A stretch of 41,901 bases of DNA, taken from contig JAUJNZ010000003.1 in assembly GCA_030447905.1 (NCBI GenBank), positions 84,478 through 126,378 on the forward strand, given 5' to 3'. The translations under genes and the position numbers were made by a program. The notes under the pieces were generated by a model that was not told the origin of the DNA, made no database searches, and worked only from the letters and a program-made list of their open reading frames with translations. Source of the DNA: Thermoleophilaceae bacterium. Lineage in GTDB: Bacteria; Actinomycetota; Thermoleophilia; Solirubrobacterales; Thermoleophilaceae. The first letter of the stretch is position 1, and every line of letters starts with the position of its first letter. Positions 1 to 41,901 of the stretch are shown piece by piece.

Positions 1-99
1 TACGACATGACTGAAGGGCGAGGCGGCGTGGAGGCGATCGAGCACTACCCGACAGATCCCTCGGGTCTGCCCGAAGCACGCCGCCCGAGCCAACTTCTC

Positions 100-753
100 G
101 CGCGGCCATGCGAAGTCGCTGCTCGCGGGATGGAGGTCGATCCCGTCGTCGTCACCGCCGAGAATTTCAACTCCGCGGCCATGCGCCGAGCGATGGACGA
201 CCCAAGCAAGGTCAAGCTCTTCATCTTCACCGTCCAGGCGCTCACCAAGCCGACGACCGAAACCGGGCGCAAGACCCACAAGTCTCAGGAAGGGCTCGGC
301 CGAGCCTTCTACGAGCACCTCGACGCCCAGGACGATCTCGTGGTCTTTGCCGACGAGCACCACTGCTACTACGGCCCCGGATTCTCGGCGGCGGTGCGCG
401 ACCTCACCCCGCACGCTCTCGTCGGGCTGACGGCGACGCCCCACAAGAAGACGCCCGAGGAGCAGATCATCTACCGCTATCCGCTCGCCGCGGCGATCGC
501 CGACCACCTGGTGAAGACGCCCTTGCTCGTGGGACGCAAGGACGACCGCACCGATGCGGCGACCAAGCTCCACGACGGCGTGCGCCTGCTCGAGGCCAAG
601 CAGGAGGCGATCGCCCGCTACGTGCGCGAGACCAGCGACAAGCCGGTCAACCCGGTGATGCTCGTGATCGCGCAGAACATCGACGAGGCCGAGCAGCACG
701 CCGAGCTTCTGCGCTCGCCGGCCTTCGCCGGCGGCCGCTACGCCGAGCGCGCT
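100..753 (+). pseudogene. DEAD/DEAH-type helicase (restriction-enzyme-like) fragment
   Basis: Internal part of a superfamily 2 helicase of the type III restriction/Res-subunit kind. The translation shows a Walker B-like DEHH box (VVFADEHHCYYG, about 340-375) and, after it, a motif III-like LVGLTATPHKKTP segment (about 418-455), then helical sequence. The Walker A region should lie left of the window or is scrambled: the first 100 bases read partly in another frame. Coding sense stops near 753, where the DNA switches to an unrelated gene on the other strand (STAS). It is a truncated, non-functional piece; its partner methylase, if any, is not here. Confidence 0.6.
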
Positions 754-1042
754 AGCTGGCCGCTTCGGGCAGGGCGTCGGTCAGACCCACGAAGCCCACG
801 AGCTCGAGCAGCTCGGGCGAGGCACCAATCAACCGAACGCGAGCACCGCACCGGCGCGCCGCGAGCTGTAGGCGCGCGAGGGCCTCGACGGCTACCGCGT
901 CGGCGGCGATGCCCGCGACGCCGCAGGCCACCACTTCGACCCGGTGCTCCCCGAGCAGGGCACACACCCGGGCGTGGAGGCCGGGCAGGTCCGAGCGGGC
1001 GAGCGTCCCTGCACGTCGAGGCTCAGGGTCCTGTCGGTCGGC
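752..1042 (-). pseudogene. STAS-domain protein (anti-sigma antagonist/MlaB-like), start missing
   Basis: The reading frame from 1042 down to 752 gives a complete STAS-like alpha/beta pattern: an RSDLPGLHARVCALL helix, a strand-loop with GIAADAVAVEALARLQLAARR, then a buried strand ARVRLIGASPELLELVGFVGL typical of the last helix of STAS proteins. The family covers anti-anti-sigma factors (SpoIIAA) and MlaB; the usual phosphorylatable Ser after the second strand is not obvious (Ala-Asp here), which fits the MlaB-like or 'orphan' STAS group. No ATG lies upstream before the in-frame stop at about 1043; a GTG at 967 would cut the domain. The 3' end abuts the helicase fragment, so the locus is a junction. 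Confidence 0.6.
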
Positions 1043-1121
1043 TCACATCCGTGCGGCGAGACCTCGTCGCCACATGAGGCGGCGACGAGGTCGAGCTGGC
1101 GTGCTTGCTCGGCCGCGGTGG

Positions 1122-1529
1122 CTACGCGGCGGACGGCTCCTCCACGACGAAGACGTGGTTGCCGTCGGGGTCGCGCAGCATGAACATCAGCGGGGCGCCG
1201 GGCGTGCGCATCGGCTCCGGATCGAAGTCGATGCCGCCGATGGCGCTCAGGCGCGCGTGCTCGCCCAGCACGTCCGCCGTCTCCACACCGATGGAGCCGC
1301 CGCCGGGCTCGCCGCCCATGGGCGGATTGAGCGCCAGGCGCGCCCGCGACCGGGGCGGGGCCACCTCGAGCCAGCGCATCTCGTCGTGCTCACCGAAGCG
1401 CGTGTCGCCACGCACCTCGAAGCCGAGCTTCTCGGTATAGAAGGCGAGGGCCGCGTCCTGGTCTGCGACCGCGAACATGACCACGCCGATGTTCGAGAGG
1501 GTCGTCGGGGCTAGCGTGACACTGCTCAT
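1122..1529 (-). CDS. VOC (glyoxalase/bleomycin-resistance) family protein
   Basis: 135-residue protein with the vicinal-oxygen-chelate fold: N-terminal strand NIGVVMFAVADQDAALAFYT, a middle MRWLEVAPP segment and a C-terminal FMLRDPDGNHVFVVEE motif, which is the classical DPDGN signature of glyoxalase-like enzymes. One domain, normal family length. The start is the ATG at 1529, preceded on the coding strand by a strong GGAGGA ribosome site 8-10 bases upstream; a longer reading frame upstream belongs to the neighbouring broken YdeI gene. Such proteins bind a metal and act in detoxification or as small-molecule binders; substrate unknown. Confidence 0.85.
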   Translation of the reverse strand: MSSVTLAPTTLSNIGVVMFAVADQDAALAFYTEKLGFEVRGDTRFGEHDEMRWLEVAPPRSRARLALNPPMGGEPGGGSIGVETADVLGEHARLSAIGGIDFDPEPMRTPGAPLMFMLRDPDGNHVFVVEEPSAA

Positions 1530-1681
1530 GGCCGGTCCTCCTCCGAGGGTGTGGTCGGTCTGATCTCTAGACCGAGCGGCCACGGAAAACTCATCGCTGC
1601 GGCTGGCGAGGACGACCAGACGAGCGAGCACGGCGCGGCCGACCTGACGGGCCATGATTGATGGGCGCCGTGCGCCGGCCG

Positions 1682-1949
1682 CTACCTGCCGGTGCGTTCG
1701 CGGTGCTTGCATCCAGGCCAGCAGCAGGGCCGACGCTGGCCTTCCTCGAGCTCCTCCTGGGTCCGGCGAATGCGGCGCTCTCGCGTGACCTCCTGCTTGG
1801 CATCCTCGACCCAGCAGATGAACTCGTTGCGGGCCAAGGAGTGTTATGTCCTGCCACGCCTCGAGTGCCTTGGTGTTGACGATCAGCGCCTTGCGCAAGT
1901 CTGCAGGCAACTTGTGCAGTACCCCACCAGGCACTCGCTGGCTGCTCAT
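1682..1949 (-). pseudogene. YdeI/OmpD-associated (OmdA, PF13376-like) protein, frameshifted
   Basis: The C-terminal part of a YdeI/OmdA-family protein is visible in two frames: GVLHKLPADLRKALIVNTKA then EAWQDIT in one frame, and LARNEFICWVEDAKQEVTRE with RRIRRTQEELEEGQRRPCCW in the next, ending at a TAG at 1682. The shift lies near 1845 and is one extra base. The conserved LPxDLRKAL, WxxxTPLARNEFICWVEDAK and RRPCCWPGCxHR blocks are the hallmark of the family, which is linked to peptide/bacteriocin protection in some hosts. A sequencing slip would restore a complete short protein. Confidence 0.65.
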
Positions 1950-2216
1950 GGGCCAGACGGTAGCGAGCCGGAGCAGGCGAGCTGGCTTCACCATCGACAC
2001 GCGTCTCGGGCCAGCTGAGGCCGGAGCCGCGGCTGCTCCTCACGCTCAAACTCGCCGACGAAGACGATCTTTGCGGCGCGGGGTCCGACGGAGAGGGAGG
2101 CCAGGTCGCTCTCCCAAGCCTGTCAGAACGTTGGTCGCCACCTCCCGGGGCGCGGCGCTACCCCTTTCTCTGCACTGGCCGAGAGGCGGGCGTCCGGAAT
2201 GAGGCTTGACATGGCG
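1950..2216. other. Stretch without recognisable gene
   Basis: No convincing start, ribosome site or protein family is seen on either strand. A leftward frame has a weakly protein-like segment (ASLSVGPRAAKIVFVGEFE) but no start. It separates the YdeI fragment from the acetolactate decarboxylase pieces. Confidence 0.3.
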
Positions 2217-2583
2217 AGATGGTCGCCCTCGACGGCCGTTTCTACCGCGGCGACATCGACGGACGGATCACCGAGATCGGTCCCGAGGCGCTGACCCCGT
2301 CGCGGTCGTCGTTCCATTCGCCCCGACCGTCGAGTTGTCACTCGACGCGCCGCTCGACCAATCGGACCTGCTCCTCGAGCTCGACCGTGCGTTGACTTGG
2401 GGGCACCGTCGCGTGCGCCGTGCGCATCGACGGCGACTTCGAGCTGGTTCGCGCGCGCTCGGTGCCGCGCCAGCACCCGCCCTCAAGCCGCTCACCGAGG
2501 TCGTCGCCGAGCAGCACGTGTTCGAGACGCAGGACGTGCGCGGCAGCCTCGTCGGCTTCCGGTTCCCCGAGTACAACTCGGCA
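2217..2583 (+). pseudogene. alsD: Alpha-acetolactate decarboxylase, middle part, several frameshifts
   Basis: Rightward sequence encodes the central region of acetolactate decarboxylase (acetoin synthesis: acetolactate to acetoin + CO2). Segments in three frames: EMVALDGRFYRGDIDGRITE, then VAVVVPFAPTVELSLDAPLD, then GTVACAVRIDGDFELVRARS, then PLTEVVAEQHVFETQDVRGS with LVGFRFPEYN. These match the order of the family. The metal-binding His-rich C-terminus (YHxHF) that should follow FRFPEY is absent: the DNA instead turns into the N-terminus of the same gene on the opposite strand at about 2568-2583. At least three one-base shifts interrupt it. Confidence 0.75.
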
Positions 2584-2729
2584 AAGGTGACGTCGCCGTC
2601 GTAGGCTCCCTCCAGCAGCGCGCCGATCGTCGAGGCTTGGAAGAGCACGTGGGGCTCGTGCTCGGGCGCGAGCTGTGCGTGGTGGATCGTCTGGACGTGC
2701 AGGGCGCGCGCTAGGCGCTCATCGATCAC
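2568..2729 (-). pseudogene. alsD: Alpha-acetolactate decarboxylase, N-terminal part, opposite strand
   Basis: Leftward frame starting at GTG 2729 encodes the beginning of the same enzyme: VIDERLARALHVQ, then EPHVLFQASTIGALLEGAYD and GDVTFAELY. In an intact gene the next residues would be the GDFGLGTF block followed by DGEMVALDGRFY, i.e. the part found on the plus strand at 2217. The two halves therefore meet tail to tail, sharing the bases around 2569-2583. This is an inversion junction inside one gene. Confidence 0.75.
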
Positions 2730-2890
2730 GGCGCCGAGTGTGCCAGCTGGGGATCTGCGCCCGTGGGAAGGGGGCGCAGCGAAGAGAAAACCCCGTCTCG
2801 GTCCAGAAGGAGAAGGGAGCGAGGCAGGCGCTCATGAAAAGGGTGCCAGTGGGTAGGTTCAGACGACGGAACAACGAGGGAGGAAACGCA

Positions 2891-3070
2891 ATGAGCATGT
2901 TGAGACAGGTCATGAACCGCTTCGCCGGAGGCGCCGGCGGACCTCGGGGCCGCGGTGCCCCGCGGGGAGGGACCCCCGGCCGCGGTGCCCCTCGGGGTGG
3001 CGCAGGGCGGGGCTCGACTGGAGCCCGCGTCGGCGCCATGGCCGAGAAGTTCCTCCGCGGCCGCCGTTAG
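2891..3070 (+). CDS. Small Gly/Arg-rich protein, 59 residues
   Basis: Short protein beginning MSMLRQVMNRFAGG, with a central low-complexity run of GRGAPRGGTPGRGAPRGG repeats and a tail AMAEKFLRGRR. The ATG at 2891 is preceded by GAGGGAGG, a good ribosome site, which is why this start is preferred over longer frames. The basic GR-rich middle suggests nucleic-acid or membrane contact, but no family is recognised. Similar short basic proteins (6620-6814) occur nearby. Confidence 0.6.
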   Translation: MSMLRQVMNRFAGGAGGPRGRGAPRGGTPGRGAPRGGAGRGSTGARVGAMAEKFLRGRR

Positions 3071-3179
3071 GCGCCGCTCCCCTCTCGGGAGGAAGACGCT
3101 CGTCAGCTTCGTCGGCGGCCCGCCATCGGCCGACGCGGACACGGCTCAGGCGGTCGGCGTGTGACGCCGCTGGGTCACG
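3071..3179. other. Junction region upstream of IS21 fragment
   Basis: No gene or site recognised; it joins the small GR-rich gene to transposase debris. Confidence 0.3.
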
Positions 3180-3425
3180 CGGATCGCGCCGGACCCATAC
3201 CTGTGCTTTGACACCAACGACTACTCGCTCGATCCGCGCCTCGTCGGCCGCCGCGTCGAGGTCAAGGTCACCCAACGCGAGGTCATGGCCGCCGCTCTCG
3301 ACACCGGCGAGCTCGCCTGTCGCCATCGACGCAGCTTCGCCAAGCACCGCACGGTTACCGCGCTCGAGCACGCACGCCGCGCGCTCGCTCAGATCGCCGA
3401 ACGAGCCAGCAAGCACATCGGGAAG
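3180..3425 (+). pseudogene. IS21-family transposase IstA, C-terminal fragment
   Basis: Frame from 3180 reads PDPYLCFDTNDYSLDPRLVG, RRVEVKVTQREVMAAALDTG, then HRRSFAKHRTVTALEHARR. This is the post-catalytic 'Mu transposase C-terminal' beta-barrel of IstA: (N)xYSxxPxLVGRxVxV, then 'xxHxRSFxKHRTVTxxEHxR'. The DDE catalytic domain and the IstB helper are missing. Merges in frame with a different protein fragment at about 3430. A second, distinct IstA tail lies at 10880-11177. Confidence 0.7.
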
Positions 3426-3429
3426 GCTC

Positions 3430-3563
3430 CTGGAAGTTCGCCGACGAACCGCAGACTCGAGGGTCGGGCCGTGTTCATCGGTCATGGCCGTTCCCCCTGT
3501 GGTGCGAGCTCAAAGACTTCATCCAGGATAGAGCCGGCCTCCCGTGGGAGCGATGCCGAAGGG
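3430..3563 (+). pseudogene. TIR-like nucleotide-binding protein fragment (PF10137-like)
   Basis: The sequence reads RAVFIGHGRSP in one frame and, after a one-base shift near 3500, LWCELKDFIQDRAGLPWER. The VFIGHGRSxxWxELKDFIxDRLGLPW signature is that of predicted nucleotide-binding proteins with a TIR-like fold, which occur in defence systems as NAD-degrading or nucleotide-sensing effectors. Only the first strand/helix region is present. Family call is by motif recognition; a short fragment could mislead. Confidence 0.5.
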
Positions 3564-3764
3564 GGCGAGGGCCGCGTCGCCTTCCACCCCGCCGGCAACC
3601 TCGTCGTCGGCGAGTGGGCTGATTCCGTCAACAGTGAGGCCAAGTGGCAGGTGCCCCGCAACGCCGACGGCTCCTGCAAGTTCGCACCCGGCCAGTCCTA
3701 CGAGTGGCGAGCCATCGCCCATGACGGGCGCGACTACTCGGCCTGGAGTGAGCGGCGGGGGTAG
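3564..3764 (+). other. Open frame of unknown nature (C-terminal tail)
   Basis: In-frame sequence with protein-like composition: VAFHPAGNLVVGEWADSVNS, then KFAPGQSYEWRAIAHDGRDY, ending in a stop at 3764. The Tyr/Trp-rich, Gly-containing strands look like the end of a secreted or fibronectin-III-type beta-sandwich ('SYEWRAxAxDGxxYSxWS'). No start is present, so it would be a 3' fragment. Confidence 0.35.
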
Positions 3765-3802
3765 CCCGGAGAGCGGGCCTGCTTCTGAGGGGTCTGACAC
3801 GC

Positions 3803-4171
3803 TCAGCGCCTCGGCCGGCGAGGGCGGTGCTCTGCCTCCTCGGGCAGCGCCTTGGCGATGTCGAGGTCGAGCGCGAGCTCGCCGATCTTGCGCTCGGCCT
3901 CGGCCAGGCGGCGATCCTCCTCCGGCCGTGGCCTGGCCTTGAGGCCCTCACGGCCGGCGGCCAGGAACTCCTCCCGCTAGGCGGCGATCCGCCCCGCCGG
4001 CTGGCCGGTCTCCCTGGCCAGCAGGTCGAGCGTGTCACCGCGCAAGAGCCGCAGGACCACCTCCTCCTTGCGCCGTGCGCTCCAGCGCACCTCGCGGCTC
4101 GCCTCCGGCTCACCGCTCGGCGCGCCGGAGCCCCGATCCTTCTCCATCCCGGCCTCCATGACTCCCGACAT
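3803..4171 (-). pseudogene. IS3-type OrfA transposase with in-frame amber codon
   Basis: 123-codon frame, MSGVMEAGMEKDRGS start, HTH region VRWSARRKEEVVLRLLRGDT with LDLLARETGQPAGRIAA, then a TAG at 3977-3979 exactly where a Trp codon is expected (AAWREEFLAAG), then continued sense REEFLAAGREGLKARPRPEE and an amphipathic ERKIGELALDLDIAKAL leucine-zipper-like end, TGA at 3803. So one base change has split an otherwise complete OrfA (DNA-binding subunit). Its OrfB partner may be the fragment at 5405-5590. Confidence 0.65.
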
Positions 4172-4278
4172 CGTGACCTCCTCGGTCGAATCGGGTGTTC
4201 GGTCGGAACCGGGTGCGGAGGAATCCTACCGCGATTAAGCATGCGGAAACCTTCAATGATCTCGTATATACTACTCCT

Positions 4279-5116
4279 GTGAATTCTGAAAAGGTAATCG
4301 CATACTACGACTACACCGTCCCTTTCTATAAGGTGTATTGGCATGGCAAGACAAACGCTCTCCACTACGGTTTATGGGACGAGGATACAAGGACTATTCG
4401 GGAAGCGCTTCTCAATGAAAACCGGGTCCTTGCAGAACTAGCTCGCATTGCTCCGCACGAGAGCATACTTGATGCCGGATGCGGAGTAGGAGGGAGCGCG
4501 CTCTGGCTTGCAGAACATGCTGGTGCAAACGTTACCGGCATTACACTGTCGCAGAGGCAAAAAGAAAAAGCCGAGAAGTATGCGAGACAAAGAAACCTCG
4601 CGTCCCGAACGAGTTTTTCCGTGAGGGATTTCCTGGATACCGGTTTTCCGAACAATACGTTCGATGTAGTCTGGACTATCGAAAGCGTCTGTCATGCAGA
4701 AGATAAGAGCGCGTTTCTTTAAAGAATCGTATCGGATTCTCAAGCCCGGGGGCCGGATCATTATGGCGGATGGATTCCTTAAGAGGGCTCCTCAGAACGG
4801 AAAGGAGGAACAAGCATACCGGACATGCCTCAGAGGATTCGTATTGCCAAATTTGGCGCTCACCGAAGCATTTCAATCTTCGCTTGCTGAAACGGGGTTT
4901 CGGAATGTCCGGGGATGGGACAAGACACAGAGTATTTTACCGTCGTCGCGCCGCATGCTTCGTCTTAGTATCGGGTTGTATCCGCTCCACTTCATCCTGA
5001 GCACGCTTCATATCGTGCCCGCGTTCATCATGGAGACCATCAGGACGGGCCTGGTACAATACTCGTTTTTTAGCAATGGTCCGGGCGCGTATTTCATTTT
5101 CTATGGGGAAAAATAA
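4279..5116 (+). pseudogene. SAM-dependent methyltransferase (UbiE/tocopherol-methyltransferase-like), one frameshift, low-GC
   Basis: Class I methyltransferase with motif I ESILDAGCGVGGSALWLAE, motif post-I ANVTGITLSQRQKEKA, motif II NTFDVVWTIESVCHAED and motif III FKESYRILKPGGRIIMADGF, followed by a lid/C-terminal region ending FFSNGPGAYFIFYGEK. The frame changes once near 4710-4722 (AEDKSAFL to FFKESYR). Total about 275 residues, normal for the gamma-tocopherol/sarcosine methyltransferase-like group acting on small lipids or quinones. The start is uncertain: GTG 4279 (VNSEKVIAYYDYT) fits the family, but an in-frame codon at 4195 is also open. GC and codon use are far lower than neighbours, so it is probably imported from a distant phylum. 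Confidence 0.75.
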
Positions 5117-5590
<474 letters not shown>

Positions 5591-5994
5591 GCCGCCGGAA
5601 GCGCCCACGCTCGCTCGCCAGTCCTTGAAGGCCGCTCTCGAGCGCCTCGGGCGCCTCCGGTTCGGCGACGACGGCCGCGTCGATCTCAGCCGTCTCGCCA
5701 GTGGTCGCCAGCGCGGTCGGCGCCAGCGCCAGCGCTGCGACCGTGACGGCGGCCGAAGCGAGCAGCTAGTCCCGCGTCCTCGCCTATCCGCGGCGAGGCA
5801 TGGTGGCGTTGGTCCGCGACCCGCCCACCCCGACCTCGTCGTGGAGACCCTGGACCACGTCGACCTCGAGGCGCTCGCGAGGGCCGCCTGGCCAAGCGGT
5901 CCTGGTAACGTCACCAGTCCCGATCGCTCGTCAGGTCTTTGCTCTCTTCCTCTCGCGCGAACTCCCACCCGAGGGATGGAAAGGCAGGACGAAG
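5591..5994. other. No confident gene
   Basis: Open frames exist on both strands because of the high GC, but none has a start with ribosome site or a recognisable domain. Short protein-like pieces (PDLVVETLDHVDLEALARAAW, rightward, about 5830-5895) have no family assignment. Confidence 0.3.
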
Positions 5995-6492
5995 ATGGCG
6001 AGCAATTTGCATCGCAAGGCAGTTGAGCGCTTGCAAGGAGCCCGCCGCGAGCAAGATCGATTGGGCGACGAGTACAGGGCGGCTAAGGGCACGTCAAGCG
6101 AGCTGGGGGCGCGCGCGGAGCTCCAGGGTGCTTGCGAGGAGGCAGCTGCCCGCAGTCGCTGGCTTGAGTGGGTCGAGTCGGACGGCCCGCCCGTGGGATC
6201 GGGCCGGAGTCGCGCAAGCGCTCGGATCGAGGTGAGCGTTGAGTCGGACGGCCACGGTTCCCGCGCCGGGGACGAGCGAGCCCGCGACTCCCACCTGCTC
6301 GATCTACAGATGCGGGCGCGCTACCACCGCGACCGCCATCGCCTCTATGCCGCCCGGTTGGGTGGCTCGCGGCCGACGAGCTTGAGGAAACTGGAGGAGC
6401 TCAAGCGGGCGCGCGAGCTCGCCGAAGGGAGCCTTCGCCGCTTCGAGGCGGATCGGAAGGAAGCGTCGGCGAAGGCAGATCGAAAGGGTTGA
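5995..6492 (+). CDS. Hypothetical helical protein, 165 residues
   Basis: ATG at 5995 preceded by a GGACGAAG ribosome-site-like run. The protein is almost entirely charged helix: MASNLHRKAVERLQGARREQ at the start, an Arg/Glu-rich middle with two VESDG boxes, and a C-terminal coiled-coil-like ERLEELKRARELAEGSLRRF-type region (KLEELKRARELAEGSLRRF). No signal peptide or membrane segment, no family recognised. Probably a cytosolic coiled-coil protein; codon use is like its neighbours. Confidence 0.55.
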   Translation: MASNLHRKAVERLQGARREQDRLGDEYRAAKGTSSELGARAELQGACEEAAARSRWLEWVESDGPPVGSGRSRASARIEVSVESDGHGSRAGDERARDSHLLDLQMRARYHRDRHRLYAARLGGSRPTSLRKLEELKRARELAEGSLRRFEADRKEASAKADRKG

Positions 6493-6619
6493 GAGCCCTC
6501 GAAGAAGCTCCGAGCAGGGCGAGGTCGAACCGCCGGCCCGCGGTGCGCCCCTCACGGTTACCCCCGCTTGATCGCGGGAACCTTGCAGCGGTCAACAACA
6601 AACTCAGGAGGATGCACTG

Positions 6620-6814
6620 ATGGCTGGACTGATGAGCAAGGTCGCGCGCTTAGCGCGGAGCCCGCAGGGGCGCAAGCTCGCCGAGCGTGCCAAGCGGGCG
6701 TCGGCGGACCCGAGGAACCGGCATAAGATCGAGCAGCTGCGCGGCCGGATCTCGCAAGCGCCCGTAGAGCCGCATCGAGCCCGAGGTCGCAGAGCTCGAG
6801 GCCGGTACGAGTGA
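6620..6814 (+). CDS. Small basic protein, 64 residues
   Basis: MAGLMSKVARLARSPQGRKL at the N-terminus followed by AERAKRASADPRNRHKIEQL and an Arg-rich tail. The ATG has an excellent AGGAGG ribosome site 8 bases upstream (about 6607-6612). The AxxPxxRxKIxxLRxR pattern recurs in short actinobacterial proteins of unknown role. The last 20 residues look out of frame with the natural end (a one-base slip after RGRISQ is possible). Confidence 0.6.
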   Translation: MAGLMSKVARLARSPQGRKLAERAKRASADPRNRHKIEQLRGRISQAPVEPHRARGRRARGRYE

Positions 6815-7095
6815 ACGACCCGACGTTCCCCTCCTGCAAGTACTCGAGGTTCGCACGGGCGCTCCTCAGCTCGCCGGCGCGGGCGCGTCACAGTATCGCG
6901 AGCACGCGCGTCGAATTCCGCACCCTCGACCCCACAGCCTCGACGATTGGAACCGCGATTCAGCGACACGGCCGCCCTCTTCTACGCCGCCCGCTGCGCG
7001 CGCAGCCATCGCAGTAGACGCGCGCACGACGCCTGGGACGCGTTTACGCTCGACACCTGAGGGAACTCGCTCTCCGATCCCAAGAGAGGAAAGCG
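6815..7095. other. Intergenic, no gene recognised
   Basis: No family is identified on either strand. The last bases (7083-7092) contain the GAGAGGAAAG ribosome site of the next gene. Confidence 0.3.
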
Positions 7096-7347
7096 ATGGA
7101 GGCGAGCATGAGTCCCGAAGGCGACGTTACACGGCAGGAGTTCGAAGAGCTGAAGCAGACCCAAGCGGTTCAAGCCGCCACCCAGGCGGGGGCACAGGCG
7201 ACACAGGCAGCCACGCAGGCCGGTCAGGCAGCCACGGAGGCGGCAGGGCTCGCAGGGATGGGAGCCGCCGTTGGGGCCGGTGCGGCCGGGCTGATCGTGG
7301 GCATCTTTCTAGGGCTCGCGATAGCCAACGCCCAGCACCACCACTAA
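7096..7347 (+). CDS. Small Ala/Gln/Thr-repeat membrane protein, 83 residues
   Basis: Begins MEASMSPEGDVTRQEFEELK, followed by near-perfect AATQAGAQATQ-type heptad-like repeats (residues 31-55) and one C-terminal membrane segment AAVGAGAAGLIVGIFLGLAI, ending in a HHH tail. A GAGAGGAAAG ribosome site precedes the ATG. The architecture, a soluble coiled-coil-like repeat plus a single glycine-zipper transmembrane helix, suggests a small membrane-anchored or oligomerising protein. No named family is recognised. Confidence 0.65.
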   Translation: MEASMSPEGDVTRQEFEELKQTQAVQAATQAGAQATQAATQAGQAATEAAGLAGMGAAVGAGAAGLIVGIFLGLAIANAQHHH

Positions 7348-7454
7348 GCTACGGCGCCGATCCGAAGAAGGGAGCCTGCTCCTCGACGACACCGGGAGCG
7401 GTCAAAGTGGTTGCCGAGTGGTAGCGAGCAGGGTGACGCGAGCGGGGGCGGGCA
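7348..7454. other. Convergent intergenic gap
   Basis: Lies between the rightward small membrane protein and the leftward sigma-factor fragment. No clear hairpin with a T-run was found. Confidence 0.3.
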
Positions 7455-7788
7455 CTATCCGCCGGGGCGGGAGAGCGCCCGGGCGATCGCTTGGCGGATC
7501 CGGCGACTTGCGTCGGTTGAGAACCGGAAGCCTTTGCGGTAGTCGAACTCCTCAGCGGCGCGAACCAGCCCGCGAGTGCCCGCGTCGATCAGATCCGGCA
7601 GCGACAGGCCTTCGCCGCGGTATTCCTCGGCGATCGGGAGGACCAACCGCAGGTTCGACTCCACCATCTCGCTTGGCGTCGGGATCGCCGCGCTCGATGC
7701 TCTTTGCCAGCTCTACCTCCTCTTGCGCAGTGAGCCGCCGTGTCGCTCGGGCTCGCTGAAGGAAGGACTCAAGATCCTCATCCGTCAT
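7455..7788 (-). pseudogene. Sigma-70 family factor, regions 1.2-2.4 only, frameshifted
   Basis: MTDEDLESFLQRARATRRLT then AQEEVELAKSIERGDPDAKR correspond to region 1.2; after a one- or two-base slip near 7670 the frame continues EMVESNLRLVLPIAEEYRGE and GLSLPDLIDAGTRGLVRAAE, then FDYRKGFRFSTDASRRIRQA (regions 2.1-2.4, core-binding and -10 recognition). The usual ATWWIRQAI is ASRRIRQAI here. Regions 3 and 4 are missing: the frame ends SRPGG-stop at 7455. Its ATG overlaps the stop of the upstream ClpN gene (ATGA), implying an operon. As drawn it could not recognise a -35 element. Confidence 0.7.
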
Positions 7789-8281
7789 GTCCGCCGTGAG
7801 CGCGATGGGCTCCCCGGGCTCGTGCTGTCCTGCCGTCTGGTGTCCGCCCGCTTCGGGAGCGTGCGGAGGACCTCGTTGCGGATCTTCTGCGAGTCCGCGT
7901 GAAGTCGAGCAGCGCGGACTTGGCCGTACCTTCGTCCTCTCTCACGAGGCCGAGGAGGATGTGCTCGGTGCCGATGCAGTCGCGGCCGAGCGCGAGCGCT
8001 TCGCGCAGCGCGAGCTCGAGCATGCGCTTGGCGCGCGGCGTGAACGGTGTCTGGCCGCTGGATGTCCGTTCGCCCGCCGCGATTCTGCGTAGGACGCCTG
8101 TCCGGGCTTGCTCGAGGGTGACGCCGAGCGCTTCAAGTGCGCGTCCGGCGAGTCCTTCGCGCTCGCGCAACAGGCCGAGCAGGATGTGCTCGCTCCCGAT
8201 GTGGTCGTGCCCGAGCTCGCTGGACTCGCGTTCGGCCAGGACGATGACCTGCCTGGCCCGTTCTGTGAAGCGCTCGAACAT
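7785..8281 (-). CDS. ClpN-repeat protein B (ClpC N-domain-like), 3' frameshift
   Basis: MFERFTERARQVIVLAERES start, then SEHILLGLLREREGLAGRAL (first Clp-N repeat) and, after TSSGQTPFTPRAKRMLELAL, GTEHILLGLVREDEGTAKSA (second repeat). This is the adaptor-binding N-domain of ClpC without any ATPase domain. A one-base deletion after ALLDF near 7905 moves the last ~38 residues to another frame (KIRNEVLRTLPKRAD, TGA at 7785). There is no stop between the upstream ClpN gene and this ATG: the two read through in frame, so they may form one four-repeat protein. Stop overlaps the sigma fragment's start. Confidence 0.75.
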
Positions 8282-8763
8282 GCCGCCTTTCCCTGGGGCC
8301 TCCCCGCTCACGCGGATGGGCTGCGGTCGGCCGCCGGGGCCGCCGAGCGTGCGGATGACCTGGGTGCGGATCTTCTCGGAGTCGGCGTCGAAGTGGAGCA
8401 GGACGCGGGCGGCGACAGAATCGGTCTCGCGCGCGAGACCGAGCAGGAGGTGCTCTGTGCCGATGTAGTTGTGGCCCAGCAAGAGCGCCTCGCGCAGCGC
8501 GAGCTCGAGCAGTTTCTTCGTGTTCGGCGTGAACGGGATTTGCCCCGAGGAAGCTCCGCGCCGGCGCCCACGTCCGCACGACCTCGCTCGACGGTGATGT
8601 CGAGCGATTCGAGCACGCGCCCAGCGATATCGATACCTTCTTCCTCGCGCAGGAGTCCGAGCAGGATGTGCTCGGAGTCGATCTGGCGGTGTTTCAGGCT
8701 GCGGGCCTCTTCATGCGCGAGGACGACGACCTGCCGCGCCCGTTCAGTGAAACGCTCGAACAT
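8282..8763 (-). CDS. ClpN-repeat protein A (ClpC N-domain-like), one frameshift
   Basis: Starts MFERFTERARQVVVLAHEEA at 8763; first repeat HRQIDSEHILLGLLREEEGI, DIAGRVLESLDITVERGRAD; after a frame change near 8530 the second repeat IPFTPNTKKLLELALREALL with NYIGTEHLLLGLARETDSVA and VLLHFDADSEKIRTQVIRTL. These match the double Clp repeat of ClpC, with no AAA+ module. Stand-alone ClpN proteins can hold substrates or adaptors or modulate ClpC. Thirty-eight bases downstream of a small gene on the same strand, hence likely one transcript: small protein, ClpN-A, ClpN-B, sigma. Confidence 0.7.
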
Positions 8764-8801
8764 CCCCGCGGACGCGTGCGTCTCGGCACGCTTTCGCTCA
8801 G

Positions 8802-8912
8802 TCAGTCGGTCCTCCCTGCGCGCTCCAGCGCCCGCCGCGCCTCGGTGTACTTCTCGCCCGTCTGCTCCATCCGCCGGCGGACGGCCTTCTTGCGGGCTCG
8901 ATCGTCAGTCAC
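8802..8912 (-). CDS. Small 36-residue charged protein
   Basis: GTG start at 8912 chosen because AGGAGAT lies 7-8 bases upstream. Sequence VTDDRARKKAVRRRMEQTGE then KYTEARRALERAGRTD. The KxAVRxRMxxTGEKYTEARRAL motif is found at the N-termini of many actinobacterial proteins and as tiny stand-alone ORFs; it is a basic amphipathic helix-turn-helix-like element of unknown function. First gene of the ClpN operon. Confidence 0.6.
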   Translation of the reverse strand: MTDDRARKKAVRRRMEQTGEKYTEARRALERAGRTD

Positions 8913-9223
8913 GCGATCTCCTGTCCGACCGTACCCCACGCACACGACCGCTCGATCAACGCGACGACCACCCGAGACGGAGTCCCGCCTCTCGATCATC
9001 GCCGACTCGGGCGTGACTTCCTGGAGTCGGACTTGGGCCGGACATTCGATGCCGTTCTCCTGCCTCGCAAGCTCGATTTGCCATGCCGAACCCCTACGGA
9101 CCTAGGGCGAGCGACTGCGGGGATGGGCGCGACGCGGTGCCCGTCGCGACGGCGAGCCGGCGGTGATCGAGATCGTCGAGGAGGGCGGGCGAGGCCGCCA
9201 GGGCGAGGCCCAGGCGCCCCGGC
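8913..9223. other. Intergenic region upstream of the ClpN operon
   Basis: No supported coding region. It should carry the promoter of the leftward ClpN operon, but no clear -35/-10 pair was picked out by eye. Confidence 0.3.
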
Positions 9224-9400
9224 GATCGGCTTGCGATCGTCAGGAGTGCCCGCACACGGCGATTTCGCCGTGAGGAGGGCGGAGGGCAAGCAAGCGGCCG
9301 GGTCCGGCGCTCTCCAAGAAAGAGCTACTGTGCAGGCACTTCGCCCCACGGAGCGGCGATGGAATCGAACCATCCAAGCGGAGGGCTGCTCCGCCCTGCC
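9224..9400. repeat. Direct repeat copy 1 (pairs with 10621-10796)
   Basis: About 175 bp block starting GATCGGCTTGCGATCG and ending in the tRNA-Sec-like 3' end. It shares with the second copy the GATCGG motif, a GGAGTGCC..GCACA segment, a GGCGATTTCGCC palindrome (extended here to CACGGCGA-TT-TCGCCGTG), AAGAGCTACTGTGCAGGCAC, and the tRNA T-arm/acceptor strand. The middle ~50 bases differ. Confidence 0.75.
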
Positions 9401-9415
9401 GGTTTTGAAGACCGG
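9350..9415 (-). other. 3' part of a tRNA-Sec-like gene (anticodon TCA)
   Basis: On the minus strand: anticodon arm CCGGT-CTTCAAA-ACCGG (loop anticodon TCA, reading UGA), a long variable arm (GCAGGGCGGAGCAGCCC...), T arm GATGG-TTCGATT-CCATC and acceptor 3' strand GCCGCTCC. The matching 5' acceptor strand (GGAGCGGC) is not found; a 6-bp hairpin GACTCA/TGAGTC lies at 9426-9443 where a D arm would be, but is separated by ten extra bases. I read it as a 3' fragment, such as is left at an integration site, not an intact gene. Confidence 0.6.
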
Positions 9416-9489
9416 AAGTGTGACCGACTCAGCCCTTTGAGTCGTATGCACCGGCCAGCTTAGGCGGAGCGATTGACTGGATCCTCCAC

Positions 9490-10041
9490 TCCTGGGCCGA
9501 CCTCCGGCGGCGGTCGACCTCGGCGCGCACATCGGCCTGTTCGGCGTGTGGCTCACCGAGCACTACCCCGGCGCCCGGATCACCGCGTTCGAACCCGACC
9601 GGTTCAACTTCGCTGTGCTCGAGCTGCCTCGAGGAGAACGCAGGCCGGATGCGGTGCGACCCGGTGCAGGCGGTCGCGGCCACCTCCCCCGGGACGGTCC
9701 CGTTCGTGGAGGGCGACTTCTCGACCTCGCGACCCGGCTCGGAGGAGGAGTCGGGGGCCGGCGAGGTAGATCAGGTCGACGTGCTGCCGCATCTCGCCGA
9801 GGCCGATCTGCTCAAGGCCGACGTCGAGGGCGGCGAATGGCCGGTACTCGCCGACCCTCGCCTGCGGGACACGCGCGTCAGGGCGCTCGTCCTCGAGTAC
9901 CACCCCGACGATGGCCCGGAGGACGATCCGCGACCAGAGGTCGAGCGACTGCTTGCCGATGCGGGATTTCGCTCGACCGAGCGCCTGTTTCACCGTTCGG
10001 ACGGCGTCGGGATGCTATGGGCGTGGCGTGAGGAGGCCTGA
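9490..10041 (+). pseudogene. FkbM-family methyltransferase, one frameshift
   Basis: First frame: VDLGAHIGLFGVWLTEHYPG with ARITAFEPDRFNFAVLE (motif I DLGAHIG and the FEPD acidic loop). After a slip near 9625 the second frame gives CLEENAGRMRCDPVQAVAAT, LLKADVEGGEWPVLADPRLR (the KxDVEGxE signature), ALVLEYHPDD and a C-terminal LLADAGFRSTERLFHRS ending WAWREEA. Class I SAM methyltransferase of the FkbM type, O-methylating sugars or lipids. N-terminal region upstream of about 9490 is replaced by tRNA/repeat sequence, so it is 5' truncated too. Confidence 0.7.
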
Positions 10042-10204
10042 GCAAGGGTCGACTCCTCCTCGGAGGTGGCCCGGGCGCGGCTAGCCCGCCCTCGAGGCCG
10101 GCGAGGGCCCGACGAGGGCATCGCGTCGGGCCAGCCGCGGGCGCGGGCGCCCCACCACGTCTCGCCGCGCCGGACGCGGGGAGCGACGGACCCAGCTTTT
10201 GTAG

Positions 10205-10354
10205 CTCCTGGAGGCCGAACCGGGTCTGCGGCCCTCAGAAGCCGCACGACGCATGGCCGTCAATCCCCACCAGGTCCACTCGCTTGCGCGGAGGCTCGAG
10301 GAGGACGGAGCGCTCGAGCGTCGAGACGGCGCGCTCTATCGGAGCGGTTCCTAG
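10205..10354 (+). pseudogene. Helix-turn-helix fragment
   Basis: Open frame after a stop at 10202-10204: LLEAEPGLRPSEAARRMAVN, PHQVHSLARRLEEDGALERR, DGALYRSGS-stop. It looks like a compact winged-helix (PSEAARR..VNPxQVHSLxRxLEEDGxLxRRDG). No start codon before the first helix, so either the ATG at 10253 begins a tiny protein or this is the tail of a lost regulator. Confidence 0.4.
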
Positions 10355-10620
10355 GTCGCTCAACCCACAATGCCTTGCGCCGTATGAGCATGCGTCCGAA
10401 GCTAGAACTCAGCCTGGACAGCCCGAGCTCGGGATCGATAACGTTGGTGCGCGCCCTGCCGGTGGCGTTGCTCGTGGTGGCGAGCCCGGGCTTCGGCGGG
10501 GGAGTTTCATGCCCGTAGGCTCTGCCCCGCCTCGAGAGGAGCGGCGCCGTCAACCAGGCCGGCGGCCTGCTTGAACGCCGGGGCCCGGGCGCGCGTCTAG
10601 GCCGCAGGACCGCCCCGTGC
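10355..10620. other. No confident gene
   Basis: Contains an ATG frame 10384-10518 of 44 residues (MSMRPKLELSLDSPSSGSIT then a hydrophobic VRALPVALLVVASPGFG) resembling a short signal-peptide-like ORF, without a ribosome site. Not supported as a gene. Confidence 0.25.
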
Positions 10621-10796
10621 GATCGGCTTGCGATCGGCAGGAGTGCCTGCACAGGGCGATTTCGCCATCATGAAGGCGAGAGGGGCAGACGGCCACGCGC
10701 GGTCAAGTCGTAGAAAAGAGCTACTGTGCAGGCACTTCTCACCACGGAGCGGCGATGGAATCGAACCATCCAAGCGGAGGGCTGCTCCGCCTGCCC
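10621..10796. repeat. Direct repeat copy 2 (pairs with 9224-9400)
   Basis: Second copy of the 175 bp block, starting GATCGGCTTGCGATCG. Here GTGCCTGCACAG near the start is an exact inverted match to CTGTGCAGGCAC near 10730, so the copy can form a long-range stem. Ends in the tRNA-Sec-like T arm and acceptor strand (10746-10796); the anticodon arm of copy 1 is not conserved. Confidence 0.75.
10746..10796 (-). other. Second tRNA-Sec-like 3' end (variable arm, T arm, acceptor)
   Basis: Minus strand carries the same variable-arm sequence, GATGG-TTCGATT-CCATC T arm and GCCGCTCC acceptor strand as at 9350-9415, but the anticodon arm is replaced by an unrelated CGCTC-TTC-GAGCG hairpin. Therefore a shorter, decayed copy. 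Confidence 0.55.
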
Positions 10797-10879
10797 GCTC
10801 GAAGAGCGACGGGTCCTTCCGCCTGCGGGCCTGCCGTCGTTCTTCTGCGCCCCCTCAGACCTCGACGAGCCGGGGAGCT

Positions 10880-11177
10880 GGCACGTCTCCTACATAGACG
10901 ACGCCAGAGCGCCGTTCGCCAGAACCGCTACTCGGTGCCGGTGCGCCTCGCCGGCCTACGCGTGCGCGCGAGCGTCTCCGCCCGCGAGATCACGATCCTC
11001 CACGAGGGAACCGAGGTGGCCCGCCACGAGCGCCTGCGCGGGCGCTTCTCGGTCTGCGCCCGACTCGAGCACTACCTCGAGCTGTTGCGCCGCAAGCCCG
11101 GCGCCCTCGCCGGGTCGCTCGCCCTGCACCAGGAACGCGAGGGCACCGGCAAGCCGATGCCCAACGCCGGCCGATGA
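10880..11177 (+). pseudogene. IS21-family transposase IstA, C-terminal fragment (second type)
   Basis: Frame reads AVRQNRYSVPVRLAGLRVRA, SVSAREITILHEGTEVARHE, RLRGRFSVCARLEHYLELLR and RKPGALAGSLALHQERE. This is the IstA C-terminal beta-barrel and following helix (NRYSVPxxLxGxxVxxxxSAREIxIxHxGxEVARHERxxGR; HYLxLLxRKPGALxGS). The catalytic core is absent. Different subgroup from the fragment at 3180. Confidence 0.75.
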
Positions 11178-11309
11178 GGTAGGCGGTGACCGGGCGGCGC
11201 TGGCCGAAGCGGGTCAAGCGAGACTGGCGTCGCTCGGCCCCTTGGGACGAGTACGGCTCGGTCCGACTGGCCTCCGCCATGGTGCTCCTCTCGTCTCGAG
11301 CCGCGAGAA
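11178..11309. other. Short junction region
   Basis: No gene recognised between the IstA tail and the end of the leftward synthetase gene. Confidence 0.3.
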
Positions 11310-13169
11310 TCAGCCGATCGCAATGGGCCGACGAGAGAGGTAGCCATGTTCACGCATGAAGAGCGGAAGAAACCCGAGTAGCTGGATCAGGTCGATCATC
11401 GAGTACCTGCCGCGCCGAAGGCGCGCGTCCATCCGAGACCGATCGACAACCGACCAGAGCGGCGAGTCGGGGTGCGCTGTGCACATATCTCGAAGGCGTG
11501 CGCGCAGCGGTTCGCTTTCGTTGAGCTGATACTGCCAGGAGCCGAACAGCCTGGTGCGGCTGGACTTCGGGATGGCGAAGTATTCGGTCGTGTTGAGGCC
11601 GGGGTGATACTGGGCGAGCGAGGCGTCCCAGGTCTGCGCTCCGAACGGGATGTTGAGCAGGCCGGGTGCCAGTGCCTTGAGGATCTGGAAGTGGATCAGC
11701 CCGCTCTTTCGCTCGGGCTGCGTGATCTGCCACGCCAGGTCGAGAAGCGCCGGCGAGTTGAGCGGGCGCACGGGGGTTGTGACGATGGTAAGGGTCGGAG
11801 AGAAGGCGCCGAGCCAGTTCGGGATACGTTGCGTGTAGTAGTAGATGTCGGGAATGTCGTCGGTCGAGAAGCCGTCTGTCAGCGGCGCAATCTCGGCTTC
11901 GATCGTGCTCTCGAGAGTAGCCAGGGCGTCGGGCGTCAGGCAGTCAAGGCTGTCGACTTTCACCGTCTGGCGCACGCGCTCCAGGATGCTGCTGCCAGCG
12001 CCCGCCATCTTCCCGTTGTGCTTCAGCACCTCGCCCACGTGGCCGGTCATTCTGACGCCGGTCGAACCTCGCCTGGGGATCTGGAGGTCCCACGCGCCGA
12101 ACATGGCATCGTTGATGAAGGCGAAGGTCTGGACGTTCTCGACGAACTGGTCCACTTCGACCGAGCGGCGCCTTCGCTCCGCCCGAGCGCGGCGCCACGG
12201 CCCTGCGCGACCGAGGCGCGACCGTATGCCTTCATTCGCAGGCTCTTCGACCGGCGGGTTGAGCCAGTGAGGAACGCCGATGCTTGCCGCGACCAGCTGG
12301 CCGGATACCACGTCCGGGTGATCCGAGGCGCCGCGCGTGTAGAGGGTTAGACGATCCTTGAGGCCTGCGGCGAGGCAGAGGGCGAGAACGACACGGCTGT
12401 CCAGACCTCCGGAGATCGGCAGGTTGATCGGGCCGTCCCCTGGGTTAGCTATGCGGATGGCCTGCGTCGCGTCGTCGATCCCGTCTTGAAGGAGTGCCTG
12501 AGGCTTGTCGATCGCGTTCCAGCCAAGGTTTCGCCGCTCGGGGAAGAGGCCGGGACGCCCGTCGATGACCTCGCATTGGCTGTCGAGGAACCGGACGTGC
12601 CCGTTCTGGGGAACCGTTCGCACATGGCGGCAGACGGTCCCAGTCGCGACACGGTATCCGAAGGCGAGAGTCCCGAGGCTGGAAGTAAGGTCGACACCAG
12701 CATCGCGTGGCAGGTGACTCAGCATTCCCACCCGGTTGGAAACGGCGAAGACCTCGGGTGTGTCGCAGTAGTAAAGCGGCATGACTCCTGCACGGTCAGC
12801 AAAGGCCGTGAGGGCGCCGTCCGCTTCCACACGGGCGATCGTGAACTCGCCGCCGAGGACGAATCGCAGATCGAGGATGTCACGCTCGCCGACCATGGCG
12901 TGAACAGCCTTGGCGTCGACGATGTCGCCGCCACGGATCCACGCGTTGCCGCTGAGGATCGTAAGCCCGTTGCCCACGTGGACGCGGGCCCCCTTGTCGT
13001 AGAAGCGGGTCGGAAAGTCCTGCACGTGCCAGTGCAGGCGACCGACCCTCCCGCGCGAAGCGGAGCAGGGCGTGATGATGCTGTCTGCGACGAGCGCGTC
13101 GTGAATGCGGTTCGTCCGGGAGGTGCCGGGCGACTCGCGCTTATCCCTCCAGATGGCGAAGAGTGTCAT
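11310..13169 (-). CDS. Asparagine-synthetase-like ATP pyrophosphatase (lasso-cyclase/AsnB-like)
   Basis: 619 residues. N-terminal region (1-200) has the layout of an Ntn glutaminase-like domain (FDKGARVHVGNGLTILSGN-type strands, LRFVLGGEFTIARVEADGAL, LYYCDTPEVFAVSNRVGMLS) but the protein begins MTLFAIWRD, with no Cys at position 2, so it should not use glutamine. The synthetase domain has the PP-loop INLPISGGLDSRVVLALCLA, then helical segments to LPLFMREHGYLSRRPIAIG. Such glutaminase-dead AsnB proteins activate carboxylates with ATP, as in lasso-peptide macrolactam formation or polysaccharide modification. A patch around residues 320-340 (RSRLGRAGPWRRARAERRR) looks out of frame, suggesting paired indels. 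No leader peptidase or transporter is beside it. Confidence 0.75.
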   Translation of the reverse strand: MTLFAIWRDKRESPGTSRTNRIHDALVADSIITPCSASRGRVGRLHWHVQDFPTRFYDKGARVHVGNGLTILSGNAWIRGGDIVDAKAVHAMVGERDILDLRFVLGGEFTIARVEADGALTAFADRAGVMPLYYCDTPEVFAVSNRVGMLSHLPRDAGVDLTSSLGTLAFGYRVATGTVCRHVRTVPQNGHVRFLDSQCEVIDGRPGLFPERRNLGWNAIDKPQALLQDGIDDATQAIRIANPGDGPINLPISGGLDSRVVLALCLAAGLKDRLTLYTRGASDHPDVVSGQLVAASIGVPHWLNPPVEEPANEGIRSRLGRAGPWRRARAERRRRSVEVDQFVENVQTFAFINDAMFGAWDLQIPRRGSTGVRMTGHVGEVLKHNGKMAGAGSSILERVRQTVKVDSLDCLTPDALATLESTIEAEIAPLTDGFSTDDIPDIYYYTQRIPNWLGAFSPTLTIVTTPVRPLNSPALLDLAWQITQPERKSGLIHFQILKALAPGLLNIPFGAQTWDASLAQYHPGLNTTEYFAIPKSSRTRLFGSWQYQLNESEPLRARLRDMCTAHPDSPLWSVVDRSRMDARLRRGRYSMIDLIQLLGFLPLFMREHGYLSRRPIAIG

Positions 13170-13392
13170 CGGTGAAGCCCATGTTTCTCCGCTTGGCCAA
13201 GATGGAGATGGCGCGCGTAGTTTGCGGACGCATCACTCGTCCGCGAGTGGCAGGCCAGTTGCCAAAGACGCCTCCGCGAACGCGTCCCTCAAGCCATACG
13301 TACCGGCCCGACGTCGCGGCCTTGAGCAGGATGTGTGCGATGCTGGCCAGGAGGGCCTCACTCGTTTCCTCCGCAGCCGCCGACTGCGCCGG
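13141..13392 (-). CDS. Possible small gene upstream of the synthetase, start not found
   Basis: Leftward frame without ATG start: EETSEALLASIAHILLKAAT, SGRYVWLEGRVRGGVFGNWP, then TTRAISILAKRRNMGFTDDT and LRHLEG-stop at 13141, overlapping the synthetase start by 29 bases. Composition is protein-like (amphipathic helices, aromatic strand) and it would be co-transcribed with the synthetase. No family recognised. The 5' end may be lost by a frameshift, because an adjacent frame has a stop right before the sense region. Confidence 0.35.
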   Translation of the reverse strand, partial: PAQSAAAEETSEALLASIAHILLKAATSGRYVWLEGRVRGGVFGNWPATRGRVMRPQTTRAISILAKRRNMGFTDDTLRHLEG

Positions 13393-13862
13393 TTCCCGGC
13401 GTGCCTGAGTTCATCTTCCCGGCCGCGGCGGCGTAGTGGCTTCCCTCGTCCCGCGGTGGATTGGACCCCAGATTCGGGCGACCCCGGAATGGGGTCGCCG
13501 CTGGGATCGACCGCTCGGGGTCCCGCGTCAATCTGAGGGGCCATGCCCCGACAGGGCCGCCGAACCGCTGTCGATGTTGCGCTCTGGCGTCTCCACGGTC
13601 CTTCTCCTTGGCTACGAAACCTCTCCTCGGGACATCCAGCTGGTGGAACCTTCGCGACGGCCCCCGGCGCCGCGTCCACCAGCGCCGTCGTGGTCGAGGC
13701 GGCGAGCGGGTCCGGGAAGACAAGTCTTTCTTCCGCCCTGTTGGCATTAGCGGCAACGCTAGGGGCTCAGAGGTGCCCGTGGCATCGGGTAAATCACCTA
13801 AACTTGGGTTGTCCGCCGTGCGCGGCGCGGGCGCAGATGGGTTCGTATGAGAGGGAGTTACC
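13393..13862. other. No confident gene
   Basis: Open frames on both strands are typical GC shadows. A rightward frame near 13690-13760 contains VVVEAASGSGKTSLSSALLA, a Walker A-like run, but no Walker B or start supports a gene. Confidence 0.3.
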
Positions 13863-16045
13863 TTAGCTAGGAAGCTTCCCCTCGAGCACTAGACGCGTGA
13901 GGCCTGCCCGCGAGCGGATGGCAAGCTTGCGGTAGATCCGCTGCAGGTGGGCGTCTACCGTGCGCGGGCTGACGAACAAGGAGGCCGCGACCTCCTTATT
14001 GGTCGCCCCCTCCGCCACCGCGAGCGCCACTTGGAGCTCTTGCGGCGTGAGGCGCTCTGTGTCCGACTTCGTGCGCCGCTCGATGCGCTGGCCGGTGGCC
14101 GCGAGCTCGCGCCTGGCCCTCTCGACCCAAGGGCGCGCACCGAGGTCTCGAAAGGTCTCGAGTGCTCCCTTTAGATGCTCGCGGGCATCGGAGCGACGGC
14201 GCGTACGGCGTAATCGCTCTCCGAAGCAGAGCTCCGTCCGCGCGCGCGAGAACGGAGAGGAGTCCTCGACATTGAAGTCTCAGGGCATGCTCGAACTGAG
14301 ATTCGAACTCGGATCCGCCGGCCAGTAGCCCCCGGCAGCGGGCGGCGACAGCGTGCGCCCACCGTCCTCCTGTCAGCCCGGCCTCCTCTTCTAGGTTCTC
14401 CAGGGCGCGCTCGGCCTCCGTGGCGTGCCCGGCGCGGAAGTAGGCCTCGACGAGGTCGCCCGCGCTGCGCAGGACGGTGGGCTGGCGGAGGCCCTTCAGG
14501 TCGTCCTCGACCCGCTGGAGCTGTTGGGCGGCCGCTTCGGTGCGATCGAGGCCCAGCTCGAGATGTCCGAGTGCCGCTCCCGCGATGTGGCTAATCGAGG
14601 TTGCGCCACTCTCCTGGCTCGAAGCAATTGCCGCGCGGGCGTGAGCACGGCACTCGTCGGCCTCCCCTCTGCCCGCCTCGACGCGCGCGAGGTAGGCAAG
14701 GCTATGACCCATCTCGCCCCGCTGACCGGTTTCCTCGGCCAGCCGGACGGACTCCGTCCCGGCGGCATAGGCCGCGCTCCAGTTACCTAGCACGAACTCG
14801 CAGTCGCACTTTGAGACGAGGGCGTAGGGAACAATCATCAACGCACCCTCGACACGGGCACGCTCTAGAAGCCTGTTGACTATTTCGAGCGCCTCCCTCC
14901 CCCTGCCGAGACACTGCCAGTTGAAGGCGAAGCCTGGGACCAGCCACGGATTGAGGAGCGCGTCCGCTCTGTCGAGCAGCAGCTTGACCTGAGCCCCGAG
15001 TTCAAGGCCTTTCTTCGTGTTGCCGCACAAACTCTCCGCAGTCGCCCGGATCACCGAGCACTTCAAGTCGGCCGCCGCGCGCCCCTCGAAGCTTGCCTCA
15101 GCCCGCAGGACGGTCTCCAGAGCCGCGGGTGGATTCGCTTCCTGCAGTAGCGTCGCCGACGCATCGGCGAGCATGGAAGCCGCGCGCACTCCATCACGCG
15201 TCTCCACCGTCTCGACTGCGTCAAGAAGGAGACCGCGCGCGACCGGTGTGCTCCCGGCCACCATCTCGACGAGCCCGCGCAGATGCTTTGTATCAACCAC
15301 GAAGATCGGATCCTCGCGCGCTCGAGCGCCTCCTCGAGAAGCCGCGCAGCGTCGCCCGAGCGCCCAGAGAGGCAGGCGTCCCGCCCCGCTTCCTGGAGCC
15401 TTCGAGCTTGACACCCGGGCTCCGGCGAGAGCGTGGCCGCGACTTCCCGCGCGCTGGCCGCCGCGGCCGGCGCCCCCCGTCCGAGCGCCTCATCCGCCGC
15501 CTGCTCGAGCTCCCGTGCCACCTCCTCGTCGGGGGCGAGCGCGGCGGCCGCCCGGTGCCACGCCCTGCGGCTCGGTGGTCTCACATCAGCCAGGGCGTGG
15601 GCGAGCGCTTCGTGCGCGGCCCGGCGCTCAGGCCCGGAACTTTGGTGATACGCGGCCGAGCGCAGCAGGGGGTGATGGAACTCCACCCTCTCCGTTGACA
15701 CGGCGACTATCCCCTCCCGCTCGGCTGCCTCGAGGGCCCCGGCCTTGAGTCCGCGCGCGCCTTGAGAGCCAGACTGATCTCCCGCATCGCCACCGTATCG
15801 CTCGCGGCGGCGACCGTGAGCGCGCTTCGTGTCGCCTGTGGGAGCGCGCCTATCCGGCGTCGATAGGCCTCCTCGAGCGACGGCCCGAGGGGGAGCGGCT
15901 CCTCGAGCGGATCTCGTCCCTCGAGCTGTTCCTCTGAGAGGATCCCCGGAAGCTCAAGCAGGGCCAGAGGGTTCCCGGCGGTCGCCTGCCAGAGCTGCCC
16001 GGCGACGAGGGGCGACAAGTTGCGTTGACCCTGTGTCGCGACGAC
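13863..16045 (-). pseudogene. LAL-type LuxR transcription regulator, truncated and frameshifted
   Basis: Large ATP-binding LuxR-family regulator missing its N-terminal Walker A part. From the 5' side: LVAGQLWQATAGNPLALLEL with LEEAYRRRIGALPQATRSAL (end of the AAA/NB-ARC-like domain), VEFHHPLLRSAAYHQSS, then a long TPR-like region (ALLLDAVETVETRDG, LERARVEGALMIVPYALVSK, GHSLAYLARVEAGRGEADEC) and the HTH: ERLTPQELQVALAVAEGATN, KEVAASLFVSPRTVDAHLQR, IYRKLAIRSRAGLTRLVLEG, TAA at 13863. At least three frame changes (about 15760, 15320, 14250). The 5' end is fused in frame to a Calx-beta domain piece near 16045, an artificial or recombinational join. Confidence 0.75.
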
Positions 16046-16240
16046 ACGTACGCGCACGGCGACGGTCTTAGCGCTGGCGGTCGAGAGCCGCACGGTGAAG
16101 CGCGCAGAGCGGCTGGCCGTGTTGCCCTCGACCAAGCAGGTGTCCGAGATCCGAGGCGTAGGAGGCGGGTCGCTGTCGACGATCGTGCCGCGGCCGTCGC
16201 CGTCCTGGATCGATGAGCTGCGGACGTGCGTGAGCTGAGA
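16045..16240 (-). pseudogene. Calx-beta domain fragment of a surface protein
   Basis: Leftward frame GRGTIVDSDPPPTPRISDTC, LVEGNTASRSARFTVRLSTA, SAKTVAVRVRVVATQG. The pattern (G.G.I.DDDPPP.isI.D..v.EGN.....fTV.LS.AS..TV.V.y.Ta) is a Calx-beta repeat, usually found in tandem in extracellular adhesion proteins. Only one repeat boundary survives. Confidence 0.65.
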
Positions 16241-16278
16241 CTCTCAACGTGGCGGTGCTCGATTGCGGAAAGTCTCCG

Positions 16279-16560
16279 TCATGCGCTGCGCAGAGGCAGC
16301 GCCCCGCCCTCTGTTGGTTGATACCCGTACGAAGCCTCGGTCCGCCGACGCTCGAGCGCCTCTTCATCCTCCCTCCGGTCAGCGGCCTCCTGGCGCGTCC
16401 GTTCGTGGGCCTCAAGGATGCAACGGTCGAGGAACGCCCGCAGCGCCTGCTCGGAGCCTTCGCTGACCTGCTCGACCCGGATCTCATTGAGGCCAGGACG
16501 GACGTGCCCCCCACTGACCGCCCCACACCTCATGGCGGTGGGCTTCGGCGGCCCGGCGAA
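16279..16560 (-). pseudogene. Unknown helical fragment
   Basis: Leftward frame ending at 16279 with NEIRVEQVSEGSEQALRAFL, DRCILEAHERTRQEAADRRE, DEEALERRRTEAS. Strongly helical and charged, protein-like, but no start and no family known to me. It continues in frame from beta-propeller sequence, so it is another junction. Confidence 0.35.
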
Positions 16561-16689
16561 AAGCGTCGTCCCAATCGGCGTCGGGCTCACCTTCGATGGG
16601 GACTCTGGAGGACATAGCCCTCGTCGGTCGCCTCGACCTCCCGCTTGGGAGGCAGAGTACCCCGCCGCCGAACCCAGAGATCGAAGGAT

Positions 16690-16995
16690 TACCACTTGAA
16701 TGGCTGGCCTGCGCGCCTGCGCTCGAGACCGATACCGGGTCGTGGCCTTCGCGCTGCGGTCGCGGACGAAGATGTCCTCGTAGGCGTTCGTGTCGCCGCT
16801 GACGAGCTGGCTAGTTGACCGAAAGGCCACATAGCGGCCATCGCGAGAGACGGAGGGCGCTCAGCACCGCCCCCGCCCGACGAAGAACCGCCATCGGCGA
16901 CGGAGACCGCCTCGATCGTCGTGGCGGCGGTCCGGTCGTAGAGGTCGACCTGGGTTTGGCTGAAGCCCGCGCTCGAGGATCGGGCGGACACCCAT
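16690..16995 (-). pseudogene. TolB/PD40-like beta-propeller fragment
   Basis: Two frames give SAGFSQTQVDLYDRTAATTI with EAVSVADGG, and VAFRSTSQLVSGDTNAYEDI, FVRDRSAKATTRYR. The VAFxSxAxxLVxGDTNxxxDxFVRDR motif is a blade of the secreted PD40-type propellers that often precede Calx-beta domains; the nearby Calx-beta piece may be from the same protein. Confidence 0.6.
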
Positions 16996-17265
16996 CTTCT
17001 TGAGACAGCCCGACGGGTCGGGGCCGCCGCTTCGCGGTCGCGGCTCGCTGGCGGGATGCCGCGGGCTCTCGCTTCGCGCGGAGGAGCGCCCAGGATTCCT
17101 TTGCGAACTCGGCCAGATCCAGGCGGAGGGATGTAAGCCTTCGGCGACCGGCAGAGCTGGGTCGAAGCGGTCGCGGATCTCGGCGGAGAGGGTGAGGACG
17201 CGCGACGGCAGAGGTTTTCGTGCGCGCGTACGGAGTCCGTTTCGGGGCCGAGTCCCGCCGGTGTG
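16996..17265. other. No confident gene
   Basis: Region between the propeller fragment and the membrane mannosyltransferase. No start with ribosome site seen. Confidence 0.3.
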
Positions 17266-18618
17266 CGATCCTGCCGGGGTGCCGGCCACGGATGACGCCC
17301 GACCGCTCGGCGGCTGGCGTCTTCGACCTCCCGTCCTGAGCGATCTCGGCCGCTCCGCTCGACGGCCGCTCGCGGCCGCCGCGCTCGCCTTGTCGCCGCG
17401 GGCCTGCTCCTTGCCCCTTGGCGCCGCGGCCGGCCCGTCGCCGGTGGTCCCCGTGAGCCGGTATAGCGACTACTGGGACTGGCTGGCCGGGCCGCTCGCC
17501 GGAGTAGGCAGCCCGCTCACGCCGGTCCCCTTCGCAGCCCTCCTGGGAGCGATGTTCGGTTGCTACCCGGTCGTGTTGGCGCTGCGCGACACGGTTCCCG
17601 TCCGGTGGGGGCTCGCCGCTGTCGGAGCGGCGCACCTCGTGTTCCTGCTCATGCCGCCGCTCTTACAGACCGACATCTTCGCCTACATCGCCTACGCCCG
17701 CCTCGACGTGGTCCACGGGCTCAACCCCTACACGAACGGTGCCGGCGCGGCCGCCGGAGACCCGGTCTACCGCCTCGTGCTCTTCAAGACTATGCACAGT
17801 CCCTACGGGCCGCTGTTCACGCTCGCGAGCCTGCCGTTCGCGCCGCTCGGGATGGCGGCCGGCTTATGGGCGGTGAAGTGGTGGCTGCGCTCACGAGCCT
17901 CGGCTGCATAGGGCTCGTGTGGTCCTGCGCGCGCCGGCTGGACCGCGACCCGCTCGCTCCAGCGCTGTTCGTGGGGCTCAACCCGCTGCTCCTCGTCTGG
18001 GGCGTGGGCGCCGCCCACAACGACGTGCTCGTGGCACTACTCATCCTCGCGGGCGTCCACGCGTCTCTCCGAGGGCGCGAGCGGCTTGGCGCCTGGGCGG
18101 TGGTCGCGGCGGCAGGCGTAAAGGCCACGGCTGCGCTCGTACTTCCCTTTGCCATGCTCGGCGCCGCGCCGGCGGGGGCGGGCTCTCGCCGGGGCGATCG
18201 GCGGGGCCGCGGCCGTCGTCGCCGTGTCGCTCGCGGCCTTCGGGGTCGGAGGTCTCCGCGGCTACGCGAGCGCGCTCCTCGCGCAGCAGGGGTTCGTCTC
18301 GCTGATCAGCATCCCAACTGTCCTCAGTCGGCTGCTCGGCAACGAGCTCCTGACGCCCGAGCTCCATGCTGCCGCTGGGGTCGGGCTGGCCGTCGTGCTC
18401 GCGCTCCTCCTGTGGCGGGCGTGGCGCGCGCGGAGTGGATCGCCTCAGCGGGGTGGGCCGCGCTGGCCGTCCTGGTCACCGCCGCGTTCCTGATGCCGTG
18501 GTACATCCTCCTCGTACTGCCGCTCGCAGCGCTCGGGGACAGCGCTAGGCTCCGATACGCGACGCTCGCGTTGACCGCCTATCTGGTCGTCACGCACGCA
18601 GCGGGGTTACCCCCTTGA
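17266..18618 (+). pseudogene. GT87/DUF2029-like polyprenol-phosphate mannosyltransferase, frameshifted
   Basis: Multi-pass membrane glycosyltransferase of the GT-C fold. Conserved stretches: WGLAAVGAAHLVFLLMPPLL, QTDIFAYIAYARLDVVHGLN (the Asp-containing catalytic loop), PYTNGAGAAAGDPVYRLVLF, SPYGPLFTLASLPFAPLGMA; then in a second frame LAPALFVGLNPLLLVWGVGA, AHNDVLVALLILAGVHASLR; then in a third AGAIGGAAAVVAVSLAAFGV; and again second frame AAFLMPWYILLVLPLAALGD to the stop at 18618. At least three frame changes (17885, 18165, 18440), plus a doubtful N-terminus. Family members build lipid-linked mannans in the actinobacterial envelope. Confidence 0.75.
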
Positions 18619-18714
18619 CACAAGGCTGAGCCGTCCCTACGTGACCGATCGTCCAAGCGGCTTCCATGCCTCCCGACAATCAGCCCCCTACCGACGGCCG
18701 GTCTTGGGAAGCTC

Positions 18715-18856
18715 GTGCCAGCTCCGGTTAGCGGGTCGCGAACAACGACACCTACGGGTCTCAAGCTCACACTGCGTTCAGGGAGCTACGCGTGGAAGAT
18801 GGTTTCCGAACGGGGCAAGACCTTCACCCGACTCGGGGACCACCAGCTGTCACTAG
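18715..18856 (+). pseudogene. Metallophosphoesterase C-terminal fragment
   Basis: Frames give NDTYG, LKLTLRSGSYAWKMVSERGK, TFT and, shifted, DSGTTSCH-stop. The 'YGVLKLTLHxxxYxWxFVxExGxTFTDSGxxxCH' ending is typical of secreted calcineurin-like phosphoesterases/alkaline phosphatases. Only the last ~45 residues are present. Confidence 0.6.
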
Positions 18857-18918
18857 GGCACGGCTGCTCGGTGAGCTCGCTCGCGGCGGGCGCATCTCCT
18901 TGAGCGAGTGGGCCGAGC

Positions 18919-19394
18919 CTAGCCCGAGGCGAGCAGACGGGCGCCGAGCAGGCGGGCGAGACCCTGGGCGCCCCAGGCCATCACGACGTCGTGGTTCCAG
19001 GCGAAGATGGGTCGCGCGAGCGGGGCGAGGCGGTTCATCCAGGCCGCGGTCGTCTGGACCCTCCCATCGATAGGTGGCGGCCGTGATCGGGCCCTCCTCA
19101 AAGAGCCGCCAGCGCCCGGTGCCCCTCGAGCTCGCCGGTCGCATGGCCCTCCATGTACCGCGGGCGGTCGACCGCCACTATCCGTGTGTCAAACCCGAGC
19201 CGATACGGGAGCCGGCTTCTCCACACGTAGCGGCCAAGGCTCCCGACGCCCTCGCAGTCCCCTGCTCGAGGGTCCGCACCGACTCGACTCCCCGCCACCA
19301 TGATGGCCAGCTTCTCCGAGTCCCAGATGGCCTGGAAAACGTCCTCGCGCGGTGCCTCGAGGAGCCAAGCGGTGAGGAAGCGGTAGCTTGCCAA
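18919..19394 (-). pseudogene. SRPBCC (START/polyketide-cyclase-like) protein, frameshifted
   Basis: N-terminal part ASYRFLTAWLLEAPREDVFQ, AIWDSEKLA; then [20 protein letters not shown] with [14 protein letters not shown]; after a slip near 19120, [20 protein letters not shown] and, in the third frame, [43 protein letters not shown] at 18919. Helix-grip fold protein of about 155 residues binding hydrophobic ligands. The annotated start would be TTG at 19394; no ATG is present, so the 5' end may be cut. Confidence 0.65.
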
Positions 19395-19559
19395 CGGACC
19401 GGCAGGCTACCGCTTGGCGCTGCCCGACCGCGCGCTCTGCCCGGCCGCCCCGCTGATTAAAGCTCGCTGCCCGCCGGAGCCGTCGCGCTCTCGGCTTGGC
19501 GCGAAGTGCGGAGCCGCCGCAGTCTTCGAGATAGACGTGTCCAAAATCGAGCGGCGTCA

Positions 19560-19923
19560 GGGGTAAGAACCTCTCCGCGATAGCTGACGCCCACCACGTC
19601 GAAGGCGGCGCCGCTCGAATGACGGCGCGTACGTCGGGCCGACCCATATCGTCCGTGTTGAAGGGTGCCGCCGTCGCCGATTCAAGCGGCACCGCCTCGA
19701 GTTTCGCCAAACCCTCCAGAGGGATTGGCGAAACGGCTAGCGAAACCCTCGGGGAGTTCTGAGAAGAGCACCCAGCGAGCGCCAACGACCCTTCCCCGTG
19801 GCAAGGTGGGCATGTCGCCGTGCTTTCCTTCGTGCCGACGTGCTCTTGCTCGCCCAGGAGAGTCCGCCTGCCGGTGCCGCCGCACTCAGGACATGTATCG
19901 GCTACCCAAACCCGATCCGCCAC
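19560..19923 (-). CDS. Cys-rich protein with DnaJ-type CxxCxGxG motif, extent uncertain
   Basis: GTG at 19923 begins VADRVWVADTCPECGGTGRR, TLLGEQEHVGTKESTATCPP, CHGEGS. The paired CPECGGTG and CPPCHGEG motifs form a zinc-binding knuckle as in the DnaJ cysteine-rich domain. Downstream sense is weaker (RPDVRAVIRAAPPSTWWASA, LPLTPLDFGHVYLEDCG), so the true end is unclear. It follows the transposase stop (19945) by ~20 bases on the same strand, so it might be an accessory or a chance fusion. Confidence 0.4.
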
Positions 19924-19944
19924 GGGTCTGGGACGGTAGCGCAG

Positions 19945-20670
19945 CTACGCGGCGAGCGGTGCGCCCCGTGCCCTCGCCAACGCGCACGCCAGCTTCGCGA
20001 GGATCGTCAAGTCGGCGTGGAGCCGCACCCTGCTCGATCCCACGCGCGCAGCGGCAGCAACGCCCACTCATTCTTGAGCCGACCGAACTCGCGCGCTCGA
20101 CAGCGGCGCGGCCTCGGTAGAGCGACTTCCAGCGCTTCGACTCGCGCGGGATGAGGGGATGTAGGCGGTCCGCCTTGACCCAGCGAGAGAAGGGGAACAC
20201 TCGCCCGTCGGGCACCGCCACTTCGTCTTTCCACGCCGTTGGTCGGCACCGGCGAACCGCCACTCGCCATGCTCGCACGTAGGCGGCTTGTCCGCCCCCG
20301 CGCTTCACGTCGGGCGTCTCGCGGAGTGGGATGATCGGTCGGGAGTCGCGGTCCTCGCACTCCCGTAGACCCGGCCAAGGTCATAGCCCTTATCGAGCGC
20401 CGTCGTCTCGGCGGCGAAGCCACGATCCTTCGCCGCGTCGAGCAGAGGCGCGACGTAGTTGGACTCGTGGCTACCTGCCGTCTCGACCCGCCACGCGACG
20501 GGGAGATCGGTGCGGGCGCAGACGGCGGCGTGGACCTTGAAGCCGTAGAACCCGCCGCCCTTGCGCGTCGAGACCGCCGAGCGGTGTCCCCAGCTCGCGT
20601 CGGGGTCGGAGTAGCGCTCGCGCTCGGGACCGTTCTTCGAGAGGTAGCGCTGGCCGTTCGCGTAGGCGGA
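19945..20670 (-). pseudogene. IS4/IS5-type DDE transposase, frameshifted, 5' truncated
   Basis: Reads SKNGPERERYSDPDASWGHR, GGGFYGFKVHAAVCARTDLP (first catalytic Asp region and YGxKxH), DRGFAAETTALDKGYD (second Asp, DKGYD), then SLYRGRAAVEREFGRLKNEW (catalytic Glu, the Y-x2-R-x3-E-x6-K signature) and RVRLHADLTILAKLACALAR ending APLAA-stop at 19945. Two or more frame changes around 20310 and 20080. N-terminal domain is replaced by an ISL3 fragment. Confidence 0.75.
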
Positions 20671-20912
20671 GACCTCGCCGAGCGCGCCGAGCTGGGAATC
20701 CGACTGACGCTCGGGCGCTTTGAGCAGCGACCAGCGCATCGCCTTTACCCACTTGCCGCCCTCGGTCTTCGACTTGCCGCGGGCGTTCCACTCGGCCCGC
20801 CGCACGTCGTCGACCGCCCGGCTTGCGAGCTGGCAGACGTGGAAGGATCGATGCAGACCTCGGCGTCGGGCAAGTTCTCCCCGACCGCCTTCGCATAGGC
20901 ACCACTTTGAGC
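20670..20912 (-). pseudogene. ISL3-family transposase internal fragment
   Basis: YAKAVGENLPDAEVCID in one frame and FHVCQLASRAVDDVRRAEWN, ARGKSKTEGGKWVKAMRWSL, LKAPERQSDSQLGALGEV in another. The DPFHVxxLxxxAVDxVRRxxW motif is the first DDE region of ISL3 transposases. It then runs in frame into an IS4/IS5-type transposase: two unrelated elements fused at about 20670. Confidence 0.7.
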
Positions 20913-20972
20913 CGAGCACGCCTCGTGGCGCCGGCGGGGTGAAGTCCCTCACGCGGACGGTAAGGTCGCCGC

Positions 20973-21053
20973 ATGAGGGACGCCGACGTTCGCGTCGTCG
21001 GGGGCGGGCCGGCCGCCCTTGTGCTCGGCCTGCTCCTCGCTCGCCAGGAGAAT
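20973..21053 (+). pseudogene. FAD-dependent monooxygenase N-terminal fragment
   Basis: MRDADVRVVGGGPAALVLGL then LLARQE: the GxGPxGLxxGLLLAR dinucleotide-binding motif of flavin hydroxylases. It ends where the 44 bp inverted-repeat sequence upstream of the SnoaL gene begins and reads into it in frame. Probably the same kind of enzyme as the 5148-5425 fragment. Confidence 0.55.
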
Positions 21054-21089
21054 ACTCTCTCAGCCCGCGTCTACGATCAAGGAGGCATC
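21046..21089. repeat. 44 bp inverted repeat, left arm
   Basis: Perfect inverted match with 21612-21655. This arm is the leader of the SnoaL-like gene and includes its AAGGAGG ribosome site and the six bases before the ATG at 21090. Confidence 0.9.
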
Positions 21090-21492
21090 ATGTCCGAGCA
21101 GGACGTCGACACGCTCCGCAGGACCTACGAGGCGTTCAACCGGGGCGACCTGGATGAGGTGTTCAAGGCCTTCGATCCCCAGATCGAGTGGCACGAGCTT
21201 GAGGGCAATCCCCAAGCAGCCGGCATCTTCCGCGGTACGGAAGCCGTGGCCAACGAGGTCTTTGCGACCATCCCCGAACACTGGGAAGAGTTTGAGGCCG
21301 ACCCCCACGACTTCATCGACGGCGGCGAACACATCATCGTCACGGGCCATTTCCGCGGACGCCCCAAGGGGAACGGTGGCACGCTCGACGCCCACTTCGC
21401 CCCACGTCTGGAGAATGCGCGACGGCAAGGCCGTCCACTTCACAGATTACGCCGACACCATGATGTGGGCGCGGGCGATGGGAAAGGCGTAG
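21090..21492 (+). CDS. SnoaL-like/NTF2-family protein, one frameshift
   Basis: ATG 21090 with AAGGAGG 5 bases upstream. MSEQDVDTLRRTYEAFNRGD, LDEVFKAFDPQIEWHELEGN, GIFRGTEAVANEVFATIPEH, FIDGGEHIIVTGHFRGRPKG, then a slip near 21400 and HVWRMRDGKAVHFTDYADTM, TGA at 21492. This is a ketosteroid-isomerase-like cone-shaped fold, about 134 residues, in the SnoaL/nuclear transport factor 2 family; typical roles are small hydrolases/isomerases or ligand binders. The indel may be a sequencing error because sense continues perfectly. Confidence 0.75.
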
Positions 21493-21611
21493 CCGGCCGG
21501 GTGCTCACCCTCGAGACGTCATGCCCACGAGCACGCCGTGTGGGAGGCTCGTCGCTCGCCCGCGCTAGAAACCGACGCCTCTCTTCTCATGGAACTGTCG
21601 AAGGGCTTGAG

Positions 21612-21655
21612 GATGCCTCCTTGATCGTAGACGCGGGCTGAGAGAGTATTCTCCT
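21612..21655. repeat. 44 bp inverted repeat, right arm
   Basis: Reverse complement of 21046-21089, including the AAGGAGG ribosome site pointing leftward, but no gene follows it in that direction (next sense would run back over the 3' end of the SnoaL region). Confidence 0.9.
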
Positions 21656-21659
21656 CGAG

Positions 21660-22157
21660 GCGGGAGCTGGGGGTCGGTCCCCGGCGCCGGCTGGCGGCGG
21701 GCGCAGTCGTGATATCCCTGATCGCGGCGCGGCGATCCTGCTCTGGCTTCTCCGTCCCAGCCCGGCCGAGGCCGCTCTCCAGGACTTCGTCGGGCTCTGG
21801 AGCCGGGGGGATGACCGAGGCGCCGCCCGGCTGACCGATGAGCCAAGGGCTGCGGCGGTCGCCCTCCGAGCCAACCGCCGTGGGTTGGACGGCGCCCGAC
21901 TGGAGGCCGAGGTGCTCGGCGTCGAGGAGACGGCGGACGGTGCTCGCGGCAGGGTCCGGAGGCCCCGCAGCGCCTTTGGGTGGCGCACGGGGATTGCGTC
22001 AGGTGCGCCCCCGCTCGGCGGCTCGACGCTGGCCTTGCCCGCCCACGCGCCTATTACGCTCGCTGACGGCGTCGGTGGGTCGACGGGTAGCCCACGCCTC
22101 CGGTTTTGCGCGTACCCATCGAAGTCTCGGACGACGAAGCTCCGCCGAGGGCGGTAG
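21660..22157 (+). pseudogene. Penicillin-binding-protein N-terminal (NTF2-like/MecA_N) fragment
   Basis: Frames give a membrane anchor AAILLWLLRPSPAEAALQDF, then VGLWSRGDDRGAARLTDEPR, AAAVALRANRRGLDGARLEA, EVLGVEETADGARGRVR. The 'W.rGD..a.a.lt..p......l......gl......l......v...gd.A.a.v.v' layout matches the MecA_N-type domain preceding transpeptidases of class B PBPs in actinobacteria. Dimerisation and transpeptidase domains are missing and the 3' part is scrambled. Confidence 0.5.
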
Positions 22158-22419
22158 CGTTCTCCTCACGGCGTAGGTCTCCCTTCTTGGTCTGGTCAGG
22201 ACTTCGGGGAACCTACGCCGTGGCTCTTACGGAGCCGGGCGATTTACAGCAGTTGGGAGACGCGACCTGACGCCGGTGTTGCCTCGTCGCAACGGAACCC
22301 AGGTAGCGGCGGAGGTCGCGCTGAGCCGGGAGCGGCGCGACACGGGCCCAACGATTACGGTGACCATCTCTGCTACTACTAGGGACAGTAGAACGAGCGT
22401 CGACCGAAGGAGCTTCAGC

Positions 22420-23118
22420 ATGGAAGACATGGGCGCCACCCCAGGGTGGTTGACTGCGATCTCTTGGGTCTTCGTGACCCTCGCAGTTGTGTCCGCGGCA
22501 GCGGTCGTCTACGACCTCTACGGGCGCGGATACCGGCAGCGGTCGCGGCCGATGGAGCTTGTGTGGCCCCTCGCGGCCTTGGCGACTGGGCCGCTGGCAC
22601 TGACGCTGTACTACCGCTTCGGCCGTCCGCGCAGCGAGAAGTGGCAGCGCGAGCAGGACACGAGCGACGAGGGCGGCCTGACCGCCACTGCGGCGACCGG
22701 CAACCTGCCCGGCGGCGTCGCCTCGGCAGTCGCACATGTCATCGGCGTCCCGCTCGTCGTGGCTTCGGGGCTGACGATCGCGGGGCTCGATCTCTGGGCG
22801 ATGATCGCAGTCATCACGGTGGTGGCCACCGCGTTGCTGTTTGCCTGGGAGTACTTCGTGTCCACGGTGCCGAAGCGCGGCCTGACCTCACGGCAGGGGC
22901 TGACCGTCGCGCTCCTGGTGGCATTCGTCACCGTGCTCGCCTTCGACGTCGGCATGCTCGGTTGGATGCTGCTCTTGGCCTTCGGCGTCGAGTTTATGCC
23001 ACCCCCAAGCGACATCGCGTTTGTGTTCCTGATGCAGATCGGCGTAATCCTCGGGTTTTTGACCGGCTACCCCATGGTCGCCTGGCTGCTATCGCGGGGC
23101 ACGAAGGCGACCGTCTGA
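22420..23118 (+). CDS. DUF4396-family membrane protein
   Basis: Start ATG 22420 chosen for its AAGGAG site 8 bases upstream (frame is open further back but non-coding in character). 232 residues, about 5-6 membrane segments: WLTAISWVFVTLAVVSAAAV, ELVWPLAALATGPLALTLYY, VIGVPLVVASGLTIAGLDLW, LTVALLVAFVTVLAFDVGML, FVFLMQIGVILGFLTGYPMV. The hydrophilic loop (RPRSEKWQREQDTSDEGGL) is where other members carry a metal-binding-like HCxxGC segment; here no Cys. Role unknown, suspected transporter or sensor. The last 320 bp are duplicated in inverted form at 30358-30673. Confidence 0.75.
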   Translation: MEDMGATPGWLTAISWVFVTLAVVSAAAVVYDLYGRGYRQRSRPMELVWPLAALATGPLALTLYYRFGRPRSEKWQREQDTSDEGGLTATAATGNLPGGVASAVAHVIGVPLVVASGLTIAGLDLWAMIAVITVVATALLFAWEYFVSTVPKRGLTSRQGLTVALLVAFVTVLAFDVGMLGWMLLLAFGVEFMPPPSDIAFVFLMQIGVILGFLTGYPMVAWLLSRGTKATV

Positions 23119-23580
23119 CAAAGCCGGCGCGCGCCTTTGAGCTGCTTGTGAGAGCGGTCGAGGTTGGGTGGGGAGCCAGCTCGTCATATCGATAGCTTGC
23201 GGCCGTGCGGGTTTCCAGGCGGCCGCCATCACACGGTCGCGGTCGCCACCCCGATGCCCCCGTTCGCCGTCCGCGGCGATGAGGATGGTCGCCTGCGCGC
23301 GCGCGAAGGAGCTCCCGCGAAAGTCACGGACCTCGTGGCGCGCATGACCCCCCAGCCCCGCTGGCGCGTTCCGTCTGAGTGAGGCTCCACGGTGTAGGTG
23401 CCGGCGAAGTCGGGGTCGTCGAGGGTGATCATCCTCACGTGATGAAGTGTGACATCTGTATTGACCCCGCCGCAGCGGCGCGCGCGGCCGTCCGCCCCCG
23501 CGCAACCCTGAGATCGTGTCGGTCCGTCGGTGTCGAGGAGCTGACGAGGACACTCGGGTACCGGTTTTGGAGACCGGTGA
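22799..23580. repeat. Long inverted repeat, left copy (~780 bp)
   Basis: Nearly identical to the reverse complement of 29897-30673 (a few substitutions and small indels, e.g. around 22960-22980). Covers the 3' half of the DUF4396 gene and the downstream DNA to the sequence GGAGACCGGTGA. The right edge falls exactly in a CCGGT-CTCCAAA-ACCGG anticodon-arm-like hairpin (read on the minus strand, 23561-23580). Confidence 0.9.
23229..23438 (-). CDS. Small hypothetical ORF inside the inverted repeat
   Basis: Leftward frame MRMITLDDPDFAGTYTVEPH, SDGTRQRGWG, then less certain sense. The first 30 residues look like a genuine N-terminus (a strand-turn-strand 'ITLDDPDFAGTYTVEPHSDG'), with GTGAGGATG around the start. 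It occurs in both repeat copies (also 30043-30247 +). No family known; the C-terminal part may be frameshifted. Confidence 0.35.
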   Translation of the reverse strand: MRMITLDDPDFAGTYTVEPHSDGTRQRGWGVMRATRSVTFAGAPSRARRRPSSSPRTANGGIGVATATV

Positions 23581-23639
23581 TCCCCTCTCCGGGATACGCC
23601 CAGTTCCAGGATCTTCCCGACAGGATCACCTCCGGTTGA

Positions 23640-23655
23640 GATCGGATTGCGATCG
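23640..23655. repeat. GATCGG(A/C)TTGCGATCG motif, copy 3
   Basis: GATCGGATTGCGATCG, followed by GCCCC and a TTTCCGGAGTTTCCGGAGGGTCCC block. The same arrangement recurs at 24141; related copies with C in place of A at 9224 and 10621. GATCG..CGATC gives it dyad symmetry, so it may be a protein-binding site. Confidence 0.7.
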
Positions 23656-23719
23656 CCCCGCTCGGTTAGTTTCCGGAGTTTCCGGAGGGTCCCAGTGCGC
23701 GCGGGCGCGCGAGTAACTA

Positions 23720-23803
23720 CTTGTGCTCGAGGAATGAGCCGCTTGTGCTCGAGGAATGAGCCGCTTGTGCTCGAGGAATGAGCGCTTGTGCTCGAGGAGG
23801 AAG
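23720..23803. repeat. 22 bp tandem repeat, about 3.8 units
   Basis: Unit CTTGTGCTCGAGGAATGAGC followed by CG: two exact units (23720-23741, 23742-23763), a third lacking one base (23764-23784) and a diverged fourth (23785-23803). Each unit contains the XhoI-like CTCGAG dyad. Could be iterated operator/iteron sites at the edge of the phage-like element, or a simple slippage array. Confidence 0.85.
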
Positions 23804-24140
23804 CGGGTTACCCGTGGTGGCTGAGGGCCTCCAGGCTCAGGGGGACTCGGCCGCCGGCCTCGAGCGAAGCCTCTACGGGCGCTCGCGCGGAGCTTTGACC
23901 GCAGGCCGGTTCTCCTGCGCCGGCTGCCGGGGGCAGCCAAGCTGGCGACCCAGGCCATGCCCCGGACGATCGGGCCTCTGACCCCGCGCTGAGGTCGATG
24001 CCGAGCTCCGCGGGGGCCGCGGCAAGCTCGGTCGCCATCGCGCGCTCGCCGGGGCGGCGACGAGCCCGCCGCCGTGCTCTATGAGGGGCATAGAGCGTCG
24101 GCCAGCTCACCGCGCTCAGCCGCGCACTCCGCCGGTTTGA
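23804..24140. other. Non-coding or unresolved region
   Basis: No supported gene between the tandem repeat and the second GATCGGATTGCGATCG motif. Confidence 0.3.
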
Positions 24141-24156
24141 GATCGGATTGCGATCG
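24141..24156. repeat. GATCGG(A/C)TTGCGATCG motif, copy 4
   Basis: Exact second copy of the 23640 motif, preceded in both by TTGA and followed by GCCCC, then by a related TTTTCCGGCACTTGCCGACAG block. The pair brackets ~500 bp that hold the tandem repeats, just outside the element's HTH gene. Confidence 0.7.
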
Positions 24157-24200
24157 CCCCATCCTTTGTTTTCCGGCACTTGCCGACAGTCCCGGGCCGC

Positions 24201-24614
24201 TCATCCCGGCGAGCGCGCCGCGAGCCAGCTTGGGACTTCGCTCGGCTTGGCCGGAAGCCGATCTAGTGCCTCGCGCAGGTGCTCGAGCTCCCGGGCGACC
24301 CGGGCCCAGTTGCGGTCGACTGGAGCCCGCCGACGCCGCTTTCCCTCCTCGATCTCGGCGGCGAGCGTGCGACACGCGAGCGTCGCGGCCCGAAGCTCGC
24401 GCTCGAGCTCGTCCGGCCTGAAGGCGCGGTCGAGCTCGGCCGCCCGAAGCCCCCAGCGCGGGATGCGCCAGCTGCGGCCGACCTGGTAGGCGCCGGGGAG
24501 CGTTCCAGCCTTACAGCGGCGCTGGATCGAGCGCGGGTGCACGCCGAGCTCCCGAGCCACCTCCTGGTCGGTGAGGTCGCGGGCCACGGTCTCGAGCCTA
24601 GCGGCTCGCGACAC
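24201..24614 (-). CDS. HTH (excisionase/MerR-like) DNA-binding protein of the mobile element
   Basis: 137 residues. MSRAARLETVARDLTDQEVA, RELGVHPRSIQRRCKAGTLP, GAYQVGRSWRIPR form a compact winged HTH of the excisionase/AlpA sort (helix LTDQEVARELGVHPRSIQRRC and wing QVGRSWRIP). The rest is a charged helical region LERELRAATLACRTLAAEIE ending WLAARSPG. It is transcribed away from the methyltransferase gene, with only ~28 bases between starts, so it could repress or activate that operon or act as recombination directionality factor for the integrase at 28168. Confidence 0.7.
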   Translation of the reverse strand: MSRAARLETVARDLTDQEVARELGVHPRSIQRRCKAGTLPGAYQVGRSWRIPRWGLRAAELDRAFRPDELERELRAATLACRTLAAEIEEGKRRRRAPVDRNWARVARELEHLREALDRLPAKPSEVPSWLAARSPG

Positions 24615-24641
24615 TCAGGTACACGTCAGATAGCCCCCGGC

Positions 24642-25831
24642 GTGTCCCCACATCTAAAAACCGAATACGCGCCGACCGACAGCCTCAGCCTCCACCCCGA
24701 CAACCCCCGCCGAGGCGACCTCGCGGCGATCAAGCAGAGCCTCGAGTGCCACGGACAGTACCGCTCGATCGTCGTCGATCGGCGCACGAGGGAGGTGCTG
24801 TGCGGAAACCACACGCTGCTCGGCGCCCGGGCGCTCGGCTGGTCCGAGATCGCCGTGACCTTCGTCGACGTCACTCCCGAGCAGGCGAGGCGGATCCTGC
24901 TCGTCGACAACAGGACCAACGACCTCGCGACCTACGATACCCAGGCCCTCGTCGACCTGCTCGCAGAGCTGACTCGCTCGAGGGCACCGGATTCGACGAC
25001 GCCACCTTCGGCGACCTGCTCGACGAGCTCGCCCCCGAGCCGCCCGCAGACGACGAGCCTCCCGCCCTCCCCGAGGAGCCCGAGACCCGCCCCGGCGAGC
25101 TCGTCGTCCTCGGCGACCGCCGCCTGGTGTGCGCCGACGCCCGCGACCCCGAGAGCTACGCCCGCCTCATGAGGGACGAGCAAGCCGAGCTCCTGTGGAC
25201 GGACCCCCCGTACGGCGTCCGATACCAGGGCAAGACCGAGAAGGCCCTCCGGATCGACAACGACGGCGCCGCGGGCCTCGAGGCCCTCCTTTCGGAGTCG
25301 TTCGCCGCCGCCGACTCCGCGCTCTCGCCCGGCGCGCGCCTCTACGTCGCCCACCCCGCCGGTGAGCTGTCGCTCACCTTCGGCCGCTGCTTCGTAGGCC
25401 AGGGCTGGCGCCTCCGACAGACGCTCGTCTGGGTCAAGGACGCCTTCGTCCTCGGGCGCTCGGACTATCACTATCGGCACGAGCCCATCTACTACGGGCA
25501 CAAACCCGGCGAGGGGCGGATCGGCCGCGGAGCCCGCGGCTGGTTCGGCGACAATGCCCAGGACTCGGTGATCGAGGTCGCGCGTCCCCGGGCCTCGCGC
25601 GAGCACCCGACCACGAAGCCCCCCGAGCTGGTCGAGCGGTGCCTGCGCAACTCGACGCGCCGCGGCGACCTCGTGCTCGACCCCTTCGCCGGCTCGGGCT
25701 CGACGCTCGTGGCCTGTGAGTCCTCGGGCCGGGCGGCGCGGCTGCTCGAGGCCGACCCTCGCTACTGCGACGTAATCGTCGCCCGCTGGGAGCGCCTGAC
25801 CGGCGGACGGGCGGAGCGTGAGCGGCCGTGA
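24642..25831 (+). CDS. ParB-domain/DNA methyltransferase fusion, one frameshift
   Basis: N-terminal ParB/Srx-like domain (TEYAPTDSLSLHPDNPRRGD, SIVVDRRTREVLCGNHTLLG, ARRILLVDNRTNDLATYDTQ) followed by a beta-type N4/N6 methyltransferase: motif IV LLWTDPPYGVRYQG, LVWVKDAFVLGRSDYHYRHE, HEPIYYGHK and, at the C-terminus, HPTTKPPELVERCLRN plus motif I DLVLDPFAGSGSTLVACESS. One frame change at about 24975 between the two domains; about 395 residues if repaired. GTG 24642 is the likely start, without a clear ribosome site. Such ParB-MTases are typical of actinophages and protect element DNA. Its stop overlaps the next start (GTGA). Confidence 0.75.
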
Positions 25832-26355
25832 GGTGCACGGCGAAGACGAGAGCCGGCGACCCGTGCGCGCGCTCGGCGATGAGCGGCCGCGAGGTCTGCC
25901 ACGGCCACTCGGGGGAGAAGGTCGGGCGTCCGTCGGCGCTCACCCCCGAGGTCTGTGACCGAATCGTCCAGGCCAAGAAGGCCGGCTGCCCCGACTGGGT
26001 GGCCGCCCAGTCGGCCGGCATATCGACGACGACCTACTACGAGCTCCTCAAGCGCGCTGAGGACGAGGAGTCGGGCCCCGCCCGCGACCTCCTCGAGGCC
26101 ATCAAGCGAGCCGAGGCCGAGGCCTACCTCCACGCCATGGTCGCCTGGCGGCGGGAGATGGCGGGCAACTGGCGCGCCGGAGTCGCCTACATCGACCGCG
26201 TCGACCGCGGACGCTTCTGCTCGGCTCAGCGCTCGTCGCCGAAGGGGCCTGAGGCGCCCGGCGAAGAGCGCCTCGACCTGAGCCAGCTCACCGCCGAGGA
26301 GCTCGAGATCCTCGAGCGCCGCTACCGAACCGACGCCGAGGGCGAGGGCCAATGA
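25828..26355 (+). CDS. Small terminase subunit-like protein
   Basis: 175 residues, GTG start overlapping the methyltransferase stop. N-terminal Cys/His patch RCTAKTRAGDPCARSAMSGR with EVCHGHSG (a small zinc-binding motif seen in phage proteins), then HTH PEVCDRIVQAKKAGCPDWVA, AQSAGISTTTYYELLKRAED and helical AEAEAYLHAMVAWRREMAGN; the C-terminus LSQLTAEELEILERRYR is typical of TerS proteins and is immediately followed by the large terminase (ATGA overlap). Assigned by this domain order and position; TerS sequences vary greatly. Confidence 0.7.
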   Translation: MRCTAKTRAGDPCARSAMSGREVCHGHSGEKVGRPSALTPEVCDRIVQAKKAGCPDWVAAQSAGISTTTYYELLKRAEDEESGPARDLLEAIKRAEAEAYLHAMVAWRREMAGNWRAGVAYIDRVDRGRFCSAQRSSPKGPEAPGEERLDLSQLTAEELEILERRYRTDAEGEGQ

Positions 26356-27942
26356 CCCTCCTCGTCCCCACCCGCGACGAGCTGCGCTGCGAGCGGATGC
26401 GGCGCTCGCTCGGGGCCTTCGTGCACGAGGCCTGGCCGGTCGTCGAGCCCGGCACGCCCTTTGTCGGAAACTGGCACATCGACGCGATCTGCGACCACCT
26501 CGAGGCGATCACCCGCGGAGAGCTAAACCGCCTGATCGTCAACATCCCCCCGCGCCACATGAAGTCGCTCGCGGTCACGGTCTTCTGGCCGTGCTGGGAG
26601 TGGCTCACCCGTCCCGAGACCCGGTGGCTGTTTGCCTCCTACGCCCAGGCGCTCTCGACGCGCGACTCGCTCAAGTGCCGCCGGCTGATCTCCTACCCCG
26701 GCACGCGCGACGGGCGGAGTGCGGCCACAGAGCGCACTTTGGTCGAGCGGATCGGCTACCTCGGCCTCGTCTCGCTCCTGGCCCAGATGAGGGGCGCAGA
26801 GCCGTGGCAGCTCACCGGCGACCAGTCGACCAAGCAGCGCTTTGAGAACTCGCGCACGGGCTATCGGATCGCCACCTCGGTCGACGGCGTGGCCACCGGG
26901 GAGGGCGGCGACCGCGTGGTGTGCGACGACCCCCACAAGGCCGAGGAGGCCCAGTCGGACGTAACGCGCGAGTCGGTGCTTCGGTGGTGGGATCAGACGA
27001 TGTCGACACGCCTAAACCAGCCCGCCACCGGGGCCAAGGTGATCGTCATGCAGCGCCTGCACGAGCGAGACCTGACCGGCCACCTGCTCGAGCGCGGCGG
27101 CTATGAGCACCTGTGCCTGCCCGCGGAGTTCGAGCCCTCCCATCCCTTCGTGTGGCCCGCCGACCCGCGGACCGAGCCCGGTGAGCTCCTGTGGGAAGAG
27201 CGCATCGACTCAGAGGCGCTCGAGGAGATCAAGGTCTCGCTCGGCTCCTACGGTGCGGCCGGCCAGCTCCAGCAGCGCCCCGCCCCCGACGAGGGCGGGA
27301 TCTTGAAGCGGTCGTGGTGGAGGTGGTGGGACGGACACCCTGAGGGCGCGCCCCACTTCGACCAGGTCGTCCAGTCGTGGGACATGGCCTTCAAGGACAC
27401 AGACGGCTCGGACTACGTCGTCGGCCAGGTGTGGGGAAAGTTCGGGGCCGACAAGTACCTGATCCACCAGGTCCGGGCGCGCCTCGAGTTCACAGAGACC
27501 GTGCAGGCGGTGATCGAGCTGACCGAGTGGGTCGAGCGCACCTACCCGGCGCGCAGGACGCACTCAAAGCTCGTCGAGGACAAGGCCAACGGGCCGGCGG
27601 TGATCTCCCAGCTGCGCCGGCGGGTGCCCGGCCTCGTAGCCGTCGACCCCCAGGGAGACAAGGTCGCCCGCGCCCGCGCGGTGGCGCCCGACGTCGAGGC
27701 CGGCAACGTCCACCTGCCCGGGCGCTGCCAACGCCGACGGGACCGACTACGACCCGAGCATCACCCCGGCCTGGGTCAAGGCGCTCGTCGACGAGTGCGC
27801 GGCCTTCCCCAACGCAGCCCACGACGACCAGGTCGATGCGCTCTCCCAGGCGCTCATGCGGCTCGCGGGGACCTCGGGCAACTACCGCCAGCAGGGCGGC
27901 AGGACGACGCGGGCGGGCGGGATGAAGACCAGGGAGCTGTAG
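26352..27942 (+). CDS. Phage terminase large subunit, one frameshift near the 3' end
   Basis: ATPase domain: NWHIDAICDHLEAITRGELN, RLIVNIPPRHMKSLAVTVFW (Walker A PPRHMKS), WLFASYAQALSTRDSLKCRR, TSVDGVATGEGGDRVVCDDP (Walker B VVCDDPHKAEE), TGAKVIVMQRLHERDLTGHL. Nuclease domain: DQVVQSWDMAFKDTDGSDYV (first acidic residues), LVEDKANGPAVISQLRRRVP, and after a one-base slip near 27725, ANADGTDYDPSITPAWVKAL, FPNAAHDDQVDALSQALMRL (final DDxxDA). TAG at 27942. Repaired length ~530 residues, normal. It packages DNA into procapsids; no portal or capsid gene follows. Confidence 0.85.
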
Positions 27943-27973
27943 GCGCTGTCCGCGAGCGCTCCCCCAGGGAGCC

Positions 27974-28147
27974 CTAGGCCGCGCGCTCATCGCCGAGCGT
28001 GTCAAGCGCCGCGCAAAGGATCTCTGCGTCCTCGGCCCACGCGGCCTCGAGCTGTCGGTCGCCGAGGTCCTCGCGGTCGACGAGCTCAGCCCACCGCTCG
28101 GCGGTCGCGCGCAGGACCTCGGCCGCGGCGCTCATGATCTCGCGCAC
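27974..28147 (-). CDS. Small helical protein, 57 residues
   Basis: GTG 28147 with GAGGAG just upstream (coding strand), 20 bases after the integrase stop. VREIMSAAAEVLRATAERWA, ELVDREDLGDRQLEAAWAED, AEILCAALDTLGDERAA: one acidic amphipathic protein, no family. Likely co-transcribed with the integrase; possibly a regulator or anti-repressor of the element. Confidence 0.55.
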   Translation of the reverse strand: MREIMSAAAEVLRATAERWAELVDREDLGDRQLEAAWAEDAEILCAALDTLGDERAA

Positions 28148-28167
28148 GGGCTCCTCGCCCCGCCGGC

Positions 28168-29335
28168 TCAGCTTCCCTCGCACTCGCGCGCGAGATAGTC
28201 CTCGAGCAGCCCGGCGGCCTCGGCCTCTGACCCCGGCATGAGGTGGCCGTAGCGGTCGAGGGTGATCGTGATCGAGGAGTGGCCCATGTAGGCCGACAGC
28301 GCCTTGGCGTTTACCCCCGCGGCGATCATGTGCGCGGCGTAGGTGTGGCGGCACTCGTGCAGGCCGATCGGCTCGAGGCCCTGCTCTTTCCACGCCTCGC
28401 GGGCCCTGCGGCTCGCTGCGCCCGGGGCGAACGCCCTCTCGCCGTTGCCGAGGCAGAGCCCCTCCCCTCGCTCACATTGGCGCAGGCGGTGGGCTGAGAG
28501 CTCGGCGCGCAGCGGCTTTGCGAGCGGAACGCGCCGGCGGCCGGCACCGCTCTTGGGCTCGATCGGCCCCGCCTTCTGATCGAAGCTTCGCTCGACGCGG
28601 ATGACGCCGTGGTCGAGGTCGACGTCCTCCCAGCGCAGCGCCTGGAGCTCGCCGCGACGCAGGCCGGCATACAGGGCGCTCGCCCACAGCGCCCGGTCGC
28701 CCGCAGGCACGGCGGCGATCAGCGCGCGTGCCTCCTCGGGGCGGGCGACGCGCTCGCGCCTTCCCCTGACCGCCGGCAGCGAGAGCCCGAGGGTCGGGTT
28801 CTGGACGACCTCAGAGCGCGCGCGACCGCGCGGCGAAAGACCGCCCGCAGCGGGAGGACGGAGTTGCGAACGGTGCTGGGGGCGAGGCCTCGGGCGACCA
28901 GGCGGTCGACGAGGTCCTGGACACAGACCCGGTCGACCGCCGACAGGCGCATCGGCCCGAGCTCGGGCAGCACCTTGGTCGCCAGCGCGTGCTCGTAGCT
29001 GCGCAGGGCCGAGGGCTTGTAGGGGTCGCCCGAGCGGGTGCGGGCGATCCCCGCCCGGGCGGCCGAAAGCCAGTCGTCGGCGGCCTCGGCGAGGGTCGTG
29101 CGCGTCGGGGCGCGCAGGGTGCCCTTCTGGAGGGCGGCCTTGGTGTCGGCGCGCCACGCCCTCGCCTCGGCGAGGGAAGGAAGGCTCTTGCGGATCGTTC
29201 GGCGGTCGCGGGGCGAGAAGACCTGGGCCTGGTAGGCCGGGTGACAGGTGCAGCGACCGCCCCCGAGGCCCCGCAGCGGCGGCCGTGGCGGATCGTGATG
29301 CCCTCGGGCCGGCGCTTGGTCGCGGGTTGGGCCAT
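28168..29335 (-). CDS. Tyrosine recombinase/integrase, two frameshifts
   Basis: MAQPATKRRPEGITIRHGRR start at 29335; after a slip near 29265, CTCHPAYQAQVFSPRDRRTI (AP2-like arm-binding region), SAL core-binding part LAEAADDWLSAARAGIARTR, SALRSYEHALATKVLPELGP, then after a slip near 28815 the catalytic domain: LWASALYAGLRRGELQALRW (Arg I), EPKSGAGRRRVPLAKPL (Lys), LHECRHTYAAHMIAAGVNAK (HxxR), YMGHSSITITLDRYGHLMPG (GHS and catalytic Tyr). All catalytic residues are present. It points away from a tRNA-Ser 3' end 150 bases upstream, the usual arrangement of integrase and att site. Confidence 0.85.
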
Positions 29336-29480
29336 CCCGACACATGTAGCTCTGACCGGCCCGAAGAGCAAGTCGTCACGGCCCGCGGACGGCCCAACCG
29401 GCCTTGCGCTCCCCGGCGCGTTTGGCTTCCTCCGGCAGGACTAGACCGCCGCAAACCGCCTATCGGGAGTCACTGTGCGG

Positions 29481-29543
29481 CGGTCTCGAAAACCGTTATG
29501 GGCCAGATCGGTCCCTCGAGGGTTCGAATCCCTCCCAGCTCCG
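29481..29543 (+). other. Attachment-site-like 3' part of tRNA-Ser(CGA)
   Basis: Anticodon arm CGGT-CTCGAAA-ACCG (anticodon CGA), class II variable arm GGGCC-AGATC-GGTCC, T arm GAGGG-TTCGAAT-CCCTC and acceptor strand CCAGCTCC plus discriminator G. The expected 5' half (GGAGCTGG and D arm) is not present upstream. This is what remains on one side of an element that integrated into a tRNA gene; it sits next to the integrase. Confidence 0.75.
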
Positions 29544-29589
29544 CTGAGGGTTTGACCGACGGTGCCTCCGTGGAAGGAATGCGACGGAT

Positions 29590-29765
29590 GCGTTCCAAGG
29601 TCGTCTGCCTCGTCCTACTCGTCCTCTTCTTGGGCGCGGGAGTGCGTGCGCTGGCGAAGGAGAAGAACAGCAGCTACCCCGTCCCCTGTGGAGGAGGGTG
29701 GTCAGGAGCAGGAGCAGGGGCAGGAAGGCGGCGAGGCTGAGCAGGACGGCGGTGGCGGGGATTAG
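29590..29765 (+). CDS. Small secreted Glu/Gln/Gly-rich protein, one frameshift
   Basis: Signal peptide MRSKVVCLVLLVLFLGAGVR with LALAKEKNSS-like mature start (ALAKEKNSSYP), then after a one-base slip near 29685 an acidic tail PVEEGGQEQEQGQEGGEAEQ, DGGGGD-stop at 29765. Exported, very acidic, intrinsically disordered. Function unknown. It lies just outside the element's att-like site, so it is probably host DNA. Confidence 0.5.
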
Positions 29766-30042
29766 GAAGACCGCGCGCTAGCGGGCGTACGGACACGTCG
29801 ACCCGCCGACGCCGTCAAGCCGGGGGGCCCGCGATGAGAACGGCGGGTCCCCTGGCTCGTCCTGGTCGCCGCGACCGGCACCGTCGCAACGAAAAGTCAC
29901 CGGTCTCCAAAACCGGTACCCGAGTGTCCTCGTCAGCTCCTCGACACCGACGGACCGACACGATCTCAGGGTTGCGCGGGGGCGGACGGCCGCGCGCGCC
30001 GCTGCGGCGGGGTCAATACAGATGTCACACTTCATCACGTGA

Positions 30043-30247
30043 GGATGATCACCCTCGACGACCCCGACTTCGCCGGCACCTACACCGTGGAGCCTCACTC
30101 AGACGGAACGCGCCAGCGGGGCTGGGGGTCATGCGCGCCACGAGGTCCGTGACTTTCGCGGGAGCTCCTTCGCGCGCGCGCAGGCGACCATCCTCATCGC
30201 CGCGGACGGCGAACGGGGGCATCGGGGTGGCGACCGCGACCGTGTGA
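30043..30247 (+). CDS. Small hypothetical ORF, second copy
   Basis: Duplicate of 23229-23438 in inverted orientation, same N-terminus MRMITLDDPDFAGTYTVEPH. One base differs near 30125 (GGGGCTGGGGGT), changing the frame relative to the first copy, which shows that the region is prone to indels. Confidence 0.3.
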
Positions 30248-30357
30248 TGGCGGCCGCCTGGAAACCCGCACGGCCGCAAGCTATCGATATGACGAGCTGG
30301 CTCCCCACCCAACCTCGACCGCTCTCACAAGCAGCTCAAAGGCGCGCGCCGGCTTTG

Positions 30358-30673
30358 TCAGACGGTCGCCTTCGTGCCCCGCGATAGCAGCCAGGCGACC
30401 ATGGGGTAGCCGGTCAAAAACCCGAGGATTACGCCGATCTGCATCAGGAACACAAACGCGATGTCGCTTGGGGGTGGCATAAACTCGACGCCGAAAGAGC
30501 AGCATCCGGGCCGAGCATGCCGACGTCGAAGGCGAGCACGGTGACGAATGCCACCAGGAGCGCGACGGTCAGCCCCTGCCGTGAGGTCAGGCCGCGCTTC
30601 GGCACCGTGGACACGAAGTACTCCCAGGCAAACAGCAACGCGGTGGCCACCACCGTGATGACTGCGATCATCG
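30358..30673 (-). pseudogene. DUF4396 gene remnant (3' part, duplicated)
   Basis: Carries the last third of the DUF4396 membrane protein (EYFVSTVPKRGLTSRQGLTV, IAFVFLMQIGVILGFLTGYP) but with extra or missing bases around 30495-30510 that break the frame. No 5' part: the copy stops at the repeat edge. Confidence 0.75.
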
Positions 30674-30822
30674 GCGACTTCAACCTCCCACGCGCCGAAG
30701 CAGGCGATCCGATCTACGACGAACTCACTCGCCGGGGTCTGCGGCTCCCCGAGTACGAGACGAAGATCGGCACGGCAATCGCCAGCGACAGCGTCTACGA
30801 CCAGGTGGCGTATGTGCCCGAC
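30667..30822 (+). pseudogene. Endonuclease/exonuclease/phosphatase (EEP) family fragment
   Basis: IIGDFNLPRAEAGDPIYDEL, TRRGLRLPEYETKIGTAIAS, DSVYDQVAYVPDR. The GDFN motif with a following DxVxYxP block belongs to the EEP hydrolase superfamily (Asn and His/Asp metal site). Only ~52 residues, bounded left by the inverted repeat and right by the DNA glycosylase gene. Confidence 0.6.
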
Positions 30823-30847
30823 CGGGGAACCGGCCTCGCTCGGTCCG

Positions 30848-31365
30848 CCCGGCAAGCCGTTGCCCGACGTGATCGCCCCCGAACTCGCCGTGCTGTTCTG
30901 CGGGATCAACCCGTCGCTGGTCTCCGCAAGGCGCGGCCACCACTTCGCCCGGCCGGGCAACCGGTTCTGGTCGGCGATCCACCTGGCGGGCTTCACCCCG
31001 CGGCGCCTCGCGCCGGAGGCCGACGGCGACCTGCCGCGCTACGGGCTCGGCGTGACCAACGTGGTGGACCGCCCGACGCGCGCGGCCGCCGACTCACGGT
31101 CGACGAGCTGCGGGCCGGCGTCGCCGCGCTGCACGAGCTGGTGGCCGAGCAGCGCCCGCGGGTGGTCGCCGTGCTGGGGATCACCGCCTGGCGGCCGGGC
31201 TTCGAGCGACCGGCGGCCACGCTCGGTCTGCAACCCGAGCGCATCGCCGGCGCCGCGGCGTGGGTGGTGCCCAACCCGAGCGGGTTGAACGCCCACTACC
31301 AGCTTCCCGACCTCGTGCGCCTGTACGGCGCGCTGCGCGAGTACGCGTTCGCCCCCAGCTCGTAG
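30848..31365 (+). CDS. mug: G:T/U mismatch-specific DNA glycosylase (Mug/TDG family), one frameshift
   Basis: PDVIAPELAVLFCGINPSLV, SARRGHHFARPGNRFWSAIH, LAGFTPRRLAPEADGDLPRY, GLGVTNVVDRPTRAAA, then a slip near 31090, LTVDELRAGVAALHELVAEQ, VVAVLGITAWRPGFERPAAT, and AAWVVPNPSGLNAHYQLPDL ending AFAPSS at 31365. Motif A GINPSL and motif B NPSGLNAHY are characteristic of Mug, which removes uracil or thymine from G mismatches. The extreme N-terminus is uncertain because the EEP fragment abuts it. Confidence 0.8.
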
Positions 31366-31374
31366 CCTGCGCCG

Positions 31375-32220
31375 ATCGCGCTCGCCGCCCGTATCCTGCG
31401 CTCGGCCCTGACCCGCCCCGAGCGGCGCGGCTACGGCGTCGGCCGCCACCAGGTCGCCGACCTGCACCTCCCCGCCGGACCCGGGCCCTATCCCGTCGCC
31501 ATCGTGCTGCACGGCGGCCACTGGCGCGCGCGCTACGGCAAGCTCACGACGCGCCCGCTGTGCCAGGACCTCGCACGGCGCGGCTGGGCGGCATGGAACG
31601 TCGAGTACCGCCGCCTGGGGCGTGGGCAGGGCGGCGGCTGGCCGGCGACGTTCGACGACGTGGCCGCGGCCATCGACCACCTCGCGGCCTTCGCCGATCC
31701 GCGCCACGATCGCAACGACCCGCGCTCGAACCTCGCCCACCCGAGCCGCGCGGGCGACGCCCTGCCCCTCGACCTCGCCCGCGTGATCGCGGTCGGCCAC
31801 TCCGCCGGTGGGCAGCTCGCGCTGTGGGCGGCCGGCCGCCCGGCGCTCCCGCCGGGCGCGCCGGGCGCGGCCCCGCGTGTGCACCTTGGCGGCGTCGTAG
31901 GGCTCGCCGCCGTCAGCGACCTCGAGAAAGCGGGCGCACCGGCGCGAGCGCTGCTCGGCGGCGATCGCGACGAGGTGCCCGACCGCTTCGCCCAGGCCGA
32001 TCCCAAGCTGACCCTGCCCCTCGACGCCCCCGTGCTCCTCGTCCACCCCCGCGACGACCAGACCGTTCCCGTGCGCCGGTCGCGCGCCTACGCCACCGCG
32101 GCCCAAGCCGCGGGCGCGGCGGTCGAGCTCGTCGAGCCGCCGGGCGGCCACCGCGACGTCATCGACCCCGGCCACGAGGCCTGGCACGCGGCGGCCGAGC
32201 GCCTCAGCCATCTCGCGTGA
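31375..32220 (+). CDS. Alpha/beta hydrolase (BD-FAE/kynurenine-formamidase-like)
   Basis: GYGVGRHQVADLHLPAGPGP, then YPVAIVLHGGHWRARYGKLT (HGG oxyanion loop), NVEYRRLGRGQGGGWPATFD, DDVAAAIDHLAAFA, RVIAVGHSAGGQLALWAAGR (nucleophile Ser in GHSAGG), HLGGVVGLAAVSDLEKAGAP, PVLLVHPRDDQTVPVRRSRA (acid Asp), VELVEPPGGHRDVIDPGHEA (His). About 280 residues, all triad residues present. No ATG/GTG lies between the mug stop (31363) and residue ~43, so the start is unresolved: it may use a rare codon or have lost one by an indel. Same strand and frame as mug, 10 bases after its stop: probable operon. Confidence 0.75.
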   Translation: MALAARILRSALTRPERRGYGVGRHQVADLHLPAGPGPYPVAIVLHGGHWRARYGKLTTRPLCQDLARRGWAAWNVEYRRLGRGQGGGWPATFDDVAAAIDHLAAFADPRHDRNDPRSNLAHPSRAGDALPLDLARVIAVGHSAGGQLALWAAGRPALPPGAPGAAPRVHLGGVVGLAAVSDLEKAGAPARALLGGDRDEVPDRFAQADPKLTLPLDAPVLLVHPRDDQTVPVRRSRAYATAAQAAGAAVELVEPPGGHRDVIDPGHEAWHAAAERLSHLA

Positions 32221-32445
32221 CCGCCCCGGCGGCGCGCGTCCAGCCACTGCACGACGTCGGCGAGCATCCGCGCGGGCGCGAGCTCGTTGAGAATCTCGGC
32301 TCTGCTCTCCGCTCGTCGAGTGCACCGTGCACCGCAGTCGCTGAAAGGCGTGTTGCGATAGCTGGCGAGAAGGGGCGTTATCGCTAGTCGAGGCCTCGGA
32401 CGAAGGCGGCTCAGGTGGCCATGATTACGAGTTGCTGAGGCTCAG
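32221..32445. other. Intergenic, no gene recognised
   Basis: No supported coding frame. A GTGCACCGTGCACCG repeat occurs near 32320. Confidence 0.3.
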
Positions 32446-32613
32446 GTGGGGAGGATCGTCCCGTCCGGCGGCGATGTGACCTCAGAGCATGTCCCTCTCA
32501 CCGAGCGCGCCAAGCGGGCGCTCGCCCTGGCGATGCGTGAGGCCCGGCAGTGGGGTCAAAAGTACATCGCCACCGAGCACATCCTGCTTGGATTGGCACG
32601 CGAGAAGGAGCTC
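32446..32613 (+). pseudogene. ClpN repeat fragment
   Basis: VPLTERAKRALALAMREARQ, WGQKYIATEHILLGLAREKE: the first half of a Clp N-domain repeat (compare 7785-8763), which stops abruptly and continues in frame into a GNAT acetyltransferase segment. Confidence 0.65.
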
Positions 32614-32769
32614 GAAGAGCAGGCGACGGGGCGCTTCCTCGGCTTCACCGGGCTCGCGCCGGTCGCGTTTGAGGCACCCTTCGCGCCGGCAACGGAAGTG
32701 GGATGGCGGCTGCGGCGTGACGCGTGGGGCCACGGGTTTGCGACCGAAGCGGCCCAGGCCGCCCTCTCG
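32614..32769 (+). pseudogene. GNAT (RimJ-type) acetyltransferase fragment
   Basis: TGRFLGFTGLAPVAFEAPFA, PATEVGWRLRRDAWGHGFAT, EAAQAAL. The 'GxFIGFxGLxxxxFxAPFxPxVEIGWRLxxxxWGxGYATEAAxA' block is the acetyl-CoA-binding core of RimJ/RimL-like acetyltransferases. N- and C-termini missing. Confidence 0.65.
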
Positions 32770-32869
32770 CCTTGGCCCGTGACGGCCTCGCCCGGCTGGC
32801 CCGCCTCTTCTGTTCGAGCTTGTTGGCCCCGGCGCGCGGGAAGGGGCCGCTTGGGGACCTTCTTCTTGA

Positions 32870-32995
32870 GGCCGCGGCGAGCAGCTTGTCCCAGCGCGCC
32901 TCCTCGGGCACCCAGAACACGTTCGCTGCGAGGTATTCGTCGCGGTCTTCGAGGATCTCCTCGCGGACAGCATCGTCCTCCGTGTAGAGCTCGGT
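32870..32995 (-). pseudogene. Type I restriction methyltransferase (HsdM) N-terminal fragment
   Basis: TELYTEDDAVREEILEDRDE, YLAANVFWVPEEARWDKLLA. This block (DRDEYxAENVFWVPxEARWxxLQ) is the hallmark of the HsdM N-terminal helical domain. It is only 42 residues; preceded in frame by an XRE-type HTH piece. Confidence 0.6.
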
Positions 32996-33091
32996 CGCCA
33001 AGCTCAGATCCTCCTGAGAGAGTCCGCGCTCGACTCGCAGCTCGCGGATCGCCTCGCCAAGCGCGACGAGGAGCGGGTCGGCCTCTTCCAC
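32996..33091 (-). pseudogene. XRE-type HTH fragment
   Basis: VEEADPLLVALGEAIRELRV, ERGLSQEDLSLA: first two helices of an XRE/Cro-like repressor (xLGxxIRxLRxxRGLSQExLAxxA). Fused in frame to the HsdM fragment. Confidence 0.5.
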
Positions 33092-33495
33092 GGCGGCGAA
33101 GCTCGCACTCGTCGCCCGACTCCGAGTCGACGACCGCGAACGAGTCGGGCGGGGCCGAGCGAAGGGCGATCCGCCCGGCCGGGAACTCGCCGTCGCACGG
33201 CTGGGCGCCTCCTCCCCTGGTGGTGCGTCGGGGAGTTCGTCGCACACCCTCCGACAGCCAGTTGCTGGGAAGTGCAGACGGCTCCGGTGTGATCTCTTTT
33301 TGGCGCGCCTAAGACTTTCTTTATGACGCGTTGACCTAAGAGTCCGGATGCTTTAAGGTCTGCTCTCGATGAACGGAGGTTTCGCGCCGACTGGAGAGAA
33401 GAGGGCCTGTGCGCGACTCGGGCGCCGCTCGGTAGCTCGCGTCGACCTTCACGTTCGCTCCTTCTGTCTGCTCTCACTGGCGGCCGAGAGCCTGA
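33092..33495. other. Intergenic region upstream of the membrane protein
   Basis: No supported gene. Locally AT-richer than the surroundings between 33290 and 33380 (TTTTTGG, CTTTCTTTATGACG), which fits a promoter area for the gene at 33496. Confidence 0.35.
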
Positions 33496-34527
33496 ATGAC
33501 GACGGCTGAGACGCTCCCAACCGTAATGCGAGGTAGTGCGAAGGCGCTCGGTTTCGGCATGGTCGCGCTCGCGGCCGTCATGACGGTGATGGCATTCGTC
33601 GCTCCGCTCGACGCCGATGCCCGGGTCGCGGAGACAGCCGCCGGAGCGGCGGCGGCACTCGCCGGCGCGCTGCTGCTCGCAGGAGGCAGGAGCCCGCAGC
33701 CGGCAGGGACGGCGTCCGGAGGGCTGATGCTGTTGGGCTCGCTGGTCTATTTCGCCGTCACGAACACCGAGTTCCAGGGAGGGGGCGTCCCGTACTCGAC
33801 CGCCGTCGCTCAGTTCGTGACCGTGCCCATCGGCTTGGTGCTCGGCGCGACCGCTTTCGCGCTGAACCGGCCTCGGCTCGACCGACCGACCACCGCCCGG
33901 ACGGGCGACTTCGTGCCTGACGGCGTGCTCCTCGTGGTCGGGACGATCCTGCTCGGGATCGGGCTCGGACAGATTGGCAACGAAAGCCTCATGCCGCCCA
34001 AGTGGAACTGGGTCAGCTTCCTCGGCCTGACGGCGACCGGCGCGCTCGTGCTGATCGTGCTCCGCGGAGCAGTCAAGTCGACGCTCAACCGAGATCGGCC
34101 GTCAGGCTGGCAACGCCGCTCCCTCGGTGTCCTCGCAACCGAGCTCCTGTTAGTCGTGGGCCTTGCCGTGATGATCTACGGCGCGCTGAACAACCTCGTC
34201 CTCGGCGCGAACGGGTTCCGCACCGGGTTCAAGGGCAACGACGACGGCCTCGCCCTCTGGATGGCCGCCGGCCTCTTCCTGGTCCTTGTGCGAGGTGGCT
34301 TCAAACTCTCCTCTTGGAACGAACGGGGTCTCGGCCGAGGGGTCGTGAGGGAGCTTCTATACGTCGCCGGAGTCTTCGCGTTCATCGTCGGTGAGCGCTC
34401 GGTGATCAGCGGGAAGGCGCCGGGCGTGCCGATCGACGGAGCCTGGCCCGCCGCCGTCGTCATTGTCCTCGGCGCCATCTTCCTCCTCGTACCGGCGCGG
34501 ATGAGGGCGAAGGGGCGCGAAGCCTAA
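33496..34527 (+). CDS. Polytopic membrane protein, 343 residues, unknown
   Basis: Intact. About eight to nine membrane segments, e.g. GFGMVALAAVMTVMAFVAPL, ETAAGAAAALAGALLLAGG, ASGGLMLLGSLVYFAVTN, QFVTVPIGLVLGATAFALN, DGVLLVVGTILLGIGLGQIG, VSFLGLTATGALVLIVLRGA, LGVLATELLLVVGLAVMIYG, LLYVAGVFAFIVGERSV, AAVVIVLGAIFLLVPARM. Conserved-looking loop NGFRTGFKGNDDGLALW. No signature of a known transporter or enzyme family could be recognised. Start: ATG 33496 with a weak GAGAG site 8-12 bases upstream. Confidence 0.75.
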   Translation: MTTAETLPTVMRGSAKALGFGMVALAAVMTVMAFVAPLDADARVAETAAGAAAALAGALLLAGGRSPQPAGTASGGLMLLGSLVYFAVTNTEFQGGGVPYSTAVAQFVTVPIGLVLGATAFALNRPRLDRPTTARTGDFVPDGVLLVVGTILLGIGLGQIGNESLMPPKWNWVSFLGLTATGALVLIVLRGAVKSTLNRDRPSGWQRRSLGVLATELLLVVGLAVMIYGALNNLVLGANGFRTGFKGNDDGLALWMAAGLFLVLVRGGFKLSSWNERGLGRGVVRELLYVAGVFAFIVGERSVISGKAPGVPIDGAWPAAVVIVLGAIFLLVPARMRAKGREA

Positions 34528-34705
34528 GAAGCAGCGATAGAGCGACGGAGCCGGTGCGGGCGGCGGTGTCGAGCTCTACAGCCCGCGACCGCCGCCGGCG
34601 GCGACGACGATTGGCCACAGAGAAGGCGAAGACGGCCAAGAAGGCCGCCACCGCGATGGCTAGTAGTAAAAACCGGGTGCCCTAGAGCCCTGAGTGGAAC
34701 GGCCT

Positions 34706-34870
34706 CTAGTGGCAGCCCGGCGGGCCGGGTGTATTCCCATGAAAGAGGGCCAGGCCGAGCGGGAACGGAGACCCGCCGACCGGATTCTGATCCGTCCCAT
34801 ACATGCTCCATTGGTACTGGCCGTTCTCGTACTGCAGCTCGCCCAGCCGTGGCCCTGGACGTCGGAGTGG
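34706..34870 (-). pseudogene. Possible 3' end of a secreted protein
   Basis: Leftward frame LGELQYENGQYQWSMYGTDQ, NPVGGSPFPLGLALFHGNTP, GPPGCH-stop at 34706. Aromatic, Gly/Pro-rich and free of rare codons, so it looks real, but there is no start and the frame degrades upstream near 34870. Unknown family. Confidence 0.3.
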
Positions 34871-35009
34871 CCCCTGCCGGTGTCGCAGGCGTCGCTCGAC
34901 TGACCCGTGAAACCGCTACGTTGTCGAGCGAAATGACCCTCCCTTGCCGGGGCCGAGCTCGCCCGCTTCGACGGGAGCCTGATCGTCGTTTCGCACCGCC
35001 GGACAGGTC

Positions 35010-35180
35010 ATGACGAGCTGCGACAACGAGGCCGCGAACTTCCTCGCGATGAACCTGATGCACGACATCGTCGAGGGTCGGCTGAGCGCCGAGGAGGCGC
35101 GCAAGGAGCTCGGCGAGCAGCAGGCGGCCTGGGCCATGAACCGCCCGGCCCCCTACGCCGAGGGCCGCAGCGGCCGCTGA
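35010..35180 (+). CDS. Small 56-residue protein
   Basis: ATG 35010 preceded by CGGACAGG. MTSCDNEAANFLAMNLMHDI, VEGRLSAEEARKELGEQQAA, WAMNRPAPYAEGRSGR-stop. A single helix-rich acidic/basic domain with SAEEARKELGEQ heptads. No family recognised, but codon use and the ribosome site support it. Confidence 0.5.
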   Translation: MTSCDNEAANFLAMNLMHDIVEGRLSAEEARKELGEQQAAWAMNRPAPYAEGRSGR

Positions 35181-35257
35181 CCGGCTGCGGGGTCACCAGA
35201 GGTGGCTCGCGGCGCTACTAGTCCCGGCGGCCGCGCTCGACCGGGTTAGGCTCATTC

Positions 35258-35793
35258 TCAGCCGAGATGATCGCTCACCTCCGCCCGCTCGAGGCCACAC
35301 CATCGAATCGCCTCGCCTGGGCGAGCCGCGCAGCCGTCGTCCTGCTCGTCCCGCTCCTCGCCTTCGCCCCCCGCCACCAGCAGGCGGAACGGTCGGCGCG
35401 AGCGTCCGTCGGAGCCGATCTCCTCGTGCTTGAGCAAGCCCTGGCGCCCGACCGCGACCACGCGGCTGGCGAGCCGGACCCGGTCGGCCAGCCCCGGCAG
35501 GGAGGCGAGCGGGGAAGAGAGCAGCCGCTCGACGAGCTCGTGCCCGGTAGGGAGGCCGGCGCCCCGGGGAGGCCCGGCCTCGGAGCTCGCCAGCGCTCGC
35601 GCCGCGCGATCCGACACGTTCATCTCCCACGGGTTAACGTGCGCACGTTACCCCAGCGGCGCACGTGGCCGCCGACCTCCTCGCCCGCCTCGTACACCGT
35701 GTACGAAAGGCGGCGCTCGGCCGCGGCCAGCGCAGCCTCGAGGCCGATCGGACCGGCGCCCAGGATGGCAATGTGGGGGCTGGTGCTCTCCAT
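35258..35793 (-). pseudogene. FAD/NAD(P)-dependent oxidoreductase, 3' truncated and frameshifted
   Basis: ATG 35793: MESTSPHIAILGAGPIGLEA, ALAAAERRLSYTVYEAGEEV, GGHVRRWGNVRTLT (dinucleotide-binding GAGPIGLEAA and GGHVRRWG), then after a slip near 35635 MNVSDRAARALASSEAGPPR, ELVERLLSSPLASLPGLADR, VRLASRVVAVGRQGLLKHEE. The expected second NAD-binding motif (VVDCTGTYGxP) is replaced by unrelated sequence ending at 35258. Resembles flavoprotein monooxygenases found next to radical SAM genes. Lies 122 bases after the radical SAM stop, same strand. Confidence 0.7.
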
Positions 35794-35915
35794 GCTCTGA
35801 CTTGGGTCGGGGGCTCGGTCGCCTATTCGCAGCCGGACGCTGGACGGATGTCGAATCGACGTCAGGGGCGCGTCAGCGGTCCGACCGGTTCGAGTAGGGC
35901 GCGTAGGTCGGCGCC

Positions 35916-37334
35916 TCAGCGCGGCAAGAGCGTCCGCAGCGCCTCGTTCTCCGATCGGTCGAGGACGCCGTGCTGGGCGCACGCCGGTACGAGCGTGTCC
36001 GAATCGGGGTGAGCCATCGCGTAGGCGCACGCCTGCAGCCGCTCCTGGACCTCCCGCACGCGGGGCTCGTCCGAGAGCTCGCCGCGCCGGAGCAGCTCCC
36101 ACGCCGGGCGAACCGACTCCGCGTCCATGAAGCTGTGCACCACGTAGGTCACCGGGGCGGGACGGTGGCCAAGGAGCGACACCAGTCCGCCCGCGCGCCG
36201 GACGAAGCGGGGGACCCAGCGCAGGGCGTGGCGAAGGCCGCCGGGCCGCGCGGCGAGGGCACGGGCGACGCGCGCCGCCAGCACAGCGGGCGGCGCCACG
36301 AAGTCCATGCCGCCGAAGGTGCTGAAGAACGCGTCGCGAGCCGCCAGGTCGGCCGGCACGCGGTCGTCGAGGAAGGGAATCCAGCGATCGCCGACCCAGG
36401 CGCCGTACGCGGTCCGGTTGCAGCGCACGTCGCCGATTTGGAAGACGTCGGAGGGCAGGCGCGCGCCGGCTCCTCGCTCGATCTCCGCCCAGACGGCCTC
36501 CGCCGTGACCTCGCGGTAGTCGTGCTTCCAGCGGCTCGCCCTGCCCACGAACGCGGCCGGCTGGAACGAGAACATGCGAAAGCCCATGTCCCGGCAGTCG
36601 CGCACCACCTCGGCGACCTGGCCGAGGTTGGCCGGGGTGACGGTCATGTTGTGGGCCAGGTAATGACTGATCCCGGTCTCGCGCTCGAGCCGGCGGAAGT
36701 GCTCGCAGAAGCGCGCGCGGTGGGGGTGGAGGTCGGCCTCCCGCCGGGGTCGCCGCACGCCGCGCCGCCCGAACATCATCGAGTCGAAGTGGCCGGCGAA
36801 GGAGAGGCGGTCGAAGCGCGGACGCCCGTCCGCGGCGATCGCCAGCCGCCGCAGGTAGTCGTAGTCGAAGTCCCCGTGCGACATGCTCATTGGCTTGCGA
36901 CCGTGACGGCGCATGGCGAGCAGGGCCTCGGCGTGATCGTCGGGCGAGAGCAGGCTCACCTCTCCTCCGATGAGCTGCGCGTTCTGCCCGGGTCCCCGCC
37001 GCGCGCGCAGGTACTTCATCTGGCGATCGACCTCGCCGACGGTGTGGGCGCCGTCGGTGCGTACGCGGTTCGCCTCGCGCCCGTGGTAACAGGGGGTGCA
37101 CGCGAAGTCGCAGCGCGGAAAGACGCCGTGCGTGCCCTCGCATCCGGCCGTCCGGCGCCCGATCGCCTGAGAGGGGGTCTTGACGGCGTCGGGGAGCTCC
37201 TCCCAGCGGCGGGCGAGGGCCGCCTCGAGGTCGCGATGGACGGGGCGCGTCGCCTCCTCGAGGTGGGCGAGCCGGCGGCGGGCGCGCAGCCAGCTGGCTC
37301 CCGCCCTCCCGGCGATCCCATCTCCCCCTGGCAC
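35916..37334 (-). CDS. Radical SAM protein
   Basis: 472 residues, intact. The [4Fe-4S] motif is PRCDFACTPCYHGREA (Cx3Cx2C). Typical radical SAM strands follow: AQLIGGEVSLLSPDDHAEAL, KPMSMSHGDFDYDYLRRLAI, DRLSFAGHFDSMMFGRRGVR, ISHYLAHNMTVTPANLGQVA, MGFRMFSFQPAAFVGRASRW. C-terminal region LVPACAQHGVLDRSENEALR has one more Cys. Start GTG 37334 is likely (10 bases after the CDP-alcohol transferase stop), but shorter starts are possible. Substrate unknown; genes around it suggest lipid or small-molecule modification. Confidence 0.8.
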   Translation of the reverse strand: MPGGDGIAGRAGASWLRARRRLAHLEEATRPVHRDLEAALARRWEELPDAVKTPSQAIGRRTAGCEGTHGVFPRCDFACTPCYHGREANRVRTDGAHTVGEVDRQMKYLRARRGPGQNAQLIGGEVSLLSPDDHAEALLAMRRHGRKPMSMSHGDFDYDYLRRLAIAADGRPRFDRLSFAGHFDSMMFGRRGVRRPRREADLHPHRARFCEHFRRLERETGISHYLAHNMTVTPANLGQVAEVVRDCRDMGFRMFSFQPAAFVGRASRWKHDYREVTAEAVWAEIERGAGARLPSDVFQIGDVRCNRTAYGAWVGDRWIPFLDDRVPADLAARDAFFSTFGGMDFVAPPAVLAARVARALAARPGGLRHALRWVPRFVRRAGGLVSLLGHRPAPVTYVVHSFMDAESVRPAWELLRRGELSDEPRVREVQERLQACAYAMAHPDSDTLVPACAQHGVLDRSENEALRTLLPR

Positions 37335-37344
37335 GCCGCTTACC

Positions 37345-38232
37345 CTACCAAGGCCGCCGTCCGCCGCCGCGCGCGAGCCCGCTGGCTCGCAGACCCCGCA
37401 GCGTGCGCGCCGCCAGCGCGCCGGCCAGGAGCGCGTGCGAGGCCCGGCGACCCGCTCGCCGACCGCCGCGAGCGCCGCAATCGGTCGAGCGGATCACGCC
37501 ACTACCCGCCCGGGACCCGCCCGGACTCCCACGGTCGCCGACCGCCGCGAGCAGAAGCCCGGTCGCACCGAAAGTCGCGCGAAGCGCCCGCGGGCCGGGC
37601 GCCGCGGGGCGGGCCGAGGCGCCGAGGTAGGTCGCCGCTCCGGCGCCGACCACGACGAGCAGGTGCGCCCGCTCCGCGGCGAGGACCCACGGGTCCAGGG
37701 ACCGTCGCCTGACGAGGCCGCTGACGGCGGCGTGAAAGAAGGAGGCGTCGGCGGCGGAGTCGAGCTCGCGGCCGAGGCGGGTCGGGCCGGCCCTGCGGGC
37801 GAGCAGACCGTCAAGGAGGTCGGTCGCGCTCGCGGCGGCGATCAGCGCGGGGTGAGGCGCACGTCGCGCCAGCGGCGCCATCCAGAGCCTCGCCAGCGAG
37901 AGCGCGTCGGCGGCGCCCAGCGCCCGCGGCTCGGACCCGTCGGTCTCGGCCATGCCGAGGTGCCAGTCGAGCATGGCCCACCATGCCAGCCACCGGATCG
38001 ACGCGCGCGGACCGAGCGCCACCGAGGCGCCGAGCCCGACCGCCCCGAACCGCCGGGACTGGGAGACGAGGTCAGGTCGGCGGGTGCGAACACGCCGGGC
38101 CCGAGCGAGCGACGCGGCAAGGAACTCGACCACGCCCGGCGGGCTGAAGCTCCGCGCGCGCAGAGCGTCCAGGGCTTCTCGGGCCCAGCGCTCACCCTCG
38201 CTGAGCCCGCAGCCGTCATCCGTCGAAATCAC
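37345..38232 (-). CDS. CDP-alcohol phosphatidyltransferase family protein, possible 3' slip
   Basis: GTG 38232: VISTDDGCGLSEGERWAREA, helical SLARARRVRTRRPDLVSQSR, then the CDP-OH-P motif ATDLLDGLLARRAGPTRLGR with ELDSAADASFF (DxxDGxxARxxxxxxxxGxxxDxxxD), and membrane helices DPWVLAAERAHLLVVVGAGA, LRATFGATGLLLAAVGDRG. After ~37540 the frame loses sense (SPGGSRAGSGVIR), likely a one-base slip. Reaction: transfer of a phospho-alcohol from CDP to an alcohol in the membrane. GTG has a GAGGGCG site upstream. Confidence 0.7.
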   Translation of the reverse strand: MISTDDGCGLSEGERWAREALDALRARSFSPPGVVEFLAASLARARRVRTRRPDLVSQSRRFGAVGLGASVALGPRASIRWLAWWAMLDWHLGMAETDGSEPRALGAADALSLARLWMAPLARRAPHPALIAAASATDLLDGLLARRAGPTRLGRELDSAADASFFHAAVSGLVRRRSLDPWVLAAERAHLLVVVGAGAATYLGASARPAAPGPRALRATFGATGLLLAAVGDRGSPGGSRAGSGVIRSTDCGARGGRRAGRRASHALLAGALAARTLRGLRASGLARGGGRRPW

Positions 38233-38299
38233 CGCCCTCGAGCCTGCCGGATCGAGGGCGTCCACGGCGAAAGCCAACCAGACGACGACGCAGGGCGCC

Positions 38300-38632
38300 C
38301 TGTCCCTTGACCCGCTTGGAGACCGACGGGCGGAACTGGACGATGACGCGCCCGTGCTCCAGTGAGTGGACGAGGTTCTCGTTGGCTGCCGCCTCGTCAT
38401 AGGCCCCGTCCTCGGCAGGCACCTGGCTGTGGTTGCCCGAGTGGGGAGGGCTCGATTCATACCGTACGGGCTCCGTCACATGCTGCTGCCCCTCGCTGCG
38501 GAAACTGCGAACCGTGCAGCCGGCGGCGCCAGCTGCCTGGTTGAGATCGCTCACGCGCTGCGGGGGGACCGGTACCTCGGGGAAGGAGGCCGCGCTCGGC
38601 CCTATAGGACCGTCGTCGTCCCCGCAAGACAC
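38300..38632 (-). pseudogene. DUF3105 protein, both ends truncated
   Basis: SFPEVPVPPQRVSDLNQAAG, AAGCTVRSFRSEGQQHVTEP, VRYESSPPHSGNHSQVPAED, GAYDEAAANENLVHSLEHGR, VIVQFRPSVSKRVKGQ. The PPTSGNH and ENLVHSLEHGRVIVQ motifs define DUF3105. The lipoprotein signal is missing (the sense starts at a CGDDD-like residue run directly after the E1 gene stop) and the C-terminal half is replaced after VKGQ. Confidence 0.75.
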
Positions 38633-38642
38633 TCAGACGAGT

Positions 38643-40136
38643 CTAGGACGCCCGCTGGGCGGCGCCTTCCTGCCACCGCGAGCGGTAGTGCGCGCGGTAT
38701 GCGGGGTCCTGACACGTGCAGTCGGTGCGCTTGCGGATGCGGCGCCCCCACCGCTCGTGAGGGCCGGTGAGGATGCTCGTCGCGACCATGTTGGTCCTCG
38801 GCGAGAGCGGAGCCTCTGCCCCCATGCGGCGCTTCACGAGCTCTGCCGCGAGCAGGACACCGGGCGCGGCCGACAACATCGGCGCGCTGACAGCCGGTTC
38901 GTCGGGAAGGGGCCGGAGGCGGCCGCAGGCTGCCCGGGCGACATCGCTGCCGGGCACCCCTCGAAGCTGCTCGCGATTCTCGGCTGCCACGCGACCCAGC
39001 AGCTCGTCGGGAAGCGGCGCACCGCTCCCCAGATGTGGCCGCAGCTCGGCGAGCGGGATGCCGAGGAGCCGGGCGAGGCTCTCGTCCGGCCCGCCGGTGT
39101 GCAGGTCCGCTCGCGCGATGCAGCCGAGACACGCCTCGGTGAGGAAGTCGTGGCTCGTCACCTGGTAGAACCCGGTGTCGCTCGTGCCTCCGTTGAGCGC
39201 GAGCCGCGGCATGTCGAGCTGAAACGCCCGCCGGGCCGCATCCTCGTCGACGGAGACGACGCCCAGTTCGACCGCCGACCGGCGCCCGGGATCGACCGCC
39301 TCCCACCGGACGGGCTGCACCACCGGCGCAGCTCCAGCGGAACGAAGGAGCGCGGCGAGCAGCTCGGCTTTCCCCTCGCCGACGTCCCGGAGCGAGGCGG
39401 TCAGGTGGCGGTTCGGATTCGTGTCGTCGATCGTGTCGTCGTCCACGGCCAGCGGAGCACCTCGGAGGGTGAGCAGTGCGAGCGGCCACGCGATCGCCGA
39501 GGCGACACCGCCGCAGCCGACGAACACGACGCCGTCGAGGTCGACCACCTCGGGGATGCTCATGCCGACGTTGGGCGCGAGCGCGTAGTCCCAGAGCGAG
39601 ACGGCGCCACGCCACGGCCGGCTGCGCGCCGTGGCGCCGCCGGCGGCGACGAGGGCGACCTTAAGCGCCTCGGCCGAGGCGATGGTGCCGGCGAAGACGG
39701 CGGCGATGGGGTTGCCCGCGATGTCCGGCAGCCGCTCGCCGAAGGCGCACGCCCAACCGGCCGTGGCGACGAAGACGCCGTCGTCCTCGCCGTCGAAGAC
39801 GAGGCGGAGTGCCGGATCGGCCGATCGCCCGGTGACGAGGCGGTCGACGGATACGAAGCCCGCGTGCTCGGTGGCGACCTCTTCGACCAGGTTGCCGTCG
39901 CCGAGCCGGGGAAGCCGTGTGGTCCGGGTGGCGGGCACGTCAAGGTGCAGGCGCGGTGCCGCCTCGTCGAGCCGCAGCAGCAGCGTCGCGGTCAGCGCGA
40001 TCGCGATCTCTACCGCGGGGGTCAGCCGCGCGGCCACGATGTCGACTTCGACTCCCGCCATCCGAGCGGCCGCGCCGTCGGGGTCGTCGGTCACCCGGGC
40101 GAGGAAGCGCCGGGTGCGCTCATACGGGCCAGCCAT
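38643..40136 (-). CDS. E1-like ThiF-family ubiquitin-like-activating enzyme
   Basis: 497 residues, ATG 40136 with GGAGGAGG upstream. N-terminal domain (1-~190): YERTRRFLARVTDDPDGAAA, RLTPAVEIAIALTATLLLRL, TGRSADPALRLVFDGEDDGV, AGNPIAAVFAGTIASAEALK - resembles a degenerate (inactive) Rossmann half as in E1s. Active adenylation domain: VDLDGVVFVGCGGVASAIAW (GxGGxxS nucleotide loop), LAVDDDTIDDTNPNRHLTAS (Asp for ATP ribose, NxNR), VGEGKAELLAALLRS. Candidate catalytic Cys VARAACGRLRPLP; Zn-binding-like pairs CLGC and CTCQ at the C-terminus. Adenylates the C-terminus of the ubiquitin-like protein. Its start lies 17 bases inside the JAB gene. Confidence 0.85.
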   Translation of the reverse strand: MAGPYERTRRFLARVTDDPDGAAARMAGVEVDIVAARLTPAVEIAIALTATLLLRLDEAAPRLHLDVPATRTTRLPRLGDGNLVEEVATEHAGFVSVDRLVTGRSADPALRLVFDGEDDGVFVATAGWACAFGERLPDIAGNPIAAVFAGTIASAEALKVALVAAGGATARSRPWRGAVSLWDYALAPNVGMSIPEVVDLDGVVFVGCGGVASAIAWPLALLTLRGAPLAVDDDTIDDTNPNRHLTASLRDVGEGKAELLAALLRSAGAAPVVQPVRWEAVDPGRRSAVELGVVSVDEDAARRAFQLDMPRLALNGGTSDTGFYQVTSHDFLTEACLGCIARADLHTGGPDESLARLLGIPLAELRPHLGSGAPLPDELLGRVAAENREQLRGVPGSDVARAACGRLRPLPDEPAVSAPMLSAAPGVLLAAELVKRRMGAEAPLSPRTNMVATSILTGPHERWGRRIRKRTDCTCQDPAYRAHYRSRWQEGAAQRAS

Positions 40137-40626
40137 CCACCCTCCTCCGTGGCTCGACCTCGCGCCATTCGCCAGTGCGCGCCTCGTAGAAGCGCCACCC
40201 GGTTCCCGCCCCCTGGGTCGCGAAGTCGGGGATGACGACAGCGTAAAAGCCGTCGCGCTGGCTGAACGGCCGCGCGCGATCCGGCTCGGACAGGAACGCC
40301 CGGCGCGGGTGCGTGTGGAGGTCGGCGAAGGCGAGGAGACGCTCAGTCCGGAGGTAGTCCGCGATCGCGATCCGTTCGTCCTTCGGGATAGTGAGGAGGT
40401 CGCGCCGGCTCCGGAACGCCGGCAGCAGGAGGTGGGACACGAGCGCGGCCGAGCCAGCGAGCGGACGGCCCGCCCATAGCACCGTCGACTCCCTCCGGCC
40501 CGCGCTCCCGTCGCAGAGCGCCGTCTGGGTCGCCTCGAGCAGACCATCGGCGAGGCGCAGGTGTATCGGCGGCCCCGGTCGCTCCCCCGCTGCCGGGAGT
40601 CCGTCGGTGAAGCTGTGGACCTCCAT
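40120..40626 (-). CDS. JAB/MPN-domain isopeptidase (deubiquitinase-like)
   Basis: 168 residues, ATG 40626 with GGGGAG upstream; the ATG overlaps the E2 gene stop (TGATG). RRESTVLWAGRPLAG carries the JAMM Glu, and LAFADLHTHPRRAFLSEPDR gives HxHPx6SxxD: all zinc ligands of a JAMM protease. Flanking strands FYAVVIPDFATQGAGTGWRF fit the MPN fold. Expected to cleave the ubiquitin-like protein after its terminal Gly, to process it and to remove it from targets. Translationally coupled to both neighbours. Confidence 0.85.
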   Translation of the reverse strand: MEVHSFTDGLPAAGERPGPPIHLRLADGLLEATQTALCDGSAGRRESTVLWAGRPLAGSAALVSHLLLPAFRSRRDLLTIPKDERIAIADYLRTERLLAFADLHTHPRRAFLSEPDRARPFSQRDGFYAVVIPDFATQGAGTGWRFYEARTGEWREVEPRRRVDGWPV

Positions 40627-41075
40627 CACACTCCCCGCCCGCGGTAGGGACCCATGCGGAGGAAACGCGAGAGCAAGGCCGCGACGACGGGCAGGCGCCA
40701 CCGCTCCCTGGGGTGCTGCTCAGCGAGGTGGCTCGGGTGGAGGTGGTAGCCGCGCGTGCCCGGCGTGCAGATGATCGGCAACTGGCGGCCGTCCCAGGCG
40801 ACCGAGTTCATCGGGGCGCCCTCGATCCGGGGCCAGTGCGCCGCGCCGAGTGCAGGCGGAGCGGCGGGGTCGGCGAAGTCGAGGACTGGCGCCTGGGCGT
40901 CGTAGCCGTCGCACAAAAGCACCGCGAGGTAGCTCTCCTCCGTGCCGGGTGGCCGGGCCGGGATGTCGATTCGGGTGCCCTGGCGCGCCGGCTCGCCGAG
41001 ACCGAGGCGCCGCACCTGCTCGAGGAACGGCGCCCAGTCCCGGTCGATCAGCGCGTTGGCAAGGGCGTCGTCCAC
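40626..41075 (-). CDS. E2-like conjugating enzyme (prokaryotic E2 group)
   Basis: 149 residues, GTG 41075 immediately after the ubiquitin-like gene stop (TAG-GTG). Helix DRDWAPFLEQVRRLGLGEPA, strands GTEESYLAVLLCDGYDAQAP, VLDFADP (the E2 Y..aP.l.F layout), WDGRQLPIICTPGTRGYHLH (likely active Cys at residue 103 in ICTPGTRGYHLHPSH) and helix RWRLPVVAALLSRFLRM. The eukaryotic HPN triplet is replaced by this Cys-Thr-Pro...His-x-His arrangement. Assigned as E2 by fold pattern and operon place; a metal-binding role for the His residues cannot be excluded. Confidence 0.65.
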   Translation of the reverse strand: MDDALANALIDRDWAPFLEQVRRLGLGEPARQGTRIDIPARPPGTEESYLAVLLCDGYDAQAPVLDFADPAAPPALGAAHWPRIEGAPMNSVAWDGRQLPIICTPGTRGYHLHPSHLAEQHPRERWRLPVVAALLSRFLRMGPYRGRGV

Positions 41076-41351
41076 CTAGCCGCGGCTGACGTCCTTGGGC
41101 AGGATCAGCACCTCGGAGTGGTCGTGCAGGCCGGCCTGCGCCAGCGTGCGCCCGAGGTCGTCCTGCACCGTCCCGTCGATGAGGATGTCGTACTGATCGG
41201 GGTCGGCGTGGTCCCCGACGAGCTTCCGTACCCCGAGGCGCAGGAGCTGGTGGAGGTGGGCGTGCTCGTTCTCCGTGATGTTCGCGGTGTCGCCCTCCTG
41301 GTCGGCGACGACGATCGTCCAGCGGTGCTTATCGGTGGCTGTCTGGGTCAT
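41076..41351 (-). CDS. Ubiquitin-like beta-grasp protein
   Basis: 91 residues, ATG 41351 with GGAGGT 5 bases upstream. KHRWTIVVADQEGDTANITE (first hairpin), NEHAHLHQLLRLGVRKLVGD (helix), DQYDILIDGTVQDDLGRTLA, QAGLHDHSEVLILPKDVSRG. Strand-strand-helix-strand-strand is the ubiquitin fold, and the protein ends in an exposed tail VSRG with a C-terminal Gly, ready for activation without trimming. First gene of the operon UBL-E2-JAB-E1. Single domain, unlike the multi-domain 'multiubiquitin' types. Confidence 0.8.
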   Translation of the reverse strand: MTQTATDKHRWTIVVADQEGDTANITENEHAHLHQLLRLGVRKLVGDHADPDQYDILIDGTVQDDLGRTLAQAGLHDHSEVLILPKDVSRG

Positions 41352-41395
41352 CCGGCACCTCCGAGGGCCGATATCGAGTGCAGCGTGCGCGGTAC

Positions 41396-41401
41396 ACTAT
41401 A
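41396..41401 (-). promoter_or_regulatory. Possible -10 box of the ubiquitin-like operon
   Basis: On the leftward strand TATAGT lies 45 bases before the ATG at 41351, within the 143 bp divergent intergenic region. A weak AATCAA lies 16 bases further upstream; no strong -35. The adjoining GGTACACTATAG region could also hold the XRE operator. By eye only. Confidence 0.3.
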
Positions 41402-41494
41402 GCCTGTCGGCCGGCATTTGATTGGATACCACCCCGCCGGGCCCCTCCAGACGCCCGCGGGGTGAACCACCGGCCACCACGGTATGCTTGCGCC

Positions 41495-41901
41495 GTGTCG
41501 GACGAGATGCGCCGCGTCGGGGATAGGATTCGCCGCGAACGCGAGAAGGCGGGGCTCTCGCTTTCCCAGCTAGCCGACGCGGCCGGACTCTCGAAAGCAT
41601 ACGTTCTGAAGGTGGAGAACGGCGGGACGAACCCGTCGCTCGGGGTGCTCGGGCAGATCGCCGACGGCCTCGACGTCACCATCGCCGACCTCGTCGGAGG
41701 CGCCGCCGTCCGGTTCGACCTCGATGACGCCGATATCCCGTCGTCACTGCGGGCGTTCGCCGACGAGGCGGACCTGACGTCGGCCGAGGTGAGCACGCTC
41801 GCGAGCATCCGCTGGCGGCGCGGGGAGGAGCCGCGAACGCCGGAGCGCTGGCGCTACATCTTCGATTCCCTCCGGCTCAGCCGCTCGATGGATGCCGAGG
41901 A
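41495..41901 (+). CDS. XRE-family regulator, divergent from the ubiquitin-like operon (runs off window)
   Basis: GTG 41495 (or ATG 41507, same frame). MRRVGDRIRREREKAGLSLS, QLADAAGLSKAYVLKVENGG, TNPSLGVLGQIADGLDVTIA form a classical Cro/CI HTH. Then a linker and DLTSAEVSTLASIRWRRGEE, PRTPERWRYIFDSLRLSRSM to the window edge. The PxTPExWRYxxxxLR tail is usual in regulators whose genes neighbour M78 (ImmA/IrrE) metallopeptidases, so the next gene to the right is worth seeing. Likely controls itself and the operon on the left. Confidence 0.8.
   Translation, partial: MSDEMRRVGDRIRREREKAGLSLSQLADAAGLSKAYVLKVENGGTNPSLGVLGQIADGLDVTIADLVGGAAVRFDLDDADIPSSLRAFADEADLTSAEVSTLASIRWRRGEEPRTPERWRYIFDSLRLSRSMDAE

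What the first reader, a model, noticed from the sequence alone, without database searches (positions are those of the whole stretch)
9224..10796. Two direct repeats, each ending in a tRNA-Sec-like 3' end
Copies at 9224-9400 and 10621-10796 share GATCGG motif, a GGCGATTTCGCC palindrome, AAGAGCTACTGTGCAGGCAC and the T arm/acceptor of a tRNA with UCA anticodon (copy 1). Such tandem 3' ends are footprints of elements integrating repeatedly in a selC gene, or of a transposing tRNA-linked repeat. A Sec system would also be notable for this lineage.
Basis: partly seen in the sequence, partly recalled or inferred. Interest (0 to 1): 0.58.

Follow-up and report, generated by a model that had tools for sequence, protein, structure and literature searches.

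The report
Stacked tRNA-tail landing sites behind selC
The two repeats are displaced 3' tails of the selenocysteine tRNA gene, left by mobile DNA that recombines inside tRNA anticodon loops, and they belong to an unusually long stack of such landing sites; the process is known, but the scale and the mixing of three tRNAs are unusual.

Summary
The repeats are real (77 nt at 97% and 65 nt at 86%, 1.4 kb apart). Each is a 3' part of tRNA-Sec plus a conserved ~120-nt arm. Neither copy is a tRNA gene: the 5' half is missing, and a D-arm-like hairpin misled ARAGORN at copy 1. The intact selC lies 63 kb to the right on the same contig and strand, followed by the same arm. Between them are more tRNA-Trp- and tRNA-Ser-type sites, three of them in this window. 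On this contig identical left halves join different right halves, and the reverse, switching exactly at the 17-bp anticodon stem-loop CCGGTCTYCAAAACCGG: site-specific recombination. The window carries a tyrosine integrase with one frameshift. In 12 of 30 named relatives this integrase lies near a tRNA-Ser, tRNA-Trp or tRNA-Sec anticodon core, and one locus is a clean 4-kb element between intact selC and a displaced tail. The window genome has 15 anticodon-arm copies against at most 5 in 298 relatives. Many segments between sites carry no integrase. Best reading: tandem accretion of tRNA-targeting integrative elements and integrase-less segments in a Solirubrobacterales genome. This is a new, extreme variant of a known kind. 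The selenocysteine system itself is ordinary here.

The parts
9348..9416 (-). copy 1: displaced tRNA-Sec 3' fragment (anticodon arm to 3' end, tRNA positions 27-95); core CCGGTCTTCAAAACCGG at 9399-9415
   Evidence: 100% to intact selC over 69 nt; pattern search
9218..9339 (-). copy 1: X arm (X1 9319-9339, X2 9242-9269, X3 9220-9238)
   Evidence: model R1 61.9 bits
9426..9443 (-). copy 1: Y arm, GACTC-N8-GAGTC hairpin 10 nt from the core; the false D-arm of the ARAGORN call
   Evidence: shared with C21:193293 (88% over 110 nt)
10744..10791 (-). copy 2: tRNA-Sec 3' fragment (variable arm to 3' end, positions 48-95); anticodon arm lost
   Evidence: 100% over 48 nt
10615..10735 (-). copy 2: X arm (X1 10715-10735, X2 10639-10666, X3 10617-10635)
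   Evidence: model R1 64.9 bits
9444..10613 (.). integrase-less segment between the two sites; 9989-10314 is 93.6% identical to part of another segment, C24:153129-153471
23561..23577 (-). tRNA-Trp-type core CCGGTCTCCAAAACCGG with non-tRNA right half RB (22799-23560)
28168..29454 (-). tyrosine integrase ORF; catalytic half 28192-28830 and N-terminal half 28815-29261 lie in different frames (one frameshift)
   Evidence: PF00589 75.8 bits; phrog_1
29476..29536 (+). tRNA-Ser(CGA) 3' fragment (positions 24-84) just upstream of the integrase ORF
   Evidence: 93.4% over 61 nt
29900..29916 (+). tRNA-Trp-type core joining left half LA (29481-29899) to right half RB (29917-30673)

Best explanation
Copies 1 and 2 are old attachment sites (displaced attR or element-element junctions). 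They were left by mobile elements whose tyrosine integrase recombines DNA inside the anticodon loop of a tRNA gene. The core is the anticodon stem-loop CCGGT-CTYSAAA-ACCGG, two inverted half-sites around a 7-bp overlap, supplied by tRNA-Sec(UCA), tRNA-Trp(CCA) or tRNA-Ser(CGA). On integration the element restores the tRNA with its own copy of the 3' half, and the original 3' half is pushed downstream. Later elements enter again at the tRNA or at a displaced core, so elements, phage-like segments and integrase-less segments stack up in tandem, bounded by [Y arm + core + tRNA 3' half + X arm]. Recombination between cores then shuffles and inverts pieces. Shown by sequence: tRNA identity, fragment boundaries, half-site exchange at the core, conserved arms, and the integrase family lying next to these tRNAs in relatives. 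Inferred: that this integrase acts on these sites, in trans on integrase-less segments; that X and Y are its arm-binding sites; the order of events; and whether anything still moves.
For: Intact selC at C24:158581-158672 with the same arm twice, same strand as both copies. Displaced fragments of Sec, Trp and Ser begin at or after the anticodon arm or a few bases before it, and near-complete genes occur only at the tRNA loci themselves. Junction table: cores 108038, 114377 and 154374 share the right half at 1.00 over 150 nt with left halves at 0.27-0.31; 114377 and 152616 share the left half at 1.00 with right 0.30; 139070 shares it too (1.00 over 30 nt, one indel beyond); 153734 and 154374 share the nearest 30 nt of the left half (lengths). 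Model R1, trained without any tRNA-Ser-type arm, found 8 untrained hits at E<=1e-5; 6 of 8 lie 74-106 nt behind a tRNA-Ser(CGA) 3' end. In 12 of 30 named integrase loci a Ser, Trp or Sec core lies 111-996 bp from the integrase; L214 has intact selC, integrase and a displaced Sec fragment (positions 32-90) about 4 kb apart. Core count 15 against at most 5 in 298 relatives. G003, a separate assembly, has a tRNA-Trp followed by Trp cores at 9712, 12112 and 16698, while the G000 tRNA-Trp has no X arm.
Against: No empty site was recovered for either window copy: downstream genes of selC in relatives do not match the window, and the C21 test was uninformative. The window integrase is frameshifted and lies next to a tRNA-Ser, not a tRNA-Sec, fragment. 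Its closest relatives L189 (74%) and L201 have no recognisable core in the DNA held. 18 of 30 named loci have no core near the integrase. Copy 2 lacks the anticodon arm. Several Trp cores (108038, 114377, 139070, 145088, 153734, 154374) have right halves that would not restore a tRNA. The assembly may contain errors.
Confidence: 0.85

Rival explanations
1. Ordinary dispersed repeats or a tRNA-derived mobile repeat: the tRNA 3' end plus arm spreads as a unit (a SINE- or MITE-like element), without integration at tRNA genes.
For: The Sec-type repeat occurs at 8 places in the genome, including C13 and C21 away from selC; C21:213082 carries an arm without a tRNA.
Against: The same arm follows three different tRNAs, intact genes as well as fragments. 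Boundaries fall at the anticodon arm; halves are exchanged at the core; some cores have no tRNA 3' half at all.
Confidence: 0.05
2. An integron-like cassette system: segments of about 0.4-6 kb ending in a Y hairpin plus tRNA core are excised and inserted as circles by an integrase in trans, with tRNA genes as the primary insertion point.
For: Integrase-less segments with sites at both ends: C24:154374 to 153734 (0.64 kb), C21:199.3 to 193.3 kb (6 kb), G003 segments of 2.4 and 4.6 kb; the near-identical RB half occurs in three contexts; Y motif 9-10 nt from the core at 7 sites.
Against: No circles shown; no integron attC core motifs near the sites; the integrase is phage-like (phrog_1); simple accretion with decay gives the same map.
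Confidence: 0.2
3. Assembly chimerism: the junctions arose from misjoining repeats in a metagenome assembly.
For: High-identity repeats on one contig, apparent frameshifts, and contig C13 begins inside a Sec core.
Against: The same architecture appears in separate assemblies: G003 and named loci such as L192 and L214 with two fragments each. Divergent copies (81-91%) cannot be misjoined reads.
Confidence: 0.05

Closest known systems
tRNA/tmRNA-targeted genomic islands of the Islander type (PMC4383910; passages read)
   Same: Tyrosine integrase, anticodon-centred crossover (2083 of the islands there), displaced 3' tRNA fragment marking the far end.
   Different: Islander counts tandems only where each island has its own integrase (125 with two or more islands, 4 with three or more, of 3919 islands). 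Here one contig carries about ten sites, mostly without an integrase, and three tRNA flavours mix.
Dehalococcoides ssrA genomic islands (PMC3146451; passages read)
   Same: Tandem islands behind an RNA gene, over a dozen direct repeats of its 3' end, a conserved motif next to each repeat; accretion and cis-mobilizable elements are invoked there.
   Different: Serine integrase DsiB, tmRNA T-loop, a single target gene; here a tyrosine recombinase, the anticodon loop, and tRNA-Sec, tRNA-Trp and tRNA-Ser as targets.
Cis-mobilizable elements and accretion (PMC5704250, PMC7563491; listings only)
   Same: Segments bounded by att sites without recombination genes, next to elements of the same specificity.
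   Different: Mobilisation not shown here; segments are very short and several cores lack a tRNA-restoring half.
Integrons
   Same: Works-like resemblance: arrays of integrase-less segments separated by similar sites.
   Different: No attC core motifs near the sites, phage-type integrase, tRNA anticodon arm as core.

Membership tests
tRNA-targeted integrative elements (tyrosine integrase, anticodon subsite) | Intact target tRNA plus a displaced 3' fragment in the same orientation | tested here: met
   selC C24:158581-158672(-) and fragments at 93825-93893(-) and 95221-95268(-)
tRNA-targeted integrative elements (tyrosine integrase, anticodon subsite) | Fragment begins at a fixed crossover point in the tRNA | tested here: met
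   Sec fragments at tRNA positions 27-32 (copy 2 at 48; C13 at 29, where the contig begins), Trp 22-31, Ser mostly 20-36
tRNA-targeted integrative elements (tyrosine integrase, anticodon subsite) | Integrase gene inside each island | tested here: inconclusive
   One frameshifted integrase in the 63-kb interval; no match between copies 1 and 2 in the whole-genome PF00589 search
tRNA-targeted integrative elements (tyrosine integrase, anticodon subsite) | Integrase family uses these tRNAs as targets elsewhere | tested here: met
   12 of 30 named loci with a Ser, Trp or Sec core 111-996 bp away
Cis-mobilizable elements / accretion | att sites at both ends and no recombination genes | tested here: met
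   C21:193.3-199.3 kb has Sec sites at both ends and no PF00589 match inside
Cis-mobilizable elements / accretion | Mobilised by a neighbouring element | not testable with these tools
   needs excision assays or reads
Integron | attC sites with GTTRRRY / RYYYAAC core motifs | tested here: not met
   none within 60 nt upstream of or in the core at 13 sites (crude motif scan, motifs recalled)
Functional tRNA-Sec (copy 1) | Covariance score above the cut-off, matched acceptor stem | tested here: not met
   41.1 bits against 47; no 5' half

The most novel reading that the evidence does not exclude
A cassette system built on tRNA anticodon arms. One integrase family reads the degenerate loop CTYSAAA, so tRNA-Sec(UCA), tRNA-Trp(CCA) and tRNA-Ser(CGA, UGA) are interchangeable docking sites. 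It moves short integrase-less gene segments in trans, building and reshuffling arrays as integrons do, but on tRNA genes.
Probability: 0.22. Interest if true: 0.72.

Novelty: new variant of a known kind. Interest (0 to 1): 0.5.

Why it matters
It shows tRNA-anchored accretion carried much further than the two-island tandems in the Islander catalogue. It also shows how one integrase family can switch between tRNAs whose anticodon loops differ by one or two bases. The half-site exchanges give a directly testable substrate list for a recombinase whose core is a tRNA anticodon arm. It warns annotators that tRNA-Sec calls near such arrays can be fragments completed by an element hairpin.

Tried and rejected
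Copy 1 as a second tRNA-Sec gene: rejected. ARAGORN's tRNA-Glu at copy 2 is its 3' fragment plus chance sequence; the tRNA-Val at 20918-21010 has no Rfam support.

The site 20-mer was looked for in named genomes (0 exact matches) and an arm pattern in viral contigs (0); copy 1 against phage records gave no match.

Synteny of relatives' selC downstream regions with the window, to place the outer end of the island: no match. Empty site for the C21 segment: G002 shares only the flanking gene. tRNA-Trp occupied (G003) against unoccupied (G000): upstream matches, downstream does not resume within the G003 contig.

A possible integrase remnant at C24:158078-158224 (72% nucleotide) was not confirmed by protein at E 1e-3; I do not rely on it. 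The remnant at 141274-141426 is weak (E 7.7e-4).

In the first tree the window integrase was cut in the wrong frame; I use only the second. That tree shows at least 4 target changes among its labelled rows; most inner branches are poorly supported and I dropped L208, L211 and L216 (internal stops) and the duplicates L160 and L162 from it. L237/L160 and L187/L162 are the same or near-identical loci, so the relatives are not fully independent. The 30 named loci were those with a near full-length integrase match, out of 80. A resemblance of the segment 9546-10031 to a known methyltransferase was not supported by Pfam and is not claimed.

Full report
WHAT WAS CHECKED. The two repeats are present and in register. 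Comparison with the intact genes shows that both carry a 3' part of tRNA-Sec on the - strand: copy 1 tRNA positions 27-95, copy 2 positions 48-95, each at 100% identity. Each is followed, in the tRNA's direction, by a conserved arm I call X: GTGCCTGCACAGTAGCTCTTT (X1), then GGCGAAATCGCC..TGTGCGGGCACTCCT (X2), then CGATCGCAAGCCGATCGC (X3). Neither copy is a gene. Copy 1 scores 41.1 bits with Rfam tRNA-Sec against a cut-off of 47, the intact gene 68.7. What ARAGORN took for a D arm is a hairpin GACTC-N8-GAGTC that does not occur in the intact gene.

THE INTACT GENE AND THE STACK. The window is C24:84478-126378 of a 2.58-Mb genome. The only full-scoring selC is at C24:158581-158672(-), followed by the X arm twice. 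Both window copies lie downstream of it on the same strand, about 63 kb away. Looking for the anticodon stem-loop itself showed that the interval holds further cores, of tRNA-Trp type (CCGGTCTCCAAAACCGG) at 108038, 114377, 139070, 145088, 152616, 153734 and 154374, and tRNA-Ser(CGA) fragments at 113953 and 138650. Displaced fragments start at the anticodon arm (a few bases before it to somewhat after it); full-length genes occur only at the Ser (C1), Trp (C13) and Sec (C24) loci in the stretches of this genome that were examined.

RECOMBINATION AT THE CORE. Comparing 150 nt on either side of nine C24 cores: 108038, 114377 and 154374 have identical right halves and unrelated left halves; 114377 and 152616 have identical left halves and unrelated right halves, and 139070 shares that left half too (exact for 30 nt, then one indel); 153734 and 154374 share the 30 nt left of the core. 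The shared LA and RB halves run on for 285-783 bp at 98-99.7% identity and end at the core. This is the signature of conservative site-specific recombination, and it places the crossover inside the anticodon stem-loop: inverted CCGGT/ACCGG half-sites around a 7-bp CTCCAAA or CTTCAAA overlap. That layout is what established knowledge of tyrosine recombinases predicts; the exact cut positions are inferred.

ARMS. A sequence model of X2-X3 (R1) was built from 15 arms of Sec and Trp type. In 23 genomes it gave 23 hits at E<=1e-5. By coordinates, 19 of 23 lie within about 220 nt behind a Ser, Trp or Sec tRNA 3' end; the four others are G003:C114:9118, C21:213082, C21:223421 and G001:C264:297. Of 8 hits not used in training, 6 lie 74-106 nt behind a tRNA-Ser(CGA) end, a tRNA that was not in the training set. 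The arm is essentially confined to this genus (G000-G003), with weak hits in G013. None of the family genomes outside the genus gave a hit beside its selC. A second motif, Y (GACTC-N8/9-GAGTY, 9-10 nt from the core), is present at 7 of 13 sites inspected and at 0 of 3 intact tRNAs; the pattern was made from these sites. X and Y are most simply the two arms of an attP; that is inference.

INTEGRASE. The window ORF 28168-29454(-) has a Phage_integrase domain and matches phrog_1. Its N-terminal and catalytic halves are in different frames, so it is broken by one frameshift, real or a sequencing error. A tRNA-Ser fragment lies just upstream. Relatives are in 25 of 101 related genomes, and in 5 of 27 of those loci a tRNA-Ser(CGA) or its fragment is within the DNA held. 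A named-genome scan gave 80 loci; of the 30 with near full-length integrases, 12 have a core nearby: Ser(CGA) in L186, L187, L191, L192, L208, L211 and L237, Ser(UGA)-type in L195, Sec in L193 (Solirubrobacter soli DSM 22325) and L214, Trp in L200 and L213. The distances are 111-281 bp in ten, 568 in L237 and 996 in L186. L214 shows the whole cycle: intact selC at 4755-4847, integrase, and a displaced Sec fragment (positions 32-90) at 8842-8900; L192 has two Ser fragments around its integrase. A tree needs at least four changes of target among its labelled rows, so target switching among these tRNAs is recurrent; support for most branches is low.

HOW UNUSUAL. The exact 15-mer CGGTCTYSAAAACCG occurs 15 times in this genome and at most 5 times in each of 298 relatives. 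In the same-genus genome G003, a separate assembly, an intact tRNA-Trp is followed by Trp cores 1.0, 3.4 and 8.0 kb further on, with B12-binding, DUF354, sugar-transferase and asparagine-synthase genes between them. In C21 a 6-kb segment with ABC-ATPase, desaturase and cyclopropane-synthase-type genes has Sec sites at both ends and no integrase match inside.

LINEAGE AND SEC SYSTEM. The G003 integrase is identical to one in the uncultured Solirubrobacterales isolate AVDCRST_MAG45 (L185), so the window is from that order (inference from 'same genus'). selA and selB are present above their cut-offs at C1:10.5-13.5 kb. tRNA-Sec occurs in 29 of 61 relatives, so the Sec trait is not special here.

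MECHANISM AND PLACE AMONG KNOWN THINGS. The best reading is accretion: repeated entry of anticodon-loop-specific elements at selC and at displaced cores, followed by deletion, inversion and exchange at cores. The closest published cases I saw are the tandem ssrA islands of Dehalococcoides (PMC3146451, passages) and the Islander catalogue (PMC4383910, passages), which reports 125 tandems of two or more and 4 of three or more among 3919 islands. Searches for Solirubrobacter with integrase, tRNA and tandem (0 papers), for selenocysteine tRNA with actinobacterial islands and for tRNA-fragment arrays listed no paper on this system by title; subscription papers, including the tycheposon paper (recalled, not held), were not available. 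A trans-acting, integron-like cassette system is not excluded: near-identical integrase-less halves occur in three contexts. No circle or transfer is shown, and accretion plus decay explains the map.

LIMITS. No empty site was recovered for the window copies. The integrase is broken, its nearest relatives show no core, and 18 of 30 named loci show none. The order of events is not resolved. Assembly error could affect single junctions but not the pattern, which recurs in other assemblies.

Noticed in passing
window 24746-27977: DNA methyltransferase (phrog_498), terminase small (phrog_4102) and large (phrog_38) subunit genes next to the integrase: a prophage or satellite remnant between two Trp-type cores.
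   Followed up: partly
window 6993-7376: 384 bp, 99.5% identical to C24:156987-157369 near selC; neighbouring Clp_N-repeat genes (7778-8482) are also related to C24:155336-155740, and C13:2235-2954 encodes another.
   Followed up: partly
window 10755-11177: Mu-transposase C-terminal domain (PF22483), an IS21-like remnant (IS21 recalled) overlapping the tail of copy 2 on the other strand.
   Followed up: no
window 20918-21010: ARAGORN tRNA-Val (CAC) without Rfam support; probably a false call beside a transposase ORF.
   Followed up: no
L149 (C1:16922-23092): A second stack behind tRNA-Ser(CGA): arms at 17097, 19178 and weakly 23048, a few kb from selA/selB.
   Followed up: partly
L214 (VFJZ01000005.1) 4755-8900: Compact 4-kb element in selC with intact tRNA, integrase and displaced fragment: a clean reference for this integrase family; the integrase reading frame breaks.
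   Followed up: partly
L022 (C13:7558-8604 and 14052-14435): Two integrases of another family (52-79% to the one at C24:304187) on the contig that begins inside a Sec core.
   Followed up: no
L212 (JAUJOQ010000007.1): A related integrase 159 bp from tRNA-Met(CAU), so the family may use further tRNAs.
   Followed up: no

What the first reader, a model, noticed from the sequence alone, without database searches (positions are those of the whole stretch)
38643..41901. Compact bacterial ubiquitin-like conjugation operon (UBL, E2, JAB, E1) with divergent XRE regulator
Four intact genes read leftward with TAG-GTG, TGATG and 17-base-overlap couplings. They encode a single-domain ubiquitin-like protein ending in ...VSRG, an E2-like protein with one candidate catalytic Cys, a JAMM isopeptidase with all zinc ligands, and an E1 with the GxGGxxS adenylation loop. 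This is a complete activate-conjugate-remove pathway. Related operons (described in comparative work on prokaryotic ubiquitin-like systems; Bil/Bub anti-phage systems) have the same parts. Whether this particular family with its unusual E2 and single-Gly UBL is already described cannot be told from the sequence. The XRE partner suggests regulation as in defence or stress islands.
Basis: partly seen in the sequence, partly recalled or inferred. Interest (0 to 1): 0.92.

Follow-up and report, generated by a model that had tools for sequence, protein, structure and literature searches.

The report
Divergent bacterial ubiquitin-conjugation (Bil) operon
An actinobacterium carries a compact four-gene set that is predicted to tag proteins with a ubiquitin-like protein, a distant member of the known BilABCD anti-phage system, placed beside a repressor/protease pair of the kind that switches defence operons on after DNA damage.

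Summary
The four genes are real and correctly described. They are a divergent BilABCD operon: UBL (BilA-like), E2 (BilB-like), JAMM deubiquitinase (BilC-like), E1 (BilD-like), in the same order as nine relatives. The E1 matches solved BilD along most of its length (8tyz_A, E=1.3e-18) and the JAB matches BilC. Profiles built without the window still pick out each of the four genes among 543 window frames. Catalytic residues align: E1 C404 = BilD C417, E2 C103/H116 = BilB C138/H151, JAMM E46/H104/H106/S113/D116. The UBL model is beta-grasp (pLDDT 87). The E2 has lost the Glu of the CEHH motif and is about 50 residues shorter than most relatives. The divergent XRE gene is followed, just beyond the window, by an M78 peptidase: a CapH+CapP-like pair, as known beside CBASS and Bub operons. 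It is a new, divergent member of a known kind (15-30% identity, no closer relative found), not a new kind. Conjugation and anti-phage function are inferred, not shown.

The parts
41076..41351 (-). BilA-like single-domain ubiquitin-like protein, 91 aa; C-terminal Gly91 already exposed (...DVSRG)
   Evidence: profile of relatives E=1.4e-4 vs 543 frames; AlphaFold2 pLDDT 87, Foldseek E about 1e-6 to ubiquitin/NEDD8 and 8e-6 to BilA 8tyx_A; best Z 12.5
40626..41075 (-). BilB-like E2, 149 aa, GTG start; catalytic C103 (codon 40769-40767), H111, H116; Glu of the CEHH motif is Gly109
   Evidence: PADLOC BilB 2.3e-4; family profile hits 8tyz_C E2(BilB) 1.8e-68; residue roles from PMC11354881
40120..40626 (-). 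BilC-like JAMM isopeptidase, 168 aa; E46, H104, H106, S113, D116
   Evidence: PADLOC BilC 4e-11; PDB 8tyx_B DUB(BilC) 2.4e-4; invariants
38643..40136 (-). BilD-like E1, 497 aa; N-terminal part corresponding to the inactive adenylation domain, ATP loop G207-x-G209, D232, N240, R243, K256, D297, catalytic C404 (codon 38927-38925), presumed zinc Cys C336/C339/C473/C475
   Evidence: PDB 8tyz_A E1(BilD) 1.3e-18 over 46-492; PADLOC BilD 4e-10; Pfam ThiF 2e-7; invariants
41495..41901 (+). divergent XRE/CapH-like repressor gene, cut by the window end; the next gene beyond the window (L006:6481-7347) is a CapP-like M78 peptidase
   Evidence: HTH_3 2e-15, PADLOC capH 3e-12; Peptidase_M78 4e-12, capP 3e-24
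41352..41494 (.). 143-bp divergent intergenic region, presumed promoter/operator of both units; no sigma-70 consensus found

Best explanation
A divergent BilABCD ubiquitination pathway under CapH+CapP-type control. The E1 (BilD-like) adenylates the UBL C-terminal Gly91, takes it as a thioester on C404, and hands it to C103 of the BilB-like E2, which conjugates it to lysines of target proteins, helped by H116. The JAMM enzyme removes the UBL from targets; it need not trim the precursor, because Gly91 is already terminal. The XRE repressor keeps the operon off until the neighbouring M78 peptidase, activated by single-stranded DNA, cleaves it, so the pathway is induced by DNA damage or phage infection. 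Shown here: gene content, order, family, predicted fold of the UBL, conservation of catalytic residues, and the regulator pair. Inferred: catalysis, conjugation to targets, induction, and anti-phage action.
For: E1 matches solved BilD (8tyz_A) at 1.3e-18 over residues 46-492, with C404 aligned to C417, the published catalytic Cys of BilD (PMC11354881). JAB matches solved BilC. The E2 and UBL families match solved BilB and BilA by profile. Leave-one-out profile test. Invariant catalytic residues. UBL fold. The same UBL-E2-JAB-E1 order is found in R. etli p42a, Mesorhizobium, R. leguminosarum pRLN3, Rubellimicrobium, a Solirubrobacteraceae MAG and genomes G583, G064, G341 and G775. CapH and CapP hits. 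Related operons also have XRE-ImmA fusions (L036 divergent, L028 downstream) or a divergent WYL regulator (L033) beside them. The CapH+CapP mechanism, its link to Bub operons, and its control of adjacent immune operons are reported in PMC13373217.
Against: Identity to known members is only 15-30%. The E2 lacks the CEHH Glu (Gly109), and its fold could not be confirmed (AlphaFold2 pLDDT 47; BilB 8tz0_C is the best Foldseek hit but only at E=0.29). No closer relative was found, so conservation within this lineage cannot be tested. The phage-defence role rests on analogy.
Confidence: 0.83

Rival explanations
1. Sulfur-carrier system: the E1 activates the UBL as a thiocarboxylate, as MoeB/MoaD or ThiF/ThiS do, for cofactor or amino-acid synthesis.
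For: The adenylation domain also matches ThiF and MoeB families weakly.
Against: Best match by far is BilD, including the CYS-domain cysteine; an E2 and a JAMM gene are in the operon; relatives sit in UBL/E2/JAB operons and no sulfur-metabolism gene adjoins.
Confidence: 0.04
2. The pathway conjugates the UBL for a general DNA-damage or stress response instead of phage defence.
For: CapH+CapP-type regulators sense ssDNA from any damage; PMC13373217 notes that Bub operons with such regulators have not been shown to protect against phage and may mediate stress responses.
Against: Related Bil operons sit with defence-type neighbours: type IIG R-M-like and PDC-S28 in L036, a PDC-S70-like gene in L028, TIR and caspase genes in R. 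etli p42a. Bil itself is a reported anti-phage system.
Confidence: 0.25
3. The E2 is degenerate, lacking the CEHH Glu and the C-terminal tail, so the E1 activates the UBL but transfer is lost or the E2 is only a scaffold.
For: Gly109 replaces a Glu conserved in the other eight. An E2-less UBL-JAB-E1 cluster exists in the same order, so related pathways can do without an E2.
Against: C103, R108, H111 and H116 are all kept; Glu144 of BilB is reported as structural, not catalytic (PMC11354881); the 145-aa E2 of L012 is equally short.
Confidence: 0.1
4. It belongs to the Bub family instead of Bil.
For: Bub operons also pair with CapH+CapP.
Against: The best matches among solved structures and PADLOC models are Bil components and the gene order is that of Bil. 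No Bub model was available, so this was not tested directly.
Confidence: 0.05

Closest known systems
BilABCD (Bil; structures 8tyx, 8tyy, 8tyz, 8tz0)
   Same: Four genes, same order, same families by sequence, same catalytic Cys in E1 and E2, JAMM ligands and BilC spacing (HxH-x6-S-x2-D), single-domain UBL
   Different: 15-30% identity; E2 lacks the CEHH Glu and about 50 C-terminal residues; UBL ends ...SRG with no residue to trim; Pfam's DUF2604, Metal_CEHH and Prok-E2_C models, which find the relatives, miss these proteins
Rhizobial BilABCD-type operons (R. etli p42a, Mesorhizobium), annotated DUF2604 / putative metal-binding / Mov34 / E2 ligase fold family C; probably row 6c of Iyer et al. 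2006 (PMC1779556)
   Same: Same gene set and order
   Different: Plasmid-borne; no XRE+ImmA pair among the neighbours listed; p42a has TIR and caspase neighbours
Multi-ubiquitin Bil variant (R. leguminosarum pRLN3, L012; compare 8u38 Methylobacterium BilA)
   Same: Same order; short E2 (145 aa) like the window
   Different: UBL is 235 aa, annotated as a multiubiquitin-domain protein
CapH+CapP regulators of CBASS and other immune operons
   Same: XRE repressor gene followed by M78 peptidase gene, divergent from the operon
   Different: Beside a Bil operon in the window; in L036 and L028 the two are one fused protein

Membership tests
BilABCD | Four adjacent genes UBL-E2-DUB-E1 | tested here: met
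   same order in nine relatives
BilABCD | E1 homologous to BilD, with N-terminal part and CYS-domain cysteine | tested here: met
   8tyz_A 1.3e-18, C404 aligned with C417; C404 invariant
BilABCD | E2 homologous to BilB with catalytic Cys and His | tested here: met
   leave-one-out profile E 1.7e-6, PADLOC BilB 2.3e-4, C103 and H116
BilABCD | Complete CEHH motif in the E2 | tested here: not met
   Glu is Gly109 in the window; a structural, non-catalytic position according to PMC11354881. Taken as a variation and not as an exclusion, since it is not a criterion of the operon type
BilABCD | JAMM deubiquitinase homologous to BilC | tested here: met
BilABCD | Beta-grasp UBL with C-terminal Gly | tested here: met
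BilABCD | Conjugates UBL to lysines and protects from phage | not testable with these tools
   needs biochemistry and phage challenge
CapH+CapP | XRE repressor plus adjacent M78 (ImmA/IrrE) peptidase with HExxH | tested here: met
   capH 3e-12, capP 3e-24, HELMH in L006
CapH+CapP | ssDNA-activated cleavage of the repressor | not testable with these tools
   biochemical
MoeB/ThiF sulfur-carrier system | E1 nearest to MoeB/ThiF and in a cofactor-synthesis context | tested here: not met
   BilD is the best hit; E2 and JAMM genes in the operon
Bub | Homology to Bub E1/E2/UBL | not tested
   no Bub profile available; papers with the definitions were not held

The most novel reading that the evidence does not exclude
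The operon represents a separate, deep Bil lineage (outside the clade of all other single-UBL operons, 100/100 on the E1 tree but with a long branch) whose E2 works without the CEHH Glu and without the C-terminal tail, and whose UBL needs no maturation, so that the JAMM enzyme serves only deconjugation, all under CapH+CapP control.
Probability: 0.35. Interest if true: 0.5.

Novelty: new member of a known kind. Interest (0 to 1): 0.42.

Why it matters
Bil is a bacterial pathway with the full E1-E2-UBL-deubiquitinase logic of eukaryotic ubiquitination. A far-diverged copy in a Solirubrobacterales-type actinobacterium widens the known sequence range. It suggests which residues are indispensable (E1 and E2 Cys, E2 His, JAMM ligands) and which may not be (the CEHH Glu, the E2 tail). 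It also shows that the family can escape the Pfam models. The CapH+CapP-like pair suggests that Bil, like CBASS and Bub, can be wired to DNA-damage sensing.

Tried and rejected
Sulfur-carrier reading: rejected because BilD is the best E1 match and E2 and JAMM genes are present. Close relatives: none in genome contigs (single-protein query), viral contigs, phages or the other 30 family genomes. Foldseek on the E2 model: pLDDT 47, best hit BilB 8tz0_C but at E=0.29, not counted as evidence. Promoter scan of the intergenic region: nothing; the small inverted repeats there were not tested against chance. Synteny of the flanks in family members: the radical-SAM neighbour is found but the surroundings differ, so the site is variable, but no clean empty site was seen. 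The Bil and Bub structure papers were not held in the library, so details rest on a review (PMC11354881) and PMC13373217. The related-loci search with the 8-sequence E1 alignment failed for lack of conserved stretches.
Full report
WHAT IS THERE. The four minus-strand genes exist exactly as described: UBL 41351-41076, E2-like 41075-40626, JAB 40626-40120, E1 40136-38643, with TAG-GTG, TGATG and 17-base-overlap couplings. Third-position GC of 0.86-0.96 supports coding. The window is part of a 379,786-base contig of a 2.58-Mb genome. One relative in the same order is a named Solirubrobacteraceae MAG, so the host is in that order, probably Solirubrobacterales (inference).

FAMILY ASSIGNMENT. Pfam sees only ThiF in the E1 above its cut-off. 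PADLOC gives BilB 2.3e-4, BilC 4e-11 and BilD 3.7e-10. Against solved structures, the E1 matches BilD 8tyz_A at 1.3e-18 over residues 46-492 and the JAB matches BilC 8tyx_B at 2.4e-4. Relatives were gathered from the same order, class and phylum, a Rubellimicrobium genome and rhizobial plasmids. Nine of them have UBL, E2, JAB and E1 in this order. Profiles of the E2 and UBL families hit BilB (1.8e-68) and BilA (3.5e-37); their Pfam families are Metal_CEHH and DUF2604, neither of which detects the window proteins. To avoid circularity, profiles were built without the window and run against all 543 window frames and their reversals: each of the four genes came first, with E 1.4e-4 (UBL), 1.7e-6 (E2), 1.2e-17 (JAB) and 3.3e-49 (E1), while the next hits were at 0.33 or more.

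ACTIVE SITES. E1: G207, G209, D232, N240, R243, K256 and D297, C336/C339/C473/C475 (a zinc site by analogy) and C404 are invariant in eight E1s. C404 aligns with C417 of BilD, the residue reported to carry the BilA thioester (PMC11354881). E2: C103, R108, H111 and H116 are invariant. C103, H111 and H116 correspond in spacing to C138, H146 and H151 of BilB; the CEHH Glu144, reported as structural, is Gly109 here. The E2 is 149 aa against 182-232 in most relatives, but the multi-ubiquitin relative L012 has 145 aa. JAB: E46, H104, H106, S113 and D116 are invariant; BilC was crystallised as the E33A mutant, which fits E46 as the catalytic Glu. UBL: terminal Gly91 aligns with the functional Gly of all relatives. 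Of the other six UBLs in that alignment three end in this Gly and three carry one more residue, so a single exposed Gly is ordinary.

FOLD. The UBL model (pLDDT 87.3) is beta-grasp and matches ubiquitin, NEDD8 and SUMO (Foldseek E about 2e-6 to 1e-5, TM 0.66-0.75) and BilA 8tyx_A (8.3e-6, TM 0.74); the best VIA-align Z is 12.5, rmsd 1.8 over 79 residues. The E2 model has low confidence (pLDDT 47). Its best Foldseek hit is BilB 8tz0_C, but at E=0.29, so it is not counted.

REGULATION. The divergent XRE gene starts at 41495 and runs off the window. In the contig it is followed, after a 100-N gap, by an M78 peptidase with HELMH. PADLOC names them capH (3e-12) and capP (3e-24). The operon of G583 has a divergent XRE-ImmA fusion, that of G064 has one downstream, and that of Rubellimicrobium has a divergent WYL regulator. 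PMC13373217 states that CapP is activated by ssDNA and cleaves CapH, that CapW/BrxR and CapH+CapP control adjacent immune operons, and that 219 of 544 Bub operons carry one or the other. Induction by DNA damage is therefore the likely switch here, by inference.

POSITION IN THE FAMILY. On the E1 tree the window lies outside the group of the seven other single-UBL operons (100/100) and apart from the multi-ubiquitin pair, but on a branch of 2.2 changes per site; the program warns that long branches meet, so the placement is unsure. Within the family of the host, none of the 30 other genomes has the E1 and flanks are not syntenic, consistent with an accessory locus.

CONCLUSION. A divergent BilABCD operon with a CapH+CapP-like switch. 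It is a new member of a known kind: its defence role is by analogy, its conjugation activity is strongly suggested by conserved residues but not shown, and the E2 is the least secure component.

Noticed in passing
L030:4597-6658 (G213); also L043, L046, L049 (G002, same genus as the window), L050 (G015): A UBL-JAB-E1 cluster with no E2 gene detected, in several genomes of the same order (in L049 only JAB and E1 were recognised). The UBLs end in GG, in one case followed by three residues; the E1s appear to lack the CYS-domain cysteine. It may be an E2-free UBL system; Pfam and NCBIfam name only its ThiF and JAB domains.
   Followed up: partly
L007:12757-16179 (minus): A 1140-aa fusion Prok-E2_A + ThiF + Prok-JAB + patatin close to the Bil operon of the Solirubrobacteraceae MAG.
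   Followed up: partly
L010:7635-8993 (R. etli p42a): TIR (ThsB-like) and caspase-domain genes follow the BilABCD-type operon.
   Followed up: partly
window 38216-38632 (minus): DUF3105 gene directly downstream of the E1 matches only positions 1-60 of 130 of the Pfam model, so it looks truncated or frameshifted.
   Followed up: no
L006:8526-12064 (beyond the window): IS1595-type transposase zinc ribbon, a partial UvrD-like helicase and overlapping P-type ATPase-like frames downstream of the CapP-like gene; looks like a rearranged region.
   Followed up: no
L036:3821-5578 and L028:9832-11471: XRE-ImmA fusion paired with a small neighbouring gene (PDC-S70-like in L028, similar-looking but unmatched in L036) beside two Bil operons.
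   Followed up: partly
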